Source: Bacteroidales bacterium (lineage in GTDB: Bacteria > Bacteroidota > Bacteroidia > Bacteroidales > ML635J-15). Taken from it: a stretch of 42,634 nt of DNA. A program made the translations under genes and the position numbers. Positions 1 to 42,634 of this stretch are shown here, one piece after another. The DNA lies in NCBI GenBank assembly GCA_028702535.1, contig JAQVOR010000013.1, forward strand, positions 1 through 42,634, given 5' to 3'. The notes under the pieces were generated by a model that did not search any database, was not told the DNA's origin, and saw only the letters and a program-made list of their open reading frames with translations. Numbering within the stretch: the stretch's first letter is position 1; the number at the start of each line of letters is the position of its first letter.

Positions 1-1555
1 TTGGAGAAAGCGAAGCATCTGTAAAATTAATGGCATCTCCTTCCAAAATATAATTCCTATCAGCATAAAAATGAATCTCTGGAGGTGCAGTTGCAAACGG
101 GTCATAACCTGGCAGTATTGTTGTTCCAGAACTTGTTGGGTCTAACCATGGTTTTAATTGGTATGCACTTGTGCCACCGTTTGATATCCAATGGTAAGAG
201 AACCTACCGTAAACATCAGTTAAAGTTTGACTTGTACAAGACGAACTTCCACCAGTTAAGGTTCCTATTTGGTATCCACTAGTGTTAAATAAAGGAGAAC
301 CCGATGAACCACCCGCAGTTACTCCATAACCATTTGCATTAGATGCCCATCTAACTGTGTATGATGTGTTGGCTCCCATTATACTGCCACCGATGTTAAT
401 GCCTCCTGATTTAGCTAATGAGCCATAAGTAGATATCTTCTTAATATCTCCATTTGGGTGGTGAATTCCTACACCAGTAGATGTTGGATTATCGCTTCTA
501 TCCCAACCATTATAATAAGGTACATAATCAACAGTTGGTGTAGAGTTAAGCAAAAGCAAGAAAAAGTCTGAACCACCAACAATATTTCCTTCTGCTTTTC
601 TAGTACAACCAGTAATTGATTTTGTTGCTGGCTCAGTTGAAGGGTTAGTACATCCAACAGCTTCATATTTGAATTTGAATACCCACTGGTTTAGATCGGC
701 AACTGATGCGTCCGCAGCACCACAATGAAAAGCAGTTAAAAAGTATGGGGTAGCATCATACGAAGTATTGTTAACTAAACTTCCAGTGCATAAATACCAG
801 GAAGCACCGACTTTAAATGTTATTTGTGCTACTCCTCGTTTTTCATCTTGCCAATCATCACCAACTGGGGAACAATTAACATTCACGTGGCAAGATTCAG
901 AAGCACCTACTACTCTTACGACATTATCTTTATACTGAGACAAACCTGCCAACTCTTCATAAAAATAACCAACAGAACCAATATGAAAATAACTCTCACC
1001 TCTTTTAAATTTCGGCTCATAGTATTCGATATATATACTTTCGCCTTGAATCATTTCTGTTGCAAAAGTGCCATTATCAAGATTGTTATTATGATTAAAA
1101 GAACCTATAACTTGTTTGCGATTTTCATTATAACAAAACATCGAACTTCCAGGTGTCATATACCACGAATCAAAAAACACCGACATGGCAGTAGCTCCAG
1201 ACGATGTAATCTTTAATGTCCATAATCTGCCTCCGTCTGGCAAATCTGTCCAATTTCCTGCAGTTTCTTTGCTTGCACTATAAGGTAATGATACACCAAC
1301 ACGTGGAGGCGTCCCGTTTTTATCTGATTGAGCATCTTCACTACGAAGTAGCTCTACATTTGGAGCACGCAAAACAATTTCATCAAAACTGACCGAGACA
1401 TTTTTTTCTCCAGTAATACTCTTTGATGTTATAAAACTCTTTGGAGTTCCACCATAACTAATTTGTGCATTAGCACTTTCTGGAATAACAAAACTAATAA
1501 TTGCTAAACATGCAATAAACACTAAACTGCGAATCGATTTTGTAAAATCACTCAT
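1..1555 (-). CDS. Secreted lysyl-endopeptidase-like serine protease, 3' part missing
   Basis: Reading from an ATG at 1555 gives 518 codons that run off the left edge of the window. The protein starts with a signal peptide ending around ANA|Q (about residue 29). A trypsin-like (S1) catalytic domain of the lysyl endopeptidase type follows: LTAFHCG with His277, a GGSDFFLLLLN stretch with Asp330, and GGSSGSPLF with Ser420 form a complete His-Asp-Ser triad. After about residue 490 the sequence (PPEIHFYADR...EGDAINFTDAS) looks like the start of a PKD-type Ig domain, a common C-terminal module of such proteases. The missing end would probably carry further PKD copies and a T9SS sorting domain; that part is inference. 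The expected role is extracellular proteolysis, perhaps after lysine. The protease family call is strong; substrate preference is not readable here. Confidence 0.85.
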   Translation of the reverse strand, partial: MSDFTKSIRSLVFIACLAIISFVIPESANAQISYGGTPKSFITSKSITGEKNVSVSFDEIVLRAPNVELLRSEDAQSDKNGTPPRVGVSLPYSASKETAGNWTDLPDGGRLWTLKITSSGATAMSVFFDSWYMTPGSSMFCYNENRKQVIGSFNHNNNLDNGTFATEMIQGESIYIEYYEPKFKRGESYFHIGSVGYFYEELAGLSQYKDNVVRVVGASESCHVNVNCSPVGDDWQDEKRGVAQITFKVGASWYLCTGSLVNNTSYDATPYFLTAFHCGAADASVADLNQWVFKFKYEAVGCTNPSTEPATKSITGCTRKAEGNIVGGSDFFLLLLNSTPTVDYVPYYNGWDRSDNPTSTGVGIHHPNGDIKKISTYGSLAKSGGINIGGSIMGANTSYTVRWASNANGYGVTAGGSSGSPLFNTSGYQIGTLTGGSSSCTSQTLTDVYGRFSYHWISNGGTSAYQLKPWLDPTSSGTTILPGYDPFATAPPEIHFYADRNYILEGDAINFTDASLSP

Positions 1556-2031
1556 AATCTCACTACTTAAGTTAGTATTATTTAATAAACCTTTTTTAGT
1601 TTGGGAACTGCTTACTTTCAACAAATTTAGGCACGTACCAATACCAATGCTTTTAACCCTCTTTACTATTGCAAGTTACGAAGTATAACAAGACAAATAT
1701 TAGGTTCTATCTACAAATCATACAACTTAGAAATTATTTTATATTCAGAATAGTAAAACATTGTTTAAAAGCACTTTATTGATATATTTAATTTTTTCTT
1801 TATATAAATCAATTTTAGTGTATAAGTCGAACTATTGCATAATTTAATCTTTGATTTTTGCACTTAGTTTTGAGCCAATATAATAGCTTGCAAAATAAGA
1901 ACTCCTGACCCCATCTCTATAATTTAAGCAGTTACTTCTATTTTTTCGTAAAATAAAATCGTCGTATTTTTGTTTTAACATTGCGAATTAAAAAAAATAT
2001 TCAAATTTATAAAATTACGAGAGTAACGACT
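1556..2031. other. AT-rich intergenic region
   Basis: No convincing gene is seen between the protease start and the terminator of the next gene. The stretch is very A+T rich. The only suggestive site is CAAATTTA at 1622-1629, which reads TAAATTTG (TAnnTTTG) on the minus strand and could be the -7 element of the protease gene. No TTTG lies at the expected -33 distance, so this promoter is weakly supported. Confidence 0.5.
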
Positions 2032-2061
2032 AAAAAAAAGCTCCCACCATTAAGTGAGAGC
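2032..2061 (-). terminator. Rho-independent terminator of the X2/InlB-repeat protein gene
   Basis: On the minus strand an 8-bp stem (GCTCTCAC with GTGGGAGC, one G-T wobble) encloses a 6-nt loop and is followed at once by eight T residues. It lies 22 bases past the stop codon at 2083, as expected for an intrinsic terminator. Confidence 0.85.
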
Positions 2062-2082
2062 CTTTCATATTTGATAAATGCT

Positions 2083-3765
2083 TTATTGTTTTAGAATTTT
2101 CTTCACAAGTCGTTCGCCGTCTTTGTTTTCAAGTATCAGCAAATAAAACCCCTTAGGTAAATTGGCAGTGTTAATTTGTCTGTTTTCGAGATTATTAAAT
2201 TCTGCAATTACCTGACCTGTAATTGTTGTAAAAGAAACTTTTATTGCAGACTGATAGTTACTTATATAAAGTATATCTGAGAAAGGATTAGGAAAAATCT
2301 CAAAAATATTGACTGCGTCCTCATCAATATTACTATTATCATTAAAGTTTGCTGTCAATGTAACATTCTGGTCGGCCATAATAAAAGAGTGCTGGGGAGT
2401 GCTTGCAACAGCAGTAGAGGTCGCATCTGTCCAGTTTACAAATTCGTACCCTGTATTCTCTATTAAGTTAATTGTTACCGTTTCTCCAAGCATATATTGC
2501 CCAGCACCACTAAGCACACCAGCACCAACTGGATTTGAGACCAGAATTACATCATAAAGTGTTGCACCTTGAGGAACAAAATGTGCTGTAATATAAATAT
2601 CATTAGCTGGCATATTAAATATATAAGGATTATCAGTGCTAACTATTGCACCAGCAATTTTCCAACAAAGGAATTCAAATCCAGTGTTAGCAGCAGCCTC
2701 AAGACTCACTTCTTCATTAACATAATATTCCCAAGCTCCAGAAACATATCCACTATTTGCAGGCAAAACATCTGAATAAACAAAATAAAACTCGTCTATT
2801 ATTGTAATATAATAAAATGCCGATGCACCCACATTAAATTCTATTTCAACAGATACACTATATTCATCAGTAGCTTTCGAATTATCTGTTTTTTTACCTT
2901 TGCTACCCACAATCATACGCAAATTAGCAGTTTCTGCATTTATTGGCGTAACAGTATAATCCTCGAAAGGTGTTGATATAGGATATCCTCCATCGACAAA
3001 TATTACATCCATTGACGAAATTTCAGAGGCATCATTCCAAGTAATTACCGTTTCTATATATTCTGGCATATTATTTTCTGCAATATCAAACTCATATTGA
3101 CTAAGACTTGGATTGGTAACACCAGTATTAATTGCTTCGATTATAAAAGAATCCGCAGTCTCTTCATCAAAACTCACACTTACATTAATTGAGTTACCCA
3201 ATGCAAGTAAAACGGTATTCAAATACGCTTCTTTAATAAATAGCCAATCACCGTTGATTATATAATTTGCAGAAGATATCGGCGTACCATTTACCGAAAC
3301 AGAAGTTATTCCTTCACTCTCTGCCCATGCTATTGTAACAAAGACATCATCTTTATTACTTAAATCAAATACTTTACTATCCTCAAAAACTGATGGATAA
3401 ATAGTGTAAATAACCTCTATATTAAAATGAACAATATAATCTAATCCAAACTGGGCATAAAAATGGATACCCCGACCTGGTTCAGGAGGTACAGCTTCAA
3501 TCCAAGTCTGAAGAATAGTAAGGTTGTTCCCTGAGATAGTATAAGCAGTGCCTTGATTTATAATTACTTCCTGATAATCGTCAGATTCATCCCAATAATA
3601 ATAATAAACCGCAGTAATTTCAGATTCCATACCCCAATTAATCGAGTATTGAATGTCATCAGGTTCTAAAACGCTAAAAGTTTGATAATCAGGCGAAATG
3701 CTTTGCCCAAGTGCAAAAATCGAAGAAAATGTAATTATAACAGCTAAAAGAACAATTTTCTTCAT
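2083..3765 (-). CDS. Secreted T9SS cargo with X2-like and InlB B-like repeats
   Basis: A 560-residue exported protein. The ATG at 3765 is preferred over an in-frame ATG at 3795 because it starts a normal signal peptide (MKKIVLLAVIITFSS..ALGQ). Three successive Ig-like segments of about 95 residues resemble the CBM_X2 family: each has a disorder-like start, a T-W or T-V strand, a dYtv-type turn and a closing f.ie.i strand. Two repeats of the Listeria-Bacteroides (InlB B-repeat) type follow, recognisable by GxGxY..Ge.V.l.A...tGYeFv.W and a closing a.F strand. The last 75 residues (IFPNPFSDIL...GFYLLILENKDG..VKKILK) are a type A T9SS sorting domain. The protein is therefore probably surface-attached or released. 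X2 and InlB repeats suggest binding or adhesion; no catalytic domain is seen. The X2 match was judged by eye and is less sure than the other two. Confidence 0.85.
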   Translation of the reverse strand: MKKIVLLAVIITFSSIFALGQSISPDYQTFSVLEPDDIQYSINWGMESEITAVYYYYWDESDDYQEVIINQGTAYTISGNNLTILQTWIEAVPPEPGRGIHFYAQFGLDYIVHFNIEVIYTIYPSVFEDSKVFDLSNKDDVFVTIAWAESEGITSVSVNGTPISSANYIINGDWLFIKEAYLNTVLLALGNSINVSVSFDEETADSFIIEAINTGVTNPSLSQYEFDIAENNMPEYIETVITWNDASEISSMDVIFVDGGYPISTPFEDYTVTPINAETANLRMIVGSKGKKTDNSKATDEYSVSVEIEFNVGASAFYYITIIDEFYFVYSDVLPANSGYVSGAWEYYVNEEVSLEAAANTGFEFLCWKIAGAIVSTDNPYIFNMPANDIYITAHFVPQGATLYDVILVSNPVGAGVLSGAGQYMLGETVTINLIENTGYEFVNWTDATSTAVASTPQHSFIMADQNVTLTANFNDNSNIDEDAVNIFEIFPNPFSDILYISNYQSAIKVSFTTITGQVIAEFNNLENRQINTANLPKGFYLLILENKDGERLVKKILKQ

Positions 3766-4125
3766 AATCAAATTAAAATAGTAGTTAAATTTCATGATAT
3801 TTGAGTTTTATGATTAATAGAATAAAAATATACGGAATAAAACAAATACAAATCCGTAGAAAGCGAAAAAAAATGAATTAAAAAAATATACAAAAAAGGC
3901 TCCATATATAATTTTAAACCATTTTTATTTTCAGATTTGCAAATGATATATGATACAGTGCTAAAAAATAATTTGCATTAATTTGAATTTTGCAAGCCCT
4001 TCTCGCACTCTGTAATCCAAAAGGGAGGCATGTCCACTTGTGCAACACTACACTAAAATCTGTTCTTACTTTTATTGCGATGCACTGAGTTTTTATCGAA
4101 GTGTTCTATTGCTTAAATGGGTTGC

Positions 4126-4195
4126 GGGTTTACTCCCTGCGGTCGTGAGCTCGCCTGCGGCTCGGTTCGGGTTTCACAGATTTCTCCCTGCAAAA
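4126..4195. repeat. GC-rich intergenic repeat-like element
   Basis: This block contrasts sharply with its AT-rich surroundings and holds two near copies of CTGCGG(T)CG plus the palindrome GAGCTC. The 20 bases at 4130-4149 match the minus strand at 38633-38652 at 17 of 20 positions and share GGTCGTGAG exactly. Two non-coding copies in one window suggest a dispersed intergenic repeat family. Boundaries are approximate. Confidence 0.5.
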
Positions 4196-4246
4196 ATTCT
4201 TTACAAGAAGGCAAAACGTTTTTATTGCCAATCAAACATAATATTG

Positions 4247-4254
4247 TATTTTTA
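4247..4254 (+). promoter_or_regulatory. Putative -7 element for arginine deiminase
   Basis: TATTTTTA is one base from TAnnTTTG, and ATTG lies 19 bases upstream (4224-4227) where TTTG is expected. It would give a leader of about 20-25 bases before the ATG at 4284. Both elements are imperfect. Confidence 0.4.
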
Positions 4255-4283
4255 CGCCCTAAAATTAGAATAGGGAAAAATCT

Positions 4284-5546
4284 ATGACACAAAACTCAAT
4301 ACACATTAACTTAAATTCGGAGATAGGCAAACTAAAGGGAGTGATTATACATACTCCAGGTGCAGAAGTTCAAAACATGACTCCCGAAAATGCTGAAAGA
4401 GCTTTGTATAGTGATATTTTAAATCTGCACGTTGCACAACAAGAGTACTCGCAATTTTCGAGTGTTTTAGAAAAACTTACTACAACTTATCAGGTAAAAA
4501 AACTATTAGAGGATATTTTACAAAACAGCAGAGTTCGTGAAAACCTTATTACAAGGATATGTAAAAATGAGGGGGTCGAGTTGCAGCGACGATTTCTTGA
4601 CGAACTTAATGATACAGAACTTGCAAGTCAGGTTATTGAAGGCGTTTTGTTACAAAAGGACAATTTAACAGCATTTTTAAGTAAAAAAAGATATGTTTTA
4701 AAACCATTGCACAATTTCTTTTTCACTCGTGACGCATCAATGGCGATAAATGATAAAGTTTTAATTGCTAAAATGGCAAATAAAGTTAGAGTTAGAGAAT
4801 CTATTATTATGCAAGCAATATTTGATTTTCACCCAGCATTTTCGACTACTACAGTAAATCCTTGCGAAGATAAGTTTTTCGATCCAGCAATAACAATTGA
4901 GGGAGGTGATGTACTTGTTGCTCGCGAAGATGTTTTAATAATTGGGATTGGTAGCAGAACAACACCGCAAGGGGTAGATTTTATTTTAAATCGCTTAAAA
5001 GACCAAAAAGAAAACATGCACATAATTGTTCAGGAGTTACCCCAAGAACCCGAATCTTTTATTCATCTTGACATGGTATTTACTTTTTTGGACAAAGATA
5101 AATGTATGATTTATGAACCAATTATTGCACGTCATAATCGTTATCAAACTGTTTTAATAAGTGCTAATAATGGGAAAGTTGAAATTAGAGAGCAAAAAAA
5201 TATTTTAACAGCTTTAAAAGGACTTGGGTTTGATTTAAAACCTTATGTTTGTGGTGGAACATCTGACCCGTGGTCGCAACAACGAGAACAATGGCATAGT
5301 GGAGCTAATTTTTTCGCTTTTGCTCCTGGTAAAGTTATGGGTTATGAACGAAATATTTATACTGTTGATGAGCTAAGTAAAGGTGGCTTCGAGATTATTA
5401 GAGCGAAAGATATAATTAGAGGCGAAAAACACCCTGATGATTATGAAACTTGTCTCGTTACAATAGAGGGCTCCGAATTGTCGCGTGGAGGTGGAGGTGC
5501 AAGATGTATGACAATGCCGATTTCCAGAGAAAATGTTAATTGGTAA
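4284..5546 (+). CDS. arcA: Arginine deiminase
   Basis: A 420-residue cytoplasmic enzyme that hydrolyses L-arginine to L-citrulline and ammonia (EC 3.5.3.6). Its length matches the family (about 400-420). The guanidine-modifying active site is complete: FTRD with Asp150, EGGD with Glu206, HLD with His261 and Asp263, and a C-terminal GGGGARCMTMP with the nucleophile Cys408. The start is the first ATG of the frame, and the conserved N-terminal segment (GKLKGVIIHTPG) follows normally. No ornithine carbamoyltransferase, carbamate kinase or arginine/ornithine antiporter lies next to it, so it is not part of a local ADI operon. The neighbours are a T9SS cargo gene (divergent) and the glycan O-acetylation-like operon (co-directional, 78 bases downstream, with its own promoter). 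A related guanidino substrate is possible but less likely. Confidence 0.93.
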   Translation: MTQNSIHINLNSEIGKLKGVIIHTPGAEVQNMTPENAERALYSDILNLHVAQQEYSQFSSVLEKLTTTYQVKKLLEDILQNSRVRENLITRICKNEGVELQRRFLDELNDTELASQVIEGVLLQKDNLTAFLSKKRYVLKPLHNFFFTRDASMAINDKVLIAKMANKVRVRESIIMQAIFDFHPAFSTTTVNPCEDKFFDPAITIEGGDVLVAREDVLIIGIGSRTTPQGVDFILNRLKDQKENMHIIVQELPQEPESFIHLDMVFTFLDKDKCMIYEPIIARHNRYQTVLISANNGKVEIREQKNILTALKGLGFDLKPYVCGGTSDPWSQQREQWHSGANFFAFAPGKVMGYERNIYTVDELSKGGFEIIRAKDIIRGEKHPDDYETCLVTIEGSELSRGGGGARCMTMPISRENVNW

Positions 5547-5576
5547 AATATTTGTAAAAACTTGTTAATAAGGTTC

Positions 5577-5607
5577 TTTTTTAAGCTAAACAAAAAAACT
5601 ATATTTG
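5577..5607 (+). promoter_or_regulatory. Promoter of the LysM/SGNH/MBOAT operon
   Basis: TATATTTG at 5600-5607 is an exact TAnnTTTG -7 element. TTTT, one base from TTTG, sits 19 bases upstream at 5577-5580. Transcription would start about 10-12 bases before the ATG at 5625, so the leader is very short. Confidence 0.55.
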
Positions 5608-5624
5608 CCCTATAATTATTGTTG

Positions 5625-7112
5625 ATGAAAATAATCCGTATCATAGTTGTTTTGTCTATCACTTTGACTTCACAAGTAACTTATGCTCAATCGTATCACG
5701 AGCGAAAGTATTTTGATATGCTTAAAAATAATTTAAAATCACTTAGCGGATTTGATGACAAATTAAAACAGTATTGTAATACAAGACAACAAAATTTAAA
5801 CGTATTTTCAGATTCAGAAAATCTTATAAAAATTGATTCCGAAGAGTATCAGTTAAATGATATTGCTCAGTTTTACTACGAAGGATTCCAAAATCTTCCG
5901 TATCTTGATAAATGCAAACTATTATATAGTTGGAATCATGTCAGCAATACTATTTATAAAATTTCTAAGGAAAAACAAGTTCCGATTGCAATATCATATC
6001 TACCTATTATTTATACAGGTTTAAATTCATATTATTCTGCCCAAAATTATAGGTTTGGTTTGTGGGGATTACCATATTTGCCAGCCGTAAAATACGGAAT
6101 TATTGCAGACGAATATTACGACCAACGCCTTGATGTCTATTTGAATTCAAATGCCTCTTTGTCATATCTTGACGACTTACATAAAACATTCGAAACTTGG
6201 GATATGGCCATAACAGCTTATTGTTGTGGAACAGCAAATCTAATCAAAGCCGGTTATGGCATCTTATCTTTTGATGAGATATATGAAAATCTTAAAAATC
6301 CAAATAAAGATTGTTTTTATCGCTTATTGGCTTTTACAAAGTGGATGAATGAAAACGAAACACTTGATTTTAGCTCTGTTGTAGAATTAACTATTTCTGT
6401 TACAGATAATGTTTTAATTGATTCCCTTATAGATTTTAGACAAATTTCAAGTGTATTAAATATAGATATTGATGAATTATATAAGCTAAACCCTTTATTT
6501 ACAGGCTCGATAATTGACGGCAGAAAAAAACCAAAGATGATTTATTTGCCCGAAAACCAAACAGAACAGTTTTTTTTATTGCGCGATTCAATTGCAAATT
6601 TTATGGATAGTGTTTATTTCCCAAAATATAAATCCTCTGTCAGTAACGGCAACGATTACGAGACTTACGTTCATGTTAGTATTAGTCCTGGAGGTGATTA
6701 CGAAGAGCATAAATACACCATTGTTTCGGGAGATAATCTTGGGGTAATTGCTCAACGTTTTGGAGTAAAAATAGCAGACGTTCAAGACTGGAATGATATT
6801 AAAGGCACAAATATTTATGCAGGTCAAACTATAAGTATATGGTTAAAAAAAGGTGCAAAGCTACCCGAAACTGAGCAAAAACAAGTGCAATCGGAGAAAA
6901 AGAAAGAAGAAACTGGAATACAAAAGCACTTTGCAATGAGAGACTACGATTTTATAGAAACCTATGAAGTCAAATCTGGAGACTCCTTGTATAAAATATC
7001 ATTGAATTATGATTGGGCAAGTGCCGAAGATATTATGGAATGGAATGGGATAAGTGATCCATCTAAATTACAGATAGGTCAAAAGCTCAAAATATTTAAA
7101 AAGAAAAAATGA
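5625..7112 (+). CDS. LysM protein with degenerate MltD-type transglycosylase domain
   Basis: A 495-residue exported protein. The ATG at 5625 starts a signal peptide (MKIIRIIVVLSITLTSQVTYAQ); the frame also reads upstream to a TTG at 5619. Residues about 80-245 follow the membrane-bound lytic transglycosylase D pattern, but its key motifs are altered. LPxVESxF, which carries the catalytic Glu, reads LPIIYTGL with Tyr130 in that place. GLWQFMP reads GLWGLPY, and AAYNAGxGNV reads TAYCCGTANL. A LysM-like middle segment and two clear C-terminal LysM domains (about 362-407 and 446-490) remain, so peptidoglycan binding is probably kept while glycan cleavage is probably lost. The stop overlaps the next ATG (ATGA), so the gene is translationally linked to two SGNH proteins and an MBOAT acyltransferase. 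A scaffold or targeting role for a cell-wall O-acetylation machine is inferred. Confidence 0.82.
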   Translation: MKIIRIIVVLSITLTSQVTYAQSYHERKYFDMLKNNLKSLSGFDDKLKQYCNTRQQNLNVFSDSENLIKIDSEEYQLNDIAQFYYEGFQNLPYLDKCKLLYSWNHVSNTIYKISKEKQVPIAISYLPIIYTGLNSYYSAQNYRFGLWGLPYLPAVKYGIIADEYYDQRLDVYLNSNASLSYLDDLHKTFETWDMAITAYCCGTANLIKAGYGILSFDEIYENLKNPNKDCFYRLLAFTKWMNENETLDFSSVVELTISVTDNVLIDSLIDFRQISSVLNIDIDELYKLNPLFTGSIIDGRKKPKMIYLPENQTEQFFLLRDSIANFMDSVYFPKYKSSVSNGNDYETYVHVSISPGGDYEEHKYTIVSGDNLGVIAQRFGVKIADVQDWNDIKGTNIYAGQTISIWLKKGAKLPETEQKQVQSEKKKEETGIQKHFAMRDYDFIETYEVKSGDSLYKISLNYDWASAEDIMEWNGISDPSKLQIGQKLKIFKKKK

Positions 7113-8569
7113 AAACAAAACATGTTCTATATTTTGTTGTAGGTGTATTAGCCATTTTGGGAACATTGATGGCAGTTTTCCCAAAAGATGGAATACGCCT
7201 TACCGATGAGTGGGTTTTATATTTCCCTTCGTTTAGAGAAATGTTTCTCGATAAAAATAAAAATCGAATTGATACAGACTCAATTGTAGGAAACCAAATT
7301 AACATTGATTCGCTTATGTTACTTAACGATTCAACAAAAGAGATTGATTTGGAAGAATTAAAAAAACTGCTTACTCCTTTAGAGTTTCCCGAGGATAAAC
7401 CTCATGCACTTGATAATTTCTTTGCGAAATTAAACAATCTTAATAACGAGCAAAAAGTTCGAATTATGCACTATGGCGACAGTCAAATTGAGGGCGACAG
7501 AATTACTGCTTATTTCCGAAGTAAACTTCAAGGGAAATATGGAGGACTTGGAATGGGATTATGCTCACCTGTAGCAGTTTACTCGCAATTTAGTATAATA
7601 CAAGAAAACTCGCCAAATTGGTACAGATATACAGGTTTTGGAATGATAGACAATAATATTAGTCATAAAAAATATGGTCCAATGATAGCTTTTAATCGAT
7701 TTGCTCCTCCAACAGATTCTATTTGGACACGCCCCAAGACCAAATACGCTGGCTGGCTAAGTTTTTCAAAGTCAGATATTGGATATAGCAACACAAAAAA
7801 ATTTAAAGAAATCTATATTTATTATGGTAATGCAAAAGAAAAATCGAGAATAAGTATATTATCTAATAATGAAATTTTGGTTACAGATTCATTGCAAAAA
7901 GGCGACACCTTGTTCGTTTACAAATATGTTTCATCTGATTATCTTGAAAACGTAAAGTTGGAATTTGAAGGCTTTGATAGCCCTGATATTTATGCAATAT
8001 CTCTTGAAGATGCAACTGGAGTATATGTCGATAATATAGCATTACGAGGTAGCTCTGGCACTGTTTTTACAACTACTCACGGTGGATTATTGGTGCAATC
8101 TTTTAATTTATTGGGTACCGATTTATTTATTTTACAATTTGGAGGAAACTCAGTTCCGTATATCGAAGATAAAAAATCGGCAGAGCAATTCGGAAATTAT
8201 TTTTATTACCAGTTAGCATTTCTTAAAAATGCAGTCCCTAATTCTTGTTTTATTGTTATTGGACCTAGCGATATGGCAGTAAAACTAAAAGCTGATTTTG
8301 AAACTTATCCAAACTTAGAAAATATTATTGAAGAAATAAAAAAAGCTACCCATAAAGCTGGAGGAGTTTATTGGGATATGTATAAAGCAATGGGAGGTAA
8401 AAACTCTATGGCAGCTTGGGTAAATGCCGATCCGCCTTTGGCAGGAACGGATTACACACATTTTACTCCTTATGGAACTAGCGTCATTGCAAATATGTTT
8501 TATAATGCGTTTATTCTCGAAGCAACCGACTACACAAAAAGAGTAAAAAATGAGCAAGCTGATAAATAA
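7109..8569 (+). CDS. Membrane-anchored SGNH-fold acyltransferase/esterase-like protein 1
   Basis: A 486-residue protein with one N-terminal membrane segment (about residues 5-24) and a large periplasmic part. SGNH hallmarks are present: block I MHYGDSQIEGD with the nucleophile Ser125, block III FGGNS with Asn347, and block V DYTHF with Asp448 and His451. About 200 residues lie between blocks I and III, more than in small GDSL esterases, and probably form a beta-rich inserted domain. Proteins of this type work with MBOAT acyltransferases (compare AlgJ/AlgX or PatB), moving acetyl groups onto glycans or removing them. It overlaps the upstream gene by 4 bases and the downstream SGNH gene by 20, so all are co-translated. 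The acceptor glycan cannot be read from sequence; the LysM partner upstream points to peptidoglycan. Confidence 0.8.
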   Translation: MKTKHVLYFVVGVLAILGTLMAVFPKDGIRLTDEWVLYFPSFREMFLDKNKNRIDTDSIVGNQINIDSLMLLNDSTKEIDLEELKKLLTPLEFPEDKPHALDNFFAKLNNLNNEQKVRIMHYGDSQIEGDRITAYFRSKLQGKYGGLGMGLCSPVAVYSQFSIIQENSPNWYRYTGFGMIDNNISHKKYGPMIAFNRFAPPTDSIWTRPKTKYAGWLSFSKSDIGYSNTKKFKEIYIYYGNAKEKSRISILSNNEILVTDSLQKGDTLFVYKYVSSDYLENVKLEFEGFDSPDIYAISLEDATGVYVDNIALRGSSGTVFTTTHGGLLVQSFNLLGTDLFILQFGGNSVPYIEDKKSAEQFGNYFYYQLAFLKNAVPNSCFIVIGPSDMAVKLKADFETYPNLENIIEEIKKATHKAGGVYWDMYKAMGGKNSMAAWVNADPPLAGTDYTHFTPYGTSVIANMFYNAFILEATDYTKRVKNEQADK

Positions 8570-9821
8570 AACACTATTTATATTATTATGCTCCATCTGT
8601 TTACTCAGTTGGAATGAACTATCTGCACAGTATAGCAAAACCCCTTATTCTAAAAAATCATATCCTTACATTCAATATGATTCTTGTTATTTGGAGCATC
8701 CTTTAGAAAATCCCAATCTAAATACGTTCTACAATAAGTTAGATAAACTTTATTTTGCTGGAACAGGGCAAGTTAAAATTATGCAAATTGGTGGCTCTCA
8801 TGTTCAAGCTGGTATGTGGTCGTTTGAGCTTAGAAAACAATTCGAGAGTTTAAGTTCTGATATCGAAGGGTATCCTGGTTTAGTGTTCCCATTTAGTTTA
8901 GCAAAAACAAATCATCCTTTTTATTATCGTTCGGAGTGCGAAGGAGATTGGGAAATAAGTAAAATTACTGATAAAGTACCTATCGACAGCATTGGTTTGT
9001 CGGGTATAACTGCTAGAACAAATGATAGTTTGGCATCTATAAAAATAATTTTTTATCCTGTTGCAGATATTGCAAAACGGAGTTTCGACAAAGTTTCTAT
9101 CTTTCATAATATTGAAGATACTTCATATCTTTTATCAATTATGCCTCTAGATGCTGTTGATACATCATTTGTAAATTATGAAACTCGAGCAACAGAATTC
9201 TATTTAAAAAACAATCTCGATACTCTTGAAATAAAGTTTGTTAAACAAGACACATCTGACAATCCACTGTTTTTTTATGGAGCATTTTTAGAAAACTCGT
9301 TGCCTGGAATTCAATATACTGGTATTGGAATAAACGGAGCAGCGACATCGTCATATCTTAAAGTCGAGCTTTTTGAAACTCATCTTAAAGCTATTAAGCC
9401 AGATTTGGTTGTTTTTTCTATTGGTGTAAACGATGCAGCTGGCCAAAGCTTCTCAAAGCGAACTTATATTAATAATTACAAAATTATTGCAGATAAAATA
9501 TTAGAAGTCAATCCAGATTGTGCCTTTATTTTTACAACTAATAATGATTTTTACCATTATCGAGGAGGTGTAAATCAGCATTATAAAGATATTTATGAGG
9601 CTATGATTAGTTTATCTCAATTTTACAACGCATCAGTATGGAATATGTTTAAAGTTATGGGCGGTTACAAGTCTATAAATTATTGGCGTAATGATAATTT
9701 GGGGAAAAGAGACAGAATTCATTTTACAAAAGAGGGATATATTGTTATAGCAGGATTATTGTTTGATGCTATAATGCAGGATTATGAAACTTACTTAGAA
9801 AAAAATGCTTCGACCAAATGA
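8550..9821 (+). CDS. Secreted SGNH-fold acyltransferase/esterase-like protein 2
   Basis: A 423-residue exported protein with a signal peptide ending near LSA|Q (residue 26). Block I reads IGGSHVQAG, so the nucleophile Ser83 is kept but the usual GDS is GGS. Block II GING (about 260-263), block III GVND (Asn294, Asp295) and block V DRIHF (Asp388, His391) are intact. It shares its layout with the preceding gene, for example the W-M-K-MGG segment before block V, so the two look like diverged duplicates with possibly different roles (transfer versus hydrolysis, or different glycan positions). The stop is embedded in ATGATGG at the start of the MBOAT gene, implying tight coupling. Enzymatic activity is likely given the triad, but the direction of the reaction is unknown. 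Confidence 0.82.
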   Translation: MSKLINKTLFILLCSICLLSWNELSAQYSKTPYSKKSYPYIQYDSCYLEHPLENPNLNTFYNKLDKLYFAGTGQVKIMQIGGSHVQAGMWSFELRKQFESLSSDIEGYPGLVFPFSLAKTNHPFYYRSECEGDWEISKITDKVPIDSIGLSGITARTNDSLASIKIIFYPVADIAKRSFDKVSIFHNIEDTSYLLSIMPLDAVDTSFVNYETRATEFYLKNNLDTLEIKFVKQDTSDNPLFFYGAFLENSLPGIQYTGIGINGAATSSYLKVELFETHLKAIKPDLVVFSIGVNDAAGQSFSKRTYINNYKIIADKILEVNPDCAFIFTTNNDFYHYRGGVNQHYKDIYEAMISLSQFYNASVWNMFKVMGGYKSINYWRNDNLGKRDRIHFTKEGYIVIAGLLFDAIMQDYETYLEKNASTK

Positions 9822-11476
9822 TGGATTATATTAAGGACATATTGACGTATAATCAGAGCTCTCCTCTGATTTTTACACGTTTTTTCTTTTGGGGCTTTTT
9901 TGCAATAGTTTTATTAGGATATACTTTTTTTGCAAATAAACGAGTGTCTCGCTCCTTATATTTACTTGTTTTAAGCTTGTTTTTCTATTATAAATCCAGT
10001 GGATTTTTCTTTTTTTTGATAATCTTTAGTACGCTAGTAGATTACTTTATTGGTTGGTGGATATACAATACCGAAAAAAGCACTGCTCGAAAATTACAAT
10101 TGGCTCTCAGTATATTTATTAATTTGTTTGTATTATCATATTTTAAATACACCTTCTTTTTTACTGGTGCTATAAACGATATGTTTGGGACAAACTTAGT
10201 AGCACACAACTATTTGGCCGAGTTTTCAAATTTATTTACAGGAACAAGTTTTGATACTGCTAAGATATTTTTACCAGTTGGGATTTCATTTTTCACTTTC
10301 CAAACCATGTCTTATACTCTTGATATTTACAGGCGAGAACTTAAGCCAGTTAAAAACATCATCGATTTTGGTTTTTATGTTTCGTTTTTTCCGCAATTGG
10401 TAGCTGGTCCAATTGTTAGAGCAAAAGATTTTATCCCCCAGATTTATCAAAAGTTTAAACTAAGTAGATATGAGTTTGGGCTTGCCTTATTTATGATTCT
10501 TAAAGGTTTGATAAAAAAGATTATGATTGGTGATTACATTGCTGTTAATTTTGTTGATAGAGTTTTTTCCAATCCGGATATGTACACTGGTTTCGAGAGT
10601 CTTATGGCTATGATAGGGTACTCATTACAGGTATATGTCGATTTTTCGGGTTATACAGATATTGCTATTGGGGTTGCTCTTTTTATGGGATTTAGGCTAA
10701 ATCAAAACTTTAATTCTCCGTATAAGGCTAAAAACTGTGGCGATTTTTGGTCTCGTTGGCATATTTCTTTGTCTTCGTGGCTAAAAGATTATTTGTACAT
10801 TCCTTTAGGCGGAAATCGTAATGCAACAAAAGGAACTTATCTAAATATTGCTTTAATTTTGGGCGTTGTGATGCTATTGGCAGCAAATATGTGGGTAAGT
10901 ATTGGAATTATGGTCGCAGCTATTATTGTACTACTTATAATGCGGTTTATCCCATCAGCAAAAAAAGGAATTGTCAGAAATATAAATGTGATGATAACTA
11001 TGCTTTTTGGCGGTCTTTGGCATGGTTCCAGTTGGAATTTCCTCATTTGGGGAGGATTAAACGGGCTTGGCGTTATTACTTACAAATATTGGCGGAAAAT
11101 TAGTCCTTGGGAGAAGTACAATAACCGAATCGCTACTATCTGGAAAATTACTATTACTTTTGGATTTATAACTTTTACCAGAGTGTTTTTTAGAGCTCCT
11201 GATTATGAAACTGCAACCACAATGCTTAATAGAATACGAACAGTATTTACGCCAGAGCTTATCCCTAATATAATTTCTGGTTATTATAAGGTTTGGCTAA
11301 TGATGCTTTTTGGATTTATAACTCATTGGTTAAGTTATGCTTTTAAGGATAAGTGGCGAGATAAATTTATTAATTTACCACATTGGTCGCAAGCAATTAT
11401 ATCGGCTATGGTTATATTTATAGTTTATCAATCTATTTGTTCCGATATGGTTGCATTTATATATTTTCAGTTTTAA
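9818..11476 (+). CDS. MBOAT O-acyltransferase (AlgI/PatA-like)
   Basis: A 552-residue polytopic inner-membrane protein of the membrane-bound O-acyltransferase family, AlgI/DltB/PatA branch. Typical motifs are GPIVRAKDFIPQ (about 197-208), the block FWSRWHISLSSWLKDYLYIPLGG with His315, and GGLWHGSSWNF with the conserved catalytic His402. Many hydrophobic helices fill the rest. Such proteins move acyl (usually acetyl) groups from a cytoplasmic donor across the membrane for transfer to a glycan by an SGNH partner. This is the last gene of a four-gene overlapping operon that contains two such partners and a LysM protein. The start may be either ATG of ATGATGG (9818 or 9821). A role in alginate or another exopolysaccharide is possible, but no polysaccharide synthase is nearby. 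Confidence 0.9.
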   Translation: MMDYIKDILTYNQSSPLIFTRFFFWGFFAIVLLGYTFFANKRVSRSLYLLVLSLFFYYKSSGFFFFLIIFSTLVDYFIGWWIYNTEKSTARKLQLALSIFINLFVLSYFKYTFFFTGAINDMFGTNLVAHNYLAEFSNLFTGTSFDTAKIFLPVGISFFTFQTMSYTLDIYRRELKPVKNIIDFGFYVSFFPQLVAGPIVRAKDFIPQIYQKFKLSRYEFGLALFMILKGLIKKIMIGDYIAVNFVDRVFSNPDMYTGFESLMAMIGYSLQVYVDFSGYTDIAIGVALFMGFRLNQNFNSPYKAKNCGDFWSRWHISLSSWLKDYLYIPLGGNRNATKGTYLNIALILGVVMLLAANMWVSIGIMVAAIIVLLIMRFIPSAKKGIVRNINVMITMLFGGLWHGSSWNFLIWGGLNGLGVITYKYWRKISPWEKYNNRIATIWKITITFGFITFTRVFFRAPDYETATTMLNRIRTVFTPELIPNIISGYYKVWLMMLFGFITHWLSYAFKDKWRDKFINLPHWSQAIISAMVIFIVYQSICSDMVAFIYFQF

Positions 11477-11562
11477 AAACAAAACACTCAAAAAAGCGAC
11501 CAAGAACCAAGGCTATTTTTACAAAATGTAATAACACAACCGTTAAACACTACGGTCACCAA

Positions 11563-11955
11563 CTAGATATGTTTTCTAATTCTGTTTGTTAAATCTTCAA
11601 ATTCTTCTGGGGAAAGTTTAACTCGTGGGTTCGAAAATGAAAGGTCTTTTTCTACATCCATTGGGATAAGGTGCATATGGGTATGAGCCACTTCTAGTCC
11701 CACTACCATAATGCCAATTCTTTTACAAACAACTTCTTTTTCAATTGCGAGAGCAACTTTTTTTGCAAAGACCATCATTTTTGCGAGGGTTTCATCCGTA
11801 TTATCAAAAATATAATCAACTTCAACTTTTGGAACAATCAAAGCGTGTCCTTTTTTCACAGGATTAATATCCAAAAAAGAAATAAAGTTGCTGTCTTCCG
11901 CAATTTTATAACAGGGAATATCACCTTGAATTATTTTTGTAAAAACACTAGCCAT
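11563..11955 (-). CDS. HIT family nucleotide-binding hydrolase
   Basis: A 130-residue cytoplasmic protein of the histidine-triad family (HINT/HinT-like purine nucleoside phosphoramidase branch). The N-terminus SVFTKIIQGDIPCYKI..D is the family signature, DINPVKKGHALIVPK follows, and the triad reads HTHMHL near residue 91, with the middle His as nucleophile. One position differs from common HINTs: the stretch before the triad reads GLEVAH instead of G.eagQ.V.H. The length fits. It starts within the stop of greA (1-base overlap) and forms a two-gene operon with it, an arrangement I recall from other Bacteroidota. The gene converges on the MBOAT operon. Confidence 0.92.
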   Translation of the reverse strand: MASVFTKIIQGDIPCYKIAEDSNFISFLDINPVKKGHALIVPKVEVDYIFDNTDETLAKMMVFAKKVALAIEKEVVCKRIGIMVVGLEVAHTHMHLIPMDVEKDLSFSNPRVKLSPEEFEDLTNRIRKHI

Positions 11956-12428
11956 TAAATTGCGATATTAATGATTTTGAGTGAAACAATTCCGCTTGGC
12001 ACTTGGATATCAACAACATCATCAACTTTTTTACCTAAAATGCCTTGAGCAATAGGTGTATTAACAGAAATTTTCTTTTCTTTTAAGTTAGCTTCGGATT
12101 CTGAAACAATAGTATATACCATTTCGGCGTTTGTTTTCAAATTTTTTAAGGTAACAATATTAAGAATTTGAACAGTTTCAGTATCTATTTGAGACGGGTC
12201 TATTATTCTTGCATTTCGAACGACAGCCTGCAATCTGCTAATTTTCATTTCCAACAGTCCTTGTGCTTCTTTAGCAGCATCATATTCAGCATTTTCCGAC
12301 AAATCGCCTTTGTCACGTGCCTCAGCTATTTGCTTAGAGATATTTGGCCTGTCAACATTTACAAGCTTGCTTAACTCTTTTTTTAGTTTATTTAAACCTT
12401 CCTCCGTTAAATATGAAACTTCTGACAT
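11955..12428 (-). CDS. greA: Transcription elongation factor GreA
   Basis: A 157-residue GreA that rescues backtracked RNA polymerase by stimulating transcript cleavage. The N-terminal coiled coil (about 8-75) carries the tip motif ARDKGDLSENAEYDAAKE, with the acidic residues Asp42 and Glu45 that coordinate the second Mg ion. The C-terminal FKBP-like domain has the expected TPIAQGILGKKVDD segment and ends normally. It is the first gene of a pair with the HIT protein. A candidate -7 element CAAAGCTA (TAGCTTTG on this strand) lies at 12499-12506. Confidence 0.96.
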   Translation of the reverse strand: MSEVSYLTEEGLNKLKKELSKLVNVDRPNISKQIAEARDKGDLSENAEYDAAKEAQGLLEMKISRLQAVVRNARIIDPSQIDTETVQILNIVTLKNLKTNAEMVYTIVSESEANLKEKKISVNTPIAQGILGKKVDDVVDIQVPSGIVSLKIINIAI

Positions 12429-12498
12429 ATCTATTAATATTTAATTTACATACATATATAAAGAAAAAGAAACCCCCTTGTCAGAGATTTCCATAACG

Positions 12499-12525
12499 CA
12501 AAGCTAATAATAAATTTAATACAAA
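12499..12525 (-). promoter_or_regulatory. Putative greA promoter
   Basis: On the minus strand TAGCTTTG (12499-12506) matches TAnnTTTG. A TTTG lies further upstream at 12522-12525, but the spacer is 15 bases rather than the 19 seen at the best promoters of this window. The implied leader is about 65 bases. Confidence 0.38.
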
Positions 12526-12647
12526 CATTAAAAATCAAGAAAAAGTTATAAATTATGATGTTATTTCATAAAAAACAACACTTCTTACTATCTTCTTATC
12601 AGTATTCCACTAATTCTAAATTTATATGCTGCTGTTTTCGTTTTTAA

Positions 12648-15600
12648 CTATTCTTGATAAGAACTTCCAAACCATTTTAACACTTTATCGCCAACACCAG
12701 GTACTTTAACATGAATAATATACATTCCGTTAGCAATAAGGTTGCCGTTTCTGTCGGTCATATCCCATTCGTAAAAAGTATTACTGTCGTTTTTTGTCAT
12801 TCTATTGATTAAAAATCCTGAAGCGTTAAAAATAGAAATTTCACATATCTTTGGAAGATTGATAATCCTCACATATTTGTCATAAGTGTAATTTCCATAG
12901 TGATTACCCCAATAATATGGGTTTGGAACAATATTTATCTTTTCTAATGCTTTGGTTAAGACATCAGAATTTGAAGTCTCTGCTTGCAAACCATGCGTTG
13001 AGAATTTAAAAACTGGGAAATTATCATTTTCTGGATTTTCAACTGTAAATCCCTCCATTCCCTTATGATAAGGCGTTGCGACTCTAAGTTTAATTCTTAC
13101 ATCACACGCAAGAAAATCAAATTCAGGATTTTGCAAAGGAATTGCACACCACATTGCCGATGCCCATGCACGTTGAAGGCTAGTTATTGTACCAGTTTCT
13201 TCATAGTCAAGCAAATTATTATAAATCCACTGACATGAGTCGTAATGAGGAGCATTATGAGTAGGATTAGAAAAACTTTGATTATCCCCGATAATATAAA
13301 TATAGTGCTTACCTCCAAATAGTATTACATTTCCCACTTCGATGCCTGATGTAGGATTCCACATCATATCTTTTCCGTTTTCACTTGCTAACCATGAATC
13401 TTCGCCGTAAATGATATTTAACCTTCTACCCGTCCTTTGGTCGATTGCATATCCAGGAAACCATCCCATTCCATAAGTACCAGAATTATCGACATTTCCT
13501 TCTTTATCTATAGATGGACTTTTACGAAGGCTAAACTTATGAGCATTGCCTATTGAGAGATAATTTTGTGTAGGTACCACAGGTACCTCTAATCCACATT
13601 CATCAGTTTGCCACGCGTTTTCGTGCATTTCTACCACACATGAACGTGTCCATTTTGATTTGTCGCTTGTGATAATAAGATCTACACTTGAAATTGGCTG
13701 CAAATATGGTTGTAATGTTGGTCTTATTTTTGGATTAGACAGACCATATTTTTTATCACTCGTGAACATAAATGGTGCCCATGTTCCCCCTATGACTTTT
13801 TCAAAATACTCATTCTTATCATAAAACTGATTTCCAGAAAACGTGTAATCGTTGAAAGAGACATCCTGACATGGATTGATGGTATTGTCTATATATTGAG
13901 TTCCTACTCTTATCCAATTATATGCATTATGATAATCCTGATCTGCAATAAAATTAAGCCATGGTTTTTCTGGATAAGCAAAAATCAATTCCGCTGCTAA
14001 AAAACCATTTTGGTGGTCATTTTTATCAGTATAAGCAGCATAATTTACTTGTTTTACTAATATTGAAAATCCCCAATCCAAAAACAACTGTTCATAATCA
14101 TCATTATACTGTATAAAAACTTCACTTTCTATTTCGTCACCTTTCGAGTTCACAATTGTATAATTAAAAGGAGTAAAATCTACGCCATTACTCAAACTAT
14201 AACCATTTTTATGTCCTAAAAATCCATTTGAAAGTCTTGTAACCGCTGTTGAATCAAATTTAACAGTATATAGATCATCTGGAACATTTAAGGGATCAAT
14301 AATTTTTACAGTAATTGGGCCCTTACCACTTTTATATGTTCTATTATCGATTTTCCACGGATATCCCGACATTATTTCGAGAAGGCTCTCGTTGCTTAAT
14401 TCAATTATACAATTTGCATTACCATGCCCTTCTGTCATAGTAATTTGAGGTGAGAAGCCATATTCTGTATTAAAAACAGTCCCATTATTTTCGATTGTTG
14501 GATCATGTGGAGTTGCTGTGTATGTTTTAATATTATTTTTTCCTACTAAATAACTATTTTTATTACCATACCAATTATTAATGCTATTTACACTATATTG
14601 TAAGGTCTTATTTGCTGCATAAGCCACTACAGTGTACCAATAATCTTTTTGGTTTGTTAAGTAGTCGTCGTTTTTGGCAAAATAATCTTTTTCAATAACA
14701 AAAGTGTGAAAAATCCCTTCGTTATTACCCTCAACTTCTAAGTGTGGCATATATTCAGATGTTTGTACGTTATAAATATAATTAGTAATACTGCTGATTC
14801 CATCTTTTATATCACATTGAAACACTTCACGCACAAGTTCAGAATTATATTTTTCTTTCAATATATCGACATCAGGATATTTTAATTGATAAACTTGATA
14901 CCCCTGAAAACGATAGTATTCATCACAAGGAGATATGCTACCATCACATTTTATATTATAATCTCTTTCTGTATATTGATTAAGATAATTATTTGAGTTT
15001 GAATTATTTAACAGATAAAATATAAGCTTATTGTTTGTTTCAACAATTTTGAGTTCTGGAGCATCAGGACCCTCAAGAATTCTAAAGCAATTATCAAATA
15101 AGTTTTGTGCTATATCATCAACTCTTTTCATTACTTCTATTGATTCGTAATTTCCTCCGTTTATTGATCTTCCATAAACAACCCCCATTGTTAGATTATT
15201 AACTGCACCTGGCTTAAATGTAACTGGGCCACTGGAAATAACAAAACGAACATCTCTTGGTGCATTAGGAGTAGAGCCTGGCCCTAAAGGTTGTTCTTCT
15301 GACCAACCAGACATAACAAGTCCATTTTGCCCATAACCACAAATGTCGCTTGTAGGACTTCCTGAATACATAAAATTTGAAGGGACATCTGTTGCACCTC
15401 CTGACGGGTGTCCAGTACCTCCATACATTACATGCGTACCATTTAACCAACGAGATGTTAAATAATAATAATAATGCTCCTTTTCAGTTGGTTGAATGGT
15501 AAATGGATTCACTCCGGTACCCCATCCACTAAAGTATGTAAAATTCGTTAGCCCCCATCTTTCATTATCAATAATTCCATCTTCAAAATTTTGTCCATTA

Positions 15601-16790
15601 ATATTACCGTTCATAATATCTCCTAGTGAACAATTTAAGACTTTTTTGCCCTCAAAAATCTCATAACTGGTTTCATTATCTTGTCCGTCACTGTCTTTAA
15701 ACAGTCCCTCAAAAAAATCAAGCCCAACCGCAGGAGGAGAAGCTCCATAACCACTTATTCCATCAGCAGTTTCATCATTATTATCTCCATTATATACGTA
15801 TCCAAGTCCTCTGCCAACATCACAACCAATATAATCATCTTTTGGATAACCCAAATCAACATCAGTCCAAAAACCAACATAAGCTTCGTATAGAGTTTCA
15901 GTTGATCTATTAATTATTTCATAATTATAAAATGTCAAATCGTTAATAGGAGTATTAGTTGCATAAGCATAAGCTATTGCTCTTATTTCTAATCCAATTG
16001 GTTGGCTTCCAGAATTAGAATGCTCTTTACCAGCATCGTTAAAAACATACCAAATTGCTTGGTCTCCTTTTAACGCTTGCCGCTTATTTCTAAATTTCAA
16101 GCAATCAATATCATCAGTAATACCATCTTCAGGAAATTCAAAATAAGGAAAATCACCATTATAAGGATTATAATACCCATCATTGTTATTATCCCAAAAA
16201 GGTGCAAGATACATATCATATCCTCCTTCTGGGCCATGTGCGGGCCAATTAAGGATAACATCAGGTATTGTATAAGATGAATATTGCTCCATATTACAAT
16301 TTGGATCTTGTTGGCAATTCCACCACATTCTAAATTCTTTTACTTCTGCTTTAGTGATACTCCAGAGTTTATCATATTGTCTGCAAACATCGATGCTTGT
16401 TTCTGCTCTATTTGCACCAGTGGCGATTAGTGGTCCAGAAGCAAAATCTACTCCCCCCTGTCTAAACATTGTAGTAGCAACTTTTATTTGATTATTCGCA
16501 TCTTTTCCTCCAACCCACAAGCAACCAGCAAAAAGTGCACTAGCTGTGCCATCAGCAGGTACAATATAATGTGCTTTATATTGAAGATCCCACCACATAT
16601 CACCAATAGAATGAATTTTAGCTCTTACATTATTTATATTAAGTTCTGCTGATGTACGAGCGACTTCGCAATTTGCAGTTGCTCTTGTTTGTATTGGGTG
16701 AGTTTTATCCCGATAGTTATCGCCTTGTGAATTACAAATATTAGATATTATTAGTAATCCGATTAATGGAAACAAGGTAATTAGTTTCAT
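12648..16790 (-). CDS. Giant secreted surface protein with T9SS-like tail (paralogue 2)
   Basis: A 1380-residue exported protein with a short signal peptide (MKLITLFPLIGLLIISNICNSQ). It is a clear paralogue of the 1406-residue protein at 18157-22377 along its whole length. Shared blocks include GDMWWDLQ.KA.YIVPADG, NWPAHGPEGGYD, a Ca-loop-like D.N.DGYYNP, YNGDNNDETADGI and PLGPGSTPN.PRDVRF. The last 97 residues (from about 1284: IVPNPYYWGN...NGMYIIHVKVPGVGDKVLKWFG) are a FlgD/T9SS-type sorting domain of the variant seen on very large surface proteins. No catalytic motif was recognised. It lies downstream of a PorV-like gene but behind a terminator, so it may be transcribed on its own. It may be a surface-anchored binding or structural protein served by the nearby barrel and TonB receptor; function is unknown. 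Confidence 0.85.
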   Translation of the reverse strand: MKLITLFPLIGLLIISNICNSQGDNYRDKTHPIQTRATANCEVARTSAELNINNVRAKIHSIGDMWWDLQYKAHYIVPADGTASALFAGCLWVGGKDANNQIKVATTMFRQGGVDFASGPLIATGANRAETSIDVCRQYDKLWSITKAEVKEFRMWWNCQQDPNCNMEQYSSYTIPDVILNWPAHGPEGGYDMYLAPFWDNNNDGYYNPYNGDFPYFEFPEDGITDDIDCLKFRNKRQALKGDQAIWYVFNDAGKEHSNSGSQPIGLEIRAIAYAYATNTPINDLTFYNYEIINRSTETLYEAYVGFWTDVDLGYPKDDYIGCDVGRGLGYVYNGDNNDETADGISGYGASPPAVGLDFFEGLFKDSDGQDNETSYEIFEGKKVLNCSLGDIMNGNINGQNFEDGIIDNERWGLTNFTYFSGWGTGVNPFTIQPTEKEHYYYYLTSRWLNGTHVMYGGTGHPSGGATDVPSNFMYSGSPTSDICGYGQNGLVMSGWSEEQPLGPGSTPNAPRDVRFVISSGPVTFKPGAVNNLTMGVVYGRSINGGNYESIEVMKRVDDIAQNLFDNCFRILEGPDAPELKIVETNNKLIFYLLNNSNSNNYLNQYTERDYNIKCDGSISPCDEYYRFQGYQVYQLKYPDVDILKEKYNSELVREVFQCDIKDGISSITNYIYNVQTSEYMPHLEVEGNNEGIFHTFVIEKDYFAKNDDYLTNQKDYWYTVVAYAANKTLQYSVNSINNWYGNKNSYLVGKNNIKTYTATPHDPTIENNGTVFNTEYGFSPQITMTEGHGNANCIIELSNESLLEIMSGYPWKIDNRTYKSGKGPITVKIIDPLNVPDDLYTVKFDSTAVTRLSNGFLGHKNGYSLSNGVDFTPFNYTIVNSKGDEIESEVFIQYNDDYEQLFLDWGFSILVKQVNYAAYTDKNDHQNGFLAAELIFAYPEKPWLNFIADQDYHNAYNWIRVGTQYIDNTINPCQDVSFNDYTFSGNQFYDKNEYFEKVIGGTWAPFMFTSDKKYGLSNPKIRPTLQPYLQPISSVDLIITSDKSKWTRSCVVEMHENAWQTDECGLEVPVVPTQNYLSIGNAHKFSLRKSPSIDKEGNVDNSGTYGMGWFPGYAIDQRTGRRLNIIYGEDSWLASENGKDMMWNPTSGIEVGNVILFGGKHYIYIIGDNQSFSNPTHNAPHYDSCQWIYNNLLDYEETGTITSLQRAWASAMWCAIPLQNPEFDFLACDVRIKLRVATPYHKGMEGFTVENPENDNFPVFKFSTHGLQAETSNSDVLTKALEKINIVPNPYYWGNHYGNYTYDKYVRIINLPKICEISIFNASGFLINRMTKNDSNTFYEWDMTDRNGNLIANGMYIIHVKVPGVGDKVLKWFGSSYQE

Positions 16791-16821
16791 ATCTATAATG
16801 TTTTTAGAGGCAGTTTAGATA

Positions 16822-16853
16822 CAAATAAAGTTAAAACATTTATTTTACGCAAT
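16822..16853 (-). promoter_or_regulatory. Possible promoter of the second giant surface protein gene
   Basis: On the minus strand TTTATTTG (16822-16829, one base from TAnnTTTG) is preceded by ATTG at 16850-16853, with a 20-base spacer. The implied leader is about 26 bases. Both elements are imperfect, but a terminator just upstream makes a separate promoter likely. Confidence 0.35.
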
Positions 16854-16888
16854 ATATATAAAATTTAGACACCTTTAACATATATATC

Positions 16889-16914
16889 AAAAAAAATCTG
16901 CCACAAGCAGATTT
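16889..16914 (-). terminator. Intrinsic terminator after the PorV-like gene
   Basis: A perfect 8-bp stem (AAATCTGC with GCAGATTT) closes a 5-nt loop and runs into a stretch of T on the minus strand. It also has T-rich sequence on the plus side. It separates the PorV-like gene and its fossil copy from the second giant surface protein gene. Confidence 0.85.
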
Positions 16915-16936
16915 TCTTTTATAATAGTACTTCTAA

Positions 16937-16978
16937 CTATAGTCTTATTCTTGTGCCAAAGGTATAAACACCCTAAAA
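16937..16978 (-). pseudogene. Remnant of a second PorV-like C-terminus
   Basis: Just past the stop of the PorV-like gene, the minus strand encodes F-stop-GVYTFGTRIRL-stop. This aligns codon by codon with FGGIHTFGARVTL, the last beta strand of the intact PorV-like protein (17024-17062). Of the 11 codons from the Gly on, 6 encode the same residue and most others are conservative or single-base changes; the second position of the block has become TAG. It is best explained as the surviving end of a duplicated porV gene. It is too short to be coding. Confidence 0.6.
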
Positions 16979-16981
16979 TGT

Positions 16982-18130
16982 TTATAATCTGCTAGAGCCA
17001 CTATCACCAGCACCTCCCCCTAGTGTTACTCTTGCTCCAAAAGTATGAATCCCTCCAAATGGGTTTGTAAATCTATACGAGTAATCTATAGCAAGTACAG
17101 ATTTCTTTTCTTTATTTATCGGAACCTGGAGAGTAAGTCCCGCTGTTGGACCTGTTAAGGCAGTAGAGCGAGTAGCTACGTCGAAAATCCCATCCTCATA
17201 AATAAAACCACCTCTAAGAAATAAATATTCTTTAAACCCATACTCTATACCCAAATGATATTGGTCTTTAGTAAAAGAGTTAGATGTATAATTTGCAGCT
17301 ACTATAAGGTTGTGGTCTGAAGTAACCTCTTCTCTAACTTCATCAACTTTAGGAGCCAGTCTGAAATGATATGAAAATCCAATTTTGATAAGTGATGGAA
17401 GCTCAAATTCTTGACTTCTATGTTCAATTGTCATACTTGTACCATTTTCGGAAAAGCCAGTAAAACTCATGCCGTCTCCAGAGTATTTCATAGTAGTTCC
17501 AACATTCTTCATAGTGATACCAAAACGCATATTATCACGATTACGGTTTCCTGCTTTATCTTTACCTAGACCTGTTACATATTGGATACCAGCATCAATT
17601 GCGAAACCTGAAGAACTTACGTTAAAAATGTTTTGATTAAGCATTTTTACAGTAATTCCACCATAAATACTATTTGAAAATTCGCGTGCGTATCCAAGTC
17701 CAATAATATTATAAGTAGGACTAAAAGTACCAATCCCACCTTCTGGTAAATCTGCGGTAGTGATATCAATTTTACCCCAATTCATGTTCATAACGCTAAC
17801 GCCAAGCACACCAGTTTCACCAACTTTAGCTGCAAAACCTCCACTATTGATAGCCACTTCAGAACCTACAAGCCACTGAGTATTAGTAAAAGCAAATTCG
17901 GTTTTACGAGTAAATGCCAATCCTGCAATATTCTGGTGCATTGCTTCGAGTCCAACAACACAAGCAACGTTTGCATCACCCCATCCTGAACTCCTAGCCC
18001 AAGGATTTATCAACAATTCTGATGCTCCATTAGAACCCACACGTTGCTCATTACCGGCAAAGGTTTTTGTCGAGGTTAAACTCATTGCAACTGTTATCAG
18101 TATTGCCGAAATTAAATATAAATTTTTCAT
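16982..18130 (-). CDS. PorV/PorQ-family outer-membrane barrel
   Basis: A 382-residue outer-membrane protein with a signal peptide ending near TFA|G (residue 25). The N-terminal segment after the signal (GASELLINPWARSSGWGDANVA...EAMHQNIAGLAF) is the hallmark of the PorV/PorQ (UPF0164-like, FadL-type) family: it names the conserved 'a+s.gmGga.va...' plug region and the 'NPAgla' turn. Repeated amphipathic strands follow, and the barrel proper closes at TNPFGGIHTFGARVTL. Family members shuttle T9SS cargo from the translocon to the attachment complex. An extra Gly/Ser tail (GGGAGDSGSSRL) extends past the canonical C-terminal strand. The gene lies 26 bases after a giant T9SS-type protein and is followed by a decayed copy of its own 3' end and a terminator. 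It is probably a locus-specific PorV paralogue rather than the core one; this is inference. Confidence 0.85.
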   Translation of the reverse strand: MKNLYLISAILITVAMSLTSTKTFAGNEQRVGSNGASELLINPWARSSGWGDANVACVVGLEAMHQNIAGLAFTRKTEFAFTNTQWLVGSEVAINSGGFAAKVGETGVLGVSVMNMNWGKIDITTADLPEGGIGTFSPTYNIIGLGYAREFSNSIYGGITVKMLNQNIFNVSSSGFAIDAGIQYVTGLGKDKAGNRNRDNMRFGITMKNVGTTMKYSGDGMSFTGFSENGTSMTIEHRSQEFELPSLIKIGFSYHFRLAPKVDEVREEVTSDHNLIVAANYTSNSFTKDQYHLGIEYGFKEYLFLRGGFIYEDGIFDVATRSTALTGPTAGLTLQVPINKEKKSVLAIDYSYRFTNPFGGIHTFGARVTLGGGAGDSGSSRL

Positions 18131-18156
18131 ATTTCTTTATTTATCTTATAACAATT

Positions 18157-21100
18157 TTAGAAATTATTTAAGTCAATTGGACGCAATGCTCCAAACCATT
18201 TCACTATTTTCTCTCCAACACCTGGCACATTAACGTGAACGATGTAAACGCCACTCGCAATACTTATACCATAAGTGTTCTTCATATCCCACTGAATAAA
18301 TGTAACATCGTTGTCCTTATCGTAACGACGAACTAATCCACCACTTGCGTTATAAATTGAGATAGCACATGTTTTAGGAAGATTGGTAATTCTAACATAG
18401 TTATCTAACTGTGTGTTCTCGTAATATGAATTACCATAATATGGATTAGGAACCACTCTAATTAAATCCAGAGCATTTTCTGCTTGATTAAGGTTTTGTT
18501 TAATTGTTTTTACATCTGCAGTATTAAATGTAAACATTGGGAAATTATCGTTTTGTGGATTATCAACCGCATAATCATATTGACCTTTATGATATGGCAT
18601 TGAAACATTAATGTCAATACTAACATCGGTTGCCAGTAAATCAAATCCTTCACGTTTCATTGGTATAGCACACCACATAGCCGAATTCCAAATAGATCTA
18701 AAATCTATTATTGAAACGTAGTTGCTATTTTCGTATTTGACAAAATTATCATATATAAATTTACATGAGTCGTAAGCAGGTACATTACGTGCAGCTTGGG
18801 CAGAATATAGTCGTTCGTTTCTCATAATGTATATATAATGTTTGCCGCCAAATCTTGGTCCTAAATCGGAATATAAACCCGTCATATAATTATCGTAAGG
18901 GTATGAAGTAGGATTCCAAACCATGTCGGCCCCATTTTCACCAGTCATCCATGAATCTTCGCCAAATACTATGTTTAATCTTTCTCCCGTATTAAGGTCA
19001 ATTGCATATCCAGGAAACCATGATAAACCATGAGTGCCATCATTAAGGGGATTACCTTCTTTATCTACTGACGGACTTTTCCTTAGAGTAAATTTTAAAG
19101 CATTACCAATAGATCTATAATTTACTTTTGGAGTAACTAATTCATCTATAAGAGGACAATCTGCTTCTTTTGTCCATTCATTTTCGCACATTTCAACTAC
19201 ACATGAACGACTCCACTTAGACTTATCAGATGTAATTACCAACTTAACACTTGTTAATGGTTTAATATATGGTTGAAGAGAGGCTCTTACTGTTGGATCC
19301 GACAATCCATATTTTTTATCACTTGTAAATAAAAATGGGCCCCATGTTCCACCTAAGATTTTTTCAAAATTTTGATACTTATCATAAAATTCTCCTCCTG
19401 TTATCTTATAGTCATCAAATGAACCATCAATACAAGGATTAATAGCATTATCAGTAGATTGAGTTCCCACCCTTATCCAATTCAATGCATCTTGTCCATC
19501 TCCATCTGGAACAAAATATAGCCACGGTTTTGTTTTGTCCTCGAATTTTATTGAGGCAGTTAAAAAACCATTTTGATAATTGTTTCTATTACAGTATCCA
19601 GCGTAATTTACTTGGCTTATTGTAATCGAAAAACCCCAGTCCATAAATAAGTGCTCATAATTATCATTATACTGTATAAAAACTTCACTTTCGATTTCGT
19701 CCCCACTCGAATTCACGATAGTATATGAGAAAGGTATAAAATCCTTACGATTAGATAAATTATCACCATTTTTATGACCTAAAAATCCATTTGAAGGTCT
19801 TGAAATTGCATTTGGATTAAATTTAAGAGTGTATATATCTTCAGGAACGTTTAAGGGATCAATTATTTTTACGTTAATAGGTCCTTTTCCGTTATTATAA
19901 GTTCTATTAGTAGCTTTCCATGGATACCCAGACATAATCTCGTCAATGGTTTCTTGAGTAAGCTCAAGGATATTGTTACCGTTGCCGTGTCCTTCAATCA
20001 TTGTAATTTTAGGTCCATACCCATAATCTCCTTGCACGATGGTTCCACCGTTTTCAGGATCGTTTATATGTGGTAAAGCAGTATAACGTTTAATATTGTT
20101 ACGACCAGCTAAATAAGGTTTTTTCTGTCCATTAAATGTTTCTTGTATAGATTGATTATATAACATAGAGTTGTTATATCCGTATGCTAAGACAGAATAA
20201 TAATATTCTCTGTTGTTAATCAATCGAGGATCTCCAGATGCAAATAAGTCGTTATCAACAACAAAAGTATGGATTATTCCATTATTATTTCCATTAACCT
20301 CTAGAACAGGCACATTGGCACTAAGCTCATCAGACCATTTGTAATTAACAACCTGACTAATATCGTCTTTAATATCACACTGGAATACTTGACGAACTAA
20401 TCCGTCATTATATCTATCAGAAATACTAACTCTAGGATTTTTATATTGAAATACTTGATATCCTTGGAATCTATAATATTCATCACAAGGGTCAATATCC
20501 GATGCACATACAATTGAAGGATCTTTTTCAACGTAAGTTTCAAGATAATTATTGCTACCTGACTTATTGTAAATATGGAAGATTAATTTTTTATCCATCT
20601 CAACAATTTTTAGTTCAGGAGCATCTGGACCATTAAGTACTCGGAAACAGTTTTCAAATAGTATTTGGGCTTTATCGTCTGCTCTACGAACAGCCTCAAC
20701 AGATGCCCAAGGGCCTCCAGAAGGAGCTCGAGCATAAACGGCACCAATTGTAATGTCATTAACCGCCCCTGGATATAAAGTAAAAGGACCCGCTGATTGA
20801 ACAAAGCGAACATCTCTTGGCGAGTTAGGAGTAGAACCAGGACCTAAAGGCTCTTCTTCTGACCAACTACCTTGAGGAATACCTCCTTGTCCCCAACCAC
20901 AAGGGTCTGTTGTTGGAGTACCTGGAAACATAAAATCGGTTTTGATATCGCTTCCTCCACCTGAATAATGTCCTGTCCCACCGTAAGTCAAAGGAGTATT
21001 GTCTAACCAAAAACCTGTCAAATAGTTATAATGTTCACCAGCAGTATGAGGGTCTAGCGTATTTTCATTATCGCCTGTACCAGCATTATTAAAATATAAA

Positions 21101-22377
21101 AATCTTCTCATTCCCCAACGTTCGTTATCTACTGTACCATCTTGAAAGTTAAGTCCGTTTATATTACCGTTTAAAATATCACCTTTATCACAATTTAAAA
21201 CTTTCACACCATTTACGGTATCAAAACTGGTTCTATTGTCTAATCCATCTGGGTCTTGATAAGGGCCTTCAAAAAAGTCGATGCCAATAGCTGGAGGCTG
21301 TGCCCCATAACCTTGAATACCATCAGCTGTTTCATCATTATTATCACCATTATACATATACCCTAATCCACGCATTACATCACAACCACAAAAGTCGTCT
21401 TTTGCATAACCAAGGTCGGCATCTGTCCAAACACCAAAGAAAGTTTCAAATAGTGTATATGTGGATCTATTAATAATATTGTAATTATAAAAAGTCATGT
21501 CATTAAGTTCATCATTTGTAGTAAATGCAAATGCCTGAGCTCTAAACTCCATACCAATAGAAGCCCCACCAGTTTCAGTATGAATATTTCCTTTATCATT
21601 ATAGACCCACCATAGAGTTTCGTCTCCAAAAAGTTTTGGCATTCTATTACGAGGTCTTAAACAATCTGGGTCATCAGTAATACCATTATTGACAAACTCA
21701 TAATATGGAAAATCGCCCATTAGCGGATTATAATAACCATCACCGTCAGTATCCCAAAATGGAGCAAGATTATAATCATAACCACCTTCTGGCCCGTGGG
21801 CTGGCCAATTCATAATAATATCTGGTATAGAATAAAGTGGAAATTGTTCTTCAGTATTGCATTCAGAATCTTGTGAACAATCAAACCACTCTCTAAATTC
21901 TTTAACCATATTCTTAGTTATAAAGAAGTGCTTATCGTATTCACGACAGATATCCTGCGTAACTGTTGCAATTGCCGCACCAGATGTAATTAGTGGCCCA
22001 GGCCAGTAATCGTTTCCATTTTGGCGAAATTTCTGAGCAGCAACTTTAAGTTGATTGTTAGCATCTTTACCGCCAACCCAAATAGCTCCAGCAAACAATG
22101 CACTAGTTGATCCATCAGCAGGTACAATATAATATGCTTTACCCTGAAGATCCCACCACATATCGCCAGCGGTATGGATTAGGGCTCGTACATTGTTAAC
22201 ACCAAGTTCCGTAGATGTTTGCCCTGGCTCACATAATTCTGTTGAACGCAGAGTAGGGATAGCATCTGCCTGAGTACCTTGCCACTTATCAGCCAGCAAG
22301 TAATTCGATATTACGCTCAAGGCCGCAATAAATAATATTTTTTTTAGGCTTTTCATATTTTGCTTATTCTTATTCAT
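18157..22377 (-). CDS. Giant secreted surface protein with T9SS-like tail (paralogue 1)
   Basis: A 1406-residue exported protein. Translation may begin at 22377 or at the in-frame ATG at 22356, which gives a tighter signal peptide (MKSLKKILFIAALSVISN). Conserved landmarks are GDMWWDLQGKAYYIVPADG (about 71-89), NWPAHGPEGGYD (190-201), a Ca-binding-like DTDGDGYYNP (209-218), YNGDNNDETADGI, and a SAGPFTLYPG segment of a kind I recall in large secreted proteins of Bacteroidota and relatives. The C-terminal 104 residues (RVVPNPYYGN...ASGVYIVHVNVPGVGEKIVKWFG) are a T9SS/FlgD-like sorting domain. No enzyme motif was recognised. It sits 13 bases after a TonB-dependent receptor and 26 before a PorV-like barrel, so the three are almost surely one transcript. 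The arrangement suggests a surface-exposed partner of the receptor, for instance in capturing a ligand. Confidence 0.87.
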   Translation of the reverse strand: MNKNKQNMKSLKKILFIAALSVISNYLLADKWQGTQADAIPTLRSTELCEPGQTSTELGVNNVRALIHTAGDMWWDLQGKAYYIVPADGSTSALFAGAIWVGGKDANNQLKVAAQKFRQNGNDYWPGPLITSGAAIATVTQDICREYDKHFFITKNMVKEFREWFDCSQDSECNTEEQFPLYSIPDIIMNWPAHGPEGGYDYNLAPFWDTDGDGYYNPLMGDFPYYEFVNNGITDDPDCLRPRNRMPKLFGDETLWWVYNDKGNIHTETGGASIGMEFRAQAFAFTTNDELNDMTFYNYNIINRSTYTLFETFFGVWTDADLGYAKDDFCGCDVMRGLGYMYNGDNNDETADGIQGYGAQPPAIGIDFFEGPYQDPDGLDNRTSFDTVNGVKVLNCDKGDILNGNINGLNFQDGTVDNERWGMRRFLYFNNAGTGDNENTLDPHTAGEHYNYLTGFWLDNTPLTYGGTGHYSGGGSDIKTDFMFPGTPTTDPCGWGQGGIPQGSWSEEEPLGPGSTPNSPRDVRFVQSAGPFTLYPGAVNDITIGAVYARAPSGGPWASVEAVRRADDKAQILFENCFRVLNGPDAPELKIVEMDKKLIFHIYNKSGSNNYLETYVEKDPSIVCASDIDPCDEYYRFQGYQVFQYKNPRVSISDRYNDGLVRQVFQCDIKDDISQVVNYKWSDELSANVPVLEVNGNNNGIIHTFVVDNDLFASGDPRLINNREYYYSVLAYGYNNSMLYNQSIQETFNGQKKPYLAGRNNIKRYTALPHINDPENGGTIVQGDYGYGPKITMIEGHGNGNNILELTQETIDEIMSGYPWKATNRTYNNGKGPINVKIIDPLNVPEDIYTLKFNPNAISRPSNGFLGHKNGDNLSNRKDFIPFSYTIVNSSGDEIESEVFIQYNDNYEHLFMDWGFSITISQVNYAGYCNRNNYQNGFLTASIKFEDKTKPWLYFVPDGDGQDALNWIRVGTQSTDNAINPCIDGSFDDYKITGGEFYDKYQNFEKILGGTWGPFLFTSDKKYGLSDPTVRASLQPYIKPLTSVKLVITSDKSKWSRSCVVEMCENEWTKEADCPLIDELVTPKVNYRSIGNALKFTLRKSPSVDKEGNPLNDGTHGLSWFPGYAIDLNTGERLNIVFGEDSWMTGENGADMVWNPTSYPYDNYMTGLYSDLGPRFGGKHYIYIMRNERLYSAQAARNVPAYDSCKFIYDNFVKYENSNYVSIIDFRSIWNSAMWCAIPMKREGFDLLATDVSIDINVSMPYHKGQYDYAVDNPQNDNFPMFTFNTADVKTIKQNLNQAENALDLIRVVPNPYYGNSYYENTQLDNYVRITNLPKTCAISIYNASGGLVRRYDKDNDVTFIQWDMKNTYGISIASGVYIVHVNVPGVGEKIVKWFGALRPIDLNNF

Positions 22378-22390
22378 TATAATCTGTTAA

Positions 22391-25300
22391 TTAAAAACTA
22401 AATTGAACACCTAATCGTATAGTTCTAGGTAAACTATAATTATAAGGTGAGTTTATGTACATTGCATAGTAATTCCGGTATGCTTCCTCATCATTTTGAG
22501 TTGCAATTGCTGTCTGATAATCTGCAAAATTGAGGAATCCGTCATCGTCTGGATTACCAGTATATTCATATAGTCCAGTTACGTTTTTGGTATTAAAAAG
22601 ATTTGATATTTCTAAATATACATTTAAATATCCGTATTTTTCTTTTGATCCGTCCTCTTTTTTCTCAGCAAGTTTAACTTTAATATCTCGATCTAAACGC
22701 ATATTAATAGTAGTTCTCCACGGTTTACGTGAACCATTTAGTGAACCAACAATGGTACCAGAAGTAGGCTTGTTACGTTTTGTATATGGAGACCCAGAAC
22801 CAGCATTAACAACAAAGTTAACACCTGTATTAGCGAAAATACTTTTACCACCAATTTTTGGTCCATTATAAGGTGTTCCTGATACTTTTCCACCGTAACG
22901 ATAATCAACTGTAATAGCAAAGTTATTTCTTTGGTCAAAATCGAGTGGAATTGTAGTTCTTAGGTTTGGCTTATCAGATTTTACAATCGCTGCTCCTGAT
23001 TCAAAACTCGAACCTGTACCATTAGCAAATTGTAAAGTATAAGAAGCTCTTAATGTTACATTACCAGTTCTTCTAAGATCGTAAGTTACTCCAAAACCTT
23101 TAACTGTTCCAAAGTCTATATTTCCATAAGTGTAATAGTTCACAGGATAAGCTCCATAAACAGCTATTGCTTGCTGCATATCACGCATTTCACGATAGAA
23201 AGCAGATAATTTAAGAGCTGATGTATTACTTAATTTTTGTTGGAACCCTAATTCATAATCAATAGTTTTTTCAGTTTTTAAGTTTGGATTAGACAACAAA
23301 TTCTCGTTGTTTTGACGAATAAATAAGTAATCTAATGGATTTAAACGTGCAGCATAAGATGGCCTTTTTGATAGTATATCATAGTGAGCAAAAAATAAGG
23401 CTTCGTCTGAAATAGGAAACGAGAATGATACACGTGGCATTACAACTATCTGAGGTTTGTAATCCTCAAAAGCACTTGAATTTAATTTCGCCTCAGCATC
23501 AAGCAAATAAGGAGCAATACCAGATGAACTTGCAATAGATTTTGGATTTTCAATTTCCGCTCCAGTTGCATCATACCAAACTGAACCTACACGATACCCG
23601 TTAATAGCACTCGGCGATGAAATATCATTAACATAAACAACTGCATTATCTGGGATATTACTAGGGTGAGTTGTATTAGCAATAAGTCCTCTTTCGTCTG
23701 TATCCCCAACAGTATATGCGTTATGTAATAAAAATTGGTCTTTAAGCACCATTTGGTTAGCATCGTATCTATCAACACGAACACCTATATTAAATATAAG
23801 GTCTTTAAATGCAAATTTGTCTTGTATGTAACCTGCAATATAGTTAGGCTCAAAAGAACCTACTGGTCTTTCAAGGTATCCCTCTTCGGTTGTTTTGTTA
23901 AAGAAATCATCGAAAGTGGGTTTGTAATTTAATTTATCTCCTTTATAATCATAACCATAGTAGGACACATAGCTACTTCCTTGATTAAATAATTCGTCAG
24001 GACTAAACCAACTAATATCTAATGATTCAGGATCATAAGAATCTAAATCTAACCACTCGAGACTATTTACTTCCAAACCAAGGCTTTCTCTTAATTTAGT
24101 GTCAAATTTTGATTGCGATGCTGCATTATAAAGTCTAGGATAGTCAATTGTATCTAAAAACACTCCGTTTTCATCTCTATATTCTATTGGATTATATTGA
24201 TCCTTTTCAAGAATGTGATAGTTTGTTAATTTTCGTGCAAGTGTCCACAATCCAAATGGAGAAACACCATAATATGAATCGTTTCTTTGTTCAAATTCAA
24301 ATCCAAGACTAATCTCATGATTTTTTATATCGGCAGAACCAGAAGCCGATACTCTAAACTGAGTAGCATCGCTCATTGTATATGATGTATATGGATTTGC
24401 CGGACTGCTCCATAAACCATAAACACTTGGAGCACCCATACCATTAAGTAAACCTCCATTTTGCATTACAGAATTTACATCTTTGCCATAGTAATCCTCA
24501 AAATATTGAAAATACTGTTCTGTATATCTCGCAAGATCAGGATTTAATTCACCAGCTTCAAAATCTTCGATTCTGTAAAACCATGTTTGCATTAAATAAG
24601 CTTCCTTACCAGTTAGACTATCAAGTCCATATGCATAATATTTTTCAGGAGTAGTGTTAAACTTACCAACATGACCATACTCAAAGAAGTTATTATCAAA
24701 ATCTTTGTTATAATATTTTGAGAAAGTTTTTGAATAATCGACTTGAATTGTATAAAATGGATTTTTTATAATTGCCTCTTTTTCACTCTCTGAATTATCT
24801 CTAAACTTTTGTGTTAATCTTCCATAAACTCTCCAGTTATTATAATTCCAATAACCATTATTTTCTGAATTAAAAAGTTGATTTGAATAAGAGTAAGCTC
24901 TTTCGTCTCTATAATCTATAGTACCACCAAATGTTAAGTTAAGATCTCGAATAGGTGAAACATCAACTTTTCCAGCAATATTAAAACTTTTGCTTTCAGC
25001 ATTTTCTCTCGTTTTATAATTTTGGAAAGCATCTTTATGTAAATAATCAGTATTTTGATAAATAATTGCGCCTTCATTTGTTTGGACTAATTGCAAAGGA
25101 TTATCTTTAATACTCTGAACAACGTCATCATTTGCTCTCCATTCTCCAACAGCAGAAGGACTACCGTCTTTAACAATACTACCTTCAATTGAGAGCAAGA
25201 AACCAGCAATAGTTCTTCTTCTATTTGAGCCATCCTCTTCTACTGTCCAAATTGGACCTGATAACATTAGTCCGCCAAGATTATATCCATAAGGATCTAA

Positions 25301-26020
25301 AAATTGGGAAGTAACTAATTCCACACCACCAAAGTATTTTGAAGTTGGTCCTTTAGTTATCACGGAGATAATACCACCAGTAGCGTCACCATAGTTAGCT
25401 GGCAGTCCACCAGTAATCACTTGAACCTGCTCAATTGCAGATTTTGGTACAGAACTTGAGCCTCTCACTTTCACACCATCAACATAGTAAACCGTACCTT
25501 CAGACCGTGCACCTCTAATAGAACCCACTTCACCATCTTCTGAATAGACACCCCCAACAGTTGTTGCAACAGCAGCAGCCGAACGCCCAGGCATCTTAGC
25601 AATATCTTCAGAACCTACTGTCCCTCCAGATGCTGTTTGGTCTTTTGTAATCAACGGTACTTTGTACTCCTTAATTTCAACCTCTGCAAGCATCTCTGCC
25701 GATGCATTTAATTCAAAATTTTGGAAAGTAATACTTCCTCCAGAAACCTGAACATTGTTGTACATAAGTGTTGCATACCCAACATATGAGGCAGACACAG
25801 TGTACTTACCAACTGGTATAGGTTTAATACTATAACGACCGTCAAAGTCAGTCATCCCCCCGGTAACAATATTATTATTCTCTTCAATCGTCACGTTCGC
25901 AAACGGGATTGGCTCTCCAGTTGCTGCATCAGTTATGGAACCATTTAGCGTCCCTTGAGCATACAACCCTGCACTTGCAACTGCAAATGCCATAATAACT
26001 AGTAGTAATTTTCGTAACAT
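22391..26020 (-). CDS. TonB-dependent receptor with carboxypeptidase-regulatory-like domain
   Basis: A 1209-residue outer-membrane receptor. It has a signal peptide (to about SAGLYA|Q, residue 21) and a carboxypeptidase-regulatory-like beta sandwich at about 22-110 (GTLNGSITDAATGEPIPFANV...DGRYSIKPIPVGKYTVSASYVGY). The plug domain covers about 120-230 (DQTASGGTVGSEDIAKMPGR, GARSEGTVYYVDGVKV, ITGGLPANYGDATGGIISVITKG), and a long barrel ends in an aromatic strand (TIRLGVQFSF). At about 1200 residues it is longer than classic siderophore receptors, typical of SusC-sized proteins, but no SusD-like lipoprotein is adjacent. A giant T9SS-type surface protein follows instead. It imports a substrate using TonB energy; the substrate is unknown. 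It heads the operon with the giant protein and the PorV-like barrel. Confidence 0.93.
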   Translation of the reverse strand: MLRKLLLVIMAFAVASAGLYAQGTLNGSITDAATGEPIPFANVTIEENNNIVTGGMTDFDGRYSIKPIPVGKYTVSASYVGYATLMYNNVQVSGGSITFQNFELNASAEMLAEVEIKEYKVPLITKDQTASGGTVGSEDIAKMPGRSAAAVATTVGGVYSEDGEVGSIRGARSEGTVYYVDGVKVRGSSSVPKSAIEQVQVITGGLPANYGDATGGIISVITKGPTSKYFGGVELVTSQFLDPYGYNLGGLMLSGPIWTVEEDGSNRRRTIAGFLLSIEGSIVKDGSPSAVGEWRANDDVVQSIKDNPLQLVQTNEGAIIYQNTDYLHKDAFQNYKTRENAESKSFNIAGKVDVSPIRDLNLTFGGTIDYRDERAYSYSNQLFNSENNGYWNYNNWRVYGRLTQKFRDNSESEKEAIIKNPFYTIQVDYSKTFSKYYNKDFDNNFFEYGHVGKFNTTPEKYYAYGLDSLTGKEAYLMQTWFYRIEDFEAGELNPDLARYTEQYFQYFEDYYGKDVNSVMQNGGLLNGMGAPSVYGLWSSPANPYTSYTMSDATQFRVSASGSADIKNHEISLGFEFEQRNDSYYGVSPFGLWTLARKLTNYHILEKDQYNPIEYRDENGVFLDTIDYPRLYNAASQSKFDTKLRESLGLEVNSLEWLDLDSYDPESLDISWFSPDELFNQGSSYVSYYGYDYKGDKLNYKPTFDDFFNKTTEEGYLERPVGSFEPNYIAGYIQDKFAFKDLIFNIGVRVDRYDANQMVLKDQFLLHNAYTVGDTDERGLIANTTHPSNIPDNAVVYVNDISSPSAINGYRVGSVWYDATGAEIENPKSIASSSGIAPYLLDAEAKLNSSAFEDYKPQIVVMPRVSFSFPISDEALFFAHYDILSKRPSYAARLNPLDYLFIRQNNENLLSNPNLKTEKTIDYELGFQQKLSNTSALKLSAFYREMRDMQQAIAVYGAYPVNYYTYGNIDFGTVKGFGVTYDLRRTGNVTLRASYTLQFANGTGSSFESGAAIVKSDKPNLRTTIPLDFDQRNNFAITVDYRYGGKVSGTPYNGPKIGGKSIFANTGVNFVVNAGSGSPYTKRNKPTSGTIVGSLNGSRKPWRTTINMRLDRDIKVKLAEKKEDGSKEKYGYLNVYLEISNLFNTKNVTGLYEYTGNPDDDGFLNFADYQTAIATQNDEEAYRNYYAMYINSPYNYSLPRTIRLGVQFSF

Positions 26021-26067
26021 AATAGAGTTTTACTTTATACAATAACTTAACCCAATTAAGAAAAGTG

Positions 26068-26099
26068 TAAATATAATACACAATTAATCATTGACCAAA
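26068..26099 (-). promoter_or_regulatory. Promoter of the TonB receptor/giant-protein operon
   Basis: On the minus strand TTTG (26096-26099), a 20-base spacer and TATATTTA (26068-26075, one base from TAnnTTTG) give a good Bacteroidota promoter with a leader of about 40 bases before the ATG at 26020. Confidence 0.5.
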
Positions 26100-26179
26100 A
26101 TATTTGAACTTAAATTTCATCTTTTTTTTAAAATATATACTTAACATCATTTAAATCAGATAAATAAAAAAAATATTAA

Positions 26180-26533
26180 CTATCTGGAGTTTTTAACAGA
26201 TTCGCGTTTGGATTTTTTCATACGTTTCCAAGTGCGTTTGCCACCAACAAGATCCTTTCCTCCCCCATTTATCTTTTTATTGTGCTTCCTAACTGCTTTT
26301 TTGTGTAATTTCCTGTCATTTTTATCTTTTTTTTTGTCTTTTTTTATTGTCGCATCTTCAATTTTCATAATACGCCTATCTTCTCGTGTGGGTTTTACCC
26401 GTTTTGAGCGTTGCGATTTCATGTGCTTTTCGTTGTCAATACTATAATTCGACTGCGAAAATCCACTTATAGGCATTAAAATAAATACAGCACAAGTTAA
26501 TATTTGTAAAAATTTAGTTAATTTTGTAATCAT
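26180..26533 (-). CDS. Small exported, very basic protein of unknown function
   Basis: From the ATG at 26533 the frame encodes 117 residues: a signal peptide (MITKLTKFLQILTCAVFILMPISGFSQ) and a mature part of about 90 residues that is almost half Lys, Arg, Asp and Glu with a strong positive excess (SKRVKPTREDRRIMKIED, KKDKKKDKNDRK, WKRMKKSKRES). No family was recognised. The frame stays open upstream to 26698, but that extension lies inside the divergent gene and lacks a signal-peptide start, so 26533 is preferred. The start codon is only 13 bases from that of the lipoprotein gene on the other strand. Proteins of this look occur in Bacteroidota; binding to anionic surface polymers or nucleic acid is a guess. 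Confidence 0.6.
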   Translation of the reverse strand: MITKLTKFLQILTCAVFILMPISGFSQSNYSIDNEKHMKSQRSKRVKPTREDRRIMKIEDATIKKDKKKDKNDRKLHKKAVRKHNKKINGGGKDLVGGKRTWKRMKKSKRESVKNSR

Positions 26534-26576
26534 TATTAAACTAAGTATGAAAATAAAAAATATTGTGCCAAAGATA
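26519..26576. promoter_or_regulatory. Overlapping divergent promoter elements
   Basis: TAATTTTG at 26519-26526 (+) matches TAnnTTTG for the lipoprotein gene starting at 26547. CAAAGATA at 26569-26576 reads TATCTTTG on the minus strand for the basic-protein gene starting at 26533. Each element lies inside the coding region of the opposite gene, so the transcripts would overlap at their 5' ends. No TTTG was found at the expected -33 spacing for either. Confidence 0.35.
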
Positions 26577-26990
26577 ATAATAATTTTAACAACAATAATA
26601 TTATTGAGTGTTATTTCTTCATGCGATAAGGAAAACAGAATCCCGTATGTATATGTGAACTTTATTGTATATCCCGATTTACCAGAATATGTCAGCATTA
26701 AAACCCCTGGAAATTTTCTTTATTTGACTGGTGGAGTAGAAGGAATCCTATTGTATTGCCAGTTTACAGATGAATATCTAGCTTACGAAAGGAATTGTCC
26801 AAACGATCCCTATAAGACAAATGCGATTTTAGACGTTGATTCAACTGGTCTTTTTTTAGTTTGCAGAAATTGTGGGTCAAAATTTTCTATTTATGATGGG
26901 TCGATTGTAGATAGCCCCTCAAAATACCCTGTTTTGCAATATCAAACATATTTAGAAAATCAGGCTCTATACATTAATAATTATAATTAA
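26547..26990 (+). CDS. Lipoprotein with Rieske-like fold and altered metal ligands
   Basis: A 147-residue probable lipoprotein: a hydrophobic N-terminus ends in a lipobox (ISSC, Cys26). The body resembles a Rieske domain: an LYCQFTDEYLAYERNCPND segment around box 1 and LVCRNCGSKFSIYDGSIVDSPSKYPV around box 2, followed by the usual closing strands. Normal Rieske ligands are C-x-H and C-x-x-H; here they are Cys84-Pro-Asn86 and Cys106-x-x-Cys109, with another cysteine at 71. A standard two-His [2Fe-2S] cluster is therefore unlikely; a four-Cys or Zn site, or no metal, is possible. I recall similar CxxC Rieske-like lipoproteins in other Bacteroidota. It is divergent from the small basic protein gene. 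Confidence 0.7.
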   Translation: MKIKNIVPKIIIILTTIILLSVISSCDKENRIPYVYVNFIVYPDLPEYVSIKTPGNFLYLTGGVEGILLYCQFTDEYLAYERNCPNDPYKTNAILDVDSTGLFLVCRNCGSKFSIYDGSIVDSPSKYPVLQYQTYLENQALYINNYN

Positions 26991-27044
26991 TATTTCCTTT
27001 CCTTTAAACTCATTAATTAATAAGTATAAGTAAAAAAAACCAAC

Positions 27045-27071
27045 AAAAAACGGGTTCGTTTCTGAACCCGT
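27045..27071 (-). terminator. Intrinsic terminator of ahcY
   Basis: A perfect 8-bp stem (ACGGGTTC with GAACCCGT) with a 6-nt loop is followed on the minus strand by TTTTT. It lies about 95 bases past the ahcY stop; the plus side lacks a T run. Confidence 0.8.
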
Positions 27072-27164
27072 AAATTATATTCTTTATTTAGTGTCTATCA
27101 ATAAAGTATTTAAACCATAATGTTCGAGAGCAAGCAGCTATCGGACAATATGGACGAACACTAT

Positions 27165-28580
27165 TTAGTAACGATAGTGATCAGGTTTATAAGGACCCTC
27201 AACAGGTACACCTAAATAATCTGATTGTTCTTTAGTCATTTTTGAGAGTTTAACGCCAATTTGTTCAAGATGTAATCTAGCCACCTCTTCATCTAGTTGT
27301 TTTGATAATCTTAAAACATCAATTTCGTAATCGTGCTGCCATAAGTCTAATTGAGCAAGTGTTTGATTTGAGAAAGAATTGCTCATTACAAAAGAAGGGT
27401 GTCCTGTAGCACAACCTAAGTTTACAAGACGACCTTGTGCAAGCATGTAAATACATTTGCCGGTTGGAAAAAGATATTTATCAACCTGAGGTTTAATGTT
27501 AATTTTTTCAATATCCTTAGCTGCATCAAGATTGTCAACCTGAATTTCGTTATCAAAATGTCCAATATTACATACAATTGCTTGATCTTTCATCTGACGC
27601 ATGTGCTCAAGAGTGATAACATGTTTGTTTCCTGTGGTTGTTACAAAGATATTTCCTTCTTTTAGAGCCTCTTCCATTGTAGTAACTTCAAATCCTTCCA
27701 TTGCAGCTTGCAAAGCACAAATTGGATCAATTTCTGTAACAATAATTCTTGCACCATAGCCTTTCATAGATTTTGCTGAACCTTTTCCAACATCACCATA
27801 TCCAAGAACCACTACAACTTTACCAGCAATCATAACATCTGTTGCACGCTTGATACCGTCAGCCAAAGACTCGCGACAACCATAAAGATTATCAAATTTT
27901 GATTTTGTTACAGAATCATTAACATTTATAGCTGGGAAAAGCAAGGTTCCTTTTTCCATCATTTGGTAAAGACGATGTACTCCAGTAGTTGTTTCTTCAG
28001 ATGCTCCTTTAAGTTCAGCAACCGCTCTTGTCCACTTAGAATTATCTTTAGCTAGGACTTTTTTCAATAATTCTAAAATAACTTTTTCTTCGTGGTTTGT
28101 GGCTTCAGCATTTAAAGTTGTAGCATCTTTTTCACCATAATAACCTTTATGTACTAATAAAGTAGCGTCTCCACCATCATCAACAATTAAGTGTGGTCCT
28201 TTTCCGTTAGGAAATGATAAAGCCTGAAGTGCACACCACCAGTATTCCTCCATAGTTTCGCCTTTCCAAGCAAAAACAGGCACACCAGTTTCAGCAATTG
28301 CTGCTGCTGCATGATCTTGAGTTGAAAAGATATTACAACTTGACCATCTTACATCGGCACCAAGCTCTACTAATGTTTCGATTAATACTGCGGTTTGGAT
28401 TGTCATGTGTAATGAACCGGTAACACGTGCTCCTTTGAGCGGTTTTTCTGCTGAGTACTTATTACGAATGCTCATTAATCCAGGCATTTCTTTCTCAGCG
28501 ATTTCTATTTCTTTACGTCCCCATTCTGCAAGACTCATGTCTTTTATTTTGTAGGGTAAGTTGCTAATTAATTCTTCCAT
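27165..28580 (-). CDS. ahcY: Adenosylhomocysteinase (S-adenosylhomocysteine hydrolase)
   Basis: A 471-residue cytoplasmic enzyme that splits S-adenosylhomocysteine into adenosine and homocysteine (EC 3.13.2.1, formerly 3.3.1.1), removing the inhibitor made by methyltransferases. Signatures are complete: [15 protein letters not shown] (82-96), DDGGDAT (134-140), the NAD-binding [27 protein letters not shown] (260-286), [10 protein letters not shown] and the C-terminal PDHYRY. The 40-residue insertion around [14 protein letters not shown] is typical of the bacterial/eukaryotic long form. It is a monocistronic unit with a strong consensus promoter upstream and its own terminator. Confidence 0.98.
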
Positions 28581-28613
28581 TTATTATGTATTGTTTTTAT
28601 TTATAAATCGGTG

Positions 28614-28644
28614 CAAAAATAACCAGTTTTAATTAATTTACAAA
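28614..28644 (-). promoter_or_regulatory. ahcY promoter
   Basis: On the minus strand TTTG (28641-28644), exactly 19 bases, then TATTTTTG (28614-28621): a full match to the Bacteroidota consensus TTTG-N19-TAnnTTTG. It gives a leader of about 28 bases. Confidence 0.75.
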
Positions 28645-28645
28645 A

Positions 28646-29548
28646 TTATTTAAAATAAGCCTGAGTATCTTCTTTATCTTTGTTCAATTGTACTATCAAA
28701 TCATCAACTGTATCAAATTTAATTTCGCTTCGTATTCTTTTTAAAAAATTTATTTGTATTTCATGTCCATATAAATCCGAATTAAAATCAGGAATATGAA
28801 ACTCTAAACCTAATTGCTGACCATTAAAACTTGGTCTCGTGCCAATATTCAGCATAGCTGGCAAACTCTTATTATTTACGTTTGCCGTACAAATATAAAC
28901 TCCGTTTGCTGGTATAAGTTTATACTCATCAATATTGCCAAGATTAGCCGTTGGGAATCCAATTGTTCTACCTATCTGATAACCGCTAACAACTGAACCT
29001 GTTATTGAAAAATTATAGCCAAGAAATTTATTGGCATCTTCTACTTCTCCGTTTTCTAAAAATATGCGGATTGTTGATGAGTTTACTTTAATATTGTTGG
29101 CAAATGTAAATTCTTGCGGAAAACTAACAGGTATAGATTTTTTAATGTTGTCAAAATCTGTATCTCCTTTTTTACCAAAAGAATTATTATAACCCATTAC
29201 TAACTCTGATATAGTCAACTTTTTTATCAAAAACTCATCTGTGAATTTTTTGCCACCTGTATTTGCAAGTTCATTATTAAAATCTAAAATTAACAGATTC
29301 TTTACACCAATAGATTCAAACAGTTTTATTTTCTCACTATATGTACTTAGCAGTTTTATTGGACGACCAAAATGAATGGAAGGGTGTGGCCACAAGCTTA
29401 TGACTAAGTCCTCAATCCCAGCAAAAAAGGCTTTTTCCTGTAAATGTTTGATTAAAAATTGATGCCCTAAATGTACCCCGTCAAAAAATCCTATCGTGCT
29501 AATGCAATTCTTTGGAATATTTTCGTTTATATTTGTATATATTTTCAA
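28646..29548 (-). CDS. ribF: Bifunctional riboflavin kinase / FAD synthetase
   Basis: A 300-residue enzyme that phosphorylates riboflavin to FMN and adenylates FMN to FAD. The N-terminal nucleotidyltransferase domain shows TIGFFDGVHLGHQFLIKHL (18-36), a GFPQEF-type middle and SSTIRIFLENG (160s). The C-terminal flavokinase domain shows GRTIGFPTANLG, ANGVYICTANVN and NIGTRPSFNG. The length is normal (about 300-310). The start appears to be TTG at 29548: no nearby ATG fits, and the N-terminus MKIYTNINENIP...TIGFFDG aligns with family members from this codon. A TAAATTTG (-7-like) lies at 29562-29569 on this strand. The gene is divergent from the thioredoxin-fold lipoprotein gene. Confidence 0.95.
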   Translation of the reverse strand: MKIYTNINENIPKNCISTIGFFDGVHLGHQFLIKHLQEKAFFAGIEDLVISLWPHPSIHFGRPIKLLSTYSEKIKLFESIGVKNLLILDFNNELANTGGKKFTDEFLIKKLTISELVMGYNNSFGKKGDTDFDNIKKSIPVSFPQEFTFANNIKVNSSTIRIFLENGEVEDANKFLGYNFSITGSVVSGYQIGRTIGFPTANLGNIDEYKLIPANGVYICTANVNNKSLPAMLNIGTRPSFNGQQLGLEFHIPDFNSDLYGHEIQINFLKRIRSEIKFDTVDDLIVQLNKDKEDTQAYFK

Positions 29549-29569
29549 ATCAAAATTTTTGCAAATTTA
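29528..29569. promoter_or_regulatory. Divergent -7 elements between ribF and the thioredoxin-fold gene
   Basis: TATATTTG at 29528-29535 (+) would serve the lipoprotein gene at 29575. CAAATTTA at 29562-29569 reads TAAATTTG on the minus strand and would serve ribF at 29548. Both match TAnnTTTG, but neither has a TTTG at the expected -33 distance. The plus element lies inside ribF codons. Confidence 0.4.
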
Positions 29570-29574
29570 AAAAA

Positions 29575-30774
29575 ATGAAATCAATAACTATCCAATACAG
29601 AAAACAAATAATTAAAATTCTGATATCCTACATATTAATAGGTATAACTGTTTCTTGTCAACAAGGTTCAGAAAATAGTATTATTGTAAATGGAGTAATT
29701 AAATCATATTCTAATAAAACAATGGTTTTAGAGACATTATTGCCTAACAGAATCGACACATTATTAACAATAAAAACTGATAAGGATGGAAATTTTAAAT
29801 TTGTTCTCGATAGCATTCCTACAGGGTTTCAACGAATAAAGATTGATGATAATAATATGATCTATTTGTATCTGAAAAATAATGATCAAATAACAATTAC
29901 TGGTGATTATCCCAATTTAGCAAGAACTTATCAGATTACAGGCTCGGACGAATCACAAGTTTTGAAAGAAATGAACTATAGACTAATCAAAAGCACCGAC
30001 AAACTAAATAATCTAAAAAATCAGATTCATGAAGCCTCAATGATACCTAATTTTAATATGGACTCTTTAATAATTGAAATAAATTTGTCTGCACAAAAGC
30101 TTTATGATTCCGATAAAGAGTTTTTAACAGATTTTATTACTGATAATTCGTCTTCGCCAGTTATTTATATGGCACTTTATCAATATATTGGCACTACTCC
30201 TATCCTCACGCTAGAAAACGATATTGAGACATTTGAATTTGTGTTGCAAAAACTTAAAAAGAATAATCCTACTTTACCGCATATCGCATTGCTTGAGTCG
30301 GTTATTAGTAATTATACATTACGAATGCAGCAGTTAAATCGTAATCATATTAATATAAGTATTGGAAGCAAGGCTCCAGATTTTGCACTTACTGATAATA
30401 AAGGTAATAAAAGACATCTTAGTGATTTTATTGGGGAAAATGTAATTGTCGCTTTTTGGTCATCATTGAATAAAACATCGGTAAATAATATTAAAACACT
30501 TAAAGAAATAAACAAAAACTACAATTTTAAAATTATTTTAATCTCTTTGGATACAAATAAAGAAAAATGGCTTAATGCAATAAAATCAAATAAAATTGAA
30601 AATTTTACCAATTTGTGCGATTTTAAATCATGGGAAAGTCCAGTTGCAAAAATATATGGTTTAAATGTATTGCCATCTTATGTTGTTATTGACTCACAGT
30701 TCATAATTCAATATCTTACAGATGATATTGATAATTTACAAGAAAAAGCTTTTAAACTCAATAATGTCAAATAA
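29575..30774 (+). CDS. DUF4369/thioredoxin-fold lipoprotein lacking redox cysteines
   Basis: A 399-residue envelope protein. The ATG at 29575 is chosen over an upstream ATG at 29512 because it starts an export signal ending in a lipobox-like TVSC (Cys28); the upstream one lies within ribF. Residues about 34-140 match the DUF4369 beta sandwich (IIVNGVIKSYSNKTMVLE...DGNFKFVLDSIP...), and about 145-255 are helical. The C-terminal 140 residues form an AhpC/TSA-TlpA thioredoxin fold (IGSKAPDFALTDNKGN, cis-Pro in VLPSYVVID). Where TlpA has WCxxC this protein reads FWSSLNKTSV (about 294-303), so both cysteines are gone and disulfide exchange is not expected. It overlaps the M1 peptidase gene by 11 bases. 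Confidence 0.85.
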   Translation: MKSITIQYRKQIIKILISYILIGITVSCQQGSENSIIVNGVIKSYSNKTMVLETLLPNRIDTLLTIKTDKDGNFKFVLDSIPTGFQRIKIDDNNMIYLYLKNNDQITITGDYPNLARTYQITGSDESQVLKEMNYRLIKSTDKLNNLKNQIHEASMIPNFNMDSLIIEINLSAQKLYDSDKEFLTDFITDNSSSPVIYMALYQYIGTTPILTLENDIETFEFVLQKLKKNNPTLPHIALLESVISNYTLRMQQLNRNHINISIGSKAPDFALTDNKGNKRHLSDFIGENVIVAFWSSLNKTSVNNIKTLKEINKNYNFKIILISLDTNKEKWLNAIKSNKIENFTNLCDFKSWESPVAKIYGLNVLPSYVVIDSQFIIQYLTDDIDNLQEKAFKLNNVK

Positions 30775-33697
30775 TACTTATCATAAACTATTACTTGTTT
30801 TTCTGCTGATTAGTTTTAGTGGGACAATACTTGCACAGCAAGCATTTAGGCAAGAGATAAATCATAAAATAGATGTAAAACTTAATGTAATTGACAAAAT
30901 CTTGCAAGGACAAATACAAACCGAATATATCAATAATTCACCCGACACACTTTTGTTTATTTATTATCATCTTTGGCCTAATGCCTATAAAAATTTAGAA
31001 ACTCCTTTTGCAAAACAACAACTACAAATTAGGGCTTCTGCCTTTTACTATTCTGACGATGAACATAAAGGACATATAGCTTGTAAAAATTGTAAAATTG
31101 ATGATAATACTGTAAAATTCGTTGAAATAAAAGAAGAAATAGAGGATATAAAGATTCTATATCTACCAAAACCTCTTTTACCTAGCGACACAATAATATT
31201 TACTGCCGATTTTGTTGTGCAGATTCCCAAACTTATAAGTCGATTAGGCTGGATGAATCAAGATTTTTGCATTGCTCAATGGTATCCAAAGCCTGCGGTT
31301 TACGATTCTTACGGTTGGCACCCAATGTCATATCTTGATGTGGGTGAGTTTTATTCTGAGTTTGGTAAATTTGAAGTTAATATTACTTTACCCGATAATC
31401 ACATAGTGGCAGCAACTGGTAATTTAACTAATGATAAGGAATTAAAACGACTTGAAGTCTATGCTAAATTATGTAAAGAAACAAATATTGGGGAAGATAC
31501 CATAGCTTTTGGAGACTCTACAAAAACTAAAACTTTGAGTTTTGTTGCAAAAAATGTTCATGATTTTGCTTGGTTTAGTTCTCCCAATTTTATAGTTGAC
31601 AAAAAGTCCCATTTTATCAAAACTCAAGATAAATATGTAAACTGCTGGGCATTTTATCACAAACATAATTCAAACTTATGGTCAGATGCTACAGATTATA
31701 TTGCAAAAACCATTGATTTAATGAGTCAAAATGTTGGAGATTATCCTTTTAATAATTGTACTGTTGTTGATGCTCCTTTAGGTTCGGGCGGCGGTATGGA
31801 ATACCCAACAATCACAATTGTAAGTGCAAATAATAAACGCTCGTTAGAAAAAGTGATTGCTCACGAAGTGATTCATAACTGGTTTTATGGCATGATTGCA
31901 AGTAACGAGAGAGATAATCCGTGGATAGATGAAGGTTTTACATCGTTTTACGAGTCCAAATATTTTGACCATTATTATCCAAACGAAGAAACACTTATTG
32001 GATTAATTAATAGCAATATCAAAATACATGGATTAGACAAACTACCTGAAAGATATGCAAGAGAATTGGCTTGGGCATATCTAATGTCAGAGAATTTCCA
32101 GCAAAATCCTAAGCTTAATTCAGAGGAGTTTTCAGTATTTAATTATTTTATTTTATCGTACTATAAACCTGTTATAGCTCTGTATAGCCTAGAAAAACAC
32201 ATTGGACATGATAGCTTTAAAGTACTTATGAGAACTTTTTTTGATAAATATAAAAACTCTCATGTCTCTCCAGAAGATCTAGTGGAATATTTTTCAGATA
32301 GCGTAAGTAAAGATATAACTTGGTTTTTTGATGATTTTTTATTCTCAAACAAAAAGCCCGACTATAAAATTTGTGGTTTAAGGCAAGATAGTTTGATAAT
32401 TAAAAATACAGGCGAGTGTTTGTCTCCTTTATTTCTACAAATTGGTGATTCAATGATTATAAACGCTGGATTTAGAGGTAAAAAAAGATTTTATATTGGT
32501 CAAAGTACTGAGTTTGCAATCGACCCAAATTTTAAAACTCTTGATATTAACAGATCAAATAATTATTATAGAAAAGGATTTTTAAAACCCAACAGACCTG
32601 TAAAACTCAGCATTGCAAATTTTATGGACAATCCCCAGATTTTTCAGATACCAATTTTACCAATGCTTACATACAATACAACAGATGGTTTTAGTCCTGG
32701 ATTACTACTCTACACAAGTCCGTTTCCTAAAAAGAACTTTGAATTTCAGATTATGCCTTTGTGGGGAATTAAAACAGGTTTATTAAATGGCTTTAGCAAT
32801 ATTTCGTATTTTATTCATCCTCAAGAAAAACTAATTAGAGAAATAGAAATATTTGTATCAGGACGCAGATTTGGACTTGGGAATGATAATAAAAGTCATT
32901 ATTTTAAACTTTCTCAAGGGCTTTGTTTTAGATTTAGAACAAAACCTAAGGTAAATGCGACATCTGAACTGAGTGTGCGAAATGTAACAGCAAACACTTT
33001 TTATTTTTTCAAAACTGTTCATTTACAGCAAGTTAAATATGAGTTTATTGACTATAAGCTAATAAATCCATGGTCATTAGCTTTAGATTTTCATGCAGGA
33101 CAATGTTTTAGTAAAATATCGGTCGAATTGGTTAAAACAATTAATTATAACGAACATATTGGTTTACGCATTAGGCTATTTGGCGGCAAATTTCTGTATA
33201 GCTCCAATGTGTATTATGGGAATTATAATTACAGAATGTTTGGGAATACTGGCGACCAGGATTATTTTTATGATGAGCTATTTGTTGGCAGAACAGAAAA
33301 CATACGCCAAAACCCTAAAAGTTTTTGGGCACATCAATTTATCAGAAACGATGGCGGATTTACAATGTTTTCACCATTAGGACAAACCGATAATTGGTTA
33401 GTAGCACTAAATATTGATAGTGAAACTCCTTTAAAAGTAATTGATGTTTATTTTAATATTGGAGCGTACCCACAAGAATTATCAGACAAAGTTATAGTTT
33501 TATATGAAACAGGTATCAAATTTAAAATTTTTAAGGGTTTTTTGAGTATTTATTTCCCAATTCGCGGTAGTAATGAGATTTGGGACATTAGTAACACTAT
33601 TTATACAGAAAATTATCTGCAAAAAATAAGATTTACATTATCTTTGAACAAATTAAATTTATTGAATTACAGAAACAAACCATTTTTATTATTTTGA
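30764..33697 (+). CDS. M1-family metallopeptidase with C-terminal barrel-like domain
   Basis: A 977-residue exported protein from the ATG at 30764, which opens a signal peptide (HKLLLVFLLISFSGTILAQ); this start overlaps the previous gene by 11 bases. The N-terminal beta domain is followed by the M1 (gluzincin) site: GGGME at about 342-346, the zinc motif HEVIH (His367, His371) and, 18 residues on, the third ligand in WIDEGF (Glu390). The GxMEN exopeptidase motif reads GGMEYP. After about residue 600 the sequence alternates in amphipathic strands rich in aromatic and Gly residues up to an aromatic C-terminus (NKPFLLF), looking like an outer-membrane beta barrel. The protein may therefore be an outer-membrane-anchored aminopeptidase facing the periplasm or outside. 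The M1 assignment is firm; the barrel is inferred from pattern only. Confidence 0.88.
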   Translation: MSNNTYHKLLLVFLLISFSGTILAQQAFRQEINHKIDVKLNVIDKILQGQIQTEYINNSPDTLLFIYYHLWPNAYKNLETPFAKQQLQIRASAFYYSDDEHKGHIACKNCKIDDNTVKFVEIKEEIEDIKILYLPKPLLPSDTIIFTADFVVQIPKLISRLGWMNQDFCIAQWYPKPAVYDSYGWHPMSYLDVGEFYSEFGKFEVNITLPDNHIVAATGNLTNDKELKRLEVYAKLCKETNIGEDTIAFGDSTKTKTLSFVAKNVHDFAWFSSPNFIVDKKSHFIKTQDKYVNCWAFYHKHNSNLWSDATDYIAKTIDLMSQNVGDYPFNNCTVVDAPLGSGGGMEYPTITIVSANNKRSLEKVIAHEVIHNWFYGMIASNERDNPWIDEGFTSFYESKYFDHYYPNEETLIGLINSNIKIHGLDKLPERYARELAWAYLMSENFQQNPKLNSEEFSVFNYFILSYYKPVIALYSLEKHIGHDSFKVLMRTFFDKYKNSHVSPEDLVEYFSDSVSKDITWFFDDFLFSNKKPDYKICGLRQDSLIIKNTGECLSPLFLQIGDSMIINAGFRGKKRFYIGQSTEFAIDPNFKTLDINRSNNYYRKGFLKPNRPVKLSIANFMDNPQIFQIPILPMLTYNTTDGFSPGLLLYTSPFPKKNFEFQIMPLWGIKTGLLNGFSNISYFIHPQEKLIREIEIFVSGRRFGLGNDNKSHYFKLSQGLCFRFRTKPKVNATSELSVRNVTANTFYFFKTVHLQQVKYEFIDYKLINPWSLALDFHAGQCFSKISVELVKTINYNEHIGLRIRLFGGKFLYSSNVYYGNYNYRMFGNTGDQDYFYDELFVGRTENIRQNPKSFWAHQFIRNDGGFTMFSPLGQTDNWLVALNIDSETPLKVIDVYFNIGAYPQELSDKVIVLYETGIKFKIFKGFLSIYFPIRGSNEIWDISNTIYTENYLQKIRFTLSLNKLNLLNYRNKPFLLF

Positions 33698-34446
33698 TAG
33701 GTAAACACAGATATTATATTTCGGATGCACATTTAGGTATTGATGCAGAATACACATCTGAGCAACGTGAAACTCTTTTAGTTCAATGGCTTGATGAAAT
33801 AAGTCAAAATGCTGGTGAAATTAATCTCGTTGGAGACATTTTTGATTTCTGGTTTGAATACAAACATGTTGTCCCAGCGGGTTTTGTGAGATTACTTGCT
33901 AAACTTAGAGAACTCACAGATAGAGGAATTAAAATTAAATATTACACAGGTAATCACGATATGTGGATTTTTGGCTATCTGCCCAAGATTACAGGCGTTG
34001 AGATTGTTCGTGATACAGAAATCATTAATCTTGGAAAGGAGTTATTATTTATCGGACACGGTGACGGATTAGGTGCTTATGATAAAAAATATAATCTTTT
34101 AAAAAAGATTTTTAATTCGAAGTTTTTTCAATTCCTTTTTAAACTAGTGCATCCCGAATTATCTTTTCGCATTGCTTTGGCGTGGTCGGCTACTAGCCGC
34201 AAATCGCATAAATATCCTGCAAAAATTAATATTGAAGACGAATACTTGGTAAAATATGCTAAAACTATTTTAGAAAAACAGCATATTGATTATTTTATAT
34301 TTGGACATCGTCATATTCCAACAAAAATTACTCTTGGCGAAAAAACCACATTTATTAATCTAGGAGACTGGTTAATGAATTTCACCTATGCAGTTTATGA
34401 CGGAGAGAAAATGGAATTGCTAAGCTATAAAAAAAAAATACAATAA
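33694..34446 (+). CDS. lpxH: UDP-2,3-diacylglucosamine pyrophosphatase LpxH
   Basis: A 250-residue calcineurin-like phosphoesterase that hydrolyses UDP-2,3-diacylglucosamine to lipid X in lipid A synthesis at the inner membrane. All metal motifs are present: SDAHLG (Asp11, His13), GDIFDFW (Asp48), GNHDMW (Asn87-His88), GHGDG (His122) and GHRHIP (His205, His207). The start is TTG at 33694, overlapping the stop of the M1 gene (TTGA); no in-frame ATG precedes the conserved SDAHLG motif. A bidirectional terminator lies downstream, shared with rpmA. Confidence 0.94.
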   Translation: MIGKHRYYISDAHLGIDAEYTSEQRETLLVQWLDEISQNAGEINLVGDIFDFWFEYKHVVPAGFVRLLAKLRELTDRGIKIKYYTGNHDMWIFGYLPKITGVEIVRDTEIINLGKELLFIGHGDGLGAYDKKYNLLKKIFNSKFFQFLFKLVHPELSFRIALAWSATSRKSHKYPAKINIEDEYLVKYAKTILEKQHIDYFIFGHRHIPTKITLGEKTTFINLGDWLMNFTYAVYDGEKMELLSYKKKIQ

Positions 34447-34448
34447 AT

Positions 34449-34476
34449 AATTACCAATTAGCTTGTTGGTAATTGT
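34449..34476. repeat. Small inverted repeat after lpxH
   Basis: AATTACCAA and TTGGTAATT form a 9-bp inverted repeat around an 8-10 nt loop, just past the lpxH stop. There is no T run, so it may be an RNA 3' stem rather than a terminator. Confidence 0.45.
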
Positions 34477-34530
34477 TACAACAACGTTTGATCCAACGTC
34501 TTTCGCATAAAAAAAAGAGCCTTATCAAAC

Positions 34531-34570
34531 AAAAAAAAACTCCTGCTCATATTTGGCAGGAGTTTTTTTA
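34531..34570. terminator. Bidirectional terminator between lpxH and rpmA
   Basis: A 9-bp perfect stem (AACTCCTGC with GCAGGAGTT) with a 9-nt loop is flanked by A residues on the left and T residues on the right, so it can terminate lpxH (+) and rpmA (-) transcripts. It lies between the two convergent stops. Confidence 0.9.
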
Positions 34571-34584
34571 TATCGAGAAATATT

Positions 34585-35181
34585 TTATTCTTCTTTTTTA
34601 TCGTCTTTCTTTGCAGCTTTTGGTTTTGCAGTTGTTTTTGCAGCAGCAGGTTTTTTAGCGGCAGCAGGTTTTTTAGCGACAGCTTTTGGCTCAGCAGTTG
34701 TTTTTGCAGCAGGTTTTTTTGCAGTAGCAGATTTTACTTCAGCTTTTGGTTTTGCTGCTGTTGTTTTAGCAGCTGGTTTTGTAGCAGCAGCTTTTGGTTC
34801 TACTTCTTTTGTTTTTACTGTTTTAGGTTCAGCAACAGCAACTTCAACAACAGTTTCTACATCCATAGGTGCTTCAACTTTAGGTGTTTTAACTTTAGCA
34901 GTTGGTTTGGTTTCAATAACAGTCTCAACTTTAGATAATATAGAAACAAAAGATCTATTATTTCTTTTCTTTTGAAACTTCACAATCCCGTCTGTTAATG
35001 CAAAAAGAGTGTGATCTCTACCCATTCCTACATTTTCACCTGGATGATGAGTTGTGCCACGCTGACGAACAATTATGTTTCCTGCGATAGCTACCTGCCC
35101 GCCATATATTTTAACTCCTAATCTTTTACTTTCGGATTCACGACCGTTACGCGAACTACCGGCTCCTTTCTTATGTGCCAT
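34585..35181 (-). CDS. rpmA: Ribosomal protein L27 with long Ala/Lys/Pro-rich C-terminal tail
   Basis: The first 85 residues are an ordinary bL27 ([22 protein letters not shown]..., [33 protein letters not shown]), a large-subunit protein whose N-terminus reaches the peptidyl transferase centre. Normal L27 ends near residue 85-90. This one continues in frame for about 113 residues of low-complexity Ala, Lys, Pro, Thr and Glu: first an acidic/mixed part (about 86-125), then KPAAAKK- and KPKA-type repeats resembling histone H1 tails, ending DDKKEE. The tail contains no stop or frame slip and is followed by the shared terminator. It is encoded 3' of rplU in the usual rplU-rpmA operon. The tail may bind rRNA or DNA; this is a guess. 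Confidence 0.95.
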
Positions 35182-35193
35182 TTCTAAATAATT

Positions 35194-35211
35194 TTATTAT
35201 TATTATTATTA
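35194..35211 (-). repeat. Six tandem in-frame TAA codons after rplU
   Basis: On the minus strand (TAA)6 follows directly after the last sense codon (GCA) of rplU, so the first triplet is the stop codon and five more lie in frame. It is a trinucleotide repeat in the rplU-rpmA spacer. Confidence 0.9.
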
Positions 35212-35520
35212 TGCGTTGATATCCTGAATTTCAATCTCTGTGTATTTTTGACGATGTCCGTTTAAAGTTTGGTATCCTTTTCTTCTTTTCTTCTTAAAAA
35301 CCAATACCGTATCGCCTTTTACATGCTGCAGAACCTTTGCCGTAACATTAGCTTTTGCAACCAAAGGAGTACCAACTGTAACTTTATCTTCATTATCAAT
35401 TAAAAGAACTCTGTCAAATTTCAATTCGCTACCCTCTTCGTCTTCCAAACGGTTAACAAAAAATTTGTTGCCTTTTTCGACTTTGAATTGTTGTCCTGCT
35501 ATTTCTACTATTGCGTACAT
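35209..35520 (-). CDS. rplU: Ribosomal protein L21
   Basis: A 103-residue bL21, a 50S subunit protein that binds 23S rRNA. MYAIVEIAGQQFKVEKG at the start, the central VGTPLV segment and the C-terminal KRRKGYQTLNGHRQKYTEIEI are diagnostic, and the length is typical. It is the first gene of the rplU-rpmA operon, with a consensus promoter upstream and 27 bases to rpmA. Confidence 0.97.
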   Translation of the reverse strand: MYAIVEIAGQQFKVEKGNKFFVNRLEDEEGSELKFDRVLLIDNEDKVTVGTPLVAKANVTAKVLQHVKGDTVLVFKKKRRKGYQTLNGHRQKYTEIEIQDINA

Positions 35521-35567
35521 TGTTATACTATTTATTTATATGTATTATATTCAAAAATTTCGGACTG

Positions 35568-35598
35568 CAAATGTAGAAAACTTATTTCTAATTACAAA
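35568..35598 (-). promoter_or_regulatory. rplU-rpmA promoter
   Basis: On the minus strand TTTG (35595-35598), exactly 19 bases and TACATTTG (35568-35575) match the Bacteroidota consensus in full. The leader would be about 42 bases. Confidence 0.75.
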
Positions 35599-35659
35599 GG
35601 AAAAATATTTATTTTTTTAATTATCTTACAATTATACTATTTTTTTCAATTCGCAGTTA

Positions 35660-35667
35660 TATATTTG
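35660..35667 (+). promoter_or_regulatory. Putative -7 element of porT
   Basis: TATATTTG matches TAnnTTTG exactly, 15 bases before the TTG start at 35683, implying a leader of about 10 bases. No clear TTTG is seen at -33. Confidence 0.42.
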
Positions 35668-35682
35668 TACAAAATTTGAAAT

Positions 35683-36420
35683 TTGAAGAAGCGAATATTA
35701 ATATCGATTTTTTTGTTGGGATTTATAGTATCTTCCATTGGTCAAAAACAGATACCCTTAAATTTACCAAAATTAGATAATCAGGTTGCACACTTTGGTT
35801 ATACTCTTGGATTAAACACAATGGATTTTGTAATTAGACCCTCCGATATTTTTTACACAGGATTTGATTCTATTTATGCAGTTGAAATTGGCAGATTTGT
35901 AGGTTTTAATATTAATATGATTTCAAACTTAAGATTATCAACTTATTTAGATTTGCGATTTTTACCAGGATTGTCATTCGGACAACGCAACTTACACTAT
36001 AAATACTTAAAAAATGGAGAATATCGGCGGCATACAATGATGATTGAATCAACTTTCCTTGATTTTCCTGTTATGATAAAATATCGTGCACATCGCATAA
36101 ATAATTGGCGACCTTTTTTAGTGGGAGGTGTTAACGCTCGTATTGATCTTGCCTCACAAAAAAAGATAAAACCTGAAGATTGGCCCAAAATACGCCTTAA
36201 AAGATTTGATGCTTATTATGAAATAGGTATTGGTACTGATTTTTTTCTTGAGTACTTTATGTTTGGAATCGAACTTAAAGCATCGTGGGGTGTATTTAAC
36301 ATGATTGCCTATGATAACACTCAATTTAGTCAATATTTTAAAAGACTAAATTCACACATGTTAGTCTTGTCTTTCCATTTTGAAGGAGGCAAGCTAGATA
36401 AAATTAAATGGTGGGAGTAA
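35683..36420 (+). CDS. porT: PorT-like T9SS/gliding outer-membrane protein
   Basis: A 245-residue exported protein resembling PorT/SprT, a small beta-barrel component required for type IX secretion. It has a signal peptide (MKKRILISIFLLGFIVSSIGQ), the family segments HFGYTLGLNTMDF (about 38-50), NINMISNLRLSTYLDLRFLPGLSFGQRNL (77-105) and a closing hydrophobic strand (LVLSFHFEGG). The start is a TTG; no ATG lies nearby, and the signal peptide begins right there. It is followed after 4 bases by a flavoprotein gene and is probably co-transcribed with it. Its presence fits with the many T9SS cargo proteins in this window. The assignment rests on remembered family motifs. Confidence 0.85.
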   Translation: MKKRILISIFLLGFIVSSIGQKQIPLNLPKLDNQVAHFGYTLGLNTMDFVIRPSDIFYTGFDSIYAVEIGRFVGFNINMISNLRLSTYLDLRFLPGLSFGQRNLHYKYLKNGEYRRHTMMIESTFLDFPVMIKYRAHRINNWRPFLVGGVNARIDLASQKKIKPEDWPKIRLKRFDAYYEIGIGTDFFLEYFMFGIELKASWGVFNMIAYDNTQFSQYFKRLNSHMLVLSFHFEGGKLDKIKWWE

Positions 36421-36424
36421 TTGC

Positions 36425-37981
36425 ATGGACAAAAAAGCTGATTTTATTTTTTTACCCGAACAAATCTTTAATAGAGAGTTTGTTTTAACAGCAATTGCTG
36501 CAAAATTTAAGGTAAGTGTCCAAGATATAGAAGATTACAGGATTTTAAGACGATCTATTGATGCACGAAAATCAGTTAAATTTAATATTAGATTAGAATT
36601 TATTTTAAAAGGAGAACTGTTTACTGACGAAAAAATAAACTTCGATTTTAAAAATGTGCAAAACTCAAGTGAAGTTATAATTGTTGGAGCGGGACCCACT
36701 GGATATTTTGCTGCGTTAACTTGCTTGCAAAAAGGACTAAAACCAATTGTAATTGAGCGTGGGAAACCTATTAATGAAAGAAAACACGATATTGCGTTAA
36801 TAAATCGTGAGCAAGTCATTAATCCTGAATCAAATTACGCTTTTGGAGAAGGCGGTGCAGGCACATATTCTGACGGCAAACTTTATACTCGAAGTAAAAA
36901 ACGAGGCGATAATCTGGAGGTATTACAACTCCTAAATTATTTTGGAGCCTCGAATGACATCCTTATTGATGCTCACCCTCATATCGGTACAGACAAATTG
37001 CCTTCGATAATGAAAAACATTCGAACTAAAATTATTAATTGCGGTGGAGAAGTACATTTTAACACTAAAATTATTGATTTCGGAATAGAAAACAATTCGG
37101 TAAAATCGCTCATTTGTGAAGACGGAAAAGAATTTATTACAAATAATGTAATACTCGCAACAGGACACTCGGCAAGAGATATTTATGGGATTTTATATGA
37201 GCGAAATGTCAAATTACAAGAAAAAGGATTTGCAATGGGCATTAGAGTTGAGCATCCTCAAGCTTTAATCGACAGCATTCAGTATAAACGTAAAGAAAGA
37301 GGAGAATATCTACCTGCAGCAACCTATAATTTAGTTACACAAGTTGAAAATCGAGGCGTATATTCCTTTTGTATGTGTCCAGGAGGTACAATCGTAAGTG
37401 CAGCTACCGATGCAAAGCAAATAGTTGTTAACGGAATGTCGAACTCAATTAGAAATTCACCTTTTGCAAACTCAGGAATAGTTGTAGAACTACAACCTGA
37501 AGACTTTGCAAATTACTCGGAAAATAAAATTTTATCGGGATTAGAATTTCAAAAGACTTTAGAACAGATGACATATCAAAATAGTGCATCTGGCTTGCGA
37601 GCACCAGCACAAAGACTTAACGATTTTATCAAAGGCAGAATATCAATTGGACTTCCCGAAAGCTCATATTACCCAGGATTAATAAATAGTCCACTACATT
37701 TTTGGCTACCCGACATAATTAGTTCAAAACTAAGAATGGCTTTTAAAGAATTTGATAAACGAATGAAAGGTTTTGTTACAGATGAAGCAATTGTCGTTGG
37801 TGTAGAATCCAGAACAAGCAGTCCTATTCAAATTGTCAGAGACAAAGCAACACTCGAAAGTGTTAGTCTTAAAGGACTTTATCCCTGTGGCGAAGGAGCT
37901 GGATATGCTGGAGGTATTGTTAGCTCTGCAATAGACGGTGTGCAAGTCGTAAAAAGTATCTCTGCTAAATTAAATAACTAA
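36425..37981 (+). CDS. FAD-dependent dehydrogenase-like protein (COG2509 type)
   Basis: A 518-residue cytoplasmic flavoprotein of the uncharacterised FAD-dependent dehydrogenase group. After an N-terminal domain of about 80 residues (SVQDIEDYRILRRSIDARK, typical of the group) comes the dinucleotide-binding VIIVGAGPTGYFAALTCLQKG..IVIERG. Then follow the group signature FGEGGAGTYSDGKLYTR, a second nucleotide-binding part (NVILATGHSARD), CMCPGGTIV and the C-terminal FAD contact GLYPCGEGAGYAGGIVSSAIDG. Substrate and reaction are not known for the family. The start is the ATG 4 bases after porT. It converges with the tetR-family gene with only 5 bases between the stops. Confidence 0.9.
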   Translation: MDKKADFIFLPEQIFNREFVLTAIAAKFKVSVQDIEDYRILRRSIDARKSVKFNIRLEFILKGELFTDEKINFDFKNVQNSSEVIIVGAGPTGYFAALTCLQKGLKPIVIERGKPINERKHDIALINREQVINPESNYAFGEGGAGTYSDGKLYTRSKKRGDNLEVLQLLNYFGASNDILIDAHPHIGTDKLPSIMKNIRTKIINCGGEVHFNTKIIDFGIENNSVKSLICEDGKEFITNNVILATGHSARDIYGILYERNVKLQEKGFAMGIRVEHPQALIDSIQYKRKERGEYLPAATYNLVTQVENRGVYSFCMCPGGTIVSAATDAKQIVVNGMSNSIRNSPFANSGIVVELQPEDFANYSENKILSGLEFQKTLEQMTYQNSASGLRAPAQRLNDFIKGRISIGLPESSYYPGLINSPLHFWLPDIISSKLRMAFKEFDKRMKGFVTDEAIVVGVESRTSSPIQIVRDKATLESVSLKGLYPCGEGAGYAGGIVSSAIDGVQVVKSISAKLNN

Positions 37982-37986
37982 ACATC

Positions 37987-38586
37987 TTAAACCATTTTAT
38001 CTTTTACAATTATCTCAATGAACTTGGCTTTAAAACCTGCAACTACTTCTTGGCTAAAAAGCTCAGGTTCAAAAACATACTGCATCGAAAAACCTTTAAA
38101 TAAGGAAGAAAACAGCATCATTTCTACTTGTGGATTTTTAAACCTTTCTGCAAAGTACCTATAAATTAGCTGATTGTTTTTAATAGCTTTTTCACTTTGA
38201 TTTTGATGAGCTAAATATTCCAAAACATCTTTTTGCATAGATATTTGATAAAATAATTTCCATTGCTCAGTTTTTTCTTTAAGTGAATCAAACAGTAATG
38301 TAAAAAAATCTTCCATCTCAAGAGTCGTAATCTCATCATCATGGTCCGGATTCATCATGTCCATTATATTTGTTGTTATCTCATCAGTAATTACATATAA
38401 TAAGGCTTCTTTACTCTCAAAGTAATTATACATCAAACCTTTTGAGATTCCAGCATTTTTAGCAATCATACTTATTGATGTAGCGTGATATCCTTTATTT
38501 GCAAATAGTACAAGAGCAGCGTCAATAATTTGTTTTCTTTTATCTGCTCTTATGTTTTCAAATTGTTTTGCTGTTCTTGGACACAT
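37987..38586 (-). CDS. TetR-family transcriptional regulator
   Basis: A 199-residue repressor-like protein. The ATG at 38586 is preferred: from it the protein begins MCPRTAKQFENIRADKRKQIIDAALVLFANKGYHATSIS, a standard TetR start. The frame stays open to a TTG at 38703, but that extension covers a repeat-like sequence and is not TetR-like. The helix-turn-helix (SISMIAKNAGISKGLMYNYFESKEALL) lies at about residues 38-64. The ligand domain is helical, Met- and Phe-rich and of unknown specificity. A near-perfect inverted repeat at 38695-38724 overlaps the predicted -7 element, which suggests autoregulation. The leader between promoter and ATG is about 125 bases, much longer than elsewhere in the window. 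Confidence 0.9.
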   Translation of the reverse strand: MCPRTAKQFENIRADKRKQIIDAALVLFANKGYHATSISMIAKNAGISKGLMYNYFESKEALLYVITDEITTNIMDMMNPDHDDEITTLEMEDFFTLLFDSLKEKTEQWKLFYQISMQKDVLEYLAHQNQSEKAIKNNQLIYRYFAERFKNPQVEMMLFSSLFKGFSMQYVFEPELFSQEVVAGFKAKFIEIIVKDKMV

Positions 38587-38619
38587 ATTATTAAGTTTAT
38601 TGACTAAGGGATTGTAAAA

Positions 38620-38655
38620 CAACGGCGAAGCCCTCACGACCAAAGGAAGTAATAA
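38620..38655 (-). repeat. Second copy of the GC-rich repeat-like motif, in the tetR leader
   Basis: On the minus strand the bases at 38633-38652 match 4130-4149 (+) at 17 of 20 positions, sharing GGTCGTGAG, and GGCTTCGCC follows. It lies between the predicted promoter and the start codon of the tetR-family gene. Confidence 0.45.
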
Positions 38656-38694
38656 ACAAAGCATTTTGACTTGCTCACTTCTGCATACTGTATT

Positions 38695-38727
38695 ATTTGA
38701 CAAACCCTAAACGTTTGGTCAAATATA
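38695..38727 (-). promoter_or_regulatory. tetR-family promoter overlapped by palindromic operator
   Basis: ATTTGACAAAC (38695-38705) and GTTTGGTCAAAT (38713-38724) form an inverted repeat with one unpaired base around a 7-base centre, the size of a TetR-type operator. The right arm overlaps CAAATATA (38720-38727), which reads TATATTTG on the minus strand, a consensus -7 element. Binding would block the promoter. Confidence 0.6.
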
Positions 38728-38917
38728 ATACATAAATAATCAGAATACAAGATTTTATTATTTTTACACATAACTTTTCTAGTAATTTTTGCAAAAAAAA
38801 ATTTTCCCTTGTTTGATAATGGAGATTTGCTTTGATAATTAACTGATTAACTTACTGCTTTATTTTTAACAGCTTTATAACATGATAAATATTTTTTTTT
38901 ACTTTTGTGAAAAATCT

Positions 38918-38925
38918 TAGATTTG
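38918..38925 (+). promoter_or_regulatory. Putative -7 element of threonine dehydrogenase gene
   Basis: TAGATTTG matches TAnnTTTG, 22 bases before the ATG at 38948. A T-rich TTTT occupies the -33 place. Confidence 0.42.
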
Positions 38926-38947
38926 TGAATAATAAAATTTTAAATCC

Positions 38948-39925
38948 ATGACAGATATAAAAAGAATACTAGTAATTGGAGCTGGCGGACAAATTGGCTC
39001 GGAGTTGGTTGTTAAACTTAGAGGCATATACGGAAATGAAAACATTGTTTCAGCAGATTTAAAAGATGATGTTTGCCCAGTACTCAAAGAAACTGGATTG
39101 TATGAGCAACTTAATATTACCGATGCTCAACGCTTAGCCGAAATAGTAAAAAAACATAAAATTGATGCAATAGTAAATTTCGCCGCAATTTTGTCTGCAG
39201 TAGGCGAATGTCATCCTATGCGAGCTTGGGACGTTAATATTAATGGTTTCATTAATGTTATGGAAGTCGCTCGCGAATTGAAACTAAAACAGGTTTTAAC
39301 TCCAAGTTCAATTGCTGTTTTCGGTCCCTCAACGCCTCGTGAAAACACACCGCAAGAAACAATTTTAAGACCAACAACTATGTATGGTATTACAAAGGTT
39401 AGTGGCGAATTGTTAGCAGACTATTATGTAAAAAAATACGGATTAGATGTTAGAGGATTAAGATATCCAGGTATTATTAGCCACGAAACAATGCCAGGTG
39501 GGGGAACAACCGATTATGCTGTCGCAATATATTTTGATGCTATCCAAAAAGGTAAATATACCTGTTTTGTTAATGAAGACACTCGCTTACCAATGATGTA
39601 TATGCCCGATTGCCTAAAAGCCACAACTGATCTTATGCAAGCAGATTTCTCAAAATTAAAACATCATGGCGATTTTAATGTTGGTGCAATGAGCTTCTCA
39701 GTAAAAGAATTAGCCGCAGCGGTTCAAAAACGTGTTCCAGATTTTGAAATTGAATATAAACCAGATTATCGTCAAGCAATTGCTGACTCATGGCCAATGT
39801 CCGTAGATGATAGTGCTGCTCGCCAAGAATGGGGCTGGAAACCACAATATAATCTCGATACAATGTCAGATGATATGATTAGTGCGATTAAAAAGAAAAT
39901 AGAAAATAATAAGCTTAGCTGTTAA
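38948..39925 (+). CDS. tdh: L-threonine 3-dehydrogenase, SDR type
   Basis: A 325-residue NAD-dependent enzyme of the extended SDR (epimerase-like) group, which in Bacteroidota oxidises L-threonine to 2-amino-3-oxobutyrate. The Rossmann motif GAGGQIGSEL (11-20), the preceding RILVI strand, NFAAILSAVGE (77-87), the catalytic Ser near TPSSIAVFG (118-126), and YGITK with Tyr146 and Lys150 are all present. LRYPGIIS and a Pro/Gly-rich PGGGTTDYAV loop match the known SDR threonine dehydrogenases better than UDP-sugar epimerases. The usual partner gene kbl is not adjacent. The gene is divergent from the tetR-family gene and convergent with the lipase gene. Confidence 0.88.
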   Translation: MTDIKRILVIGAGGQIGSELVVKLRGIYGNENIVSADLKDDVCPVLKETGLYEQLNITDAQRLAEIVKKHKIDAIVNFAAILSAVGECHPMRAWDVNINGFINVMEVARELKLKQVLTPSSIAVFGPSTPRENTPQETILRPTTMYGITKVSGELLADYYVKKYGLDVRGLRYPGIISHETMPGGGTTDYAVAIYFDAIQKGKYTCFVNEDTRLPMMYMPDCLKATTDLMQADFSKLKHHGDFNVGAMSFSVKELAAAVQKRVPDFEIEYKPDYRQAIADSWPMSVDDSAARQEWGWKPQYNLDTMSDDMISAIKKKIENNKLSC

Positions 39926-39960
39926 GAGGAGTGTAATCTGAACTCTGTTCAATTATTATA

Positions 39961-41718
39961 CTAGTTAATTATCACTAACTTTTTGGAAATAGATTCATTA
40001 TCAAGATCAAATTTTATAGTGTAAATACCATTTGGCAAAAAACTAAAGTCAAATTCTTTATTTTGGTTTATTTCTGTCTCAAAAACTTTGGCAGCATTAT
40101 TATTATAAATACTCAATTTGCATAACTGCTTGTCAGATACTTTTATTGTAACTAAGCCGCTTGCTGGATTTGGAAAAATGCTTGCTGTGATATAATTGTT
40201 TATTGGATTGTTTGTAATATCAACAGGATATGAATGAATTTTATAAGGATTTTCCCAGCTTGTAGAAGTCGCATTACCAATCAGTTTCACATAAATTTCG
40301 TTATCAGTTGCAGGAACAGTAACAAATGTAGTATCTATACTATTAATAATATCTTTCGATAATATCAAATTTTCATTCAAATCATAAAACTCAATTATAT
40401 TAACTCCCGATTCTTCGCCATTATAAACAAATGCGATAGTACTGTTTTCCTCACATCGAAGTCTAAACACATCTTCGTCCAAACTAATTCCGTCTTGTTG
40501 ATAGGTAATATATCCAATAGTTTTTTGATTCAAATTTAATCCGTAAGCTAGCGAGAATGAATTTGGTTCATCCATACCACGTATTACCGTAGAAGGCTCT
40601 TTTGGAATACTTGTGTGGAAGACATTAGTTAGTAATGTGTCTGTAATTCCTAGCGGAACGGGATTATTATTTTCATCATAAAGCCATTGTCTATCAATTG
40701 CTACAGCACCATCACCAATTAGTCCAACATCCCAGCCAATCCAAATAGATGTTATGTACGTATATTTGATATTTGTGGGTAATGGCATTTCTGGATTATA
40801 TGAAAAACTTTCGGGGCTTTCATTTACCCCAATAATATCGTCAGTTTCGCTCCCGTTACAATTTATATCGACATTTTTAAAGGTGCTATTTCCAAAAAGA
40901 CCGCCTTCACCTTTAATACAATTCTCGTTCCCTCCAAACAAGTAAATACCTTGTGGATACCCTTCGCAGAAAGTATAATTATTGTATTCGTAGAGTAAGT
41001 CTCTGTTTGCTTCTGTAATGCCTAATGCGTTGGGCAGTTCTGATTTTGTTGGGTCAAGAGATGTGTTAGCACCAAGATGCGGCGTTCCAACTGTAATAAC
41101 ACGTGCGACTTTGTGTCCATTTTCGGTGGTAGGGTCAATCCAATTTACATGAACATTACTCTCGTCTGTTCTTTGCAGATATTCACGTATGCACAAACCA
41201 CCCATAGAATGCCCCACTAAAATAACTTTTTCAGCACCAGTATAATCAAGAACCTCCTGTATCATTTTATTTAGTGCATATCCCTGTTTAAAAATTGCAG
41301 ATTCATTACTTTGATCAAAATGATCACCAAAAAAACTATGAGCACCATCAATATTTTCTTCTTTAAAATTTAAGGCAAAAAGATTTGAATCTGTCCATTC
41401 GTGTACATAATCACTAATACTACTAACAAAATTTCTTCGCCCAAGTTTTATTTCTGTATCATCAAAAATAAAATCCGCCCACTTTACATCTTCAAACATT
41501 AACGAAGTTTCAGTATTATCATCAGCATTTAAAACAATATCAAACACATTTATTTCGCCAAGATTATCATGATCGCGTAGATACTCTAATGTTTCACCAA
41601 AAGTATTTTCACTACCAGCTAATCCATGCACAAATATAATAGGATACGGAAGCTTATTTTGCGAATACACATTAACTATAAGTCCTACCAAAACAAATAT
41701 TATCAGTGCTTTTCTCAT
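39961..41718 (-). CDS. Secreted alpha/beta-hydrolase (lipase-like) with T9SS tail
   Basis: A 585-residue exported protein. The ATG at 41718 opens a signal peptide (MRKALIIFVLVGLIVNVYSQ); the frame extends to a TTG at 41745. The catalytic domain has IIFVHGLAGS (oxyanion-hole strand, about 27-36) and the nucleophile elbow VGHSMGG with Ser171, followed by VITVGTPHLGAN, as in triacylglycerol lipases and PGAP1-like esterases. A candidate Asp is in WIGWDVGLIGDGAVA and a candidate His in TNVFHTSIPKEP. Next comes a beta-rich linker of about 90 residues, and the last 75 residues (ASIFPNPASGLVTIKV...LPNGIYTIKFDLDNESISKKLVI) are a type A T9SS sorting domain. It probably acts on the surface or outside on lipid or other esters. 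A -7-like TAATTTTG lies at 41743-41750. Confidence 0.88.
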   Translation of the reverse strand: MRKALIIFVLVGLIVNVYSQNKLPYPIIFVHGLAGSENTFGETLEYLRDHDNLGEINVFDIVLNADDNTETSLMFEDVKWADFIFDDTEIKLGRRNFVSSISDYVHEWTDSNLFALNFKEENIDGAHSFFGDHFDQSNESAIFKQGYALNKMIQEVLDYTGAEKVILVGHSMGGLCIREYLQRTDESNVHVNWIDPTTENGHKVARVITVGTPHLGANTSLDPTKSELPNALGITEANRDLLYEYNNYTFCEGYPQGIYLFGGNENCIKGEGGLFGNSTFKNVDINCNGSETDDIIGVNESPESFSYNPEMPLPTNIKYTYITSIWIGWDVGLIGDGAVAIDRQWLYDENNNPVPLGITDTLLTNVFHTSIPKEPSTVIRGMDEPNSFSLAYGLNLNQKTIGYITYQQDGISLDEDVFRLRCEENSTIAFVYNGEESGVNIIEFYDLNENLILSKDIINSIDTTFVTVPATDNEIYVKLIGNATSTSWENPYKIHSYPVDITNNPINNYITASIFPNPASGLVTIKVSDKQLCKLSIYNNNAAKVFETEINQNKEFDFSFLPNGIYTIKFDLDNESISKKLVIIN

Positions 41719-42033
41719 GTTAAAACATATTAAATACCTTAACAAAATTATAATTTTTGTTTAAACATCTAGATTAAAACGACCTACTTTATACAAAAAC
41801 ACATATAGCCAGAACATACTAACTGTTTTCATGTATATACAATGGTAGTGGTTTTTAAAATATTATCAAATTATGGGAATATATTTTTATACTTAACTTA
41901 GGGATTTTTGGAGAGGTTTAGTTGCTCTTAGAGACACACGAGAGAAATCTCATTACTGTATAATTCAATATTAGATTTTTATCGAAGAATAATAATTTCA
42001 AAAAAAAATTATATATTTACAAAAAAAATAAAT
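41719..42033. other. AT-rich divergent intergenic region
   Basis: Between the lipase gene and the small membrane protein gene no open frame or RNA is recognised. CAAAATTA at 41743-41750 (TAATTTTG on the minus strand) may be the -7 element of the lipase gene, and TATATTTA at 42012-42019 that of the membrane protein gene. Both lack a good -33 partner. Confidence 0.45.
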
Positions 42034-42489
42034 ATGCTAGTTAATAACAAACTTGACAACACGTTTGGTCCATTTGGAGTTTTTGCAGGAATAGTAGTCC
42101 TTCTGTTTGGTATTTATTCATGTTTTTACAATTGGATTGGTTTAACCACTGTAGTTGTCGGTATTTTTTTGGCATTTTCGAGTACAAGCACAAAAATAGA
42201 TTTTGCTAATAAGCGAGCAAAATTTTCAAATAATATTTTTGGCATTTTTAAAATTGGTTATTGGACAGAAATCAAACCCGAAATGAGTTTGATAATTCAA
42301 AAAACAGCACGTAAACGTTTAGGTTTTAATCAATCCAATGAATCGCAAACACAAGCAGTAAAAGACTTTCGAATAATGCTTATAAACGAAAAAGGCTCAT
42401 CAATTTTAGCACTTAAAAAATTTCGTGATAAAGATAAAGCAGAAACGGAATTAAAGCAAATAGCAGAAAAATTAAACGTAAACATATAA
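42034..42489 (+). CDS. Small membrane protein of unknown function
   Basis: A 151-residue protein not assigned to a family. Two hydrophobic helices near the N-terminus (about 11-30 and 34-51) are joined by a short turn, giving a hairpin in the inner membrane. A basic, probably cytoplasmic part of about 95 residues follows, with alternating strands (KIDFANKRAKFSNNIFGIFKIGYWTEI...FRIMLINEKGSSILALKKF) and a C-terminal helix (DKAETELKQIAEKLNV). The layout recalls PH-like domain membrane proteins, but this is only a visual impression. It stands alone between the lipase gene (divergent) and the tRNA gene, which has its own promoter. Confidence 0.7.
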   Translation: MLVNNKLDNTFGPFGVFAGIVVLLFGIYSCFYNWIGLTTVVVGIFLAFSSTSTKIDFANKRAKFSNNIFGIFKIGYWTEIKPEMSLIIQKTARKRLGFNQSNESQTQAVKDFRIMLINEKGSSILALKKFRDKDKAETELKQIAEKLNVNI

Positions 42490-42503
42490 AATAAAATATT
42501 TAT

Positions 42504-42534
42504 TTTGCATATTTAAAATAAATACATATTTTTG
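42504..42534 (+). promoter_or_regulatory. tRNA promoter
   Basis: TTTG (42504-42507), exactly 19 bases, and TATTTTTG (42527-42534) match the Bacteroidota consensus in full. Transcription would start about 20 bases before the mature tRNA. Confidence 0.75.
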
Positions 42535-42559
42535 CAGTCTTGTTTTTTTAAAAACAATG

Positions 42560-42633
42560 GGTCCCATAGCTCAGTTGGTTAGAGCACCTGACTCATAATC
42601 AGGGGGTCCTAGGATCATGCCCTAGTGGGACCA
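42560..42633 (+). tRNA. tRNA with anticodon CAU (elongator Met, or Ile2)
   Basis: A complete cloverleaf. The acceptor GGTCCCA pairs with TGGGACC (42626-42632) and the discriminator is A. The D stem is GCTC/GAGC, the anticodon stem CCTGA/TCAGG with loop CTCATAA (anticodon CAU at 42594-42596), and the T stem CTAGG/CCTAG. It is not the initiator: there is no 1-72 mismatch and no GGG/CCC in the anticodon stem. CAU is used by elongator Met and by lysidine-modified Ile2, and sequence alone does not settle which; Met is taken as more likely. The T loop reads ATCATGC instead of TTCRANN. The window ends one base into what may be an encoded CCA. Confidence 0.9.
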
Positions 42634-42634
42634 C

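Follow-up and report, generated by a model that had tools for sequence, protein, structure and literature searches.

A conserved TonB receptor, giant surface protein and PorV-family barrel gene trio of Bacteroidota with a possible role in nutrient capture

The window, by which we mean the whole 42,634-nucleotide stretch of Bacteroidales DNA that was analysed, carries a copy of a three-gene set that is old and widely conserved in Bacteroidota and encodes a TonB-dependent receptor (T), a giant surface protein (G) and a PorV/PorQ-family barrel (V). With a probability of roughly 0.6, we read T, G and V as one outer-membrane machine for ligand capture and import, in which a T9SS-exported G, held by V, fills the place of SusD. 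The window locus probably encodes a nutrient-capture system, so far uncharacterised, that takes the role of SusC/SusD with other components, because the conserved trio has relatives inside sugar-polymer gene clusters. Support for this import machine comes from the conservation of the trio as a unit and the joint inheritance of T, G and V, from the fold of the C-terminal domain (CTD) of the giant, from the restriction of the giant to SprA-bearing genomes in our sample and from the sister trio in glycan clusters. Against it, the window trio lies beside greA and a HIT-family gene, which resembles a housekeeping locus more than one tied to a particular substrate. No description of the trio was found in the literature searched.

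The locus consists of four consecutive minus-strand ORFs. T (1209 aa, positions 22391-26020) has CarboxypepD_reg, plug and barrel domains and is followed after 13 bp by the giant G1 (1406 aa, 18157-22377), in which positions 18160-18486 encode the CTD and a C-terminal tail. V (382 aa, 16982-18130) begins 26 bp after G1, and a second giant, G2 (1380 aa, 12648-16790), begins 191 bp after V. Next on the same strand are greA (11955-12428) and the HIT-family gene (11563-11955), both frequent downstream neighbours of the trio in Bacteroidia. All coordinates given in the first-pass annotation, including the spacing of 13 bases between receptor and giant, were recovered when the ORF positions were re-derived. 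No SusD match, as had been stated earlier, and no catabolic or polysaccharide-degrading gene beside the trio was found in the 18 window ORFs scanned, and the single SusD match in the source genome was on another contig. A promoter and terminator scan of the locus showed no excess over shuffled sequence. The annotation of T as a TonB receptor was borne out by a profile search in which CarboxypepD_reg, Plug (PF07715, 34.1 bits, cut-off 23.9) and TonB_dep_Rec_b-barrel (PF00593, 40.3 bits, cut-off 27) all exceeded their cut-offs. The SusC/RagA family was absent among the four profile matches of T at E up to 1, in a library that we take to contain a SusC/RagA model. A sequence search of T against solved structures gave weak small-domain matches at most.

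The order of the three genes was then compared across loci. In a class set of 80 loci (79 named loci and the window), T directly preceded G in 74 of 74 assessable loci and V came directly after G in 75 of 75, usually with greA and the HIT gene next. Outside the class, T preceded G in 15 of 17 chosen loci and V followed G in 14 of 16, and two giants (L127 and L140) had no T and V neighbours. Homologous trios were also repeated within single genomes, and in L184 the three genes were all on one strand; some PorV-family loci contained only T and V, only G and V, or neither T nor G. The distances of T, G and V correlated at 0.94, and at 0.76-0.77 once GreA and HIT were removed. The T tree was split by giant type in the same way as the V tree, except for one tandem T copy. 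Chance neighbourhood was rejected, since the order was kept within and outside the class and the trio was repeated inside genomes. Giant homologues usually lying without TonB or PorV neighbours, the pattern that the first-pass annotation had named as speaking against its import idea, was not what we observed. The greA gene is probably a syntenic anchor rather than a working part, and a working role for greA-HIT was thought unlikely because trio loci outside the class lacked both genes.

A sister type of the trio was located in beta-glucan clusters, a setting in which one would expect SusCD. GH3 was found at 17 of 20 sister loci, GH16 at 13 and a CBM9 T9SS protein at 19, compared to 1, 0 and 1, respectively, of 48 control loci. 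One locus of this GH16/GH3 type (L198) also contained a ROK kinase, an MFS permease and two GH3 genes. The window-type giants were homologous to the giants of these clusters over 744 aligned columns with an hhalign probability of 99.9, and no SusD match was found in three genomes with the sister cluster (G393, G116 and G001). The window trio was inherited beside greA-HIT, without catabolic neighbours, and therefore its ligand may be of another kind than those of the sister trios. Among Bacteroidia, 6 of 40 giant-positive genomes (from near the top of a list of 321, with G000 and G041 left out) and 17 of 20 giant-negative genomes (taken from 74) had SusD; the SusD counts in eight genomes, all giant-negative, are to be read as "at least". 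A Spearman coefficient of -0.46 (p 0.04) in the direction of SusD replacement came from 20 hand-picked genomes and is weak and confounded by class, and the negative association between SusD and giant is confounded by ancestry. A strict one-for-one replacement of SusD was rejected because SusD and the trio coexist in G064 (13 SusD) and G178 (27 SusD).

The link of the giants to the T9SS was examined at their C-terminus. The predicted model of the G1 CTD (pLDDT 87.5) showed the type A beta-sandwich fold and matched PorZ (5m11, E 3.2e-6) and the translocon-bound CTDs 8glk_D (TMt 0.71) and 8gl8_D (TMt 0.69) in Foldseek; FlgD and other Ig-like domains also matched this Ig-like fold, at weaker E-values. 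The type A profile TIGR04183 stayed below its cut-off of 23 bits in G1 (19.5 bits) and had no match in G2, and a C-terminal giant profile gave only weak PorZ/PorU CTD matches among solved-structure sequences. A tail extended past the CTD in 77 of 77 complete giant sequences, window included, and that of G1 contains RPIDLNNF. In a phylum sample of 395 genomes, SprA was present in all 179 giant-positive genomes, and the giant was absent from all 93 SprA-negative genomes. The giant is thus restricted to SprA-bearing genomes in the sample, as is expected of T9SS cargo, and together with the CTD fold this agrees with the earlier description of the giants as T9SS-type proteins.

The same CTD bears on an alternative that we consider unlikely but the strongest of those weighed, namely that T, G and V form a housekeeping complex at the cell surface that helps to build the envelope or to attach proteins, with T as a receptor or plug and not a nutrient importer. 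The model for such a complex is the attachment complex, in which PorU pairs with PorV and PorZ with PorQ, so that CTD-bearing surface proteins are tied to PorV-family barrels as in the trio. The members of the attachment complex are named in the excerpted text of PMC12618676. The giant CTD is closest to PorZ and more weakly to PorU, both attachment-complex proteins, the locus is kept beside greA-HIT in Bacteroidia, and 321 of 395 class genomes carry the giant. However, 123 of the 302 SprA-positive genomes of the phylum sample had no giant, and sister trios have multiplied within genomes, with one kind tied to catabolic genes. In contrast to the attachment complex, no sortase or PorZ match was found in the giant outside the CTD, and the trio includes a TonB receptor.

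The remainder of G1 consists of a signal peptide (by eye), a conserved N-terminal region at about 40-860 and a middle region ahead of the CTD at about 1300-1396 and the tail. G1 and G2 were 59% identical, in keeping with the paralogy proposed in the first-pass annotation. That annotation had seen no known enzyme motif in the giants, and no profile match of either reached a curated cut-off, the meaningful weak matches being C-terminal (FlgD_ig, and TIGR04183 in G1). Of its conserved blocks, GDMWWDLQ and the D-x-DGDG loop were conserved across giant relatives, whereas the conservation of NWPAHGPEGGYD was mainly in its WPA part. The best PDB matches of the N-terminal predicted model (pLDDT 79.6) had a TMq of at most 0.22 and indicated no clear ligand-binding fold. 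Assigning an enzyme or ligand from these weak matches, which were to GH15/GH94/GH116-type proteins and Fn3, was rejected; the part shared with the GH15/GH94/GH116-type proteins is presumably a non-catalytic beta-sandwich, and no claim of a carbohydrate-binding fold is made from this model. An N-terminal giant profile matched nothing among solved-structure sequences, and a viral structure library was uninformative. A G2-type second giant was found only in the window, L036, L037, L044 (contig-cut) and L055 (in pieces), and G2 was rejected as a standard part; it is a lineage-specific duplicate, shared by the window with a small number of its close relatives.

The beta-sandwich or Fn3-like character of the weak structure matches could also fit giants that are adhesins or a surface coat, with V as shuttle and anchor and T as an accidental or regulatory neighbour. 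The T9SS-type CTD is compatible with this explanation, and type B adhesins offer a precedent for a cargo-shuttle operon (PMC12618676, excerpted text). We nevertheless regard it as slightly less probable than the housekeeping complex, as T precedes G at every assessable class locus and is co-inherited with the giant type, and the sister trio lies in glycan clusters.

The PorV-like barrel of the first-pass annotation proved to be a clear member of the PorV family (NF033709, 145.6 bits, cut-off 90). V scored below the equivalog cut-offs of PorV (NF033710, 70.8 versus 250 bits), PorQ (NF033711, 56.2 versus 220) and PorV2 (NF052325, 50.4 versus 325), and the best PorV_fam match of the source genome (404 bits) was a different gene, on contig C223. 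A sequence search of V against solved structures gave nothing. In the V tree, the barrels following window-type giants formed one clade (100/100, 35 rows); an antisense ORF (rows L174_1333 and L184_6616) forms a long branch outside this clade, and one copy of it was in the V-finding profile used for the trio searches and the tree. PorV being a FadL homologue (PMC12578637, excerpted text), and V falling below the three equivalog cut-offs, V might be a FadL-like channel for hydrophobic molecules that acts with T on a greasy ligand and not a shuttle. This appears improbable given the single clade of V, and family giants without T and V neighbours mostly lacked the tail (L121, L122, L140 and two short giants in L107, with L127 as the exception). 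Adjacency by inertia without joint function is very improbable and largely refuted already: greA-HIT travel along in Bacteroidia, and therefore synteny alone can persist without function, but the trio order is kept outside the class without greA-HIT, and whole trios recur within individual genomes.

The import machine that we favour resembles SusC/SusD (RagA/RagB) in that a TonB receptor is encoded alongside a large surface partner, in the sister trio in glycan-use loci and in the multiplication of trios within genomes. It differs in that the partner is a T9SS-type giant instead of a SusD lipoprotein, that a PorV-family barrel is normally added as a third gene, and that T has neither a SusC model match nor a SusD gene beside it. 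Compared to PorV with type A CTD cargo, as described in the excerpted text of PMC10994853, V belongs to the same family and the giant CTD has a fold like 8glk_D and 8gl8_D, whereas V forms a lineage of its own with its gene immediately downstream of one giant, and the giant CTD is under the TIGR04183 cut-off and carries an extra tail. Type B CTD cargo with PorP/SprF-like shuttles (PMC12618676, same excerpt) shares the order of a cargo gene followed by its own shuttle-barrel gene, but the barrel family and the CTD type are others, and the trio has a TonB receptor as a third partner. The xylan cluster of Rhodothermus marinus includes Rmar_1070-1072, described in the excerpted text of PMC6987092 as a TonB receptor, a hypothetical protein with a Por CTD and a hypothetical protein, the first two predicted to be co-transcribed with Xyn10A. 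By these published gene descriptions the order fits T-G-V, although the authors list hypothetical proteins there and the cluster also has a SusCD pair.

In the proposed mechanism, G would pass through Sec to the periplasm, and its T9SS-type CTD would then lead it out through the SprA translocon, as fold and co-occurrence suggest. By analogy with PorV and type A cargo and with PorP/SprF-like barrels and type B cargo, and in view of the co-inheritance, V may take the CTD and tail of G from the translocon and keep G at the outer membrane. At the surface G would cover or neighbour T, bind the ligand and hand it to T, which would import it with TonB energy, G being in the place of the SusD lipoprotein. 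The earlier idea of import with SusD replacement was partly supported, by the conserved T-G-V unit, the giant-specific V lineage, the CTD fold, the occurrence of the giant only in SprA-bearing genomes of the sample, the beta-glucan sister trio and the giant-bearing Bacteroidia mostly without SusD in the genomes tested, but G2 fell away as a standard part.

More tentatively, at a little short of even odds, T-G-V may be a distinct T9SS-dependent import machine ancestral to Bacteroidota that couples secretion to uptake, with V delivering G onto T; lineages without SusCD would use it to feed on polymers, and a copy would be kept in most Bacteroidia for a common ligand. SusCD is the textbook route of complex-nutrient uptake in Bacteroidota. 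If T-G-V trios do this work with a T9SS-exported partner, much of the phylum, in which the genomes tested here mostly had no SusD, would feed by T-G-V, and the T9SS would serve nutrient import as well as secretion. It would also help to explain the up to 19 PorV-family genes found in some genomes, and would provide a marker for polymer-use loci overlooked by SusCD-based searches.

The four genes of the locus all lie on the minus strand, and recomputing the ORF coordinates gave exactly the positions in the first-pass annotation. The TonB receptor (22,391-26,020, 1209 aa) had CarboxypepD_reg, Plug and barrel domains above the Pfam cut-offs, with the SusC model absent from its profile matches. 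It is followed by the giant surface protein G1 (18,157-22,377, 1406 aa), a PorV-family barrel (16,982-18,130, 382 aa) and G2, a paralogue of G1 (12,648-16,790, 1380 aa), at intervals of 13, 26 and 191 bp, respectively, and then by greA and a HIT gene. The barrel scored 145.6 bits against the PorV_fam model NF033709 (cut-off 90) and fell far under the cut-offs of the PorV, PorQ and PorV2 equivalog models. None of the profile matches of G1 and G2 reached cut-off, and the meaningful weak ones were to C-terminal sorting-domain models. The window's genome assembly (3.49 Mb, 239 contigs, 96.6% complete) encodes the T9SS translocon SprA as an ORF of 2492 aa, four PorV-family genes above the cut-off, including that of the locus, and one more below it, at least 150 matches to type A C-terminal domains (CTDs; 217 candidates, 150 scored) and one SusD match. 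Two further genes for T9SS cargo, each with an ordinary type A CTD, lie on the minus strand of the window (2,083-3,795 and 39,961-41,745), one with InlB-like and CBM_X2 domains and the other an alpha/beta hydrolase (lipase-like). Tandem GDSL hydrolase and MBOAT acyltransferase genes on the plus strand (8,550-11,476) are perhaps a surface-sugar acylation pair.

The locus of TonB receptor, giant and PorV barrel that had been noticed in the window recurs in other genomes and proved larger than first reported. We compared 80 loci, namely the window and 79 from the best 80 of 138 relatives found by protein search in named genomes. The receptor was directly upstream of the giant in all 74 loci with room upstream, the barrel was directly downstream in 75 of 75 assessable loci, and GreA and HIT genes lay within the next four ORFs in 57/62 and 53/62, respectively. 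Taxa in the record titles included Bacteroidales, Flavobacteriales, Chitinophagales and Saprospiraceae MAGs, and two records were labelled Chlorobiota. The order receptor-giant-barrel-GreA-HIT was found in 6/6 loci from Bacteroidia (L141-L146), with a small antisense ORF interposed in one, and the contig sequence of L147, also from Bacteroidia, stops after the giant. Among 17 loci of other classes (L124-L140), picked non-randomly by match strength and including two from the same genome (L127 and L128), the receptor preceded the giant in 15/17 and the barrel followed it in 14/16 (L129 is cut by the contig end), and GreA-HIT was missing from all 17. The giants without the usual neighbours were those of L127 and L140. 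In L126, a tandem pair of receptor genes precedes the giant and barrel, the outer being a diverged relative of the inner. The second-giant region after the barrel in L055 (Marinilabiliales BM703) is in four giant-like pieces of 560, 741, 1071 and 240 aa. L054 is a receptor-giant pair with a giant 60% identical to that of the window; its contig, labelled Candidatus Delongbacteria, may have been mis-binned and belong to Bacteroidales.

In evenly drawn samples, the giant was present in 179/395 genomes of the phylum Bacteroidota and 321/395 of the class Bacteroidia, some weak matches being to the CTD alone. SprA was found in all 179 giant-positive genomes of the phylum sample, the giant was absent from all 93 SprA-negative genomes, and 123 genomes had SprA without the giant. 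SusD was detected in 6/40 giant-positive Bacteroidia (median 0) compared to 17/20 giant-negative ones (median 18, a lower bound in eight of the 20 for the counts behind it), giving a Fisher p of 2e-7 with kinship ignored. The trio coexists with 13 and 27 SusD in G064 and G178, respectively, and three genomes (G629, G416 and G425) had neither giant nor SusD. Fourteen genomes from other classes, among 20 compared, had 6-19 PorV-family matches and 0-6 SusD, with SusD absent in five.

Pairwise distances among receptors, giants and barrels of 50 loci had correlations of 0.936-0.939, which fell to 0.76-0.77 once GreA and HIT were regressed out (0/500 permutations as high); this is not proof by itself because longer alignments are also less noisy. 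In a 102-row tree of the PorV family, in which two long-branched rows are antisense ORFs and some genes were entered twice, the barrels after window-type giants (giant profile score >150 bits) formed one clade of 35 rows, drawn from all classes sampled, with 100/100 support; canonical PorVs and barrels after other giants fell outside it. Similarly, a FastTree tree placed the receptors of window-type trios on one side (30 rows plus one tandem copy from L126) and those of other trios opposite. A 368-aa PorV-family gene in the window's own genome (L150, contig C106) is directly followed by a 1664-aa ORF, and its barrel (row L117) clusters with those of L195, L206 and L215.

To describe other trios, 34 PorV-family loci were inspected in three genomes from other classes (15 in G030, 10 in G393 and 9 in G172, a few with two such genes; 16, 12 and 16 family matches, 44 in total). 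One-strand runs of receptor, giant and barrel made up 17/34 loci (8, 6 and 3), counting L184, where receptor and giant are ~0.5 kb apart. Near-trios (L185, L193) were interrupted by small ORFs or had unclear starts, L191 and L209 held receptor-barrel pairs, L196 and L214 giant-barrel pairs, and the remainder included canonical PorV genes and loci without receptor or giant. A scan of 20 selected proteins encoded beside the barrel found a GWxTD-domain protein (PF20094), for which we know of no function, after window-type trios outside the class in L131, L134, L138 and L203. The corresponding match in L139 was below cut-off, and different genes followed in L126, L133, L136 and L137. Other trios were followed by GH16 with malectin (L198), CBM48/CBM20 (L200), CBM9 (L194), CBM20 below cut-off (L190) and Peptidase_S51 (L202), and by genes without a carbohydrate- or peptidase-type hint in L189, L199 and L210. 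The L202 trio also adjoins a class-III aminotransferase, a DcuC-type carrier, an RpiR-type regulator and an M14 peptidase. This gene content suggests possible use of a peptide-like polymer such as cyanophycin; Peptidase_S51 is a family that includes cyanophycinase. In L196, L205 and L213, a 532-550-aa protein with a FlgD-like end precedes two successive PorV-family genes with no receptor neighbour.

L198 is a full beta-glucan cluster encoding a CBM9 T9SS protein, receptor, giant, barrel, GH16-malectin, MFS permease, ROK kinase and two GH3. In single-sequence searches with the L198 proteins, 20 further loci selected for this type of giant had all three trio genes in 20/20 (two loci end directly after the barrel), CBM9 in 19, GH3 in 17, GH16 in 13, MFS in 8 and ROK in 4; the 48 comparison loci, holding other trios or PorV genes, gave 1/48 for GH3 and for CBM9 and 0/48 for GH16, MFS and ROK. 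Because the 20 loci share ancestry, this is one conserved association and not 20 independent ones. Alignment of L198-type with window-type giants showed homology along most of the protein (744 columns, hhalign probability 99.9).

A predicted structure of residues 840-1406 of the giant (pLDDT 87.5) ended in a domain that matched the PorZ CTD (Foldseek E 3.2e-6) as well as two translocon-bound CTDs, 8glk_D (TMt 0.71) and 8gl8_D (TMt 0.69), with FlgD and other Ig-like domains as weaker matches. All 77 complete giants, the window's included, carried a tail of ~10 residues past the last CTD strand; 68/77 had the strict end pattern and the rest end otherwise at equal length. The tail was also present in the further trio giants compared. 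It was absent in L121, L122 and L140, all without receptor or barrel neighbours (the upstream side of L121 lies beyond the available sequence), and the CTDs of the L121 and L122 ORFs scored 65.8 and 53.9 bits against TIGR04183, well over cut-off. Upstream of a complete trio in L107, two successive short giant-like ORFs (1,250-4,894), resembling the giant's first and second half, each have their own CTD and no tail. The L127 giant kept the tail though it has no such neighbours, and a complete trio lies elsewhere in that genome (L128). For the N-terminal model (residues 36-862, pLDDT 79.6), the structure search gave no convincing relative. The window's own genome also encodes short paralogues of this N-terminal part with type A CTDs, one of 598 aa without adjoining receptor or barrel (L122, contig C79) and one of 506 aa cut by the contig (L121, C199), as well as an N-terminal piece of a giant-like paralogue at a contig end (L123, C107).

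We found no account of the trio in the papers that full-text searches of an open-licence library, with few subscription titles, brought up. It may have gone unstudied because SprA-bearing families without the giant in our sample include f5, f6, f7, f11 and f12, which we guess hold the laboratory model organisms. PMC6987092 describes a Rhodothermus marinus xylan cluster in which a TonB receptor gene is followed by genes for two hypothetical proteins, of which the first has a Por CTD; in gene order this fits the trio. For Melioribacter roseus, PMC3534657 reports an operon for SusCDE along with numerous enzymes that bear CTDs. PorV is described as a FadL homologue in PMC12578637, and this homology was all that we found to bear on the trio in passages of that paper and PMC12611786, both on the Bacteroidota BAM.

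SprA is the route by which T9SS cargo reaches the surface, and type A CTDs are picked up there by PorV, whose loops wrap around them (PMC10994853); type B cargo is served by barrels from adjoining genes (PMC12618676). By analogy, the barrel of the trio would act as a dedicated shuttle and anchor for the giant. Since the receptor nearly always adjoins it and a sister trio (L198 type) takes the place of SusCD in glycan clusters, the giant most probably binds its ligand where the receptor opens to the outside; all steps beyond gene order, co-inheritance and fold are inferred. The trio is a TonB system found across the phylum and linked to the T9SS; it probably functions in the manner of SusCD but is not a member of that group, and the window's trio belongs to the most widespread branch of this system in the class.
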